Shown: one piece after another, positions 1 to 64,000 of the stretch
How the letters are laid out: the number at the start of each line of letters is the position of its first letter
How positions within the stretch are numbered: the first letter of the stretch is position 1
NCBI GenBank assembly: GCA_951230915.1
Contig: OX579636.1
Coordinates: forward strand, 29,943,567 to 30,007,566
Origin: Antitrichia curtipendula
Taxonomy: Eukaryota; Streptophyta; Bryopsida; Hypnales; Leucodontaceae
DNA: 64,000 nucleotides
Direction: 5' to 3'
Notes under the pieces: generated by a model
Database searches by the model: none
The model's input: the letters and a program-made list of their open reading frames with translations, nothing else
What the model was told of the DNA's origin: nothing
Program-made: the position numbers and the translations under genes

Positions 1-3000
1 ATCTTCGTCTGCATTCCATTCCGGCACTTTGTCTGCTGGAGAAGAGACCCCTGGCATGGGCAAGTTCTCTGGGCAATCAATAAAAATGACGTCGACCCTT
101 GGCTTAGCGTTTGACACCCCTGCGAACTTGCGAGCTTTTCCAACTGACATAGACTGCAAACATGTCATGCATTAAAATTGAGAGAATGAATACAAACAAT
201 GATAATATCACTCCAAAAAAATAGATCATTTATTACTATGAAGACAAAGATGGTCACCTTTTTCAAAAAGACAAGGACGTCTTTGTACGAAGTTGGCTTC
301 CTCTCTTCCATGACAACCACAAGGTCTTTGTCACAACACGGAAACCTAATTTTCGTATAGATAGAGTAGAATAGATGGAATAGATAGAGATTTTTTTATT
401 TTTTTCGATTAAGAAATGATAGTTGTCTTCCCGAAGAGCTTACGTTTGAACTAAGCCTTCATCCGGAAACGAGTTTCCTTTCCGGACAAGTTAGGGTTTC
501 CGGATATGACCCGGAACGCCGCCAGCTACGGAATAGGGATCCGGCCTACGAGGCTAGGGGACGCGCCTCGGGAACGGAACCCTAATCCTGTTCCAATCCG
601 GGAACTGGCGGTACTGTTTTGGCTATTTAAAGGCCACCACCGCCCCGTCTCTCTTCACTTTTTGAGTTTCCAAACTCCTCCACGCGTAGCTAGTTGAGAG
701 AAAGTCTGGTGAGAGTGCGTTTACGGATAGAGAGAGGTGAGGCCGGATTAGGGTTACTTGGTTGGTGCACCCATGGCGGAAAGTAGTGCGGCGAGATCCG
801 CGAGAGCGTCGGTGGTTGCCCGGATGGTCAGTCCGTCCATACCAACTGACCCCACCGCTCGACAGGAGTTAGAGCAAGATCTGAAACGGTTAGGGTGTGC
901 CGGACTAATCGAGAGGCCTTGGAATCTGAGAGGGGAGGAGTTGATTCAGGAGCTGATCAACGGGACATCCAACCAGTACGAGCTGACGGTGCGTGGACAG
1001 CCCAAGGGATGGATGGAGGACGTGTGGGCAGAAGTCTACTCGTTTCGGAAGTTCGGAGACGGGTTCGCATCTCGGGCGGATAAGTACGCCACCGGGAAGT
1101 TCCGGAACCCTCCTCACGCGAAGGAAGGGTACGCGATCAGTGACTGCGTGGATGAGCGCCATCGGCGGGTGCTCAACTTCCTGATCCCGATACTGTATCC
1201 GGAAAAGCCTACCCGGGTCACAGTGACGATGGCGAACACAATCTTCGGAGCTTTGGAAGAACGGGTGGTGCATTGGGGACGCATCATAGCCCAGGTGGTA
1301 GCAAAGCTCGCAGATCACGTATCCAAGAGCCGGTACAGCCCGATCAGCCCCTACCTTTTCCACATCTACCATTACGGAGATGTGTTGACACAGGACGAGC
1401 TGTTGGTGTACAACACCGGATTGGAGCTGGTCAAGTATGACTTGACGGATGAGCTGGAGAAGGATGAGCCCCTACCAGAAGAGGAGAATGATCCGGAAGA
1501 GGAAGTCTTGGAGCGGAAGAAGTCAAGGCGGAAGTCGACGGATCCGAGTTCGCGAGGAAAGCAACTCGAGACGGAACATGAGGAACCCATCTAGGTTCCG
1601 GAAGAAGGGAAACCGCCCCTCCGTGAGTTCTTCGACATCGGCTTTGACTGGATGCACCAGGCCCGGAACCTCCATCACAAGGCCATCCAGTTCATGGAGG
1701 AGGTGGCGACGGAGCTCAACGTGCCACCCGCGGAAATTATTGAGGAGATTAGACGGAGACCGAATCCGGAAGTCATCCGTCAGAAGGACGAGCAAATCCG
1801 GATTCTGGAGAGAAGCCGGGAGGAGGCAGAAAGCCGGAGGAACTGGGCACAAGGAGAGTGCGAGGTGGCACAGAAGAACAAAAAGGACGCCATGCAGATG
1901 GTCCGGAATCTCCAGACCCAAATCGGACAACCGGCGGACGTCATCAACAAAGCTAGACTTTACGACGCCCACTTGGTGACGGGAGGACACATCACCGGAT
2001 CCAAGGTGGTGATGATCCTCATGGATTTCGAGGCCCGGATGCAGAAGGTACTCCAGGAGATGCAGACCCTGGTGGCACGCGTCGATCCGGACAGAACGAT
2101 GGACTTCTCCACCTTTCCGGAAGCGGACCTCACCACCAACCCGTATCTCCAAACTCCGACAAAACCGGTCGTGGGGATTCCGGTTTTGTCGCAACCAGGA
2201 GGGTTGCATTCGCTCCTGAAACTAGTTGTGCAGCGGGAGTGGCTAACTCAAAGGACGGATTCTCCAGCCAAGAATCCGGAAGAGAGTCAGAGTGTTCCAG
2301 AGCAGGGCGGAACCTCTACGCCTGTGCAGAATCAGACACCGGAAGGGACGCAGATCAAGGAGAATTTGCTCCACCGGATCGGGGCGATGGAGAATCCGGC
2401 GAAATCTTTCCCGGATGACTTCATCCACATGCAAGAGGAAACTCCAGCGAGGCCATCTCCGCCAAAGACTGCCGACGAGCTAATCAACTTGGACTCGCCC
2501 ATCCGGGAGATGGAGATTCTCGAATCCGAGAAGGAGGATTTCGAGACAGAATCCGCGACGGAGACGGATGAGGAGGAAGACTCTCCACCGAAGAAGCGGA
2601 AGATCCAAACCCGAGCGGCCGGAAAGATCACACCAGTGCCAAATACCAGGGCGAGGACCTCTCTTGCGCAATCGGGGAGCAGTTTGAAGAAAGCGAATAA
2701 AGTAGGATTCAGAGGTTAGATTTAGACTTTAGTTTTTTTTTTGTTTTTTTGTTTTTTTCCAGAACGGGTTTTCCGCATGTGGGCCCGATTCCGGAAATTT
2801 TGGGATAACTTTCATTAGCATTCCGGAGATCTCGGATGCTTCTGTGGTTGGTTAGCTTGATTTTCGGTTGTCTCTTTTCCCTTCGTGTTTTGGTTTTTAA
2901 ATGATGAGCAGGCTTGTTGCTCATTCATTCCATCCTTATGCAATTTGAAGTTTTATTTCATTTCTTTTATGCTGATCTATGCCACTAAGTGTACATCCCA

Positions 3001-6000
3001 TGTTCTAAGTGTTTGTGTGAGGACTTGGGCGGTGTGTTTGTGCGTTTTGAGAGTTGAGAGGAACCGAGAAGGAGGAATCCGGATTTCATGAGTGTTTGGA
3101 GTAAGACATTGGGGGAGGATTTGTGAAAGAGCTGGGTCGGATCTGTAGGACTTGTGCACTTAGTATCTTTAAACTACTGGAACGGTAATCCGATTGGAGT
3201 AATGAGGGTGAGGTTCCGGAACTAGGAAGTAGTTCCGTGCGGGGTTAAGCAACCGCCAAGAGGAATATCCCCCTGCTTACCGGAAGATCTGCCAACTGCA
3301 GCATCACTTATTTTCCTATAGACCTTCTCTTGTGTTGAATCCGGATAGCTGTGATTTTGTCGTTGTAGTAAAGGAGAGAGACTGGCTTCTGCGTGACCTC
3401 TTTCCCGGATAAGCCATCCGGAAAGTTGTGAGGAGACAGAAACTTACTTCGCCGCAACATATAGATCTGTTGAGTGTCTTGGGTTGTTTTTTTTGTTTTT
3501 TTTGTTTTATAAGTTGGAACGTGTAGTCAATGAGTGGTGGAGTCCCTGCCCCTCTAAAGAGTAAAAGCGGGCCCCCTGAAGGTAAAACAGGGGCATAACA
3601 AACCGAATAGTGACCGTAACTGGATTCCGGAAGGAGACGGATCCGTATTAAATTCCGGAAAGGAGGAAGTCCGGAAGAGGAGAAAGAGGTTTTAGATACC
3701 TTTGGAATGATTTAGCAATAATCCGAATAAAACCAAATTCATAGCAACATAGTAGAGTCCCTGGGACGATATTCCGTGTCATCTAACCACAATTGTGTGT
3801 TAAAGGTGCTTACCTCTAGATTACGTGTACGACAGTCTTCAATCGAGATGTTGAGGATTAAATCCTCGGTCTTCACCACATCATCCTCTATGAAGACCAT
3901 CGCTTGGATCACGTGAGTAATGACATCTTCCGTGAGCTGCGATAGAGTGGCCTTCCGCTTCCCTCTGCTGACAATTTCCAAATCATGATCCACTATGAGA
4001 GATGGTGCTTCGTCCTTCTTCTTACCCTTGCCCTTGGCTTTATCATCCTTATCTTTTTCCGCCTTCTTTGCTGCTCGCTCAGCCTCCCTCTTTTCCGAGG
4101 TTTCTAGTTTCACTTGCGCTCGTGCTTCTTTCTTTTTGTCATGAGCATCTCTCTTCCTAATGGCCTTTGTTCTTGCTTTATCATCCAGGCCGGCAAACTC
4201 GTCAATGTCCAAATCGACAGCACCTTTGCCATCCAAAGATCTCCTCAATTCTACTTCTGAAGGAGGAGTGAAGGCCATTGTACAGTCCAAATACCATCCT
4301 CCACTGCTGAGATGAGCTGTGGTGTAGGTGCGTAGCTGATGCAGACTGAACATACAAGCCGTTGAGGTGCGGTCAAGAAATGACGATATGAATGGAAGAA
4401 GGTCCAAGCGAGAAATGGCCCCTTTGGCTTCAAGCTCTAATTTGAAATAACTGCAACACAATTACAGTTCTCCATAAGAAAAATATTACGAGGACAATAA
4501 AAGACTAACTAAAATATAAGAAGGACAATCCAAGTAAGGTTGAACAAGGTTTATACCCTCACTTTGTCTCTCACAAATTATTTCACAAACACAAGTGTGT
4601 AAAACCATAGCAACAATTTTAAGTTCTTATTCGAAGTGATGAAAGACAAATTACATTAGTACTTGATAGCGAACTACATTTTTATAGAAATAAGTTCAAT
4701 GTACTTACCGGAAGAGAACTCTACGAACTGCGGAGCCTGAACCTTCGTGAGCCACAAAAGACTCTCCCTTCTTGAAATAGTTTTGTCCCTTGAAGTACGT
4801 CATGAAGCCATGATCCCATATTTTCTGCCTCCGTCCTTCAATGTACTCTGGCAAATACTGTGGCTGCTGCGGTACATTGTAATTGATGTTGATGTTGTCT
4901 TGCCTCACCATTGAATCGAAGTACTCCACAACTGCATCTTCGATCTAAAAAAATGCCAGACTATGAAATTCCATAATTTTGGATATGACAAAGTTTTTTC
5001 CAAAGTCATGAATCAAATATTCAATACGAACCATCAACAAATTCAATTACATGAACATAAGTAATATTGCTCACTTACGCCTGCATACCAAACGCATTTG
5101 GCAAGAAAAGGAGAAAGGTAGTTTTCGGAAACAGACTTCTGTGGGAACTTCCTCGCTTCACGAGATGGAGCAGAGGAGTTCCACCACTTCAGAATCTTGA
5201 TCTTGTGTGCGACTGTCATGTTGCATGTGGCTACCATCTGCAACTTCTCCAAGGTCATTTCGGGAACCTTGTTCGTGCTCCAATGCCTCTCCACCTACAC
5301 CAATAGAAGATCAATTTCCAACTAAACATAACATGTGAAAAATGTAAATCACTCAATTTTGAGAAACTTTACTCACTTGTTCTAGAAATCCAGGCCCATT
5401 TGCAGGATTCGCCACCGCCAATAGTTTGCCCATCTTCACACTCAAATGTTTAGTTCTCTCTTTTGCTCCAGCCTTCATGGCAAGTGCCAAATCTTCTGCC
5501 TTCCTCTCACTTTCAGGCGTGACCTTGGTATACTTCCGCACAGCAACATCTGCGGCTTGAGAAATGTCTTGCTATACAAGCACCCCAATTTTAGGTAATC
5601 ACCTCATAAGATTCAAAAGCATGAGAAGACAAGGAATGTGAACTCTCATGTGAAACAAAATATCTTACCCGAAAAAGAAATGATGTGAAGACCTGCACTG
5701 GTATAGAGTACCATTTCTTGGAAACAGTGTTTTCAAGACATCTCTTCCTCTCTGACAGCCTAAGCAGATCAGCAAATTGCTGAATTGGCAGAAGTCCATA
5801 CTTCTGAACTTGATACAGAGTGTGTACCAAGTTAGTCTTCACACGGGAGTCTTCAACCAATCTGAAATGAAACCAGTATTCAAATAAATATTTTTTGCCT
5901 AAATCTTCTAAAGATATATAATAAATCAAAATTAAAAATAAAACAAAAAATACAAAGATAACTCACTTGTTGATGTCATGCATCACTTGCATGACAACTT

Positions 6001-7337
6001 CAATCCGACCTTTGGTGTCCAACACTATACAATTGACGGCACAATGCCATGTTGGATCCAATGCGTAGCACCTGTCAATCAAGTTCATCCAAGCAATCCG
6101 ATGGTGGTTTCCATCGCATATGGAGAACTTCAAGTTCTTCATGAACTTAAGCTCGTGTCTGGACTCCACAAACTTAGTGAAGACTTCATTTTTTTCTTTC
6201 CAGAATGCATCCCACTTGCTCATCTCAGCCTCCGTAAATTTTGAGCTTTCTCCTTGCTCATTTGACGTTGAAACGTAGAACACCGCTGCTCCATCACGAT
6301 ATCCTCCAGCAAATTCTTGTTCTAACTTTTTGATGTCGCAAGAGAGTGTAGGCCGGACCATGGGCATGGCTACAAGCCTACACAATGGAATGTGTAGGCG
6401 AAAGAGTTCTTCAGGCTTCATCCGCAAGCCACGGAGCGTTTCCACCGAATCTCCTTTGTGAATATGCCGCAGTTTGTCTTCTAGCAAGCCCTTTTCTTCC
6501 TCGTCTTCAACACTATCCTCCTGCATGAACTCGCCTTCTTCTCCTTCGTCCCCCTCTTCAATCTCCGGCTGCATAGTATCATCCGTTCCAGGAGTCTTTC
6601 GAAGAGTTTCTTCTTGTGTTTCTTTGACCGGCGATATGTCCATCTGCATATACAAATTCATGTATAATAAATTTAGAACTCATGATCATAAACATGTGAG
6701 ACAAATGATGTAAAGCATTCACTTGAGTCGAAATTCACAATGCTTTCCTTATGCCAAAAAAACACGAATCTTTAATGATAGATAGGTAGATAACTGCATA
6801 CATGATTGAAAAAATGATTGCCTTCATGGAACATTCTAATAATATGCTGCTCAAGAAGATCACTACCAAGACATATCCTATCCTACCACGTCCACTTCAT
6901 TGTCCTCATCTGAATCTGAGCTAAGGATGATGACCTCGTCAGAATAAACCCTACCATTAAGTGGGCACTCACACATAAACTCACATCCACCCTCAAACTG
7001 AGGACTACACAGAGAGTTAGAGAGCTCAATAGCAGAGGAAAATTCTGTATTAGAGCTCTCTAGTGACAACCACCAAGGGATAGGCTCACGTGTCTGACTA
7101 ACACGGTTGCCCTCAAAAGCATCTGCCGCTCGCTCAGCGGCATCCATGATGTCTGCAAAACTCACCAATGTGTCCTCCTCATCACTTGAGTCGCTTGAGA
7201 GGTCCACGCTTGGTTGAGGCCACTTCTTGGTATTTGAAGGCGCACCTATCTGAAGGGTTGGGAAACCCTTTATCTCAGGTGATTTTGGGATCCCCAAAGT
7301 AGCTTTTGCACGCTTGCCTTTGCGTCCATCCACCTAC
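1..7337 (-). CDS. ParB-like/DNA methyltransferase-like fusion protein, copy 1 (partial, spliced)
   Basis: The gene runs right to left and continues past the left edge. GT-AG exons I can place: 6643-5967, 5861-5669, 5571-5377, 5294-5079, 4944-4709, 4450-3814, 345-258 and 153-1. An upstream exon at about 7333-6878 may belong to it. Exon 6643-5967 begins with ATG at the acceptor, is acidic at first, then carries PLCRLVAMPMVRPTLSCD and CDGNHHRIAWMN, which resemble the ParB/sulfiredoxin fold with its DGNHR-type motif. Middle exons are mostly helical; 4450-3814 holds a Lys/Glu/Ala-rich charged stretch. The last exons give VDVIFIDCPEN, which aligns with VDFMFVDVPEG in copy 2, in the place of methyltransferase motif IV. 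Motif I would lie off the edge. The intron 3813-346 holds a large insertion. No frameshift or stop was seen in the placed exons. A nuclear DNA-binding/modifying role is inferred. Confidence 0.65.
624..633 (+). promoter_or_regulatory. TATA-like box of the inserted element
   Basis: The sequence tatttaaagg lies about 140 bases before the ATG at 773 and is followed about 30 bases on by a pyrimidine-rich stretch (gtctctcttcac) suited to a start site. It is the only good TATA candidate upstream of this gene. Confidence 0.4.
773..2719 (+). pseudogene. Element-borne protein gene (gag-like or unknown) with one in-frame TAG
   Basis: One frame runs from the ATG at 773 (context acccATGGcg) to the stop at 2717-2719, interrupted only by TAG at 1592-1594. 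The sequence after the stop stays in frame and reads as ordinary protein (VPEEGKPPLREFFDIGFDWM), so this is one gene of about 648 codons broken by a nonsense change, or a read-through gene. The N-terminal half is a folded-looking region ending in an acidic/basic linker (EEENDPEEEVLERKKSRRKS). The middle is coiled-coil-like (about 1770-1900, rich in E, R, K and Q). The C-terminus is acidic and then carries a classical nuclear-localisation-like motif PPKKRKIQ near 2590. No zinc knuckle, protease or polymerase motif is seen. Family not recognised; the short repeats of PE codons reflect the CCGGAA bias of the block. Confidence 0.5.
2720..3720 (+). other. 3' noncoding part of the inserted element
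   Basis: Begins with T-rich runs (2728-2758), keeps the CCGGA bias of the coding part and has a second T-rich run near 3488-3510. No reading frame in it looks real. It may be a long 3' untranslated region or a terminal repeat whose partner is missing. Confidence 0.35.
5967..6643 (-). other. ParB-like domain exon of copy 1
   Basis: This exon carries the most recognisable part of the copy 1 protein. The order is an acidic leader, the conserved PLCRLV.MPMVRPT.SCD segment, and the DGNHHRIAWMN motif near 6100-6125, followed by a stretch ending MHDIN at the donor. ParB-family proteins bind or cleave DNA, and many bind CTP through a nearby motif. Whether this one does either cannot be read from the sequence. 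Copy 2 has DGNHRRIAWMN in the same place; copy 1 reads DGNHHRIAWMN, so the second Arg is His here. Confidence 0.6.
6878..7337 (-). CDS. Acidic, Ser-rich exon or small gene upstream of the ParB-like exon (copy 1)
   Basis: The reading frame starts after a good acceptor (cttgtgtag) at about 7338 and ends with a stop at 6878. It begins with a basic patch (GRKGKRAKA), then is Ser/Asp/Glu-rich (SSDSSDEED, LSSDSDEDNEVD). Either it is the 5' part of the ParB/methyltransferase gene with a donor I did not settle, or a separate small acidic protein. A region in the same place upstream of copy 2 (51807-51310) also ends in a Cys-rich then acidic stretch, but the resemblance is weak. No function is recognised. 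Confidence 0.35.
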
Positions 7338-7439
7338 ACAAGAACACAGTAAGAATTAAATTAATTGATCATCTGGGTCTAGGCATCATATGTCTCAATG
7401 TGAACGCCTATGACATTGCAAAATCGAATTCAAAATTTC

Positions 7440-7580
7440 AATAGGGCTATGGTAAAGAATCTAGTTTGTGGGGTAGCTCAAGAAGTGCCAAGAAGGACCA
7501 TCGGATCCGACGGACCCATTGAAAGTATAGTTAGGTACCCCTCAAATAATATTTTTGGATTGTCGCCCATCCATTGACAA
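7440..7580. repeat. Hairpin element, TCGGATCCGA core (unit 1)
   Basis: The palindrome tcggatccga at 7501-7510 is flanked by arms reading ggggtagctc on the left and ggtacccct on the right. Other members of the set are centred at 7730, 8257, 8716 and 13994. It is the least regular of the five. Confidence 0.45.
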
Positions 7581-7659
7581 AAATAACAGGAATTGAAGGA
7601 ACATCAATTAGGGTATCGGATATCAGGTGTTCCCCCTGGAAACTCTTCTTTAGGGGTAC

Positions 7660-7785
7660 CTCGAGGATTCTTTCTTACAGGGTATCAATTTACGGGGTAC
7701 TTCAAGGTACCCAGGAAATACCCGTCGGATCCGAAGGACCTTTCCTGGGTATCTGGAGCTACCCCAGAAACGGGTTCTTGTGAGT
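7660..7785. repeat. Hairpin element, TCGGATCCGA core (unit 2)
   Basis: The core is at 7725-7734. The left arm (ggggtacttc...acccaggaaat) is complementary in part to the right arm (ctttcctgggta...gctacccca), giving a foldback of roughly 90 bases. Confidence 0.5.
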
Positions 7786-8204
7786 GACCAATTTTGAATT
7801 ATCTAGAACGTGAATGAAGAATACGAAACAATCTGCTTATGGAAAAAGTGAGTAATCCCACCGTTAAATTATGTAACAATATTTTATCTAAATTTGATAA
7901 TATCACAACATATCATCGCCTAAGACTTTGTTGATTTTGTGAGTTACATGTTCACCTTCTCTCTGAGCTTGTATGGCAGTTCCCAGAGATGCATCATTTG
8001 CCTGCATTGTATAGGAGTTGGAATCAAATATGTAAACAAAAAATCCAGAAACTTTGCAAATACAACGAGGGAAAATCCGATTGATATTGAGGAAAAATCC
8101 GAAAATCATGGCTTCACCGTGCCCTCGCGGAGCTCGACATGTAAATTCTTCCTCAGTCTGTCCTATAATCGATCTAGTGCTAAATTTTTGTTAACGAGAC
8201 CGCT

Positions 8205-8305
8205 GAAGTTGCCAGTTCCATGGGTACCTCATGCCACCAGCTAAGATTGTGTCGGATCCGACGCCCATTCGGTGGGTTCTTGCTGGTACCCCAGAAATCG
8301 AGATA
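8205..8305. repeat. Hairpin element, TCGGATCCGA core (unit 3)
   Basis: The core is at 8252-8261. The arms tgggtacctcatgccacc and ggtgggttcttgctggtacc pair imperfectly around it. The outer end 'tggtaccccagaaa' resembles that of units 2 and 4, which supports one family. Confidence 0.5.
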
Positions 8306-8674
8306 CACGATAACTGTTTCCAAGAATCCGACTGCAGGTACTAACCATTTGAGACTCCTTGATGCTCATCAAGTACTAGAGAAGTCAATAAAGCTACACC
8401 AGAATCTCGATCATCACCAAAAACTTTATTTCAATCTGTGAAATTAAATATGCTTGGGACTAGGATCGACAGGTTGCAGAAGCGAGCAGAACTAACTAGG
8501 GACATGATTTTGCTATTGAATGGAAGTCAGAGGCGGTTCAACTTATGAAGCAAATAAAACCTATACTCATTTGAGCTCGAACCTCAGCGGAATCTTCTTT
8601 GTCAAAGAAATATTGAGACGCTAGTTGCGGTCGGAAACGAAACAGATCGTCACCAAATTACGATGTAGTTCCAG

Positions 8675-8760
8675 TTGGTGGGGTAGTAGCAGCCACTTGA
8701 AATAGTAGCGTCGGATCCGACGCCCATCTCTTGGCTACCTGCTACTACCCCAGAAAAGGG
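8675..8760. repeat. Hairpin element, TCGGATCCGA core (unit 4)
   Basis: The core is at 8711-8720. Arms are ggggtagtagcagcca on the left and tggctacctgctactacccc on the right, an almost perfect stem. It ends in the same 'accccagaaa' as units 2 and 3. Confidence 0.6.
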
Positions 8761-10589
8761 GACCGTTGACATCCCAACTTCACATTTTAAATGAGGTTCG
8801 GTATGAATTTGAAGACAGTACACCCTGACAACGACAACAGCGTTGCAATCAAGTTCACATGCCATGCACAAACCCGAGACACGTCAACCCGAGCGTCGCA
8901 CCATTCGCGTGCCACGCAAGACCCAAGCTTCTCACCTGACGCGCGACACTCACCGGCCGGGAGCCTCGTTGCGGACGCGCTACGCGTGATGCGACCAAAA
9001 AGCCAGGGTCCTTGCAGCCCGAGGGACCCGACAAGCAACTACGTTCTCAAGTCAATCATCACGATATGTAAGTACATTTGAAGCATACGCATGTTGTGAG
9101 ACAAACTCACACGGCAAGTCCAAGTGCATGTGACAGAACCCTCGCGGTCATGCACGCGAAACGAGATCAAAATTAAGCACGTACCTTTGTTGAGTCAGCT
9201 GGCTCCGAGAGGCTCCCATCTTCGTTTCCAACATTGCCCTGCCTGGTTCAGCTCCGCATACTCCCCCTCATCGCTCCATGTTCCTGCGCAGTCCCTTAGT
9301 GATTCAGTCGATATGCAAGCACGGATGGATATGGGACTGATCAAGGAAAAAAATGTATCGGAGTTCAGTGCTTCCTCAACCACACGCAGTTCGAGTCACA
9401 GGCAGTGATCGATGGAGCTTTTTGCTCGGTTGTCAGTTCTCCATGACAGCGGAATCTGTGGGCGGCAAATTGAATGCAGGCCTGATTGCATGGATACTTT
9501 TCCCACGAATCCTCAATTCCTCATCCATGCAAATATTATCTAAGGAACCCAATCATGTTCAAAAGAGATTCTTCTTTCTATTCTTGAGTCGGAATTACCT
9601 TTTGTACTTAACACCACCTATGCTTAAGAGTTCAGTTGCGGTTTAGTGGCCTCAGTATCTTGCGTGATTTGTGGTTCATGAATGGTCGTTCCCGTACTGC
9701 CTAAATGTATCAACTTCAGCTGCTCGAATGTCTCGGTGAACTTGTCAGATGCGTGACGTGGCGCGCACGCACTCATAGCTTCTCAGCAACAAAGAAGTCG
9801 ACTTAAATCTAGGACTACTTATATGTTGTTCCTTGTGGATAGTGAGATGTATTCTGTTGTGGTCCAAGAATTTGGAATACTAATTTCCAAATTTGAAGCC
9901 ACCAAAGTGAAGGTACAATATGTATGAAGAGTAATATTGAAGCCTAGACTGATTGAATGCTAGTTTCGGAAAAAAAAAAAATAACAATGAAGTCAAAGAT
10001 ATCCATCTTTTCAAAAATCCTGCAAAGCAACTAATTTGTTTATCATTTTGCATCTACCAGAGACCATCCACTCATTATTTTATAGTGCTCAGTACGAAGT
10101 GTCAATCTATAAATCAATCTCTACCATTTCACCAAAAAGAAAGGATAATCATTAATTTATTCTAAATACGGTTCATTTTTTGATTTGGGGAGTCATGTTT
10201 AAAGCACAGCTTGTAATGTGATGCATGCACTTGTTCTCAAGCACAACAACGTTCACTGTAGAAACATTGAAAACATTATTGATCCCTTGTCATTAGACTC
10301 TACTCAGATCACAACATCAATACTTGAACATAGCTTCACTTTCTTCTTAGAATTTCATTTGAGTACTCACAACTACTGCAGTTCCAAGTTGGCAAACTAT
10401 AAAGGGCCCTATATATTTGTATCCTAAAACATATGCAATTTGGTGTCCTTTTTGTGCTTGTATATATATTAGCAATACATGATTAAACTAATGTCTGGCC
10501 TCAAGGAATATCGCATTCAAACATATGGCGCTTGCGTAATGAGCATTGGATAAAAACAACAAGCTCTTGAGAATAGAGAGAATAGATAT

Positions 10590-10863
10590 TATCGTACATT
10601 AGTGCTAACGTGATGAGCTGAAACTTCGTCATACGTAAAATTTTGCTGAGACTCTTCCCCTTCTCCGCCAACCTCCTCGCCTACAACACCCATTGCGTCC
10701 CCACTTTCTCCCACCTCGAAGTGAAGAGTCTTCCGAAGCTCGCCAGCTCCAGAATTTCTGGACTTTGACATAGCCCTCTTGGATCGATTCATTCTAGCTC
10801 TACTCAATGCTCTAGAAGAAGAAAAATAGAATGAAGATCGCCTCTTCCTCTTTCTACCCTGCA
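10590..10863 (-). CDS. Candidate exon encoding a basic-then-acidic protein
   Basis: An open stretch follows a plausible acceptor (ttgccattgcag) and begins with a strong basic cluster (GRKRKRRSS), then RSKRAMSKSR, and turns Gly/Glu-rich (GEEVGGEGEES) before a stop at about 10589. Such composition suits a nuclear protein. It lies on the minus strand between the ParB/methyltransferase gene and the transposase. I found no counterpart in copy 2, so it may be chance or a lineage-specific exon. Confidence 0.25.
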
Positions 10864-11611
10864 ATGGCAAGCTAAACAAATCTCCTTGGTCTTCTATGAG
10901 CATGTGCTAAGAGAAAGGATAATGAGAACAACTACCTCAGAGAGCAAGCACTAACACACCAAAAACATGATGTACAAATGAATCCCTCCTCCTCAAAAAG
11001 ACTATAAGTACTCTTTGAAAATGGACGTTGGCCTCCATAACTTCACACAAGTTGTGTTATAGCATAGGTCTGCCATTTATGCTTGTTATTGTTGCAAAAG
11101 CGTGCCGCGTCACGGCGCTTGATGGTGCTGTCAACATCTTTGATAGTTAAGAAGGGCAACATCAATTCTGATAGTACTTTTTTGGTAAATGTGAAATTCT
11201 GCACATGCCATGGTACAAGCGTGGATTGTGTGTCATATAATCAGAAGAGGATAAATATCTCAAAAAGAAATTTAGGACATATCTTAAATCAAATCTATCT
11301 GCAGTGATTCCTTCACTTCATACCTAAATGCACTACAATGATGATGAGACCGTATTGTAGCAGTTGTCCCTTTCCAAAATATTCAGTAAATGTTGGCGCT
11401 TATGAACTTGAAGAACATCAAAAGGATGGCATCTACCGTCATTAATGATGAAAGTAAAAATTATAATCAAATTTACCTTTGGCGCCTTTGTCCATAATGG
11501 GGAATGGCATGGATCACTATAAAACATGGAGACACCCAAGTAACCTGTGTATCCTTCATATACAGTGTGATTCTTTTGGATTTCAGTATCTACTTGTCTA
11601 TTGATAGAAAC

Positions 11612-14600
11612 ATGGCCTGCATACGTGTAGATGGTCAGGAGGCACCCTTAGTGTTTCCACTTGATGAAGGAGGGCGAGTTAAAGTACTGAATCATTTGTT
11701 TCATGTGAGATTCAAATTTGTTGAATCGACTATCAATGTAGAGGAAGAAAGAAGGTCTGAGTTAGGTGAATTGCAACAATCAATTCCTATACTAAAGTCC
11801 ATGTGTGATGAGGGCTTCTGTTGGTACCTAGCGTCTAGGAATTATAGAGTTTATGGTATCTCACTATCAATGGTACCCTCCTCTCTTGAGATAGGAAGTC
11901 GGCAATTAGTGAATTCAACAGTGGATATCCCATTCATGAGAGAGGCAACTACAGAAGGTCCATGTCGTGAACGTCTCTCAGTATTTTCTAGAAGTCCAAT
12001 TCCTGTTATACCGAAGATAGAGAACTTGGATTCTATCATAGAGTTGGCTAGCAATTCAGAAGAAGACTCTCCACCCTTAACCCTTCAACTGAACCCCCTT
12101 ACAATTAACAATGCTTTAGAGGAGAAGGGAAATGGGAACTCTGAATCCAATACCCCATCTAGTAGTCATGCGCGCTCTGTGTTGTCCCGTCCTCCATTGC
12201 ACCCAAGGCCTTTCCACCAACCCAGTATAATGAAGTGCTTGAGGAGACTTTCTAAGCTTCATCGTTCTAGGAGTGAGTTGTCTACAATGGACTTTGACAC
12301 TGTGGAACACCATGAAGTGAAGTTTTTGCCTCCTACATACAATGGGAACACCATCTTTGAATTACCTCCGTGTGGACCACAATCTTATTCATCTTGTGCA
12401 AAGAACTTGGAAGGAATGGACAAGCGATATGACGGACATCCTTGGTGCAAGTTGGTGACAACAAACATCCACAACTCCGACAACTTAAAGTTCCGTAAGT
12501 CATACTGCGCTGGTCATCTTGTTTGTGAAAATACTGAGTGTGAGTATATGAAGAGGGCTTCCAGAAAGAATGAGACAGAATAGAGCGGTTCTACAGTTTT
12601 TCCTTTTGCAATAGGAGAGGGTCCTCCTAAAGATTGTAGGCTAGTTTGTAAGGTTTGCAAAACAATACCTACGTGCGTGAGCTCATGCGGCACTAGAATT
12701 TACTACTGCTACAGCAATGATGCAAAGATGAGTAGGGCTGCTATTCACCTCGGTAATCATATTCATCCGGTAGCTATGGGCTTGTATAGGGACTCCGCAA
12801 AAGAAATTAGTGATCTCATTGCAGAGCAGGTGTCTAGAACCCCCACAGCCACCAACTCTGCCATTGCGCTATCTGCTAGCAAAGATTTCGTACAAAATCA
12901 CCTATTTCATCACGGAGAAGGAGAAAAGGAAATGTTGAAAGGAGAAGAAATGGAAGAGGTCATGGATCGCTTCCAGTTTCTGAGCAGTCCAAGTATACGA
13001 AACGTCATCTCTTCTTTTCGCTCAAACAATCGAGGAGGAGTCATTGACAACATTATGACCATGAAGAAAGAATCAAAGTTCAAATTTATACATGATAGCG
13101 TCTTCCCAGGCCAAGGCAAAGAGAAGGTGTACATTTTCAAAATGCTCACTGAAGGACTTGGAAGTGGAGTGGACTTCATAAGGCGTATGCAACCAGGTGG
13201 TGATCTGCAAAACACGTGGATGATGTTCGACCACGTAAAGCGCGTGAAGGACTGGACCACAATGGCTTGCCACATGTATGATTCACAGTACAAAAAAGTG
13301 ATGACCATTGCCATGTGTGACATGCAATCTGAAGATACCGAAGTCCAAGTACAATTTTGGAAGAGTTTGAATTTGGTCATGGCACGACATGGATTGGTTG
13401 ATCCGAACTTCAAGGGATTTATGGCAGATAGCGCCATGGCCAATTGGAACGCAGTTCGTATTGTGTACGGTAGTGGCAGACTCGATGAGGTAATGGAGAA
13501 CCGTGAAAGGACGTGTTTGCTACACTGGAATACTTCTCTTATAAAACACACACAGAAGCACATCAAGCATGCATTTCAACAACAACACATTATGTTATGC
13601 AAGCAATATAAAGAATCAAAGACCGTGGATGAAGCAGAGAGTCGGTACCTTGCAATTCGTTCATGGTGGCTTTCGTCTGGAGCTGCAACCGAAGAAGCAC
13701 TTCATCACCTAGACCACTGGCAGGCATTTTGGCATTTTCGATATTTACAGTGGGGAGGCTTCATGACCATGGTAAACTCAACTAAGAATTTTTGTTTCTA
13801 GCTTCATTTTTTTTTTATTACAAAGTGTTGCAAAATAGAGTTATACTTTGTACCAGAAAAAATTGTCAATGGCTTTTCGTTTTTTTTGTTTCTGTACATG
13901 ACAACAACAAATTTTGACTAGTAAATTTCTTTGAATTATTGATGAATATCAAAAATGGGAGTAGTACCAGGCAATACTTAAACATCCGTCGGATCCGATG
14001 GATGTTCATGTGTTGTCTGGTACTACTCCTATTTTGGGTATTCATTAGTTGCAAGGAATTTGAAAGGTCCTAAATTAAGAATTCACATTTTCAATATTCC
14101 TTACAAGGTATTCTAGTTGTACAGTGTGAATTTTTAGAATTCGTTTTTCTCATACAAATGTTTCATGTATGCTTAGAATAGTTTCTAATTGCTTCGGTTG
14201 GATTTGTAGGGCTTGAGTTTGGAAGAGATGACAGATTTACCTTTTTGTAATCTGTCCGAAACGGTTCATAACAAGTGGCTTCAAATGTCTGGTAAACGTG
14301 CAAACAATTTGTTTGACGCCACTTGTGATGATAGTATTCGTGCTTGGATGCAAATGACAAACTACCGTGCATATTTGAGAGGTCACACTTCTGGTTCATG
14401 ACCATCCAAGGTAGATTTGAAGTTGAGAGCTGCCAGACGCAGCGGATGCCCAAAAAAAATTGCGGAGGCATTGAACACATTGCCGGAAGCACATGGTGTA
14501 GGAACTCGAGTACCGCATTTGGAAGGAGAAGAAATATTTGGAAGCACGAAGAGAAAGTTGGACATATCTATTGGTGATGCCGGAGATTCACATCGCCCCG

Positions 14601-15598
14601 ACAAGGTCAACTTTTCTCAACCTCGAGTTTGAACAAGGTCAACCAAGGTTTTCACGGAGCCATTGGAAGTCAACCAATCACACAGCGAGGTCACTCCACA
14701 CCAGTATGTGCCAATCGCATTTGAAAGTGACTGCGACACATCAAAGTGGCACATTGCAAGGATAAGTCACAAATCAAATGCAAGATGCCAAGCTCAGCAA
14801 CGAATGTCAAAGATCAAGTGTACCGCAAAAATTGCAAAAGGAAGAAAGGGAACTCCAGCTCCCACCTACCGTGGTAGAAAAGAAGAGTATGGGAGTAAGC
14901 GTGAGGTGGTGGCCGATTTTTGGTTTTGTTGGGATGATATTGAACGATGTGTGCAAGGTACAAAGCGTAAGTGGGTCATAGATTGGCCTGAGGTGCCGAA
15001 AGTTTGGCAAGTGTTGGCTGGAACCAACTTGGATCGAGAAGAGACATTGTTGCTGCAGCATGCAGGCCTCCGCCTCCAAAAACGGCCTACATTGTCGCCA
15101 CGTCAGCTCTTCTCCATGTCTAATATTTTTGAGCCTGTTTTGTTTGACCAAGCATCTCCACCAAATCCGGATGCATATCCAACAGTGAGGAACAACCGGA
15201 CCATTAGGAGAGCTACAAATGCCCCTACTGCAGAGCAACGGAACAAGTGGGAGAGTGCTCGGAATGTTAGAGGCCAAATTTTAGGAGTGACCCTTCTCCC
15301 TTTTCCAGGCCTTGGAGCAATAGTGGTACTCGAGAGTGGAGTGGACTCCAACAGCCATATATACCGAATTACTGTTGGTATGTTTCCTACATGCACATGT
15401 CCGGACTTTGTGAATACGGTTGTGTCCGCTGTTGGAGGTCGCCAACAATACGTGAATTGTAAGCACTTGTACTACTTGTATAGGTACTTCTGCAAGATGG
15501 ACCTTCATGAAGACAAATTCATTCATGCACCTAGTTATAGCTACAATGAGTTGAAGGTACTCCTAGTGCGGGCAAGGATTATCATATTGTCAGAGTAA
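11612..15598 (+). pseudogene. MULE-like transposase with SWIM zinc finger, copy 1 (three nonsense codons)
   Basis: The frame runs from the ATG at 11612 to TAA at 15596-15598 with one likely intron (about 13774-14210, donor ATG|GTAAAC, acceptor tttgtag). Within it are TAG at 12581, TGA at 14399 and TGA at 14630, with no frameshift. In copy 2 the residue at the first stop is Trp (NETEW). Domains in order: N-terminal region; a Cys/His segment before and after 12581 (CKVCKTIPTCVSSC and nearby Cys/His); the RNase-H-like DDE core, with candidate acidic residues in CDMQSED and in FMADSAMANW (Asp codon 13427); then a C-terminal SWIM finger, CTC at 15392-15400 and CKH at 15458-15466. This order fits Mutator-like transposases, which cut and paste DNA in the nucleus. 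The end is followed by a consensus donor (GTAAGT at 15593), so a further exon is possible. Not functional as it stands. Confidence 0.7.
13940..14045. repeat. Hairpin element, TCGGATCCGA core (unit 5), in a transposase intron
   Basis: The core is at 13989-13998. The left arm carries gggagtagtaccaggcaata and the right arm the near-complement tgtctggtactactcctatt, so about 50 bases on each side can pair. It lies inside the likely intron (about 13774-14210) of the copy 1 transposase, so it need not disturb the coding sequence. A small inverted-repeat transposable element (MITE) is the likely class. Confidence 0.6.
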
Positions 15599-16140
15599 GT
15601 ATGGCTACTTTTTTTATGTAGTGCAAAGTATTGTAATGGCCCTCATACATTGAAATGATATGAAGTACATGGCATAGAAGAAGTTATTGGTATCAAAAAA
15701 TAGAGGAGCATGTCTCATATGTAAGAATACGTGTGGATAATTAAAATGCATATGCATGAGTTCCAACCTTATATTTTAGTGTAATACTACACACCCAAAT
15801 ACAAGGCGGCCTTTGCTAATACATCAGCGTACAATACTGATGAGAGCTGAAAATGGGGAAGAGTGACAAGACCAATGTCCAGGTTCCTACTCAAGTGTCC
15901 CACAACACATGTTCAGAGGTCACTTTTAAGTCTTCAGTTGTTCCATAACGATTGGCATTTGGGAATGAGTCACTATATAAGTAGTTACGTTCAATGAACA
16001 ATCATTGCGGGAGGACTGTTTGGGGAATAGACCTTGGCCGTAATTGTGTGGCATATTATATTCCCAACGGTCCTCTAGCATTTGTTCAAGATGAATTACG
16101 TCATGTGTATTCAGGCAACTTCGTATTTGGGCACAAAAAA
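15599..16140. other. Noncoding stretch after the transposase
   Basis: No gene seen. It should hold the 3' untranslated region of the transposase and perhaps part of the right end of the element. Confidence 0.4.
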
Positions 16141-16460
16141 TTGTGAGTGATGGAGTTGCCTCCCCATTACCATTTGTGAATGAATTTTTGTTCACTGGTA
16201 GTGATTGGCTTTCACAACCTATAGTAAAAAAAAATATGTTGAGTGACGGAGTTGCCCCCCATTGAAATTTGTAGATGAATTTCTACTCACCGATGGTACC
16301 TTTCTTTTACAAAAAATATTTAAAAAAAATCGATGAGTGATGGAATTGGGCCCCCATTAAATTTTGTCGATGAGTTTCTGTTCATCAGTGCGGCTTGGCT
16401 TTCACAACTTCTAGGAAAATAAATATGGTGAGTGATGGAATTGCCTCCCAATCAAAAATA
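16141..16460. repeat. Short tandem array, about 3 units of about 95-110 bp
   Basis: The words 'gagtgatgga(a/g)ttg' followed by a run of C and 'ccatt' recur, each followed by 'gatgaattt/gatgagttt' and 'ggctttcacaac'. Units are diverged. The array lies just past the transposase gene and may belong to the subterminal part of the copy 1 element. Confidence 0.5.
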
Positions 16461-16589
16461 AAATTTCACACAATCCACGGTTATAGGGTACACGGTAATA
16501 GGTCAAAAAATTGACATTTTTCCTCTTTTTTCCCAACAAAATCGGAAAAAAAAATTTGGGAGTCCGAATTTTCAATTTTTTTAAGTTTG

Positions 16590-16665
16590 GGGGCTCCAAG
16601 CTCACGAGATCCACGCTCACAGCTCACAAGCTCACCGCTCCAAGCTCGCCTGCTAGCGTCGTTGG
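16590..16665. repeat. GAGC/GCTC-rich block, possible right terminus of the copy 1 element
   Basis: The word gctc recurs (ggctccaagctcacgag, cacgctcacagctcac, aagctcaccgctcc). The reverse complement resembles the GAGC-rich block at 43999-44065, to the left of copy 2. This could be a terminal repeat with transposase sites, but no long exact match was found. Confidence 0.25.
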
Positions 16666-17040
16666 TCCCTCAAGGATTCTTTTAACCATGGTGGTGAATA
16701 TATAAGTAGTTATATGTGGCTTCCAAATTGGCAGTGGCAAAAATTCCAAAATTAGCTTAGAAATTGGTCCATTTTACCAAAGAATTTTTTCACCACCCGA
16801 TGTATGGGACTAACAAAAATCTAGTCATTTATGGTATTCATAAGGACCATAAGTGTGCTTGTTGGTGATGAATGTCAAAGAAATAATTATATAGTGTGAA
16901 CCTAGGAATCCACCTATTTTTTGTGTGGTTCTTTATACTTGAATCAAATATTCATTTATGAGTCCATGGATATTTAGATCCAAATTTGTGTTAAGTTAGT
17001 AGATGTTTGAATTGGATTTATGAATTTCAACTTCATGTAA

Positions 17041-18077
17041 GGGTCATTGCAAGAAATGCCCTGTTGTTTTTGTAGAGTTTTACAAAATTGCGGTTGTCTC
17101 TTGCTATAACTTTTGAATATGAATCCAATGCCAAAAAATTTAAAAATCATTTATAAATGTCTTGATTGTAATTGTACACCTTTTTTTTAAACTTTGAAAA
17201 ATCATTTTATATTTAAAAGTCAATTTTGTTAATATGCCACACTTTTGGGTTTGGGGATTTGAATACTATTGAGAAATTTCAATTAATTATTTTTAATTGA
17301 AATTCTTTTGCTATATTTCTATCAAAGGGCATCTAAAAAAAATATTATTTTATGCCCTCTAAATTTGTGCAAAAGGGCCTCTCTTTTTGCATGCACTTCT
17401 GAACATTAGAAATGGTTTTGATCTCATTTTTTTGGTCGAATCTCAGCACCATGTAATTTTACCAAATAGAAAAATATTTAATTCCTTTAAAATTTATTTT
17501 AAAAATTAAAAAAAAATTAAAACATTAAAGTCTGTTTTTTCTAAGATTTATTCCGGACACAAAATTGTGGGTAGAAAAGGGGTATGTTGAGGTTTTAATT
17601 TCTAATAAAATAAATATAATAAAATAAAAAACAAAAGAATACCATTTTGGAAGACTTCATGATGATGAAATTCAACAAAAATTAATGAGGTCAAAACCAT
17701 TTCTAATGTTCAAAAGTGTTCACTAAAAGGAGGCCTTTTTAAACAAATGTAGAGGTCATAAAATAATGTAGGATTGAACATGTGCGCCTACTATAGAAAT
17801 ATAGCACAAAAATTTCAATTAAAAAGCATTAGTTTTAATTGCTTAGTAGTATTCAAAATCTCTAAACTCAAAAGTGTGACATACTAACAAAATTGACTTT
17901 TAAATATAAAATGACTTTTAATTTAAAAAAAATAAGCGATACAATTACAATCAAGACATCTACAAAAAAATAAATTCTGGGGCATTGATTTATATTCCAA
18001 AAATTATAGCACATAACAAACGTAATTTTGCAAAACTTGTCTAAAAACGGTTAGTATTTCTTACAATAACCAGTAAT
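17041..18077. repeat. Large fold-back element, about 1.04 kb
   Basis: The left arm 17041-17455 and right arm 17655-18077 are imperfect reverse complements along their length. Matching landmarks are gaacattagaaatggtttt at the inner end, gtcttgattgtaattgta in the middle and tt.caagaaat at the outer end. The centre of about 200 bases is AT-rich. No protein is encoded. A non-autonomous fold-back transposon is the likely origin. Confidence 0.65.
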
Positions 18078-20640
18078 TGTGTCAATGATGTACATTGGAA
18101 GACATGAAGGTGTTTAGCACAATTTGAATAGGGGACACATACATGTAGAAGTCAAGCCTATTCAACTTGAAGTTGATTGCACAAAATTTCAACCTCTTTC
18201 GGGCTAAAGGCTGTTCTCAATTACACATTAGTATAAGATAATAATGGGGGTCAATTCTCCCATATGTAAAGGCCTTGAGGCCAAGAAGCCAAGCCAATTC
18301 AATAAAAGCTAGAAAAGAGAAAAAGAAGAATTGAAATTTCTAAGACTGCTTTATACCTATAGGCCAGGCCAATTCTACTTGAGGCTAATTACACAAAATC
18401 CAACGAATTTGATTTGTTGAAAAAAATAATCTTTTATCAAAATATTAATTGAAATATATTAATGATCTAGAAGCCAAGAATTGGCTTCCCATTTTTTGTG
18501 CATCTAATTCAGCAAACTCAAGTCATATTAGATCATGTGTTTTTAAAAAAAAATTAATTCCACCTAATTGGCCTTTAGGTGTAAAGTAATTGGGACTAAT
18601 TTCAACCTTTTGTCCAATCACAAGTGAGGATTTTGGACCTCTGGCACAACAAGTTGGCCCAGCCTCTAGGTATAAAGCGGTCATAAGTGTCCAAGACCTC
18701 GGCTCCAAACTATTATGCTAAGTGTGACATGCAAATATTTATGAACATGCATTGCATTATTTGGCAAGCTAAACAAATGTGTGTAGGTTTTACATTTCTA
18801 GTGCATATTTTGTTGAAGGATTGAAAAATGGTTTTGAATTAGTACTTTAGATGTATCACCACTAGTGTCGTTGTACATCACTAGTTCAAGAGCAATTCCC
18901 TCTTGCTTATATATTTGGTTTGAATTTTGTTGATTTGGCTATGGTTGTGGTATACCACAATCCTTACAATGTTACAATCTCAACTTGGTAGCTATAGAAA
19001 TTGCACCCTTTTTATTATCCTTTCGACTCAATTTCATTGTGGCTAATAAAGGCTTACTTAGATGCAACTTGGTAATAAAACCAATTGAATCCAAGAACTC
19101 CCTAACTTCCCCCAACGTGAGCAACCTTTCTAGATTCTAGTTTTTTTTCATTTTGGGGACTATAAAAATATTATATGGTGTCTTTAAAGTGGGTCTATAA
19201 AAAAACTAGCTCAAGTGTCTTGCAACCCCCATCTTATATGGCCTAGTTGAATTTGGCATTGAAAATACCTTTTTGAAATTTGTAGTATTGCCCCAATTGC
19301 AAGAACTTTTCAATTAAGTAGATGTAGAAGATTTTATTTCTTGATTTTTCAAAAATTAACTTATTGCAAGCAATATCACTATATTGAAAAACAATGACAA
19401 CTAAATTATAGGTGAAATTGTCATTAGTTAGACTAATGAGGGGACTTGTGAACTTCTCAATTCATCTTGTAAAATGTCCCCTCTCTTGGCATCGAAGTAT
19501 GTGATTAAATTTTTGTTTTGTGTGATTATTGTGTACAATGGAAAAAGGAGTTGCTATTGTTGAAAATCCACAAGTCATGAAAAGAAATGGGAAGAAAAGA
19601 CATTGATGAAGGTATGGGATTCAAACATGCATGCTTGTAGAGAGTGGCTTCTTGAATCCACTGTAGGGATGAGTCATGGTATGCATATCTCTTAATGTGT
19701 ATTCCTTGCTACTTTACGGGATAAGAAGTGTGGCTCATGAATGCTAAGAATGTGAAGCAAAAGGTGGTAGCCAATCAAATTAGCACTTTGGGACGATTGG
19801 ATAAATTCTACTTGAGGATTTGATTTCCAACAAGTGAATAAGAATGGATGGGATGGAGGCTTTGTACTTGGAGGTGGCTCATGGGTTTGGTAGTTATACA
19901 ATACATCCATAGTGTGACAAGGTTGTTGACTAGATACATTTGGAATGACCAAAACAACATAACTTTGTTGAAAATGATGGAATCAAGTTGTCCAAAGCAA
20001 TTATATGAAAGTTTATTAGCTCAAGAAAATGTCAATTTAAAAAGATGGAAACTGAAAGTAATTAGATTATATAGGTAATCAAGTAGATTACAACAATGTA
20101 AGAGAAAACCAAACATGCCAATTTACACTAAAACAATAGGACTCCAACTCCTCGATTGAAGACAACCCTAGCTTACAAGTTCTCAAATTCTCTCAAAATC
20201 TATGTACCTTTTTCATGAAGATTCCAAAAGATAGAAGAATGTATCATATTAATCAAACATAATATGAATAATAAGTTATAAATTGTTGAAGCTGCCATCT
20301 TATTTCTAATAACTATATGTAGAACCCAATATTTAAACCAATTTATCAACCTTATAAATACACCAAGAAAATTGTAGAAACAAAAAATGTACCTAGTCAT
20401 CTATGAATTTGATAATTTGGTTGCATCTTAGTGAAAGAGCCATGTCCATCTTGAATAAATAGGATTAGAATTATCTTTCTTTCTTACGAATTGTTGGAAA
20501 TTGAAGCAATAGGGCTTTGAATTCAATCACAAGCCTAAAATACCCTTCAACCATACATTGTCATAGAATTTAATTAATTGAACCTTCGTAAGCAATTAAC
20601 CCCTCAAGGACCAAGTGTCCCCTGAAAGGAGAAATGAAAG
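18078..20640. other. AT-rich noncoding stretch
   Basis: Only short chance frames are seen. No recognisable gene, RNA or ordered repeat. Confidence 0.5.
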
Positions 20641-21400
20641 TTTGTGTAGGTTTCTATCATCTCAATTTTTGGCTTTATTTTTATATTTTTTTAAGATAGA
20701 AAAACAAACTAACTTTTGAAAAATACAATTTTTATTCTACTTGATGCCTAAGAACAAAAGTTGTGCCACACTAGCAAAAAATAAAGTTCATTAAGTAACA
20801 AAAGAATTATAAAAATTCAAAGTATTTTTTCTAATAGAAAATATTTTTATCTACATTGAAACATTTGATTCACTCTATTTGGACACTAGTAAGAAAGTTA
20901 TGGAAAGTCTTATTATAAAAGCAATCAAAGCATCTTTTTCAAAAAATTCATTTTTGAACTCAAAGTTTTCATTTTTTCAAAAAACAAAAGTTCCATATAG
21001 AAAAGTTATGAGAATAATCTAACTAGTCTAGTGGAAGAGTGTGTTTCAATTCCATCTTAGAACTATTAACAGCTTAGTTTTTCCTTCTATCTCACATCTA
21101 CTTTTGCTTAACAATTTTTTGAAATTAGAATGAAAATTAAGTTGTTGCTTTCGAACTTTTTTTCCCAGATTGTCAATTCAATTCTCCAACAAAAATTCTT
21201 TTTGCTTCAAAATCTATGTTCCAAAACTTTGAAGTTAAGAAGTTTCAAAGCCTTAGAATCTAATCAAACAAAGTGAAAGAAATAAAGTATGTTTCTTCAC
21301 TTTGAACACAAATATGTTACAATCCACATCGTCAAAGATTTTTATAATTTCCTCCACACAATCCACTCATTTAGTGGAAGATCCAACAATTAGATAGGTG
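20640..21400. repeat. Dispersed AT-rich repeat, copy A
   Basis: It shares ordered blocks with 34250-35300 and 39350-40020, for example 'aagatagaaaaacaaa', 'tttttattc.act.gatgcc.a.gaacaaaa', 'gtgtttcaattcca.ctta' and 'caatc.acat.gtcaaag'. No frame survives. Confidence 0.55.
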
Positions 21401-21933
21401 TTTAAGAAAAAAAAATTGAAGCAAGAATTTCACAAGTGCTAAAAATAGGTATACCCAAAAGTGACCCCACGCTTTCATGATTTTAGGAATAGATAATACA
21501 TCTTATGTAGGTTCCAGAAAGGGGTCACAATTAGGTGCAGTTACCTCACTAGTATTGCATGTGGCACGTTTTCCTACATGGGACAATTAATCGATGGGAA
21601 AGGATCCCACATGAAGGGGTCGCTCCCACTCGAAAGGCTTTGATGCCGTGTGCTGCAGACTTCAACAGACAATAACTTAGTGACGGAACTATTTGGAACC
21701 ACGACCGACCGCATGGTAACCATCCTTGCAAGCAAATACTAAAACAATCCATAGGGGAAAAATATTACAGTTCAGCACACCCTGTGAAACTCAGTAACTT
21801 GTGAATACTCATCTCGATAGTGATGAGGGTGGTCTATCAAGGTCGGCATAAATCGGGCCTGGTAGGAATGGTGTTTCTTTGGAAACTCTTCCAGAGAAGA
21901 GGGAAGGAAAAGAGGAGAAACCTATCAGAGCTG
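21400..21933. other. Noncoding stretch, 3' flank of the MINDY gene
   Basis: The part nearest 21933 should hold the 3' untranslated region of the minus-strand deubiquitinase gene. Nothing else is recognisable. Confidence 0.4.
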
Positions 21934-24900
21934 TTATACAATACTGGGAGCATCACCGGTCCAGTTACAAGTTGCACGTTGCCACCGTGTGCGTATACAA
22001 TCAACAAGTTGCGCATGCTGTGCAGGTTCAGGGGCTGGAGCAGCAGCAGCCGAGCCTTGGGGGGCGTCGGCCTTGTACTCCTCCACAAGGGCTGTATCAG
22101 GTGTCCATTTGGGAGGAACGGATACCCGCACTCTTGTCAAGCGTGGCCGCTGCTGCGTCACATCTCCGCTGGAGGCCACTGTTTTGGCAATTCCATTGAA
22201 GTGGTAAACCTCAAACTGTCGCTTGCCAAACACCGTCGCGGAGTCCTTGAGGCCACCCTTGCTTTTGTCCACTTGCAGAAGCGCCTGCCACAGTTCATTC
22301 CATATTACGATGTCGTTGCTGCAAAAGTTGTTCAGCATGTCCTGCGGCATTTCAATGTTAAGATCGAGTATAATCTGTTGTAGAGCCTCGGGGCTAATGA
22401 AGCCTCCCCCACCGCTCTGATCTTGCGCATCAAATGCCTGACGAATTCTCGTTTCGTGATCCTCAATTTCAGTCTCATCTTGCACCGAGGTATCCAGCGC
22501 AAACAGAATGCTGTAGTGCGAATCACTACCAATGACCCAAATCGGCCACTTCGGACATTTTAAGTTGCGTCCGACATGCAAGAGGTTGAGGGATTCAAAG
22601 AGTGTGAGAAAGCCAACTTCAACACTCGTGGATATCCCCTTCATACACACCCCACCCAAGTCCATGTTGTTGTCAAAGACGTTTGGGACGGCTTGCCCGC
22701 ACAGAAGAAGATTCACAATTTCCTGCACTCAGCCAAGCCCCGAGAACATTAGAATGAGCACAAATTAACATTTGTGATGTAGTCGCAAAGACAGCACGCA
22801 TATCAGAGTAAGTGATAATAATTCCATCCCCAGTACAATACAGTCACGTGAAACATCTGGTTCTCCAAAATTGCGAAGGGGCACTTTCCAGGTGGTGGAA
22901 ACCAGCCAGAATGATACTGATCTGGTGGGTGGGAAAGGAAAAGTGTCAGTTGGGCTATTGGATCATATCACTCTAGCGGTCTGGTGCAACACTGGGAATC
23001 CACTTATCTTACTTTCTTTACCAATTCTCAATTCATGTAGGGGTAGGAGGAGTCTTCTGCACAGCTCAACATTTGTCTAAATCATAAATACCCCATCCAC
23101 TAGCCTCAGCCAAGTAAGATAACTAAGATGAATGTTCAGATTGGGTTAGTGGGAGATTCCCATGCTTCCCAAGTTATTCCAAGTATTTGGGCAAACTAAT
23201 GCCACCAACTCTCTCATAGTTGTAAAGTGTCTTGCCTTGGCAATAAGACACTAGCAATCTATAAACTTTCGTGGGCACTTGAGGTATACAAGTATTCACC
23301 AATGGGAGACTACAAATTTAGGAATAAAAAAATTGGACTAAAGATTTGGAATGACCACCAAAGTAAAAACCAAAAAATGGAATCTCCCATAACCCAATCC
23401 GATACACCAGTTAATGTGATAACAACGACGACAACGACGACGACGATGACAACAATAATAATAATAGCAAAAGTGATGTTTTGGCAAAATACCTGAGAGG
23501 CGTGACCAAACGGAGTTGTCACAAGTGGCTGAACGGGATCATCCCTGTCTGAGTGAACCAAGTCCTGATATAAAACCCAAGGACAGCGCAGTCAAAAGAT
23601 AGAGAGGATCAATGCACAGGAAATATTAACAAAAAAGTTTCTGAAACAGTGTCAGTCAATAATTTTTAAATTTCAACAGTCTGATAAAAAAAAATAACAA
23701 TGACAATGTCACTCAAATTTCAGTATGGCTACCCTATGTGTATGACCCATGGTGGTTATAGTGTGCCACGAGAAACAAGAAACACTTCAAGTGAGACACT
23801 TACGAGGCCTCTTGACAGGAGTAGTGAGAACAAAAGTAACAATGCCCCCCACGGACTTCTGAATGCAGGCAGCAAAGAATGAAGTTGCTGGTGAAGAGTA
23901 GACAAGGATATCACTGTAGACACTCTGATAACCCTGTGCAACTCCTTGCCAGAGTCGAGGTATATCCCTTCCAACGTCTTTGCAATGGCCTGAAAAAGCG
24001 ATCAGTCATGTCGTTGAGAACGATGAACTTTCTTATACAAATAGACAGGCCACAAATTAACGTACGATTATCTTCTGAATCTAGAGATAGAGTTGTACAA
24101 CAAACATCTGGAATCTTTAACTAAGTCAGTTTGCAACAAAACTGGAACCAATAAAGCTCTACAACTGTACAACCTCCACTGAAAGCAATAGAAAAATATA
24201 TGCACATATTAGTATAAACCAAAGCAGACCTCCCGTAGAAACGTCAAAAAATTAGATGTTGTATAAAGCAACTCTCACAAAAACCAATACACTGTTGATT
24301 TTGCAGAACACTGCGATCAAATATGGGGGCAGAAGAAGGAAAGAATCCTCAAGGTTTACAACGTTTGGTAATAAACCTCATCATGCTCATGCTCATGCTC
24401 ATTGCTGCCATTGTCGCCATATATTTCAGGAATATCCAGCACAGCCAAGACAGCCTTCCGTTTTCCTCCAGCACGCCAAAGCGTTTCACCCATGGCCTGA
24501 ACAAGAGCTCTGCCAGTCCGATGCATGGACAACAGGGAAGCATAATCAACAAACTTCATAAAATGAAAGTATTCTACAAACAAACTTTCTACAAACAAGA
24601 ATGATTCATAACGTCCTATGCCAACAGCAAAAAGCACAAATGAGGAATATCCGTACAGATGTCTACGTCAGAGAATGAGTTGATCATTCGAAATGGCTTA
24701 GGTTAAGTAGGGAGGTAACTATAAATTACATATACAGAAACTTTCAACTGCTAGTAAGTCGGAAGAAACAAAGTCATCTGTTACAAAGGACAAACATTTG
24801 CACTAAAGAAGTCTAGATATTATGCTCTGGTCTTCCTGATAAATGCGAACGTCTGCCTCCAAGCGACCAAATCATATCCTTGCATGTGGGATGCGTACAT

Positions 24901-26427
24901 CTCAATCAAGCATACGTCACTCCTAGCCATTTTTCGCAACATGGTTGTCACCCTACCGTGTTCTTTGTGCATCTGAGAATATCAGCTTAACGTCGGCTGC
25001 ATCACTATTGCCCGTCGGAAGTGGCTTCAAAGGGGAGGATCGCAAGGCAGGTTTGGTTATCATACCAGTACCCTTCTCATCTTCCGTTGCAAACAATAGG
25101 TACTTCAAAACCAAAGCCTGGTAACATCATCCACGATATAAGTAAACATCCTCCAGTCTACCAGCAAACAAGAATAAGAAGTACTCATATGCCTCTAGAC
25201 TAAATTGCTCCACATGACGATATCAATCCTCACAACGAGCGTCCGACAACTCCAACATACATATGGCTACCCCACATGCGCAATGAGAGGATCAACTCTT
25301 CTACCGACCACAAATTACCAAGACCATTCACATTCTTCACATAATGATAGCGTGACGATCTTAATTCTTCAGTTGTGAAAGCTTGACGATTTACAGTGAC
25401 TCTCAGCTACGGGTCCTTGCTAAATTCAACCTGTGTTTAGTCCTTAAGAAAATGAAATGTCAAGGGAAATGATAGTTGACTCACCTGAATTGGGGCCAAC
25501 ACTCCACAAGGACCACCTTCCCGTTGCACAAGACCTAGAGACGTCTCCGGGTCAGGGCTGAACCTGCAAAATACCAACCCTTACAAACTTGAAAATCTCC
25601 ATCATCATCATCAATCGTCACACAAGAAAAAAGAGCATGTGGCTTGTTCAATTTCCATGAACTTGGCATAGCAACTACCCAGAGCAAGCTTTTAAAAATG
25701 AAAACCGATCCAATTCAGAGATACAAAATTGCAAAAATCAATAAGCTCAGAAACATGACGCAATGACAGTCGCAACTCTGGAAGTAGATCTAGATTCATC
25801 ATCCTGTGTCTTGTTTACAGACAAAAACCCTGAACAAAAGAATATATGAGGATCCACTTCCAATACTGCAAGTCCTAATCACATTATAGCATCATTAATA
25901 ATGATGAGTTCATTCCCTAAACTTAATAAACAGACATGGGTTCTATCAAATTTCTTTTCATGAATGGTGGGAACAAACCTAAAGCCTTGGTGACACCATT
26001 GACAGAGGACATCCTTGGAGACCTTGGTACCAAACACGAGCAAGTACAACTGCTCCGCCAGGCGCAGCGGAAGCTGTTGTCGCTCATCCTCCACTCTCCT
26101 CTTTCCTCGGTTCGTCTTCTCAGCAGTAGCGTCCCGTAACGGGGCAAGGCCTTCAGATCGATCCGTGAGCTTAGTCGGGCTTCTGAGCTTAGTAAGCGGT
26201 ATGGCGTCGACCTGTACGGAGGAAGACGGGTCCAAGGTTCCAACTGCAGACACTCTCCGTTGTTCCGCCGCAGCAGCTCGAAGCTCTCGCTGTAGTCGCC
26301 GGTCCATAGCTTCCGACGACTCAGTGCTCCCTGCGACATCCCGCGGTTTGCTCCGCTTCGCATCGGGAGCAGGCTGCAAACTCATCCGGAACGCCAGCTT
26401 GAGCTCCTCATCGTCATGCTCCCCCAT
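21934..26427 (-). CDS. MINDY-type deubiquitinase (MINDY-3/FAM188-like), spliced
   Basis: MINDY enzymes are nuclear/cytosolic cysteine proteases that trim Lys48-linked ubiquitin chains. The start ATG is at 26427-26425. Exons: 26427-25979; 25563-25485; 25117 to about 24957 (or an earlier donor); 24496 to about 24360-24382; about 23992-23781; 23564-23493; 22722-21934. Exon 1 opens with a ubiquitin-interacting-motif-like helix (DDEELKLAFRMSLQ) and ends at the start of the catalytic domain (HQGFR). Exon 2 carries the signature LVQREGGPCGVLAPIQ with the catalytic Gln and Cys. Later exons give LWRAGGKRKAVLAVL, SPWGALLLLFSLLLSRGL and DRDDPVQPLVTTPFGHASQ. The last exon has NLLLCGQAVPNVFD, KCPKWPIWVIGSDSHYSILF (His of the active site) and an EF-hand-like insertion (FDAQDQSGGGGFISPEAL), and ends PSIV. 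The gene looks intact; two internal splice sites are uncertain. Confidence 0.9.
23424..23466. repeat. Trinucleotide microsatellite in a MINDY intron
   Basis: An imperfect (ACG/ACA/AAT)n run lies in the intron between 22723 and 23492. Confidence 0.6.
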
Positions 26428-27480
26428 GGCCAACACGGGATCCTCCGCGGTATCTATTCTGAAGATTTTTAAAATGTAGAATGCTAAGATCCAGCAACTT
26501 AGGCTCCACTCAGCATAGGTCGAGATTAAAACTGCCAAACACAAACCCTACGCCACCATAAAATAAAAAAATAAAAAAATATTACAAACCCCATGTGCTC
26601 ATCCCAGATTGCCCATTCCGATTGTCACACTCAAACCCTCCACCAGTGAACATGTCTGCTCCTCCTGTTCCCCAAATTGTCCAGGTCAACACCTTCGATG
26701 CATCAAGTCCCACGACCTGGCGAAGAAACCAACCCTAGGCGACCATGCCCGAACTCTGCACACCAACAAGAATGCCACTCTCCAAACCCTAACACACGCT
26801 CTTCCACGCCCCAACCAAGGCGCCCACGGCGTGACCGGCGCGACCAGTCCCCTACAGAGCGAGGGCAAAATTCACAGCAAGCATTGATCCGGTTGCTATC
26901 AACAAATCGAGCCCAAAATCGAGCCCTAAATCGAATGAACTATCAATTCAAAACCCTAACATAAATGATGCGAGAAATTGATCGAGCAAGAGAGAGACAG
27001 TGTGGGCCGACTTAAATGAGACCGTTCTGGAAGCTCGCAACGGACAGTCACTCGCAGTTGCGGGATGAGGGTTTCGGTAAGTTAGCAGAGAGAGTGACGA
27101 AGCTCCGGTTGCGCAACTTCCGCTGACGCTGAGTCGGCACTCCACGTCGGATTACTTAAGGTTTCACCAATCAATGAGTTCCAACAGGGTGCCAGCTCGG
27201 CGTATTCGACATGCCAGATGGACATCACGGATCCACCAACAATCGGAGGGTTGGAGAAGTTGAAATACCGTATCTCGATAAATACAAAACATATGAAGTG
27301 GGCCACAGTAGCCCAAGGCTTCGTCAGGGATTCAGTCCGGACTTCGGACCAAAAGACTCACTGAAGTCTGAGACCCGTCAGACTGGGGCACACGTTGTTG
27401 TGATCATGCTCAGACCGCGGAGCTTATCACTCGTCTAGGTCACGTTCGTCGTGAAGGGACCTTATCACTCTACGATTGTT
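26428..27480. other. Upstream region of the MINDY gene
   Basis: GC-richer than the repeat deserts around it and free of a convincing gene. It should hold the 5' untranslated region and promoter of the minus-strand MINDY gene. Short frames at 26609-26964 start without supporting features. Confidence 0.35.
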
Positions 27481-27492
27481 CATTTTGCGATT

Positions 27493-27585
27493 AAAGCCCT
27501 GTTTTGGCCTCCTAGGGTTTCGTCTGTTTACTTTCTTTTGCAGGATAAAGCCCTGTTTTGGCCTCCTAGGGTTTCGTCTGCTTAG
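27493..27585. repeat. Tandem duplication, 54 bp period
   Basis: The block starting aaagccctgttttggcctcc is present at 27493 and again at 27547, almost identical over about 35 bases, ending tttcgtctg in both. Confidence 0.7.
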
Positions 27586-29017
27586 TTTATATCGGAGCTA
27601 GAGGGAAGCTTTGCAAACGTTGTTGGGACTGGCGGCATGCATACAGGAGAGTCCGAATCATCGAGATCGAGGTTGCGGTATGCTTTTTTTTCCCGGACCG
27701 TAGCAATTTCTTGATGGTGAAATTACAAGCTTGCTGTATGGATGCGGTAGAAGTTTTTCTTGTTTTTTCAGAGCCAAGTTGAAAGAATTGAGTCAACAAG
27801 GGCGATGAGTTAATGCGATTCCCGGTTGTTTAGGAAGAAGCGTTCTTTTATTGTTTTCGAAAAGCGTTGTGGTAGTCTCGTAAATCGTCGTGTCTTAGAG
27901 TTTGTTTAATTCAGGAGGAGAGTCTTCCGATCCTGGTCGTCCATGAACCTAATATTCTTTTCTGATCGTATCGGAGTACAACAATGCTACTGTGTCTCCT
28001 GTTAGGTTGACGTGTGAAAATGCTGGCTAGCGATGTGGAGCTTTCTCACGATCGTCTCTGTAAAAGAAAGTTGGAGCAAGATAGGACATGCGACGTTTCT
28101 GCATGCCATTTAGATTGTACACGAAATTTGGTGAATTCATTCCTAAGAGCTGCTGCAACGGGGAAGAGCAGCAGGTGTTTATAGCAAAGAGGAGGGAGTA
28201 GAAATGGTCTTGTTGTTAGTTATTTCAAGGGGTAGAGAGCGGTAGAGAAGTCTTTAAGCAGGTCTGATATAGTGCAGGATTTTCTGAAGAGTTCCCGGCA
28301 AGGGGGATGCGAGTGAGGATTTGCCCTCAAGTATCACGAGGCAGGCAGCACAAGACCAAAAAAATTACGGTACTTTTTGCTTTGATTTCCTCGTCTGCTA
28401 TTGTCCAAGTAAGATTTGCGAACTTGGTTGATGATGTGTAACGTAACTTCCAAAGTTGATGGACAGAAGCCAATCTAGTTTTGTGAAACTTTTTGTGTAA
28501 ACATTGCCTAAACATTGCCTAAACATTGAAGTAGTATCGAATCAGTGTAAATTGAATCAATTTGAGCTTTTTGCATGATGTCATTGTCTTAATGTTGAAG
28601 TTGTATTGATTCATTGCTACTTGAAACAACATTAAAGTGATACTAATAAATTATACATTAGGTTAATATATAAACAATGCTACTTGAAACAACAATAAAG
28701 TAATATTAATAAATAATATATTAGATAAATATATAAATGATGCTTTGATAAGATAATTTGCTCCAACATTGAATCAATGTTATACCCATATTGATCAAGC
28801 TTGTTGTTGAAATAGTGATCTTTCAACCTTGAAATAGTACTAAACACTATCATTGCAAATAGTTAGTTGTTTTAACATTAACACATCATTTGTTTAAGGT
28901 GCCTGGTTATTTGAGATGTAGGGTTTCCCTGCTACGCGTCTCCCCACTTTCGCGTCCGCCAACGCTCTTTCCCGCTCGTGCCCGCTCCGTTTGCATCCCT
29001 CTGTACAGTGTGGAGTG
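27586..29017. other. Noncoding stretch with a short AT-rich duplication
   Basis: No gene is seen. At 28616-28745 a block of about 62 bases starting 'gctacttgaaacaaca' is present twice in tandem. Confidence 0.4.
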
Positions 29018-30039
29018 ATGGCTGTCCGAGCGATTGGGAAGCTTTCCATGGCCCTCCAGGTTCACAAACTTTATATGGTTGGGTTAGTATTTCCCAGAGG
29101 CATCAATGACCCCGCACCCATCAGACCCCTTCATCTTTCAGGAGAGTGGCTGATTAACAACCTGGATGCTAGCGCCCGCAATGTGCGATCCCTTAGACGA
29201 CACCTTGGACTTGTCTTGAGGTACGATGATAAGTTGAAGATGGCTGTCATTTTGCTTGGGTCGTCTCAGCCTCGCCGTGCCCACCGGTTTGTACCGTGGT
29301 TTGGTACGCCGAGATTGGACTACCAGCCTCGAGAGGTACTAAGGCCTACTCCTTTGAGGAAATATATAGATTGGCCAGGGTATATGAACTTCAGTCATGC
29401 GATGCGAGTATCAGTGATCCAGGATGGCGAGGTAGTTACGAGGACGAGTCCTGGATTGTCCTATTTTTGTCCAGTGAGCCAGGGTGGTCAAGTGCAGGAC
29501 GTCTTTGTGTCTCCTGCACAAGTTGATGTGCTCCATACTCTCCATTCACTCTATTGGGAGGGTAAGCGCTACTCTTCAGACGGATTTTTGAGATCAGGGT
29601 CTGGATCAGATGATGATGAGGGAGGTGGCAGGGACTATGGCATGACTATGGACGAGAGTTTTGGACTTCCCGTGCCTAGAGCTTCACCCAGTTTTGTGAG
29701 TGAGGCCATTCTTGCGGACGAGGACATTGAGGTGACGAATCCCATAGATCCTAAAACCGGGATGAGAGCTTCAGAGTCATTTGCGTTAGCTATGCAGGAG
29801 GAAGACATGCGAGCTACGCAAGTGGAGTTATTGGACGAGGAGATGGATTTGGGAGATATACCTACTCCGGAGATCTACGGAATCTTCAAGCCACTTATTG
29901 GTAACCTCCCTCAAAGATATTTTGTATGAGTTTATTAGTGCAAATCTTCAGTATTCTTATGTGTCCTTCTTGGTTTTTTGTTGATTGTTAGTTTTGAACT
30001 TTGATGACAGGCCTTGAAGAAGGCGGCTTGAGCGCATGA
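29018..30039 (+). CDS. Unknown protein gene, two exons
   Basis: Translation from the ATG at 29018 is open to 29929. A better model splices at 29900 (ATTG|GTAACC) to an acceptor at 30010 (gatgacag), ending LIGLEEGGLSA with TGA at 30037-30039. This gives about 303 residues. The N-terminal half looks folded (Arg, Leu, Trp, Pro-rich; PWFGTPRLDYQPREV, KYIDWPGYMNF). The C-terminal half is acidic and Ser/Met-rich (SGSGSDDDEGGG, EEDMRATQVELLDEEMDLG). No signal peptide, membrane segment or known motif is seen. It could be a plant-lineage nuclear protein or part of an old mobile element. Confidence 0.5.
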
Positions 30040-30738
30040 GCAGCTGGCAGACTCAGCTTGAGAGGAGCTGCCTGGCACTATCAGATTGTCTAGGGTGTGT
30101 AACCTCTTGATTCATGTTGAATCTGTTCTCACAGTATTGAAAGCATTGTCTCAAACTTGTCTCACAGTAGTTCGTCATGTCTCACTCTCGGAGCTACTCT
30201 TGTGAATCGTTGCTCTTGTTTCTTAAGGGGTGCGATATTTGTGTCAGTCTTCTCGATTCTCTTCTCAATTTCCAAGCATCCAGGGTCTTCTCTTCTGCCT
30301 CTGATTGATCCTATCCTGGTACTTCTGGGGTCGGTTTGCAAAACAACATTCCACTTCGGATTGCCCACATCGTCCACAAAAAAACTTGATGCACATGCAA
30401 CGGGAATGCAAATGAATTTGAAGAACAAGGCAATAAGCGGTCATTTCTCACTATTGTATATCCGTATCTATCTTTCTTCACTGTTGCATTTTGGCCCCGC
30501 ATGTTTGCTTGTATCCATTGTATTACCTTTGTTTTTGAACCCCGTCCCCATGTTTCCCACACTCTCCATCTTTCGCAATTCCATTCCTGGCTATCGATCA
30601 CTGCACCACCTCTGCCTCTCCCAGAAATCTCCTCTGACGCACACGATTCCCTCCTACCTGCATTTCCATTCGACGCGCCATTTCGGAGATTCCGCAGTGG
30701 TACATTTGTTTCGGAGATTGTTTGATGGTTAGGAGAAA

Positions 30739-33033
30739 ATGGGGATGGGAGGTGAGGAGGAGACGGTGCTGGTGACGATGGGGAAGCAGGGGGATGGAAA
30801 CCATGACATGATGAAGAAGCCGGGGCGGAGTGCGCAGGAGCTTGCGACGGTGGTGGGAGACTTCGTCACAGATGTCGTCACTGCGGTGCGAATTGGAAAG
30901 GCGGAGTCGGTCGTGGAGCGGACGCGCGGCGTGATGGAAGCGCATGCGCCGCGCTTGAAAGTGGCGACGCATCACGTGGGAGCGGATGTCGGACAGTGGA
31001 TGCACCAGGGCGGGCTGTGGCGAAGCCTTCTGGTGATGTCGGTGAGCGTTCTTGAACCCTAAAGGCCAGCTGACTGTTTCTTAAAAAACAGCTCTGAAAT
31101 CGTCGTGTGGAGACTTTCGTTTTCATAATCTGGTGCCGGAATGCAATATTCTTTGCAGATTCTGGAAATATAAAATATGTCCCTATCTGATTCATTGATT
31201 TTTCACAATTGGATCATTAGCTTGGTCATGAAGTTTTGGTCCTTTCTGTATTTTTTATCAATATATGCAATGTCCTTTGCTGATTCTGGTGACCAGTATA
31301 GTGTATTAGCATTTTATTTTTTTATTTTTCAGAGTATGATCAATTGAATTGGTTACAACGATGAATTCTAGGTTTTTGAGGGGTTAACTTAACTTCCCTT
31401 CTTGCCGTAGTTTTGGATTGGTCTTTTGATTGATGCTACTCGTGTCTGTCTCGTTATTCATCGAGTTTATGTATCGGAGGAAATGTGGGGTGTCTTTTAG
31501 TTTGAAGAATCACCACTTCAAGTGATAGATCAATGCCGGAAGACTTGATTTTCAAGTGTTACTGAATTGATTGCGATCGAACAAGTATTGAAGGATGAGA
31601 GTTTTTTGGAAGGATTTGAGCAGATTAACTCCTACAAGACCAAGAGACCCAAATGTTACTTCATGGTTTTCGTGCATTTTTGAGTTTGATCATATGGAAG
31701 TTCAGTTGAGAAGGTACCATGTTTTTTAGACTGTTTGTTATGGTCAATTTGTTTTGGACCAATACAAGCAATGTTCTTCACTGGTGATATAAAAGTTGAC
31801 CATGTCTGACGTGTATGATTTTTCTCAATATGATCAATCAAGTTGCGCATTTTCAGACCATGAAATCCTTTAGGTATTAAGTTCTTGGCATTCTCCTGGT
31901 TTGGGCCCCTATTTTACAACAATTTAGTGCAGTTTAAAAGGATGTGATAGTGTCGTGGTAATCGTGCATACCACACTAGATTAGTTCTTCACAGGTTATC
32001 ATTTATTAATAACCCTGGTAAGGCAGAGCCCTATTTCAGCAGGGAATGAATCCATAAATTCATCGCGATTGGATAATGTTAACGCATGCACAAAGTTCTG
32101 GAAACTGGTACAAGTGCATGCGCAACTAAACTCTACTACTGAACGATTCGAACTGTCATGAGTTGCTCTGGTATGTCGCATAGCCTAGTTTGAATATTTA
32201 TGTCCAACGATGCTTTATCGTGTTCTTACTTCCATAGGTGTTTTAGTTGCTCTTGAGTTCTCTCATTCATAACATTCTTTAGACTGGGGTCCAGCAACTT
32301 GGAGTCAGAATCACCATTATGAGTAAGAATCCCTCATGTGGGTACAAAAGAAACAGAGGATTGGTAATATTTTAATGAGTTGAGAGACTCTCACAGCTCA
32401 AGAGTTGGGTCCATTTCAATCCTATTTTACTCTTGTAAGCATGATGCTTTGAATTTCATTCCAGCAGTAATGAGGGTGTCTCCCCGTTGCTGAGAACGTT
32501 ATATTGGTATTTCTGTGCAAAATCTGCCCCATTTGCAGCAATCCGTGGTTTTAAGATCGAGTGTTCAACATGTGTGTGTTTTGACAGGTGGGACTGATAT
32601 CTGTTACGACTTTGACTGGTCTATCGGGCATTTCTGATAGCTGTTCTCGTGGCCACGGTGAACGCAGTGATCCTCGGGTTTCTGATGTGTCTGTCAGCGG
32701 TCGGTGCTTTTCTGGCGATGTTCTGCACCTCGCTCACATTCATCTACACTGGAGCGTTAGCTACAACAGCTTTCATCATAGGAAGCGCTGTGTTCATGGC
32801 CTCAGCTGCAGTGTTATTTTTCACAGGTTTGCAACTCTATCAGCGACACTGTTAAATGAACTTATTTCATTCTAGAGTTATGGGCTGCGTTGGTACTACT
32901 TGTCGAAATATTGGTCAGTTTATTAATATCGTCCTCTGTAGGAGTTGCAATTCAGTTAGTGCGAGGGATTCGAACCGAAGCAGACATAGATACAGAGTGC
33001 ATCTGGATCGCATCACTTTTGTTATCCTTTTAA
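30739..33033 (+). CDS. Small multi-helix membrane protein, three exons
   Basis: Exon 1 is 30739 to about 31041 (ATG GGG ATG; donor TCG|GTGAGC, or CTG|GTGATG a few bases earlier). It encodes a soluble, Gly/Lys/Glu-containing stretch of about 100 residues. Exon 2 ends at 32826 and has two strong hydrophobic helices (LIAVLVATVNAVILGFLMCL and AFIIGSAVFMASAAVLFF). Exon 3 is 32876-33033 and has a further helix (ALVLLVEILVSLLISSSVG) before a short tail and TAA. The intron 32827-32875 is only 49 bases. The acceptor of exon 2 is uncertain: the aG at 32587 gives a frame that does not keep the helices. An integral membrane protein of unknown role; a plant-specific family seems likely. Confidence 0.5.
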
Positions 33034-33973
33034 TTGTAGAAGCGGTTGTAACCCCTAATGGACCACGATTTCATGGTTTAAAATGACTATTTTTACTGAT
33101 GTACCGTAATTTATTAAGGGTCAAATTTTATATCACCGCAATCAGTGAAGAACATTGAATATGGTGGTAAAAAATAAATAAGACTGAACGTAGAATTGAA
33201 CATAAGAAGTCCCCACCCTCTAAAATGTGCCAAGAAAATTATGAGACCCTGTGTAGGGGTTAACTTTTGGACTGTAAGTTAACAAAGAGATGATGCGCCT
33301 GACAGGATGGATATTATTTGCGTGGTCGACTTGGGAAGTGATGAGAAAAAGCTTGAATTTCGTGAGGGATACTCTAGGTGTCTCAACTAAGGAGGAAATG
33401 TTTGTGGCGTGACCGAAGATGTTCATCTGCCTCCGTCCTAGTTAACTGAGCACTTGACAAATGAAGATACGTCAGATCTACAGATGGTTCCCTCCCAGCC
33501 CTGTGTTCTTTCTTCACAAGGGACCCATTCCAGGGTGGTCAAGGATGTTATATTAGTCTTAAACAAATGAAGCATATCATGTGTAGAGATGAGAAGAATT
33601 AGTCTCACTGTAAATAGTAGTGCTTTTTATACCGACATATAGGTTCTGGTTGACAAGGCCCCAATGTATTCACCTCTTACAACAAACTAGCGGTTTTTAT
33701 ATCTTCAGAATGTACTAGTAAATGGTTTGCATGATCAAAGTGCTTCATTAAGTTTCTTTTGCCAGAACTGTGAGTTGTCTCTTTTGATTTGCTGACTTAC
33801 TAGCTGTTGATGCTTCTTAGCCTTGACTTAGGGATTAGCCATCTCTCTACAGGACGTGACTCTCGAGCTCTGTATGAATTAACCCTTAAAAAGGATATTG
33901 CAAGCGTCATGGGGCCATGGGCATTTTGAAAGTCAAAACCTGAATTTTTTACATAGTTCTTAAATGTTCTTAT
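33034..33973. other. Noncoding stretch
   Basis: No gene or ordered repeat recognised between the membrane-protein gene and the inverted-repeat pair. Confidence 0.4.
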
Positions 33974-34203
33974 GCTTAACCCATAAATGCTGCCGAGGAC
34001 GTTTTTTGGTCGATGAATGACAAAGAATCCCTTCTTGTAGGATAGAAGTGCAACTATTCATCCTCCCAATTTTGTGCGAACAGGGAAGATCATCTATAGT
34101 AGTTTGTCTTTCAATGAGTGCTTTTGCATTATTTTAATCCAACAATTCACACAGTGACAAAACAAATGATTTCCACGTTTACAAGCCTGTTGTTTAAGGG
34201 TTA
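33974..34203. repeat. TTAACCC-ended repeat, left member of an inverted pair
   Basis: It begins cttaacccataaa and ends tgtttaagggttaa. Reverse-complement blocks recur at 36410-36658: atgaatgacaaagaatc, aactattcatcctcc, gagtgcttttgcatt, ccaacaattcacacag. Confidence 0.65.
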
Positions 34204-35390
34204 ACCCCTAAAGTCCCAATCTCCCCTTGGGAACAAAATTTTAGGCATGCTCCTACAATCTCAATATTTGGCTTGATTTTCAGAATTTTTTTGTGAAGAT
34301 AGAAAAATACATTGTCTTTCTAGAAATATAATTTTTATTTCAATCAATGCCTAGGAACAAAAATTATGGCACAAAAAGTCCAAATTTTAGTTTGATGGGC
34401 AGAAGAAAAAAAACTCAAAATTTAAAATTTAAAAATTTATAGTGTAGATTGTATATTTATCTACATTGAAAGCTTTGATTCATTACATTTGGATTTGTTA
34501 TGCAAAAATTATGGACAATCTTATTTTGGAAACAAATTAGAGCATCTTCTAATAGGATTCATTTTTTAACTTAATTTTCACATTTAAAAAAATGAAGTTC
34601 CACAGGGTTAAGATTTCAAGCTAGAACAATCTCACTATTAAAATTAGTGTGTTTCAATTCCACCTTGGAGCTATTAACAATTTAGTTTCCCCTTCAATCT
34701 TAAACCTACTTCTACAATCAAACTTCCTTTACTGCATGGGAATGGTGGAAAGCAATTATTAGCTATATGCACATGGAAAAGCTCAAGTGCCAAAGGCCAG
34801 TCATTTAAACATGCTCATGTTATATAGTAATTGTATTTGATTAGTTGCTTGTCTAAGAAAATCAGTGATGTCTAACATAATTAGTTCCATTGATGGTTTG
34901 TGCAACACACTTTATGCACATAAAGAGTATGCAAAATAAAGAACTACAATTAGTTATGCAAGTAGGAAATTTGCATCATGAGAGGTTTCATTGTACTTAA
35001 CAATTTTTTAATGAGTGAAAACTAAGGGTTTGTTTTTTAAAATTCCTATACTCCCAACTCAATTCTTCATCGTATAAAATTAGAAATTCAAAATCAATAG
35101 AACAATAATTTAAGTTAAGAAGGTTCAAAGCTTCAAATCTAGTTGAGCAAGGCGCAAAAAAAATTGTTTTCTTCACTTTATATGCAAATATCTTGCAATC
35201 TACATGGTCAAAGTTTTTGAAATTTCTTCCATACATTCTTACACTAGTCTACTCGTAGTACAAGATCCTACAATTCAATATGCAAAAAAAAAAATTAAAT
35301 TTTTTTTGCTCTTTGCTATAGAAATGGTAGTTTTGAGTGCTAGTTTTGATGGGGAAAAGGCCTTGGGACTTTAGGGTTTAACTAAGAAAA
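34196..35390. mobile_element. Non-autonomous DNA transposon-like element (dispersed repeat, copy B)
   Basis: The ends read ttaacccctaaagtcccaa on the left and ttgggactttagggtttaa on the right, a terminal inverted repeat of about 19 bases with one or two differences. The interior shares blocks with copies A (20640) and C (39320), and has an extra stretch at about 34732-35010 that they lack. It encodes nothing. Confidence 0.6.
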
Positions 35391-36409
35391 TATAGCTCCA
35401 ACAATTTATTTTTTATTCCATTTTAATAATTTTTCAAAATTATTAAAATTAAAATTTTTGTGACACTTTGAAGATAGCATCTTGAAAGCTCAAAATAAAC
35501 GACTTTTGAACTTTTCTTAGTGTGAGCTCAAAGAATACATCAATTACACCATGATGTTTGTCACTATCAGTATTTTCATTTTTCTTTAAAATTTCATATT
35601 ATTTTAAGTGTTTATGTAATTATTAAAAAATTTACAAAGAAAAGTTTTTACAAATTATATATAAATTCAATTTAATGTTTTTAATTATAAAAATTTGAGA
35701 CTAAATTTGAGATATATACCATATTACTATATGTGAAAAATATCAAACAATTGAAATGTGTTTTTGATGTAGAAATGTAATGAAGTTTGACCAAGTCCGG
35801 ACATGAAATGTAATGAAAGGGTTAAAACTCAATAGGTATGTGTTAAAAGCGGCCGACTTAGGGCCTCCTTACATGTATCGGTGGGTGGGAGGAGTCAATA
35901 GGGTCGAAATATAGAAAGCACTTTTCTGCTCCTTCTATAATGTCTAATACATTGATATTGGTGGAACTCTCTCTCCTACTTCCCCGCTTATCGATCATTG
36001 GTGACACTATTCTTGTCTTTTAGTTGCTTTCTTTGCCCACCGGGCTCACATGTAAGCTGTCCCTTAGGGCTGGTGCAAACCCAGTGGATTTCATGTCAAA
36101 TTTTGCTGTAACTTACCATTTGCCGTGTTCTCGTGCATTCACTCTAAGTTACAGGACCGAGGCTTTGACTTTGTAAACCAATGTTGTCTTTTTTGTCTGC
36201 AACTTGTTAACCCTTTCGGTTTCCTAGTGGCGATGACAATATGGTCTTGAAAGTGTCGGAAACACACATGAATGATGAATGTGGGGTCTGCAACTGGAGG
36301 TCACTAACTAATTTTTCTAAAGTGAAGCAACATTTGTAAACATTTGTAAGCTTTTCAGTTAGTTGCAAGAGTCCGGGATACCTTCAGTTTGCAATTGGAG
36401 GTCACTCAG
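35391..36409. other. Noncoding interior between the inverted repeats
   Basis: AT-rich to about 35800, then mixed composition. No open frame of note. Confidence 0.35.
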
Positions 36410-36658
36410 ATATTTTAACCCTCAAACAACAAGCCAATCACTATGGAAATCATCTGTTTGGGTACTGTGTGAATTGTTGGCTTTAAAAAAATGCAAAAGC
36501 ACTCACTGGAAGACAAAACTATTGTAGAAGATCCTCCCTTTCCACACAAAATTTGGAGGATGAATAGTTCCACTTCTGTCCTGCATGAAGAGTGAGATTC
36601 TTTGTCATTCATCGTCAAGAAAATGTCCTCCGCGTCGTTTATGGGTTAAGTGGAGCAT
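36410..36658. repeat. TTAACCC-ended repeat, right member of an inverted pair
   Basis: The inverted partner of 33974-34203. Its outer end reads tttatgggttaag and its inner end ttttaaccctcaaacaac. Together they could be the about 240 bp terminal repeats of one 2.7 kb element, or two independent insertions. Confidence 0.6.
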
Positions 36659-36699
36659 CACTTGTAAAAGCAGTTTGGTTTGGTTTGGAATTGGTGGCA

Positions 36700-36960
36700 T
36701 TTTAGCCCTGTAAGACTGGTTGGCATTGTGAAAATCATCTTTTTCAATACAATGTGAATCATCTACTTAGGAAAACCCAAGAAAACTCATAGAGCTTAAA
36801 CTACTATATAAGACCTCCCCTCTCGTACAAAATTCTAAGGATTAACACATGCAATTTTGTCTTACATAGAAGGATTCTTTGTTATCCATTAGGCCAGTCT
36901 GGTCCGCAGTGTCCTTGCAAGGTTAAGTGGAACAATCCTTGTAAAAAGCTTGGTTTGGAA
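36700..36960. repeat. Diverged third copy of the TTAACCC-ended repeat
   Basis: It follows the order of 36410-36658 in the same orientation: 'gaaaatcatct', 'acaatgtgaatc', 'aagacctccc', 'acaaaattct.aggatta', 'gattctttgttatcca', 'aggttaagtgga'. Confidence 0.45.
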
Positions 36961-39319
36961 TTGGTGGTCTCCAATCATGAGGTACAATTATTTAATCCTT
37001 AAAGTTGAGAAGTGACCAATGGATGACTTGATTGTTTACCATAGAAACAAAAAATACACCTATTGGTCCAAATATTCAAGTATTATGTAATTATGGTGAC
37101 TATATTGGTCATGGGGGACCACATCTTTTAACCCTGTTTGAGTTCAATAGTAGAATATTATATGGTAAAAAAGAATAGGAAAACAAAATAGTTGTATGTG
37201 CCATCTACATTAGATTAGTGACAGAAGTATAATGCTCACAGGCACTAATTGAAGGTGGTGAACCACACTTAAAAAATATTTGAGCATCCAAGAACATGAT
37301 TAAAATATAACTTTGTTGAAGCATTTTGATTGGTGAAATATAATCATTGTGTATAGTGAAAGAAGCCTTAGAGGTATTACAACAAAACTTTGACTACGTA
37401 AGCATTTGAGAATAGTTTCTATTATTGAATTGTTAATTCTTGTTGATAATTTTAAGGAGAATCTGAAAAAAAAAATTGTATATATGTCTTGAACACCATA
37501 TGAATATACAATGAATTTTCAAAGTGTTGATTATAGAAACATCCAAAATAATCTTCTAGGTGTTGTGTTCAAAAGTTTTTCTTTCTAAAGAAAATATGTA
37601 GAAGTAGGTTTTGCAACAAGCTACCTTGTTAGAGAGATATGCATATGAGATCCTTGTAATACAATAAAATATCACAAAAAGAGGATAAAATACTAAATCT
37701 TTTGGATATTGTTAAATGAAAACATAATATTATGAAACAAACTCTAGTGTATAAGAGACATGAAAATGTGTGCATAACAATCACAGTAATGCTTGTTGTG
37801 TGCTCTAGATTTTTATCATAAAATGTCAGATGAAATAATGCAAGAATCCATGATATTTCTCCAGATGAAAATGTGACAGATTTTGTGACAAGAGTCATGA
37901 CATTGTGTACTTAATATAATAGATTCAACAGTGAATTAAATATTTGAAGGAGTCATTGAAGACTTGTAGTTAATTTTGATAATTGTGGGTCCCTATTTTC
38001 CTTTCAATTGGGTTTTAAGCTTCATAATTTACAAAGCTAATTTATCTGACTTTGTTGAATTTTTAGCCAATAATAATAAAAGCAAAAAAAATGTCACTTT
38101 TTCTTACTATTAGATATAATCAATGTATCAATTGTGAGTTCAACGGAAAACAATCATATGGCCACAATTCTTACAATCAAAGGCCCTCATGGTAAAAGAC
38201 CAAATTGCACAAAATGGAGTGTCCACCTACCAAACATAAGTATAGATGAGTACAACTCCCCCTTATTGGGCTTTTGTCAAATTGAATCCAATATTACACT
38301 CCATAGATATCATAATATTCATTACCTTGTTCAAGTTCAATTCTTTTGACCTCACCTTCACTCAATCATTTCAATTTCATTTCATCCAAATGTCAAAGTT
38401 ATTCTCCTCGTAGGCTTGGCCTTATCCGCTCTACAAACCACCTTTCAACATTTAAAAAAAAAAAGACTTGTTGAAATGTTCCACCTCCTCAAAGGTAGCC
38501 ATTAGTTGTTTTATGGTCACCCTCAAGACAAATGCTACACTGCTGGTTTGAGGCCCTTTGTCAACTCGTTGCAACCTACAAACACCTCAAAGTGAGCATT
38601 GCCACAAAATTAATTTGAACAATGAATGTTGTGACTAGTCCTTTTTCTTTGGCACCATAGGGCCAGATTGCACCATTTCAAAATAAATTTCTATTTTTTG
38701 CTAGAAAAAAATAATCTTTTTTTGTCAAAAATTTCCCATTTCTTCTAAAAATGTGGATAAACTCACCAAGTTGGGATGAAAAAGTACATGTATATGATTA
38801 AAAAGTGTTTTTTGGTCCAAAAGATGGATTAATGTAAAAATGACACCAATCCTCAATTAGAGCTAGAATTAGTGTAAGATTATAAATCTTTAGTGTCCTA
38901 TGTATGCAATGTATTCTCCTTCAGTATGCAATGAGTCATTTTGAAAATTACACAACTGAAACTTGGATTCATATTGTAAACAAAAAAACAACCATATAAT
39001 CAAAAAAAGTGTATGTGTTTCCAAAACAGTACTATTAAAAGTTTGTGTTCATTTTTAATGTAGATTCAATAAAAGTCCTCACTATAGTTGTGTCCAAAAA
39101 TTCTTCTTAATCTTGAAGTTTTATAGTACAAGATCTCATTAAAACAAAGTATGCTATAAATGTCCAATTTTGAGCACTTAAATTCACAATTTTTTTTTCT
39201 TTGCTCATAAAAATCTCCAAAAATTATAAGATGTTTGAATACTTTGTAACAAATAATATCAATGCATTTTGGTTATCTGGGAGATCATTTAGAGCAAAGA
39301 TGTAAAAAAATTGTGGGTT
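36961..39319. other. AT-rich noncoding stretch
   Basis: No gene, RNA or ordered repeat recognised. Confidence 0.5.
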
Positions 39320-40080
39320 TAGGTTTTTAAGCTTGGCCATATGTAGCAAAAAATTTGGCATGATTTTATTAAACTTTTTTTAAGATAGGAAAACAGATTA
39401 GCTTTCTATGAATGTATTTTTATTCCAATCAATGCATAGGAGAAAAACTTATGCCTTTCTAAGTTCAAAATGCTCTTTTCTGGGCAACAAATAAAATTCA
39501 CAAAATCTCAAAACAACATTTTTGAAATTTTGTTTATAATATAAAATATCTTTGTCTACATAGAAAGTTTTGATTCATTCAATTTGGACTAGTGATGAGA
39601 AAGTTATGTAGAATCTTATTTTGGAAGCAACTAAATAATACTCTTCAAAAAATAGCTTACAATGTTCATTTTTATTTCAATTTTTCACAATTTTTCAAAG
39701 AATAAAGTTTTGCATGGTTAGTTTGCTTGATAGAACAATCTCATTGTTGGAATTAGTGTGTTTCAATTCCATCTTAGAACTATTAATGATTTAATTTTTC
39801 CTTCTATCTTCCAAATGAATTACTTAATTAATTAAAAGGATTTAAAGCCTTGTAATTTATTCATGCAAGGTGCAAGTAAAAAAATCTTCGCTTTAAATGA
39901 AAATACCTTGCAATCTACATGGTCAAAGTTTTTAAAACTTCTTCTACACAATTTCACACTAGTTTGGTGTAAGATCCCATGGTTAGATGTACAAGAAAAA
40001 AAATTAAATTTTTTTGCACTTTGCAAGAAAAAAAGTTAGTTTTGAGTGCTTCTTGACAAATAAAAATAGCCTTGGTTATT
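39320..40080. repeat. Dispersed AT-rich repeat, copy C
   Basis: Shares ordered blocks with copies A and B: 'aagatag.aaaaca', 'tttttattccaatcaatgc', 'gtgtttcaattccatctta', 'ttgcaatctacatggtcaaa', 'ttttgagtgct'. Its ends are not clear. Confidence 0.55.
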
Positions 40081-43000
40081 TGGAATTAATTCATGAGTGC
40101 TCCAATTAAAAATTATAAAATCAATTTAAAAAAATTATAATAAATAATAGTATCTCCTTCAATATATTTGTATCATTGATTCATGTAGAGCATTATTTCT
40201 TCTTTTCATGATAATATTATTGATAAGTCTTCATTTAAGCTTTCTCAATGCACAATAGTTGGATGAAGAATAATTTTTAAAACATTCATCATCCATCTAA
40301 TAGATGGTTGAACATTTGGAGGATAATCTTTCATTTTTGGTAATTGCTTGTGACTCTTGATTTTTGTATGTGACCTTGTCATATTAGATAACTTTTTGCA
40401 AAAAATGGATAGTTCAATTAAGTTTTTTGAGGAAAAAGCTATAAAACTAATAGGAATAATAAATATTTATACACATCTCGTCATAGGTACTATACAACAA
40501 TAATGTTCTACTAATTATGTATTTTTATAAGTATTATAACAAAGGATGTTGTACTGTAGAGTGGAGTAAGATACCAACCCATATGAAATATGGGATAGTA
40601 TGGGATACCTTCCAAATTACCAATGCATATCAATCGTTTGGAGATTTTTGGATGAAATAAAAAATAATTGAATTTCATGTAAAATTTAGCACTCAAGTTC
40701 TTCCATTCTCTTGAAGCGCCATTGTTATCTTTCGCCTTTGCAGAACATGTATTATAGTGTTGTATGTTCAAAATAAGAATAAAATATCATTTGATAAAAA
40801 AATATTTAAAAACCAGACAAGAAGTTTCTAAAAGGAAATTGATAACTGATGTAACTTTTATTTCAAGGGAAAAGCACAAGGCAGTTGAGCATGATGGAAA
40901 GGTACCATACCTTTAGGGCAGCTTCGCCAAAAAGTAATTCAAAAAATTGATGGCAAATCATTTTGGGAATTATGCAAAACATGTGGCAGAAAAAATAAAA
41001 TAAAAAATAAAAAGGCAGAATAGTTAGAAATTATAGCACATGTGCAAAAAATCAGATACATAAAGATATCAATGTGAGAACCAAAAGTTCATGTGCAAGT
41101 CCCAATCCATTATTTGACCATGTATCATCAATAGAATTCTAAATTACCAAGAGAAGATATTACCTCATCTCCTACACGTGAGAAAGAGAGTGGAGGGATC
41201 ATTTTTATAATGAAATTCATTGTCCTTTATGAAATCTCACAAGGTATGGGATAATTTGAAGGTGAGAACTTCACCGCTCATTGTCAAAACTTTGTCCATA
41301 ACTTTTGACTGGAAGTTTGAAATCTCAAACAAATTTTTGGAGATGAAGATACCATCATTTTACACATTAATTTATTTCAAAGTTTTTTGAAAAAACAATT
41401 TTACTATGCTTAAATGAAGTCTGAAATTTTACTTTAAATTCAATTTCTGCTTTTGACTTGACTATGAGCGGTTGAGCTCTTCCTAGTCCTAATTTACATA
41501 CCTATCCCACATGGTTTGATTTACCTCCTACCACCCCACTTATATAAATAGATTGTCTTCTCAAACTACACAATCCTCATAGACTTTTGATGCTATGCAA
41601 GTGACTATTGCATGAGATGATTAGTCATGTTAGGGTAGATGATCTAAGATGAAGTTTGGATGAAAGGTGAACCTATGATTATTTATTTATCCAATACGTC
41701 TAATTTTAAAAAAAAAACTCTCCTAGGTGGTGAACCTTAAATTTTGAAATTAATTAATTATTTGCCTAGGCAGTGGCGAAGCTGACCAAAAGGTACGGTA
41801 TGCAAGGTAACAAGGGAGACATGGTGTCTTTTGCTATTGATTTTTCATTAGATTTTCATCTCAAATATACTCTTAAAAAGAAACTCATTTAGAATAAAAA
41901 GTCTCGATTTTTTAATCAAGTTTAAAATCTTTTCAAATTAACATGCACAAAAAAATGTAATTATTACTACTTTATCTTCTATCACAAATAATTAGTGTGA
42001 TTTAATTTATCATTATAATTATCTGAAAAGAGGCATCTTGAATAATTATATGATGATAGACATTGATAATTTTTTTTATAAGTAGTACGCTCCCGATAAA
42101 TACCCCTTTAATCTAGGTGGTATCATTCCTTACATGGTAACATGGGGTGACCTCCTCATTTTAAGGTAGTCAAGGAATCTAGAGACTCTAGTCTATTATT
42201 CTATTATTTAAAAAAAATTAATAAGCAGTTTTTCACCACTAAAATTGGCAATTTTCAATTTCATGTCAAAAATTTGATTAGCAAGGTAGTTTTTCTTTCA
42301 TCATGTTCTGCATTCTATTAAACAATTTCTTAAAAATATATATGAAATTGATTTTAATTAGTTTCCTCCCTAAATTCTCAACTCTTTTTTCTACATTTTG
42401 ACTTCAATACATAAGGATACACATGCTGTTTGAAAAAATTGATTGAGAAAACTGTCTCTGGAAATGGCTAGAAAAATTTGGTTTTTAAAGTTTAGAAATT
42501 ACAATCTTACCATTGGTGGGAGGTGTTACTTCAAGATTTCAGTACGTACTCAAACAACTAAAATAAAAAATTTTGTATTTAGATTCTTTAACCTCTAAAA
42601 AAATTTGTGTCAAAAATTGGAAAGTACTCCCAAAACTGCCAAAAAATATTTCTTTGAAAAAAAAATTTGTACATATCAATATTTTGTTTATGTTGTAGAA
42701 TCAATAATCATAGAGTCTTATTATTGACTAATATCGAGGACACATAAGGCAATGAATGTGTAAGAATGGAGCATGCAAATTGCAAAGTGGAGCAAAATGT
42801 GTTTTTCAAGATCGCTCAAGCTTTAGACATGTGATTTTTGTTAGGAAGATTGAGCCCCAAATTTTCTCTATAAAGAAGATCTAGAGACTCCATACTCAAG
42901 TAGAGCCTCAAGTTAGGAAGAAGTTGAGCAAAATAGTATCTAGCTCCCACAACCAAGATGGGACTAAAAAATAATAAAAAAGATGGAAAATGGGGGTATA

Positions 43001-43990
43001 AATGACTATACCAACAACAATGACTACAAAATGACTATTTTGCAATCATTGTTGTTGGTGCAGTCATTATGGACAAGTCATTCATATCCCTAGTTTCTTG
43101 TAGTGATTTGGGTCTTATTTTAGGAAAGTACTTTGATGCAATTTGGGCCTTCAAAACATTGCAAAACTTTAGAGCTTAAACAAAATAAGTAAAAGCAAAC
43201 ACTTCACTAATTTGTCCTATTTGTGAGAGGAGGTAGGGAGATGGGAGGAGATTAGCATCACTTAGAAAATTAACATTGCCTAAAAATTGATTCTTTTGAA
43301 AATTGATACAATATGGTGATATTTCAACATGCAATAATTAAAGATAGTGTGACTTTAATAACTTATTGCCACACGTACTATTAAGACAAGTCACTTTTTT
43401 TTTTACATGCTCTCTATTTTGAAATGGCAAATTTTGCCAAAGTGTGGTCTAGGTAGCACTGTATGATAGCTCCAATGCATGTGTTTTTAGATAGCAATAC
43501 TCCAAGGGGTGCAAAATTGGTGATTGGGCAGGCCAAACTAATAGCAATGTCCCACACAAGCATGCCAAGGCCAAACAATGGCCAGCCATTATTGAATTTG
43601 GTGAGTACATAGCCAAATAAAGTGTCTCACGCTTGGTGCGGTATGTAATGTGACATAGTTTTTGAGGTACAATCTACATTGTTTGACCCCACTTGTAGAA
43701 AATGATCCCCAGCTAGTCCTCAAATGGTGGCGCCTCTAATGAAAGAGCCGGTTAAATTCTTGGGCTATGTGCATCATGGTGTTACCATATCCCAATCCCG
43801 TGCCAACGTGGGGGCAAAGAAAAAAATATAAAAGCCGAACTCTTTCAAACCGCACGCCAAACTCCTACTTCGTGCCTTTTCTTGGGATAGTTGCTGTGGA
43901 GATGCTCTTAGGCTTTCAACTGTGCATTTGTTAATGAAGCTAAGTGTAGATCTCCATTCTTTCTACACATGCCACCACAGATCAATGGGG
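40081..43990. other. AT-rich noncoding stretch
   Basis: No gene recognised. It holds one hairpin (42992-43090). Confidence 0.45.
42992..43090. repeat. Hairpin, about 100 bases
   Basis: The left arm (ccaacaacaatgactacaaaa) and right arm (ttttgcaatcattgttgttgg) are near-complements around a 6-base centre, and the outer parts (gggtataaatgac / cattcatatccc) also pair. A MITE relic or other fold-back is likely. Confidence 0.5.
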
Positions 43991-43998
43991 AATGCTGG

Positions 43999-44065
43999 TA
44001 TGCGAGCGTAGAGCAGCGAGCAGCGAGCGGGAAGCGGGAATTGATGAGCGGGGAGCAATAATATT
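43999..44065. repeat. GAGC-rich block, possible left terminus of the copy 2 element
   Basis: Repeats of gagcg/gagca (gcgagcgtagagcagcgagc and following bases) stand out from AT-rich surroundings. The reverse complement of the block at 16590-16665 is similar in style. Confidence 0.25.
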
Positions 44066-44149
44066 AGAACTAAAATATAATTATTGGAAATTTAAAAAAT
44101 CTAAAATGGATGAAATTTTATAAAAAAGTTGGGAAGAACTTTATGAGAC

Positions 44150-44345
44150 TGGATGGAAAAGTGGATGAAAAAATGGATGAAAAAGTGAATGAAAAAGTAG
44201 ATAAAGAATGGATGAAAATGGATGAAAAAATTGAAAGAAAAGTGGATGAAAAAGTAGATTAAAATGGATGAAAAAGTAGGGAAAAAGTAGGAAAAAATGG
44301 ATGAAAAATGAATATTAAAGTGGATGAAATGTGGATGGAAAAGTG
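44150..44345. repeat. GGATGAAAAAGT-type minisatellite
   Basis: Imperfect units of 12-13 bases (ggatgaaaaagt) recur many times, with looser copies to about 44640. Confidence 0.7.
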
Positions 44346-44989
44346 ATCACAGATTGCTGAATAACTGGATTAATTTTGGGCAAAAATGCATGGGAATGAA
44401 TGGATAAAATTGAAGAAGTTTACTGAACAAAATGGTTGAATAGAAATGGAAGAATGGACTACATGGGGTTCGAGGAAAGGGATGAAAGGTGGCCCCCAAA
44501 ATGGATGAAAGCTTAGGAAGGTTTAGGGTCACAGAATGGAATGAAAGTATATGATAAGAACTCCTAAATATAGGACAGTAATATGTGAAAATGGATGAAG
44601 AACTGTAAAGAATGGATTAAAGAATAGTAAATAAATAGAAAGCTTGTGGTTCAGATTTGAAACCAATTTTAGGGCTCAAGTGATGAAGTAAGCATGCTTT
44701 AGGGTCCACTTCAGGAGAAGGAAGTTATTCTTGAACTGTGGAGTTCTAGAGTTTAGGCAACCTTGGAGTAATGGATTAAGCCACATTTCTACGTTAAAGA
44801 GAACACTGTTTCGGATCTTTGAGGTTTAGGAATCATGGTACCCTCTTCATCCAAAAGAAAGTGGGACAAACAAACAAACAAAATTGAATTGCATCAATAT
44901 AATGAGGTCATTAGAAGTACAACTTACCATGCAGCATGCATAATTGAATTGCAAACAAGACAGCCAGCACTTTTCCTTATGAAAGAGTG

Positions 44990-45370
44990 GGTGCCCTCTA
45001 CTCTATCATGGAGCACACACGTCACGCTGAGGTCTGTTCCGGGGCACCTTGTGAGACCGAAGGGGCATAGTGGGCACCCGAAGTTTCCCTAGGGTGCCCT
45101 GAGATATAGAGGGTGCCCGAAAGTCTGCATCAGGCGGAGAGGGCAGACCTCAGTCTGCTCCGGGGCCCCATAAGTGCCCAAAGGCTGCCCCGGGGCACAG
45201 AAGGGGCCCTACGGGCTAATCCAAGGAAGAGAAGGTGGTCAGTACTTTGCTTGGAGCAGACAGGTTTAGGCATGTCTGCTCGGGGTCAAAGAAGGCGCCC
45301 CAGAGTTTGGCCCGGGGCTATTTTAGGTGCTGAAAAGTTTGAATTGAGATGGAGTGGCCACCCCTGAACG
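44990..45370. repeat. GC-rich degenerate repeat block
   Basis: The words 'ccggggc', 'gggtgccc', 'gtctgctc' and 'gaaggggc' recur every few tens of bases. It is much more GC-rich than its flanks. No reading frame in it is convincing. Confidence 0.45.
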
Positions 45371-46821
45371 AGTCGTCAGACGGAGAGTAAGTACAATAAG
45401 ATGAACTTGGGACGGATGGGAGTAGGAGCAACCTGAAGGGATAGTCAAACTCATGAAGCTGATACAATGCAACAAAATTGGAATTCAATTCCCGTTCAAA
45501 ATAATAATTGTGTGAATGACAACGCATTCATCGATTTGACAGAGAACCCATTTCAGCAAGGGTTTGATGGGTCCATTACTGTATGGACCTTTTCCATAAA
45601 CACATCTAATCAGATATCTTGTCTTGAGTATTTGAACTTCTTCGTAGTCTATCCAAAAGACCTATGACGTGCTGCAGACGGAGGTGGATCGTCGGTATCA
45701 TCATCCTCGCCATCTTTTTCTCAATCTGAGACGACATGATAACAAGTATGACATGAATGTACATATAATCACATTTTTGTTGATTTTTATGAGTTCACCC
45801 ACTACTTGGCAGTCCGCATGCACTTTCTTCACGCCAAAAATGTAATCGCCCACTAACACAATTGAACTAATGAATTTTGTGCACGTTTAATCTGAAGACC
45901 AACAAGTCAGAGGGAAGGCTACTCTTTAGCCAAGAAGACTAAGACTTTGCTAGTAATGATTAATCAATGGGTTCAAAATGCAAAACTTCAATGCGGTTAG
46001 TAGACAACTACACAACATGGCTGAGAAAAATGCATGACAACTGACACGAAGAGGGTAATCGTATTCTGCAATGCTAGGAGCATTGCTCAAGAATCTTCAC
46101 ATACTAATCATCTAATATGGCATGCTCAATATCTCCTATACTAATGTGCACAACAAAAGTGTGGAAGTTCAGGCAAAGGAAACTAGCTATAAAACGGCCC
46201 CCGCTCCCAATACACTCGCGTGTTAGAGAAAATACCCCGTGTCGGCCCATGGCCGGCGGCCATTTCCTCTGCACACAAATGCGAGGACGAACAAGGCGCC
46301 GTGCTTTGTTCCAGAGGGCACGGTGGGACGCTACAACAGATAGCCACGCGATTTTAGGCATTGCAGACCACCGTGGCCGGCAAGCATCTTACGTAGGGCA
46401 GTCCTACCTGCTCGCCCGACAGCTCAAGCAAGGCCAATAACAGTGAATGTCAAACGTTATGGCAGACAACGCAGTCTGTCCTCAAAGCCCCGCGTTGCTG
46501 GCACTATAGCATTATAGAACCGACAAGCAAAGAAGGTAGGGCAGACTGGGTTAATAGACACGTGTGGCAGGCAATGCTTCCCATTGTTGTCGGGAGACGA
46601 GATTGGCAAAGCAGACCACTCTGCCATGTGAACATGGCATCCGAACTGAAAGGCTAGTGAAAGAATGAGAAACTGATGTGTACAATTAAAGTCTAATTAG
46701 AGATTCTCATATGACCACCGTAGAAGTAAATAGATGCTAGTATGCAATACCATAATAATATAGTAAGCCGAATGCTACAATGAGAAGCATACGGTAGCCT
46801 TTCATAAAGCTTTGTGGTTGC
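45371..46821. other. Noncoding stretch left of the copy 2 methyltransferase gene
   Basis: No gene recognised. A GC-rich patch at about 46190-46640 has recurring 'gcaga' words. The 3' untranslated region of the minus-strand gene should lie at its right end. Confidence 0.35.
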
Positions 46822-49800
46822 TAAAGTGCAGAAGAGGAACTGCCCTCACTATCAGAAGTCTGCACATCTGATTCGTATGCAACATCATCTACAAACTTTA
46901 GAATCCGAGGATTCACGAGTCGGGCCCTTGAATGTGATCGTGCTTGATATGCACCAAGATCCTGAGATGAAGCCCCTGCATACGGAGGGAGCACAAAGGG
47001 TTTCGGTGGGCTTGGAAAAAAAAGTGGATGAGCAAAAAAAGGGACAGCCTTGGCAGATGTCACTTCTTGGCCTTGCCTACAAGAATGAGAAACAACATGT
47101 TAGAAGACCTTCAGTGAGGACAAAAGTAACATGTCTAAACCACTGAGTTTTCAAGCCGACTTACTTACTGAATCGGAGTGTCTTCTGGACCTTTTGGATG
47201 ATGACTTCTTCATCATCCCCGTCTCCAAGTTCAGGATCGGGCATTGCAAGTTTCGACTCAAGAATCACAGCCTTCCGAATTATCGGAGCAATAAGGGCAT
47301 CAAAGATGTTCTTATTTTCCTCAAAACCTAGTATATGACGTTGCGTAGCATGGCAAGCTCGAATGGAACCTGCATAACAAGCAAAGCGAAGATCAAGTTT
47401 ACATTCGAAAGAAATTTGTACATTGCGGTTACCAATATCATTGTCAAAAGTAGAATCAAACCTGTGGAAGCCGTACAGTCAACAACAACGTCCCCTGGTG
47501 CAGTCGCAGCCTCAATGAGCATCTGCATGAACTCACATCCCTTTTCCCGCGGACCACGCCATGGCATGTCACCATTCATCGTCACATCCTCTTTGAAAAC
47601 CAAGTTGCGGAGGATGTCGTCCATACCAAGGTTCACTCCCACCTTGTCTTGGGACGGGACAAATTGGAACGGGAAGTCCGACCTGGTCTTTGGCCCTGAC
47701 TTTCTCACAAGTAGAGAGATCGAGAACCTCTGAGTCTGCAATAAAAATGATGTTAATATCTTGGATAGTGGTGCAGAATTTAGTAATATACATTGAAGTG
47801 AATTTAAGAAAGATTACCGTTTTCTTTGGGTCTGTGGCTGATGTCAAGTGGAGATGATTAATCCCAAAATATGTCTCCAAAATGCGGAAATCGTATTCCT
47901 GGCAGCATCCCAGAACGTGGCTTCGGTGTGCAGTAGAGGACGCGGGGTAAATCAAGAAAAGTGCGCCGCTGCCATGGAGGTACTGATGAGCGAAATCAAA
48001 TACAGGAACCAAGTAGTCCGATCGGAAGTCATTCCACTTGGGGACTGGATCAGGTGCACATGAGATGGTAGGAATATGGAGTCCCTCTGGCACATCAACA
48101 AACATGAAGTCCACAGCTGCCTCCGTTCCAGTGATTCCGTTAAAGGAGCGATCCTTGTCACTAGAGTGCTGCATTCATCGAGCATTGAAGACTGAATTAG
48201 AACAATACATTTATCTTGAAGGGTGAGCTCTAAACTAGTGATTTGTCATGGCTACGTCGATAGAGAAATCATGATTGTGTTACAAAAAAATTCACAATCA
48301 AGTTACAATCAAGTTTTGAAAATACTACCATAGCTAAGAAGGCCTCAACGTCCTGGAAGGCCTTTGATCCCATCTCAAGACCTCCTAGTGCCATGTTCAA
48401 TACGCATTCGTCGATATCAGGCACGGGGTTCACATTCTTAGCCGTCGGTGTCATACCCTGTACCAAGCGCTCCTGTGTAAGGGAGAATCCGGATGACGAA
48501 ATGTTGACATCCGCTGCACTTGTAGCTGGTTCGGCCGCCGGGGTCTCATCCTTTTGTAACCGACGCTTCTTCTTGTCCTTCTCTTGCTCTTTATCAAGTT
48601 GACGCTTCTTCTTGTGTCCCTCGGCCTTCTTCTTGTTTTCCTCAGATTTCTTCTTGGCCTCTTCCAGTTTATCCACCTTCTTCCTGTCAGAAATCTCGCG
48701 CTTTTTGATTGCCTTGGCCTTGGCCTCAGGATCCAAACCGGCGAACTCGTCAAACTCTACGTCAGTTACCACGGAATCCTTGAGGGTCTGAAAGAGAGCC
48801 TCTTCTTCTGGCGGTGTAACGCCGAAATTACACTCAAGATACCAAGGACAAGTCTGCAAATGAGGACTTGTCCATTTCTGCAACTGTGTGGTAGAGAACA
48901 TACAATCGGTTGATGACCGGTCCAACCAGGTAGTGAGAAATGGGGGCAAGTGCTCTTTCTTGATGGCTTTCTTCCCATGCAACTCGAACTTGAAATATCT
49001 GCACTCATCATGAGATACGTCCATTAGTTTGTGAATAGATAGGTAATATGAAGCTGCTCTAATTCAGAAGCACACTAATAATGGTTATAATCAGTTTATC
49101 AACAACACTAATCTACATAGAGAAAATCAATACTCGATGGATTAAAAACAACACGTACAAATCAAACCACAGTAACTACTGGTTTAGAGACTCAGAGTAG
49201 TACCTGTATATCAATCTCTTCACTGTCAGTTGGGTTCCCCTGTATAACAGAAAGTTGTCTGATTTCTTGAAAGCATCGGTGCCCTTGAATACCCTAGTGT
49301 AGGCTTGATCCCAGAGCTTCATTCGCCACACCTCCAAGTAATCTGCAATTGACTCCGGCTCACCAGGAACGTCCATGTCGATTGGAATGCTATCAGTCTG
49401 AGTGATGGACTCAAACATCTCTGCTGTTGCCTCCTCTAGCTGAGAACCCAATGTGAAAATCAGAATAGGCATATTATAGGAAATCTGCATTCACTGGCAA
49501 TCTGATGTACGACAGTGTAATAAGATCACAGGCAAGTTGTATATCGATAGTAGATACAAAAATAAGGAAAGAAACTCACTCCCGTGTAGTAAGAAGCCTT
49601 CGCCAAAAAGAGGCCTAACTTTTCTTCATTGACAGGACGTGTGGGGAATCGTCTAGCTTCTCTGGTGTGAGTGCTGGCGTTCATCCACCTGAGCCATTTG
49701 ACCTTATGTCTCGGGTACATGGTGGCGGTCGCAATCATCTGCAACTTCTCTAGAGTCAACTCAGGAACTGCATTCTGGCTCCAGTGCCTCTCTATCTGCA

Positions 49801-51807
49801 AGAGAACAGAGGCAAATGACATCAACAACTGGGAATGAGATTAAAATTAAAAACGAGGACAAGAGAATTACCAATCTCATACCTCCTTCAACCAGTCAGG
49901 GGTAAGCGCCGGATTAGCAACCGCGACAATTTTCAAAAGTTTCTTGTAATGCCGATCGGTTGAGTCCTTAATTGCACCTTTCATAGTCGCTGCAATTGCC
50001 TCCCTGGAGACTTCGACCTCTTGATTGTCTTCCTTCAGTTTGCGAATCGCTACATCAGCAGCGGCACTAATCTCTTGCTGGATGGCAACGTGGCAGGCAA
50101 GAATGAGTATGTATATGGTAAGAATTCGTAGGGACAAGATGAAGCCTTCACAAAATGAAAAATACAAAAGGTAATAGAAGGGTACTGCGTACCTTAAAAA
50201 TGAATCCAGTGAATATAAGTAACGGCATAGTATACCAGGTCGTCTGCGTGTGCGTCTTGCATATCTTTACCTCATCCTCTGTCAATAACTCCTGGAACTT
50301 ATCAAGGTCCATAACTCCGTACTTCTGAACCCGGTAGAGGGTATGCACGAGATTGGTTTTTACATGGGAGTTCTCTGTGTGCCTATGAATCCACATGATG
50401 TAGAGCGTAAGTAACAGATAAAACACAAAAAACTGAAACCAATAAGAGAAAATCAATGTTGCTACACCAATGTGAGTACATGAATGATTGATTGGATTCT
50501 CTTACATATTGATGTCATGCATCGCCTGCATTGCCACCTCAATGCGGTCTGTAGTGTCAAGGACAATGGAGTCCACGCATACATGCCAAGCAGGATCATG
50601 GCTATGCAGCCTTTGAATGTGGTTCATCCAAGCAATTCGTCTGTGATTTCCGTCGCAGACGAAGAACTTGTAATCCACCAAATGCTTTACAGACGGAACT
50701 GAGAGTAGCCGCGCGTTGAATGAGTCATTAACTGAGTTCCATATTGGTCCCCACTCCTTCTTCTTGGCGTCACTGAAGATTGCCGTGTTCCCTGTCTCAT
50801 CAAAGTATGACACATAGAATACTCGTGCCCCTTTATCGTAACCGCGTGAGAACAGGTTGTCAAGGTGAGTCAAGTCACACGAAAACGTCGGGCGCACCAT
50901 GGGCATTGGTACCAACCTACACAGAGGTATCTTCATGCGGGAATTCTCATCAGATGTCATCTTCAAACTGTTAATGACTGTAACTGTGTCGAATGTTTGA
51001 ATCCGACAAATGTCCTCCTCTTTAAACCTTGTTTCTACTCCAGGGATGTGATCGTCCCCCGAATCATCTCCCTTGATGTCGAGCTCCTGGGCACCTTGAT
51101 CATTGGATACTACCTCCACCTCCCGAGCAAGACGGATCCATTTCCCCTAGTCCTAGTGAAAAATCCAACAATCAAAATAGGCAACACAAATTCACAGTTC
51201 ATTCATTAAAGTTGCAATCCCTCGATTGTGGAGCATGGGACAACAGAAACGAGCCCTGTTCATAGTCGGTCAAGCCATTTACTATAATTTGTCATCAATC
51301 CAAATGATCCTAGGAAGTGGAGCATGGGCAAGGCTTGGACGGGGATCTATATATCCCGCAACATAATATGAAGATATCATCATCAGACATGACATGGGAG
51401 TCTACACCCTCTCTGTCACAAGTGCAATACTCGAAACTGGACTCTGATATTGACAAGGCTAGTGAACAACTTCCTGACGAACTACAACTTGAATCAAATG
51501 TAGACCAAACAACGTCCATATCGAGACGGTCATAGTTGACTACAATTCTTGGATACAGGTTCTCTAGGTCGCCTACCATCTGTCCCAGGGCTGGAGGTGG
51601 GATCAGCAAGTCGACGGAAGCTGCTTGCGGGATAGCTTCTTGTTGGATAAGTAGATGAGGATCGTCAGCCTCCCCTTGAACATCAGTCTCCTGGACTCCC
51701 GGATCGTCATTGGGTTGACCTCCATGTCCAGCACCACTCTCAATCTGTATAGACAATCCTGTCCTGAATTTAGTACTAAGCGGTTTCATGAACACGCGCT
51801 TGACCAC
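46822..51807 (-). CDS. ParB-like/DNA methyltransferase-like fusion protein, copy 2 (spliced, open)
   Basis: Exons: possible 5' exon 51807 to about 51310; then 51146-50506, 50382-50193, 50077-49883, 49795-49580, 49439-49204, 48998-48329, 48168-47818, 47735-47462, 47369-47169 and a last exon ending at 47060 (acceptor at 47077, ending SKAKK) or 46822 (acceptor at 47072). Order of domains: acidic leader; PLCRLVPMPMVRPTFSCD and CDGNHRRIAWMNH (ParB-like); helical middle (VKTNLVHTLYRVQKYG, LTLEKLQMIA); a Lys/Glu-rich coiled coil (EAKKKSEENKKKAEGHKKK); then the methyltransferase part, with VDFMFVDVPEG in the motif IV place and VVDCTASTGSIRACHATQR followed by HILGFEENKNIF as motif I. Motif IV before motif I is the beta-class order of N6/N4 aminomethyltransferases. 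The catalytic [DNS]PP[YFW] box is not seen. All placed exons are open. Nuclear DNA role inferred. Confidence 0.7.
47169..48168 (-). other. Methyltransferase-like region of copy 2 (three exons)
   Basis: Exon 48168-47818 has VDFMFVDVPEGLHIP, then a segment like the target-recognition side of such enzymes (GSGALFLIYPASS). Exon 47735-47462 has MPWRGPREKGCEFMQMLIE and ends inside motif I. Exon 47369-47169 completes it: the codon GGT is split by the intron as G|GT, giving CTASTGSIRACHATQR then HILGFEEN. In active enzymes this reads like D.F.G.G followed by G.E, with the AdoMet-binding Gly residues. Here D..ASTG and GFEEN are kept. Confidence 0.6.
50506..51146 (-). other. ParB-like domain exon of copy 2
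   Basis: The exon opens in frame after the acceptor at 51147 (gactag|GGG) and reads GKWIRLAREVEVV, so coding sequence must precede it. It ends ATCAATAT|GTAAG, the same phase as the copy 1 exon (ATCAACAA|GTGAG). It contains the DGNHRRIAWMN motif near 50630-50665. Confidence 0.65.
51310..51807 (-). CDS. Possible 5' exon of the copy 2 gene
   Basis: An open stretch follows an acceptor (gatgccaaccag) at 51808 and ends in a stop at 51310. A donor such as GAGAGG|GTGTAG near 51410 would join it to the ParB exon. It is Asp/Gln/Pro-rich, then Ser/Cys-rich (SSCSSSGSCSLALSISESS) and acidic (SDDDIFIL). Its first residues are encoded by sequence that matches the satellite monomer next door, so the exon seems partly built from, or a source of, the repeat. 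Confidence 0.35.
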   Translation of the reverse strand: MVKRVFMKPLSTKFRTGLSIQIESGAGHGGQPNDDPGVQETDVQGEADDPHLLIQQEAIPQAASVDLLIPPPALGQMVGDLENLYPRIVVNYDRLDMDVVWSTFDSSCSSSGSCSLALSISESSFEYCTCDREGVDSHVMSDDDIFILCCGIYRSPSKPCPCSTS

Positions 51808-54800
51808 TGGTTGGCATCACCGAGCATAGGTTGAGACTCACGAATGACCCTCTCGGTCCCGAGACTGGGGGCCACACCCTAAACCGTATACACAGTCGAG
51901 AACCCAACACACATAACAAGGCAGTCACACGAAAATGGAAGACCTCCCGCCAACAAGACTTTTAACTGAATGCCGTATACCCCGTCCACCAATTAGTACT
52001 AAGAGGACACAATGAATACCTGGTCTGTGATTGGTTACGATCACCGAGCATAGCCTCAGGACCTCCAGTGGCCCTCTCGGTCCCGAGACTGGGGGGCGGA
52101 CCCAAAGCCGTATTCACAGACAAGAAACCAATATGAATACCAAGGCAGTCATGCGAAATGGAAATTGTTTCCGAAACAAGACATGTATCAGAAGAGGACA
52201 AGACCAACACCTAGTCAGTGACTTCTTTCGATAACCGAGCATAGCCTCAAGACCCCTTGCGGGTGTCTCGGTCTCGAGACTGGGGGGCACAATACACTCC
52301 GCATGCACAGACGAGAAACCAATATGAACACAAAGCCAGTCAAACGAAAACGAAATCGCTCTCGAGGACGAGACTAGTATCAGAATGTCAATTCCCTTGT
52401 CCAGATTTTATTACTACGAGGATACAACCGACAACTGATCGGATACTTGTTGCGATTACCGAGCATAGCCTCACCCCCCCCTGTGAGCCTCTCGGTCCCG
52501 AGAGTGAGAGGCACAGCACACGCCGTATGCATAACCATGAAACCAATTTGAATATCAAGGCAGTCATGCGAAAAAGAAATTGTTCTCGAGAACGAGACTA
52601 GTATCAGAGTGTTGACTCCCTGTTCAGATTCTACTACTACGAGGACACAACGAACACAAGGTCTTTGACTTAAGACAATTGTCGAGCATAGCCATACACC
52701 CCCCTGTGGGCCTCTCGGTCCCGAGACTGGTGGGCTGACCCTAAGCCGTATGTACAGCCGAGAAACCAATATGAATGCAAAGGCAGTTGAGGTAAATCGA
52801 AATCGTTCTTGAGAGCGCGACTAGTATCAGAATGTTGATTCCCTTGTCCAGATTTTATTACTACGAGGACACAACAAACAAGTGGTTGGGGACTTATTGC
52901 AATCACCGAGCGTAGCCTCACCTCCCCAAGTGGCCCTCTCGGTCCCGAGACTGGTGGGCTGACTCTAAGCCGTATGCACAGCCGAGAATCCAATTTGATA
53001 ATCAAGGCAGTCATGAGAAAATCTAAGTGCTTCTGAGAATAGGGCTACTAATAGAATGCCGACTCTCCTGTACAGAATTTAGTACTAAGAGGACGAATGC
53101 AACAGCTGGCGTGTCACTCAAGGGATCACTGAGCATAGCCTCAGGACCTCCAGCGGCCCTCTCGGTCCCAAGACTGGTGAGCTGACCCTAAGCCTTATGC
53201 ACAGCCGAGATACCAATTTGATTATCAAGGCAGTCATGCAAAAAAGAAATTGTTCTCGAGAACAAGGCATGTACGAGAATGGTGATTTATTTTTCCACAT
53301 TTTATTCCTACGAGGACACAACGAACACCTGGTCGGGGACTTAAGACGATTGCCGAGCATAGGGTCACCCCCTGGTGTGAGCCTCTCGGTGCCGAGATTG
53401 GGGGGGAACCACACACCGTATGCACAGCCGAGAAACCAATATGAATACAAGGGCAGTCATGCTAAAACAAAATCGTTCTCGAGAACGGGACTAGTATCAG
53501 AATGTTGATTCCCTTGTCCAGATATTATTACTGCGAGGACACAACGAACAAATGGTCGGGGACTTATTGCGATCACCGAGCATAGCCTCACCCCCCCAAG
53601 TGGCCCTCTCGGTCTCGAGACTGGTGGGCTGACCCTAAGCCGTATGCACAGACGAGAATCCAATATGAATGCAAAGGCAATTGAGGTAAAACAAAATCGT
53701 TCTTGAGAGCGCGACTAAGAGCAGAATGTTGATTCCCTTGTCCAGATTCTATTACTACGAGGACACATCCGGCAGCTGGTCGGAGACTTGTTGCGATCAT
53801 CGAGCATAGCCTCAACCCCTCCTGTGAGCCTCTCGGTCCCGAGACTGGTGGGCTGACCCTAAGCCGTATGCACAGCCGTATAAACCAATATGAATACAAG
53901 GGCAGTTACCGAAAATGAAATCGTTCTTGAGGACGGGACTAGTGTCAGAGTGTTGATTCCCTATCCAGATTCTACTACGGTGAGGACAAAACGAACACCT
54001 GGTCAGTGATTACATTCAATCACCGAGCATAGACTCAAGACCCCCGGCCCGTCTCTCGGTCCCGAGAGACCAGGGCACAACACACGCCGTATGCAAAGAT
54101 GAGAAACCAATATGAATACAAAGGCAGTCATGCGAAAAGAAAATCGTTATCGGGAACAAGACATGTATCAGAGTGTCGATTTTCCTGTCCAGATATTCGT
54201 ACTATGAGGACACAACCAAGCACTGGTCGGAGACTTGTTGCGATCACCAAGCATAGCCTTGTACCCTCGTATGAGCCTCTCGGTCCCAAGACATCTGGGG
54301 TGACCCTACGCCGTATGCACAGCCGCTAAACCAATATTTATACAAGGACAAACATGCTAAAAGGAAATCGTTCTTGCGACGGGACTAGTATCAGAATGAT
54401 GATTATGTTCTCTACATTTTACTACTACTTCGACATAGCCAACAAGTGGTCGGAGACTTAATGCGATCACCGAGCATATGCTCCCCCCCTCATGTGAGCC
54501 TCTCGGTCTCGAGACTGGGGGGCTGACCCTAAACCGTATGCAGAGCCAAGAAACCAATATGAATACAAGGGCAGTCATGCTAAAACGAAATCGTTCTCGA
54601 AAACAAGACTAGTATCAGAATGTTGATTCCCTTGTCCAAATTTTATTACTACGAGGACACAACCGACAACTGGTCGGAGACTTGTTGCGATCACCGAGCA
54701 TAGCCTCACCCCCCCAAGTGGCCCTCTCAGTCCCAAGACTGGGGGGTACACCACACGCCGTATGCACGACCGAGAAACCAATTTGATAATCAAGGCAGTC

Positions 54801-55680
54801 ATGAGAAAATCTAAGTGCTTCCGAAAACAGGGCTACTAATTATATGCCGACTCTCCTGTACAGAGTTCAGTACTACGAGGACAAATGCAACAGTTGGCCT
54901 GTCACTCAAGGAATCACCGAGCATAGCCTCACCCCCCCATGTGAGGCTTTCGGTCCCGAGACTTGGTGGCTGACCCTAAGCCGTATGCACTGCTGAGAAA
55001 CCAATTTGAATATCAAGGCAGTCAAGAGAAAATCTAAGTGATTTCGAAAGCAGGGCTACGAATTGAATGCCGACTCTCCTGTACAAAATTCAGTACTACG
55101 AGGACGAAACCAACAGCTCGCCTGTCACTCGAGGGATCACCGAGCATAGCCTCAGGAGCTCAAGTGGCCCTCTTGGTCCCAAGACTCGGGGGCTGACCCT
55201 AAGCCGTATGCACAGCCAAGAAACCAATTTGAATATCAAGGCAGTCATGCAAAAAAGAAATTGTTCTCGAGAACAAGGCATGTACGAGAATGGTGATTTA
55301 GGTCTCCACATTTTATTACTACGAGGACACAACGAACACCTGGTCGGACACTTAAGACGATTGTCGAGCATAGGGTCACCCCCTGGTGTGAGCCTCTCGG
55401 TCTTGAGACTGGGGGGGGAACCACACGCCGTATGCACAGCCGAGAAACCAATATGAATACAAGGGCAGTCATGCTAAAACAAAATCGTTCTCGGGAACTC
55501 GACTAGTATCAGAATGTTGATTCCCTTGTCCAGATATTATTACTGCGAGGACACAACCAACAAGTGGTCGGAGACTTAGTGCGGTCACCGAGCATAGCTT
55601 CATCCCCCCAGTGGCCCTCTCGGTCCCGAGACTGGGAAGCGCACCACAAGCCGTATGCACAGCCGGAGAAACACAACGTC
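51750..55680. repeat. Satellite array, about 18 units of 223-224 bp
   Basis: The anchor gagcatagcctca (with changes) starts near 51822, 52046, 52237, 52461, 52684, 52908, 53131, 53355, 53578, 53802, 54025, 54249, 54472, 54696, 54919, 55142, 55366 and 55590. Spacing is 223 or 224 bases except for one short unit of 191. Each unit also carries the inverted repeat tctcggtcccgaga, the words 'ccgtatgcacagcc', 'aaaccaatatgaat', 'caaggcagtcatg', 'tcgttctcgagaac' and 'ttactacgaggacaca'. A period of 223 is not a multiple of three, so frames inside it are not conserved and it is not coding. Confidence 0.9.
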
Positions 55681-55839
55681 GTTGACAAACCCTCATTGAC
55701 ATTGAATTTGTAAATTCACCCTCCTGTATCACGCCGCTGCAATCCACACTCATGGCTGTCTGGTTAACTCATTTTCTTCATCACTCGCGCTAAAACCCTA
55801 ATCTTGGAAATGGAAGAACTTACCACTGGAGGTGGTCGC

Positions 55840-56155
55840 ACTGTAGACTCTATGTTCTCCGTTCCTTGCTTGTTTCGGCGTGACCTGAGGTTTGGTCGCT
55901 GAATCTCCATGTCGAACTGCCAAACAGTCCACCCGAATAGAAGCCTGAAAACTCCTGAGGACACAACCGCAAGCATTGACTAAAGAATTGACAATTTGAA
56001 TGAACATACAGTGCAGTGAAGCAAGCAACACAATGAGAAAATATCACAGAGGCAAAACATACCGAGGTGCTTCTTTTTCGGCGGGTGAGGGTGGAAGATC
56101 TCGGCAATAAGGTGCTGCTTGGAACTAGACGGATTTGGTAGCCTCCGTGAAGGGG
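55840..56155 (-). CDS. Candidate 5' exons of the copy 2 gene, beyond the satellite
   Basis: On the minus strand one open stretch ends at a strong donor near 56065 (ACCTCG|GTATGT) and carries a basic patch (LTRRKRSTS). A second lies between an acceptor near 55950 and a donor near 55823 (CCAGTG|GTAAGT). If used, the satellite would lie within an intron of the copy 2 gene. No counterpart could be shown in copy 1. Confidence 0.25.
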
Positions 56156-58680
56156 GACGTCACCAGCAATGGGTGAGGCTTCATCAGCAGGGGGATCGGG
56201 GTGTCATCCACCTGGTGAACCTGGTGTTTAAGGAGATCGGGGTGTCATCCACCTGGTGATCGGGGGGTCATCCACCTAAACTCCATATTCATTTTAATTA
56301 ATACATATAACTACCAGCTCTAGAAGGTAAAGCTGAATACATTGGAGGGATTCATTTCAGGAAGTTCATTATCACAAAATCCTTCGACCGGGGGTACCCT
56401 TACCCATGACCATTCAACTTTGGGGTTCTTTACATATTGTGTGTTAATGGATAGCACAAACTGATGAACCTGATTCGTAATAGAATTAGAATTCCAAATT
56501 ACTTTCGTGTTACATCTTCAGATCCACTTTAGAAGTGACGATTACGAGTACAGTGACGGTTATGGATGAAGCTAACTTAGACTGCTCCTTGATCGTTCAG
56601 GATGTACTACTGAGATTATTGCAAATGTCCTACGTGTTTTATAATTTACAATATATCCAGTGGTCATGGATCTTGGAGATACAATGATTAATTTCGGATC
56701 CTTCCATTATAGAGATTCTTTTTACGTTGGACGTACAGTGGCTAACCACCCTCGGAGGGCCGGCTTTGGTTGTGGAACGTGCATTTAATTTGAGATGGGA
56801 GTGGTATTGTGCTAGTTGTAAATGATCAACCACTTATTCCGATGAGATTTTAGTAATCATTAAGAGTTTTTCGTATACGATTGACTGTATTTTATGAGGA
56901 CATATTTAGTGAGTAGGAGTGACAATTTCCTGACGGTTGTCAGTGATTGCTGGACTTCATAGTTTGAGTTTTCTTGGAAGTATACACTGTATTGCATAAC
57001 ATTTGGATTTAGTAATTGTATTCTGAAGTATAAGTATTCTTGCAACATAATTATGAATGGTACCTTTTCTCATAAATTGTTTTTTGTTATTGATTATGTT
57101 CGCTGGATTGGCGGTTGGGTATTGTGAGCCCTCAAGTTAGCACTTGAAGCTCTGGATTTATTTTTCACAATTTATTGTTAGTTTTTAGTGTTAATTCACG
57201 CAAAATAGCATGAATTAGTAGTTGAGAGGAATTTGGTAGAAGTCCTTACCAGGTTAGTGAGGAACCTTTCTAATTCATGGAAAGCACAAAATACTATGTT
57301 TTTCTATGTTTATGTCTTAAGTTCAGTGTCTTAGAGTCCGTATTAACGTATTAGAGAAATGTGATGAAGTGAGAGTTAGCCAGTTCTAGTGTCTTGTCCA
57401 TGTAACACTTGACGTGTGAATACATGTGACATCCTGGCTAAAGTGCAAGAGTCTATATCAAGGTTTAGAAGTATCTCGATCCAATTCATGTAGAACATGG
57501 ATTAGTTACATGAAGACCTATAAATGTTGAAGAATATGAATCAGAATGCAAAGTAGAAGAAGGGCGAGGTGATTGGAGCTTACAGAAAGGTGCTTTTAGG
57601 GTAAAAGCATGCCAAGAGATCAACAGCGGAGCTAATCATCCACAACAACCCCGGTACCAGAATAATTTCCCCCCGGGCAGAAATTATTAAGGAATTGCTA
57701 AAATTAGCATCCTTATTGGAGGTTTGGTTTTGCCCTTGGCCTTTGGACACTTCCTAAAAGATTGCCCAAAAGTTTCAGGATTTTACAAAACTCCACGATG
57801 ACTCCATGGGAAGTCAACCGCCTTTGAAACTGATGGTAATTTCTTAGAAATTACCCATAGTGCGGTAAAATCTCACTAAAAATTAGAATAGAGTTTTATG
57901 TATTAGATAAGCGACTTGTCAAGTTTGAAGACTTTCTGATAGTCAGAAGTACCCGAATCGGCAACAACATCAAATTTAACAAGAATTTACAACACGACGG
58001 CAAGTTGACCGGCGAGCCAGGAGCTAGCGGTGTCCGAATGTCGCAAACAAGGAATGTTTTCTTACTATCACGAACCTTCCAAGCAATCCTATCTAGTTAG
58101 TTTTCTCGGGAAACTCAAATTCCATTAGTTGGGATTTTGACTTTTCTTTAGAATTACCGTTAGTGGTTTTTACGAATATTTACAGCCTGGAAGAAGGGGG
58201 TAGGGGGGCCTCTAGACTAATTGGGGTCTTCTGAACGCAATGGCGCAATCGGTTTTCAAATTGGAGTTTTTCCCTAAAAGATAGATAGGGTCAGCTCTTA
58301 GTTTGACTTTTTTAGAGTAATTTGTAGTAATTCGAGGTTAATTAACAAAATATCTTGGTAAAAATCGAAGATTGGATTTAGTTAAGATGTCAAATCTTTC
58401 CTTTAAAAGCCAATTTAGATTAAACTAAGAATATTTGGGATTGACCTAGGATTAAATTGCAAAATATCTAGGTTAGTTAGGGTTATTTTCATAAAATCTT
58501 TGGGGAAAATCAAGGATTTGATTTAGGCAAGATTTCAAGGCTAATTAAAGCCTTCAAGGAACTTGCTTGAGGACCTTCCTTCCTATTAAACAAAGATTAA
58601 ATGCAAAATATCTCATAGTAGTTTAGAATTTAGTTAGGTAGTTAGTTAAACGTTTTTTAACTGACAACTTACCGGGGAGG
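56156..58680. other. Spacer between the divergent copy 2 genes
   Basis: No gene recognised. At 56194-56275 the block 'gggtgtcatccacctggtga' occurs in three imperfect copies. Confidence 0.4.
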
Positions 58681-58692
58681 GCTTGGCTCGAG

Positions 58693-58700
58693 TATAAAAG
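58693..58700 (+). promoter_or_regulatory. TATA box, possible promoter of the copy 2 transposase
   Basis: tataaaag in the context ctcgagtataaaaggcctcc is a textbook plant TATA box. It stands about 3.9 kb before the transposase ATG, so a long spliced leader would be required. It could also be the promoter of a separate inserted element. Confidence 0.45.
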
Positions 58701-59117
58701 GCCTCCCCTTGAGGTTGTCGGTACCGTCACTCTCATTTTCTTGGTACTGACACATTGTCAGACCAAAACTTATTTTCATTTCCTTATTGTTGCTCTGCTG
58801 TGCTACCAACACGTTGTTGGAGCACTTTAAGCCAAGAATTGGCTAATTCCTTCTATTTCTTTGCATTTTCCGTTAAATCTCTTGTGTTTTGAAGGACTAG
58901 AGGGTCCCTTCAAAACCTATTGCTTTCTTGTTTGAATTTGGAGGTCGAAAACCCCAAAACTTAATTCTTTGCCTAAATTACTTGAATACTAATCCACTGT
59001 AACGCGTGAACGCATTTGGTACTAAAATACTTAAAGCGGCGAGACTTGACCTTGCCAAAAGTATCTTAGACTAATTTCCTATTCAAAGTTTGTTGTATAA
59101 CGGAATTTGAGGTTTAA

Positions 59118-59250
59118 TTGCTAATGTTCGGTTAAACACTTTCATGTGTACCTCCTTTAGCAGTTAATTGATTGACTTTGACTTGAAATTTTGGAAGATA
59201 AGTTTCTAATGTTCGGTTAAACACTGTCATGTGTACCTCCTTTAGAATCT
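59118..59250. repeat. Direct repeat of about 41 bp
   Basis: The block ctaatgttcggttaaacact, followed by 'tcatgtgtacctcctttag', occurs at about 59121 and 59209 with a single difference. Confidence 0.65.
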
Positions 59251-59984
59251 AACTTTCGAAATACTTAAATTGGTTGAAGAAGCTCCGTTTGTCTTGGGAT
59301 TGACCCCGAACGGCAAAGCTTTGACTTTTTGAAACCTGGAAACAGATACTTGATACTTAAAATTGTTCGATTTGACCTGGGGTTGTCCCTGCACGGCGAA
59401 GCTTTCACCTCAACGAAATTTTACCTTGAAGCTTGAAAGAATACTTGGGAAAAAACCTTGGTGTGCTGGCTATTTAAGCAAAAAACCTTCATCAAGTGGC
59501 TCCCTTTCTTCCGCTAGAATTTGCTCATTTGCTTTTTGCTTCCCTTGCCAAAGTTATGGATTTTATTTTATTGTTTAGTTTTTAGTTTAGTTACTTTGCT
59601 AGTTATTAACCCAAAAATCCCTTAGTTAGAATTTGCTTGCTAGTTGCTTAGAAAAAAACCATCCAAAAAGCCTCAAATCATTAGTTAGATCCCATAGAAT
59701 TGCTTGCTTTAGTCATTATTTCCCCAAAACCCAAAAAAACAATTAGTTAAAAGTTGCTTTGTTTTAGAAGTAGTCAAATCCCAAAAATTAGCTTAGTTGA
59801 TCTCTTTCATTTTGATTAGTTTAGTTTAGTTTGTTTTTTCTTCCCTTCCAGTTAACCAGTCAGTTAATAGAAATTAGAATCAGTTCAAAGATTAGAAAAG
59901 GAGTTCAGTTCACAGGACGGACAGTCCGAAGGCAAGGACGCCCGAAGAGAAGACCATCGGACGGGACCAGGGTGACAGCACCAG

Positions 59985-60130
59985 CAGACCAGGACGACGG
60001 AACGGGCGACCAAGGCGACGGAACGAGCGACCAAGGCGACAGAACGAGAGACCAGGACGACGGAACGAGCGACCAAGACGACAGAACGGGCGACCAAGGC
60101 GACGGAACGAGCGACCAAGGCGACCAGCAC
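59985..60130. repeat. 21-bp minisatellite
   Basis: About 6.5 units of ggcgacggaacgagcgacca-like sequence. A plus-strand frame through it (59831-60187) would give a Gly/Asp/Gln/Thr heptapeptide repeat, but I see nothing else to support a protein. Confidence 0.75.
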
Positions 60131-60487
60131 GAGCAGAAGAGGGCCAGTACGTGTCAACACCAGGGTTTGGCTGAGTACGGAGTGTAGTGGCTGAGAGCGG
60201 AGTGGGTTTGGTCTGGAGTGAAGTCCAGGGGTCGAAAATCCAAAGTCTTCAAAGTCAATTATCTACAAAATTTCCATAAGCTAAGGCGGTTGTTGCCACG
60301 CTACCAACTTTTTTGCAAATTTTGGAAAATTTGAACACCAAGGATTTTGAACTAACATTCGCCTCGGTTCTTAAATCTCTCAAAACACCATCGCCAAGAA
60401 TTCAAACAATAACAACATCATAAGAAGTGGAAGAAAGCGAGATCATAAGAAGGTTAACAAGGGAGGACGAAGAATAAAGGAGTTAAG

Positions 60488-60700
60488 GTTAGTATCTTAC
60501 TATTGAGATTTGAATTGTTTTGATTCTTCTATTCTTTTCGTTAGTATCTTACTATTGAAATTTGGATTGTTTTGATTATTCTATTCTTTTCGTTAGTATC
60601 TTACTATTAAATTTTGGATTGTATTGATTATTCTATTCTTTTCGTTAGCATCTTACTATTGACGTTAGATTGTTTGGATTGCAAAATTCCTTTTACTATT
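60488..60700. repeat. 52-bp tandem repeat, nearly 4 units
   Basis: Units start gttagtatcttactatt at 60488, 60540 and 60592, and a changed one (gttagcatc) at 60644. Each contains agttagta-type bases close to a donor-like ggttagta, so it may be derived from intron sequence. Confidence 0.8.
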
Positions 60701-61090
60701 CATCGATAGATTTGTTTTGATTATTTTAAGCTTATTTTATTAGATTACTATTCATTCGGTTGATTTTAGTTATTAATTAAGATTCCAAAGACAAATTAGT
60801 TGTTGTTTTGTTGTTTGGGTTTTGTTTTATTAGGCCTAATAAGCCAAATAGATACAAACAAACACCAACTAATATCTTGGAATATTTAACAAAATAATGA
60901 ATAAACAATTGGCAATCGAATAAACTACTATTCATTGAAAACTTGGGAAAAATGAATTAAATTTATTATTTAATTTAATTTCCTAAAATCAAAGGATTAG
61001 TTTTAAATTGCCAAAACTAACAAACTTGGACTTTTTAGATAGGTTTAAGAAACAATAATACTAAGATTTCTTCCAAATACATGAAAGACA

Positions 61091-61162
61091 ATGGAGAATT
61101 TCGAGGAGACGATTATGATGGTGTTTTGCGATGATGGGACGATCGACATTCTCGATACTGAG
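61091..61162 (+). CDS. Possible small leader exon before the copy 2 transposase
   Basis: From ATG at 61091 the frame reads MENFEETIMMVFCDDGTIDI and reaches a good donor at 61163 (GAG|GTATGA). It is phase 0, but I could not find an acceptor that joins it in frame to the transposase, so it may be a short upstream frame. Confidence 0.25.
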
Positions 61163-62547
61163 GTATGAATTTCAAAACTTTTCTTTTCTTTTCTCTTTTA
61201 CTTTCATTCTTTAAAAATTAGATTAGAAAACTAAAACTAACAAATTCAGGAATCCAATAGCTAGTTAGAATTTAAAATCGTTGGAAAACCTTAAAAAACT
61301 TAACTATAACCGTGAAAATAATAATTAGATTAACTTTGGAATGAAATTGGAAACCGAAATAGTAATTTCATCCAAAGGAATTTCAAAAGAAATCTAACGT
61401 AATTTAGGAATCTAGGGAATATTAGAATAATTGGAAAAATTAAACCCTAATTTATCCCTTAAAATTCTACACAAAACTTATTGAAACCGAATCCCATCCA
61501 ACTAAGGGGAATTTTCATTCATTCATAAGTTTTTACCTAGAAATCCAAAATTCTTATTTTTTACCATTATAAGAAAGTAATTTATCACTTTACCCATAAA
61601 AACCATAAAACCATAGAAAATCACTAAAATTAGAATAATAACTTAGAATTAGGCTTAATTAAAGAATAATTAGGAATATTCTCAAGGAACAACTAAGGAA
61701 TCTTTGGAAACCATAATCTTTTAGAGAATCTTTTTAAGATTCCAAATCCACCTTTTACTTTTAAAACTACTTTAATTTGAAAGGATAAAAGTGTGGATAA
61801 AGATTTGACCTAAATTTGGATAAAAATTCCGAAAATAGGTTAAAATTAGGTTTTTTCTCAAAATTCCATTAGTAAACTTAATCAACCTTATAACCCTGAA
61901 ATTTAGATTTATTTCACATTATTTTGTTATTTTTAGTTGACGGATGAAGTTTTTAAAATAGAATTAAGGGCCGGATTTCATCCATGCATAACTTTTGCTA
62001 GGAATATCAGAATCCAGCTTGCTTTACCATTTCGGAAAGGGCAAATTGTATTCTTTGATTTAGATTAGGTAGAATTTTAGTTTAGTTAGAAGTTTAATCG
62101 CATTTAATTAACCCTTAACAACCTTTATTTCTTAACTATTAGTGTGTTTTGAAGCATTTAAATTAGGTAAAATCAACATAACAAAGTGTCCATTGCTTGG
62201 AAGGCCAAAGAACACTACGTTTAAATTCATCCCCTAGAGATTACTTTCTATGCCGCTAGAATCCGTGTGCACGTTTTACCTCTGACGGGGGGAGATTAAA
62301 ACACTCACAGGTATATGCCTGGATTTTCTATGTCAGTTGCCGTAATTTGCATTATCTACCATTATGGTGGGAAGAAATTGATCACCTTCAAATGACGGGT
62401 ACTAAGTAGGTAGAGGTCTTTATCAGCTTGGGTGTCCTTTATTAGGAACGGATTCAATTTGGCCACTCTCTCAATGTCCAGACTTTTGCAAATGATCCAT
62501 CTCTTGCTCTTGTTTGTGATTCTTGTGTCATTCACTGATATGCTTAG
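61163..62547. other. AT-rich stretch before the copy 2 transposase
   Basis: Looks like intron or leader sequence. An acceptor-like tgcttag lies at 62541-62547. No other gene is seen. Confidence 0.35.
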
Positions 62548-62571
62548 TGATACTTCTCTTGTGCACTTGCG

Positions 62572-64000
62572 ATGAGTGATGTCAATTTACGCAATTCAAT
62601 GGCACTTGTGCGGACATTAGGAGATGCGGTTCCGATATCTTTTCCAGTTAGGGACACGGGATTTGCGGTCGTGTGTGCATTGCGTTTGAGTATTCGTTTT
62701 CGCCTTTCTGATACCTCAATGCACATTGACGAGGAAATTTTTGATAGTACCACCGGCGAACTGTCCCATACACTAGTCCACGAGCCTATCCAAGACCATA
62801 TCCCTAGCATATGGCATCTGAAGTCGGGTTCGTATGTAGTGTACGGCCTACCCTTGGCTAGTGGTCACTCGTCTAATGGGGAGGTTTCGCTGAAATTGTC
62901 ATCGACTAGTTTGTATCAGACGCCCCTTACATCACGAGTGAAAATAGAGCCTGGAGTTGATGTTATTTTAGTTGACAGTGACGAATCAGACGACTTATCA
63001 CCGCCGCGCAAGCTTCGGAAACAGATGCCGTCTCCTTGCCGTCCAGTTGCAACACCATCTTCTGTATCTGATGCAACGCTGCTGAATACCTCTACAAGTG
63101 GATCGGGCTTATCCATTATTTCATGCCTTCGAAAGTTGTGCCACACGAAAGGGTCACGGAATCAGTTGAAGAAGATAGATTACGATTCGATTCCAGTACA
63201 TCAAGTCGACTTCGTCCCTCCAGTGTTTAATGGCGATATCATATTTGAGTTACCGGTGCTTGGAGAGTCAGGTCAACAAAGTCAGGCGAAGCTTCTAAGC
63301 GGGATGGAGAGACGCTATGATGGTCACGTTTGGTCCAACTTACATACAACTAACATAAAAAATGGAGACGGATTGACATTTCGGTTATCAGCTTGTGTCG
63401 GGCACCTTCGTTGTAGAAATGGCGACTGCGAGTATCTATCACGTAAGCACCGTGTGGCAGTCACAAACGAAACGGAATGGGATGGATGTTCTCCTGTAGC
63501 TTTTGAGGTCGGTCTTGTCCCTCCTCCTGATTCTACCATTTCATGCAAAATTTGTTGTGAGGTCCCCATATGTATTGCTACTTGTTCTGCTAAGATATAT
63601 TACGTAGTTGGGATGTCGGGGACGCGGCGAGCGTGTGTTCACCTCGGATTTCATAATCATCTTGTGAAAGACGGAGACTGTCGTGCATCGAAAGAGAGAA
63701 CTCGGAATCTCATTTCGGATCAAGTGGAGAGGAACCCTTCTGGGACGAACTCTTCTATTATTTTGGAGGCAAGCAAGGAATTTTTGGGAGGGATGCTTCT
63801 GCGGCCGGAGGGAGCACCATCAATTAATCTTGGAATGGATGAACTCGTGCCAATTATAGAGAAGTGCAAGTTCATGAGTTCGCCGAGCATTCGAAACAAA
63901 GTCACCACCTTCAAATATTTTAGGAGATTCGGTGTAATGGACAGCATTCTGAAGCTACGCGGCTGCAGCAATTGGGCTTATGTTCAAGAGAACATGTTTC
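62572..64000 (+). CDS. MULE-like transposase, copy 2 (N-terminal part, runs off the edge)
   Basis: The ATG at 62572 is the first after an in-frame TGA at 62548, and the frame is open to 64000. It aligns with the copy 1 transposase from residue 1 onward: acidic/Ser-rich N-terminal third (ILVDSDESDDLSPPRK), then DFVPPVFNGDIIFELP, GMERRYDGHVW, TTNIKNGDGL, GHLRCRNGDCEYL, NETEW, a Cys-rich CKICCEVPICIATC, and HLGFHNHLVKDG. The Cys/His pattern suggests a zinc-binding N-terminal DNA-binding region. The DDE core and SWIM finger of copy 1 would lie past the edge. It keeps Trp where copy 1 has TAG. No break is seen, so this copy could be active. Diverged from copy 1, not a recent duplicate. Confidence 0.7.
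   Translation, partial: MSDVNLRNSMALVRTLGDAVPISFPVRDTGFAVVCALRLSIRFRLSDTSMHIDEEIFDSTTGELSHTLVHEPIQDHIPSIWHLKSGSYVVYGLPLASGHSSNGEVSLKLSSTSLYQTPLTSRVKIEPGVDVILVDSDESDDLSPPRKLRKQMPSPCRPVATPSSVSDATLLNTSTSGSGLSIISCLRKLCHTKGSRNQLKKIDYDSIPVHQVDFVPPVFNGDIIFELPVLGESGQQSQAKLLSGMERRYDGHVWSNLHTTNIKNGDGLTFRLSACVGHLRCRNGDCEYLSRKHRVAVTNETEWDGCSPVAFEVGLVPPPDSTISCKICCEVPICIATCSAKIYYVVGMSGTRRACVHLGFHNHLVKDGDCRASKERTRNLISDQVERNPSGTNSSIILEASKEFLGGMLLRPEGAPSINLGMDELVPIIEKCKFMSSPSIRNKVTTFKYFRRFGVMDSILKLRGCSNWAYVQENMF

Follow-up and report, generated by a model that had tools for sequence, protein, structure and literature searches.

A conserved palindrome between the divergent transposase-like and methyltransferase-like genes of large transposons in the moss Antitrichia curtipendula

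Introduction

In bacterial ParB-parS systems a ParB protein is combined with a 16-bp palindrome, which is present in several copies near the protein's own gene. ParB-like domains have also been described in transposons, and a ParB-methyltransferase gene lying opposite a transposase within one transposon is already published (PMC12477816). This element, Sola1-1_Ec32 from Ectocarpus, is a 21.5 kb DNA transposon of the Sola superfamily, in which the gene opposite to the transposase strand encodes a 1104-aa product with ParB-like and DNA methyltransferase domains; the portion of the description considered here makes no mention of a palindrome array or an altered motif IV (PMC12477816). A second point of comparison are the VANDAL transposons of Arabidopsis, whose VANC proteins bind short motifs in tandem arrays of their own transposon; the target motifs lie in non-coding tandem repeats that differ between families, and anti-silencing has been demonstrated (PMC5735166).

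The elements described here come from a genome of about 400 million bases with intron-containing genes. They share with Sola1-1_Ec32 a methyltransferase-like gene inside the element on the strand opposite to the transposase, and with VANDAL elements an accessory gene and motif arrays within the same element, the palindromes reported below being candidate targets. However, the VANC motif, YAGTATTAY (PMC5735166), lacks the palindromic form found here, and anti-silencing is demonstrated there but proposed here; the likeness concerns the make-up of the elements.

Results

The window, which is the whole stretch of 64,000 nucleotides that was analysed, contains two pairs of divergent genes. Their order and strands are as given in a preliminary description, and the proteins differ clearly between the copies as stated there, with 35-56% identity for frames of the minus-strand gene and 33-35% for the plus-strand gene (translated frames). 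The genes were modelled as follows.

6881..7333, minus strand: copy 1 gene, first exon as predicted, an acidic open frame
5967..6643, minus strand: ParB-like exon of copy 1, with CDGNHH
5669-5861, 5377-5571, 5079-5294, 4709-4944 and 3814-4450, minus strand: exons in the middle part of the copy 1 gene, spliced in the model to match copy 2
about 346..3813: block of some 3.4 kb that separates exons of copy 1 (edges approximate); 758-2719 contains plus-strand frames
258-345, then from 153 down to about -1221, which is outside the window, minus strand: beginning of the methyltransferase-like portion in copy 1, motif IV DCPE
11498-12580, 12584-13798 and 14663-15595, plus strand: frames of the copy 1 transposase-like gene, with an in-frame stop between the first two
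51313..51816, minus strand: copy 2 gene, first exon as predicted, with tblastn matches in L030, L031, L032, L038 and L040
46821..51152, minus strand: copy 2 gene, 1077 aa modelled
50506-51152, 50193-50382, 49883-50077, 49580-49795 and 49204-49439, minus strand: five exons of the copy 2 model
48329-48998, 47818-48168, 47462-47735, 47165-47369 and 46821-47076, minus strand: the other five exons of the copy 2 model
62572..64000, plus strand: copy 2 transposase-like gene, main frame to 64665 and more frames reaching about 66373, past the edge of the window

The minus-strand gene of copy 1 had been placed at 1-7.3 kb. It is indeed there, but its last exons lie before the window and the block at 346-3813 sits between its exons. 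The plus-strand gene is likewise present, with its frame broken by the stop at 12581-12583. The predicted first exon of copy 1 resembles that of copy 2 by eye only and had zero tblastn matches among the other families tested, whereas the ParB-like exons of the two copies align directly with 43% identity. The copy 2 exons match almost full length in six close copies; disruptions there include a single inserted base in an exon of B and 23 bases in an exon of F, and internal stops occur in A and B as well as in many of the listed copies of the ParB-like exon. A search of the modelled 1077-aa protein against a set of 5.8 billion proteins gave 6143 candidates, none with E ≤ 0.001.

Both genes of each pair are enclosed by the ends of one transposon, in copy 1 as well as in copy 2.

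-1575..16664 (in-window part 1..16664): element 1, containing copy 1, 18,240 bp in total
16595..16664, minus strand: element 1, terminal inverted repeat at the right end, including GAGC-rich subterminal repeats
16665..16674, plus strand: right copy of the target-site duplication of element 1, GTCCCTCAAG
43987..68126 (in-window part 43987..64000): element 2, containing copy 2, outer ends common to close copies A, B, C, E and F
43987..44030, plus strand: left terminal repeat of element 2, beginning GGGGAATGCTGGTATGCGAGCGTAGAGC
57122..62312: block of about 5.2 kb in element 2, absent from copy A

Thus the gene pairs lie in the window as had been claimed, but the elements overrun it on both sides, element 1 to the left and element 2 to the right. 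The right end of element 1 is supported by 17 other copies stopping at 16664-16667, and two further copies extend to 16664 as a second piece. Its right terminal inverted repeat aligns to the left one with few mismatches across about 50 bp, and the exact 10-bp duplication GTCCCTCAAG flanks the element on both sides, the left copy directly before the left end. Copy-2-type elements have imperfect terminal inverted repeats. An exact 10-bp duplication was found in three of the six with both ends mapped (A, E and F), copy B matches in 9 of 10 bp, and copy C and the window's own copy 2 show no duplication; copy D was excluded from this comparison because its match reached neither end. Sola elements have a target-site duplication of 4 bp in contrast to the 10 bp seen here. 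In this duplication and in their GAGC-rich terminal repeats the present elements differ from Sola1-1_Ec32.

The blocks at 57122-62312 and 346-3813 look foreign to their elements, and the latter has no counterpart in copy 2. Since direct repeats of at least 30 bp were not found in 1-4600 (zero), LTRs around the 346-3813 block were rejected and the block is left unclassified.

The two genes are paired throughout the genome. The ParB-like exon of each copy matches at least 150 genomic places, itself included. In the copy 1 subfamily, places matching the right flank and the ParB-like exon are paired one-to-one and divergently in 20 of 20 cases. For copy 2, at least 72 of 150 ParB-like exons among the matches listed have a divergent transposase within 15 kb, while two pairs in the same 150 listed exons are on the same strand and none is convergent. 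At 20 kb, 74 of 150 among the matches listed are paired, compared to a mean of 0.67 and a maximum of 12 in 1000 rotations, for which the lengths of C5, C7, C10 and the small contigs were guesses. Copy-1-type ParB-like exons (150 listed) formed 0 pairs within 15 kb with the listed copy-2-type transposases; at up to 20 kb the same lists gave two divergent, one same-strand and one convergent pair and 146 exons with none, which we take to mean that the transposase list holds the other clade.

A pair of adjacent transposons, or a transposon with a host gene as its neighbour, could in principle give the same picture, and the foreign-looking blocks inside both window copies (57122-62312; 346-3813) might be read in this way. 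The shared outer ends, the duplications and the genome-wide pairing all argue against such an arrangement: for copy 1 it is refuted by the ends and the duplication and for copy 2 by the outer ends common to five other copies, and we regard it as extremely improbable. The earlier proposal, that both genes belong to a family of large DNA transposons, is therefore borne out, as terminal repeats and target-site duplications enclose the gene pairs and divergent homologues within 15 kb recur genome-wide; neither a general lack of linkage nor element ends between the two genes were seen.

The plus-strand gene is likely a transposase. Mutator-like elements have target duplications of 8-11 bp (PMC6446971), and the present elements resemble them in the 10-bp duplication, the inverted terminal repeats and a SWIM-like C-terminal CxC...CxH, visible near the end of the copy 2 gene. 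They differ in that the transposase cores of both copies gave zero Pfam matches at E ≤ 5, MULE included, and a profile comparison with the Pfam-MULE frames of the same genome showed no similarity, with a probability of 0.2% from shallow alignments. Of the labels used in the preliminary description, SWIM has a sub-threshold match (Pfam E 0.35, copy 1 C-terminus), and ParB and MULE found no confirmation in Pfam or NCBIfam; we base ParB and Mutator on motifs, ends and duplication length rather than on profile matches.

The N-terminal half of the second protein contains the pattern IPLxxL...VRP...DGNH, which we take to be ParB/sulfiredoxin-like. Domains of this type have a motif of the D-G-x-[HR]-R type, and in six ParB-like exons we found, by inspection and without statistics, DGNHR twice, DGNHH twice, DGNHC once and NGNHR once. 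A ParB profile was not found in Pfam (six exons), PDB (profile) or NCBIfam (two exons). Among PHROGs, the ParB-like phrog_1033 was reached at E 0.055 in only one of the six exons and an unnamed PHROG at 0.021 in one exon; two AlphaFold models from two-row alignments had mean pLDDT values of 34 and 40 and were not interpretable. A ParB/sulfiredoxin-like N-terminal half is therefore a prediction from sequence motifs.

The C-terminal part is methyltransferase-like and shows kinship with the N6/N4 DNA methyltransferases. Pfam N6_N4_Mtase was matched by copy 2 at E 9.5e-5 (22.9 bits, below the curated cut-off of 26.7) and by copy 1 at E 0.025, and a six-family profile found structures of the adenine methyltransferase DpnA in the PDB at E 8.6e-4. 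The catalytic motif IV of N6/N4 DNA methyltransferases is [DNS]PP[YFW]. All six families depart from this form, with DVPE in four, DIPE in one and DCPE in one, and because motif IV is D-x-P-E and not DPPY the DNA methyltransferase activity is putative. As in DpnA-type enzymes (5hfj, 5hek) and CcrM (6pbd), the motif IV region precedes motif I and the surroundings of motif I align; in contrast to DpnA, the D-x-P-E stretch aligns weakly and motif I reads DCTAxTG instead of DPFMGSG. The domain may have either an unusual catalytic motif, D-x-P-E, or be a non-catalytic module binding S-adenosylmethionine or DNA.

A captured passenger gene, encoding a dead methyltransferase of no present function, would agree with the motif IV form in six of six families and with the stops in many listed copies, including the internal ones in A and B. 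However, dN/dS for the whole gene is 0.27-0.52 within the subfamily (seven close copies). For the methyltransferase exons it is about 0.1 in those comparisons between families that have unsaturated dS (for these exons alone it is noisy in close copies, 0.25-1.31). These values show that the second gene and its methyltransferase-like domain are under purifying selection despite the D-x-P-E motif, and together with the divergent pairing in 20 of 20 it makes a passenger very improbable.

Between the two genes lies a palindrome, TCGGNNCCGA.

7498..8723, upstream of the copy 1 gene: four palindromes with the core TCGGATCCGA, at 7501, 7725, 8252 and 8711
13989: fifth copy 1 palindrome, in a presumed transposase intron
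51853..55672, between the copy 2 genes: array of about 224-bp units with 10 exact TCGGNNCCGA cores, mostly TCTCGGTCCCGAGA

The window holds 15 cores compared to 0.23 expected, all of them within the two elements. All 10 upstream regions sampled contain TCGGNNCCGA, and of the 256 cores of this kind the runner-up is in three; the TCGGNNCCGA core had been fixed before eight of the ten regions were examined, and the last four were chosen blind to sequence. The 16-bp form CTCTCGGNNCCGAGAG occurs 1148 times genome-wide and its reversed control 0 times. With the pair L032/L038 (86% alike) excluded, 161 of 216 short matches between upstream regions span the palindrome in both, and the longest match does not exceed 47 bp. 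Conservation of this palindrome across diverged families is a new finding.

Seen from the side of the palindrome, the association is incomplete. Among 17 palindrome clusters on C1, 8 have a listed gene no more than 10 kb away; one of the other nine was inspected (C1:23977637-23979161, no listed gene within 15 kb) and in this reverse test was found beside a ParB-like exon of its own. In the other direction, at least 6 of 17 ParB-like exons on C1 have an exact 16-mer within 10 kb upstream among the matches listed. Sites of copy 1 type read GTCGGATCCGAC and those of copy 2 type CTCTCGGTCCCGAGAG, and the flanks appear mostly to follow the clades of the ParB-like exon; L042, whose exon is nearer to copy 1 (50%) than to copy 2 (44%), yet has sites of copy 2 type. 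Candidate symmetric arms further out, some 29-35 bp away from the centre of the palindrome, were also seen.

Discussion

The element ends, the 10-bp duplications, the enclosed genes, the genome-wide pairing, the conserved palindrome and the purifying selection on the second gene were all observed. We read the two loci as copies from one family of large transposons, in which a likely transposase gene is combined with a divergent gene for a methyltransferase-like protein, and consider it somewhat probable that this protein binds the intergenic palindromes and so keeps or marks its own element active. The N-terminal ParB/sulfiredoxin-like half would recognise the palindrome, the array would be both loading site and operator, and from there the protein would spread or loop across the element of about 15-20 kb. 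The element might thereby be shielded from silencing by the host, or be marked as self for transposition, in the manner of VANC proteins on their own tandem motif arrays. Both the palindrome binding and the anti-silencing role are what we infer; if the second protein does bind the palindrome, its own element would thereby be kept or marked active.

Alternatively, the palindromes could be operators only, at which the second protein or a host factor regulates the two divergent promoters and has no part in spreading, marking or anti-silencing. The positions of the sites would suit this explanation: the palindrome at 7501 is the nearest to the predicted first exon of copy 1, about 170 bp upstream of it, in ten regions the nearest site is 0.7-1.5 kb upstream of the ParB-like exon, and for some families the stretch read contains between one and three sites. 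Several families, however, have arrays with 10 to 35 sites across kilobases, which exceed the need of an operator, and the genome has 1148 exact copies; we find the explanation rather doubtful.

It is improbable that the transposase binds the palindromes, or that they act in transposition or replication, with the second protein being unrelated to them. Palindromes in the element do also adjoin the transposase gene, one even in its presumed intron (13989), but the 100-bp terminal sequences of both families, at which binding by a transposase would be expected, showed none. That the flanks mostly track the ParB-like exon clades also speaks against this role, an argument that is weak because L042 misfits and the clades compared were those of the ParB-like exon.

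The favoured reading, an element-encoded protein that binds the palindromes, invites comparison with ParB-parS, since here too a putative ParB-like protein is found with a 16-bp palindrome in several copies near its own gene. The elements differ from it in having no plasmid or chromosome partition and in joining the putative ParB fold to a methyltransferase-like domain. Taken furthest, this would be a parS-like system, in which the ParB-like protein loads at the palindrome arrays, extends from there along the 15-20 kb element and marks it as self by means of a repurposed methyltransferase domain, each family protecting and mobilising only its own copies; we offer this tentatively and regard it as fairly unlikely.

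The altered catalytic motif under purifying selection raises the question whether such proteins methylate DNA at all. For the ParB-methyltransferase transposons noted in algae, the target was left open in the part of the literature considered. With a conserved palindrome next to the gene, a concrete and cheap prediction is at hand, the binding of one 16-mer and not of another, and with it a way into the means by which a transposon might recognise its own copies and protect them.

Organisation of the two copies

Each of the two copies has a ParB/methyltransferase-like gene on the minus strand (the second gene) and a divergent transposase-like gene on the plus strand. They are located as follows, negative positions and those above 64000 lying outside the window:

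C4:29943567-30007566, forward strand: the window
Window -1575 to 16664: copy 1, minus-strand second gene and plus-strand transposase-like gene
Window 43987 to 68126: copy 2, the same two genes on the same strands

The genes contain introns, which marks the genome as eukaryotic. The minus-strand gene has at least 10 exons in both copies (1077 amino acids modelled in copy 2), and an additional first exon is predicted upstream. Between the copies its frames match at 35-56%. The copy 1 transposase has an in-frame stop at window 12581-12583, and copy 1 is therefore likely non-autonomous. The final exons of its minus-strand gene are located before the window start, cut off from the remainder by a block of about 3.4 kb. 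This block is rich in CCGGAA-type words, contains plus-strand reading frames in window 758-2719 (758-1594, 1652-2719 and others) and is perhaps a non-autonomous retroelement; a search for an LTR pair around it found none. Further plus-strand open frames (28991-29929 and 30157-30732) occupy window 28991-30732, between the two elements.

Both genes are enclosed by one pair of element ends

Six copies (A-F) that closely match the ParB-like exon of copy 2, the exon for the N-terminal part of the second protein, were taken as 30-kb stretches. Both outer ends of window copy 2 (GGGGAATGCTGG... and ...TTG) are common to five of the six (A, B, C, E and F), and the match of copy D reaches neither end. 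The element is 20.5 kb long in copy A. Among the six elements with both ends mapped (these five and window copy 2), an exact 10-bp duplication is present in A, E and F, copy B has 9 of 10 bp, and no duplication was found at the mapped ends of copy C and window copy 2. Searching the genome's DNA with the right flank of copy 1 gave 19 other places with 95-97% identity, matching from the query start; 17 of them stop at window 16664-16667 and the remaining two reach 16664 via a second piece. The 10 bp following 16664 are repeated exactly ahead of the matching inverted repeat at -1575. The preliminary description had assigned the two genes to one large transposon, and the element ends enclose both: this is one element, not two.

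About 5.2 kb of copy 2 (window 57122-62312), including several short tandem repeats (59965-60124, 60488-60680), are missing from copy A. Element 2 has a TGGATGAAAA-type minisatellite immediately inside its left end (window 44150-44345), frames resembling the reverse complement of this minisatellite lie inside the right end (about 67100-68050), and a similar minisatellite is present in the diverged family L033 (7224-7506).

Pairing of the two genes in the genome

In the 400 Mb searched (303 contigs), we used the best 150 of 1241 candidate places for the copy 2 ParB-like exon, the best 150 of 1306 for the copy 1 exon and the best 149 of 1457 for the copy 2 transposase core; the exon matches listed for the two copies do not overlap. 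Among the matches listed, at least 72 of 150 copy-2-type exons have a divergent transposase within 15 kb, two have one on the same strand, none has a convergent one, and for 76 the list shows no transposase in range. Extending the range to 20 kb raises the count to at least 74, against 0.67 on average and 12 at most in 1000 position rotations; the copy 2 counts are lower bounds. In the copy 1 subfamily, each of the 20 right-flank places, that of the window among them, has its own divergent partner among the 20 exons of 91-100% identity, at distances of 9.2 to 34.7 kb. Among the matches listed, none of the 150 copy-1-type exons has a copy-2-type transposase within 15 kb. In three other families (L031, L032 and L033; 10 kb read each) a transposase adjoins the gene. 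The 10 kb read for L030 contain none, and an array occupies them from 4846 to the end; the L030 exon has a listed transposase at a distance of 16 kb.

The second protein is under selection

Judged by sequence, the C-terminal half is a member of the N6/N4 methyltransferases: that of copy 2 matches Pfam at E 9.5e-5, under the curated cut-off, and the half matches the DpnA structures 5hfj and 5hek at E 9e-4. DpnA has DPPY where the six families here have DVPE, DIPE or DCPE, in a stretch that aligns weakly. Despite this D-x-P-E motif, purifying selection on the domain is strong when families are compared (L034: dN 0.062, dS 0.634; L035: dN 0.186, dS 1.86; L036 and L037: saturated dS). Within the subfamily, dN/dS is 0.27-0.52 for the whole second gene and noisy (0.25-1.31) for the methyltransferase exons alone. 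This purifying selection shows that the second protein has some function, DNA methylation being a candidate activity. An IPLC...MPMVR stretch is conserved in the N-terminal half, and CDGNH occurs in five of six ParB-like exons, a pattern that we take to resemble ParB or sulfiredoxin-type domains; no profile library searched confirmed this identity.

A palindrome conserved between the genes

The intergenic array of copy 2 consists of units of about 224 bp, with TCTCGGTCCCGAGA or a variant, and copy 1 has the palindrome TCGGATCCGA. The core was recorded before four diverged families (exon identity 57 to 75%) were read, and was found in all four, either repeated with a unit length of 148, 181 or 437 bp or present three times. 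Four further families, chosen blind to sequence, each contained exactly one core in the 2.2 kb stretch taken. Over a common upstream frame of 1.5-2.0 kb, counted from the exon, all 10 regions contain TCGGNNCCGA, and the best other of 256 palindromes of the 4+2+4 form is present in three of them. L032 and L038 are 86% alike, which makes nine families rather than ten; the shuffle probabilities for the last four regions give a product of 7e-10, which overstates independence since the families share ancestry. Without the L032/L038 pair, comparison of the regions with one another gives 216 short matches, none above 47 bp; in 161 of them the matched segment covers the palindrome in both regions, so the palindrome has outlived the surrounding sequence.

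The genome contains 1148 occurrences of CTCTCGGNNCCGAGAG and none of its reversed control. Among the matches listed, 8 of 17 site clusters on contig C1 have a listed gene no more than 10 kb away; one of the remaining nine was examined, and a ParB-like exon adjoins it. Among the sites listed, the exact 16-mer lies within 10 kb upstream of at least 6 of 17 copy-2-type exons listed on C1, and the others may have palindrome variants. The core flanks differ by protein clade ([CG]TCTCGG.. vs GTCGG..), with the exception of L042, whose exon is nearer copy 1 and whose sites are of the copy 2 type.

About 29-35 bp to each side of the palindrome centre, another pair of symmetric arms (GCATA...TATGC; GGGGTA...TACCCC) occurs in L030, L031 and window 7.5-8.8 kb and 51.8-55.7 kb. 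Near its transposase, copy D (L021-L023, joined stretch 22229-23082) has an extra array in which TCGGNNCCGA recurs mostly at ~85-bp intervals; this array perhaps belongs to a different element.

Possible role of the second protein

The simplest reading, and a likely one, is that the second protein would recognise the palindrome, be loaded at the sites between the two genes, regulate both promoters and keep or mark its element; binding, spreading and anti-silencing are steps that we infer. The closest demonstrated parallel is provided by the transposon-encoded VANC proteins, which are described as recognising and binding short motifs, arrayed in tandem within their own element, and as causing loss of methylation there (PMC5735166). 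In the accessible part of the open-licence literature we found no description of the palindrome array or of this gene pair in a Mutator-like element. As far as we have seen, three things are new: the element type with 10-bp duplications, the conserved palindromes and the D-x-P-E motif.
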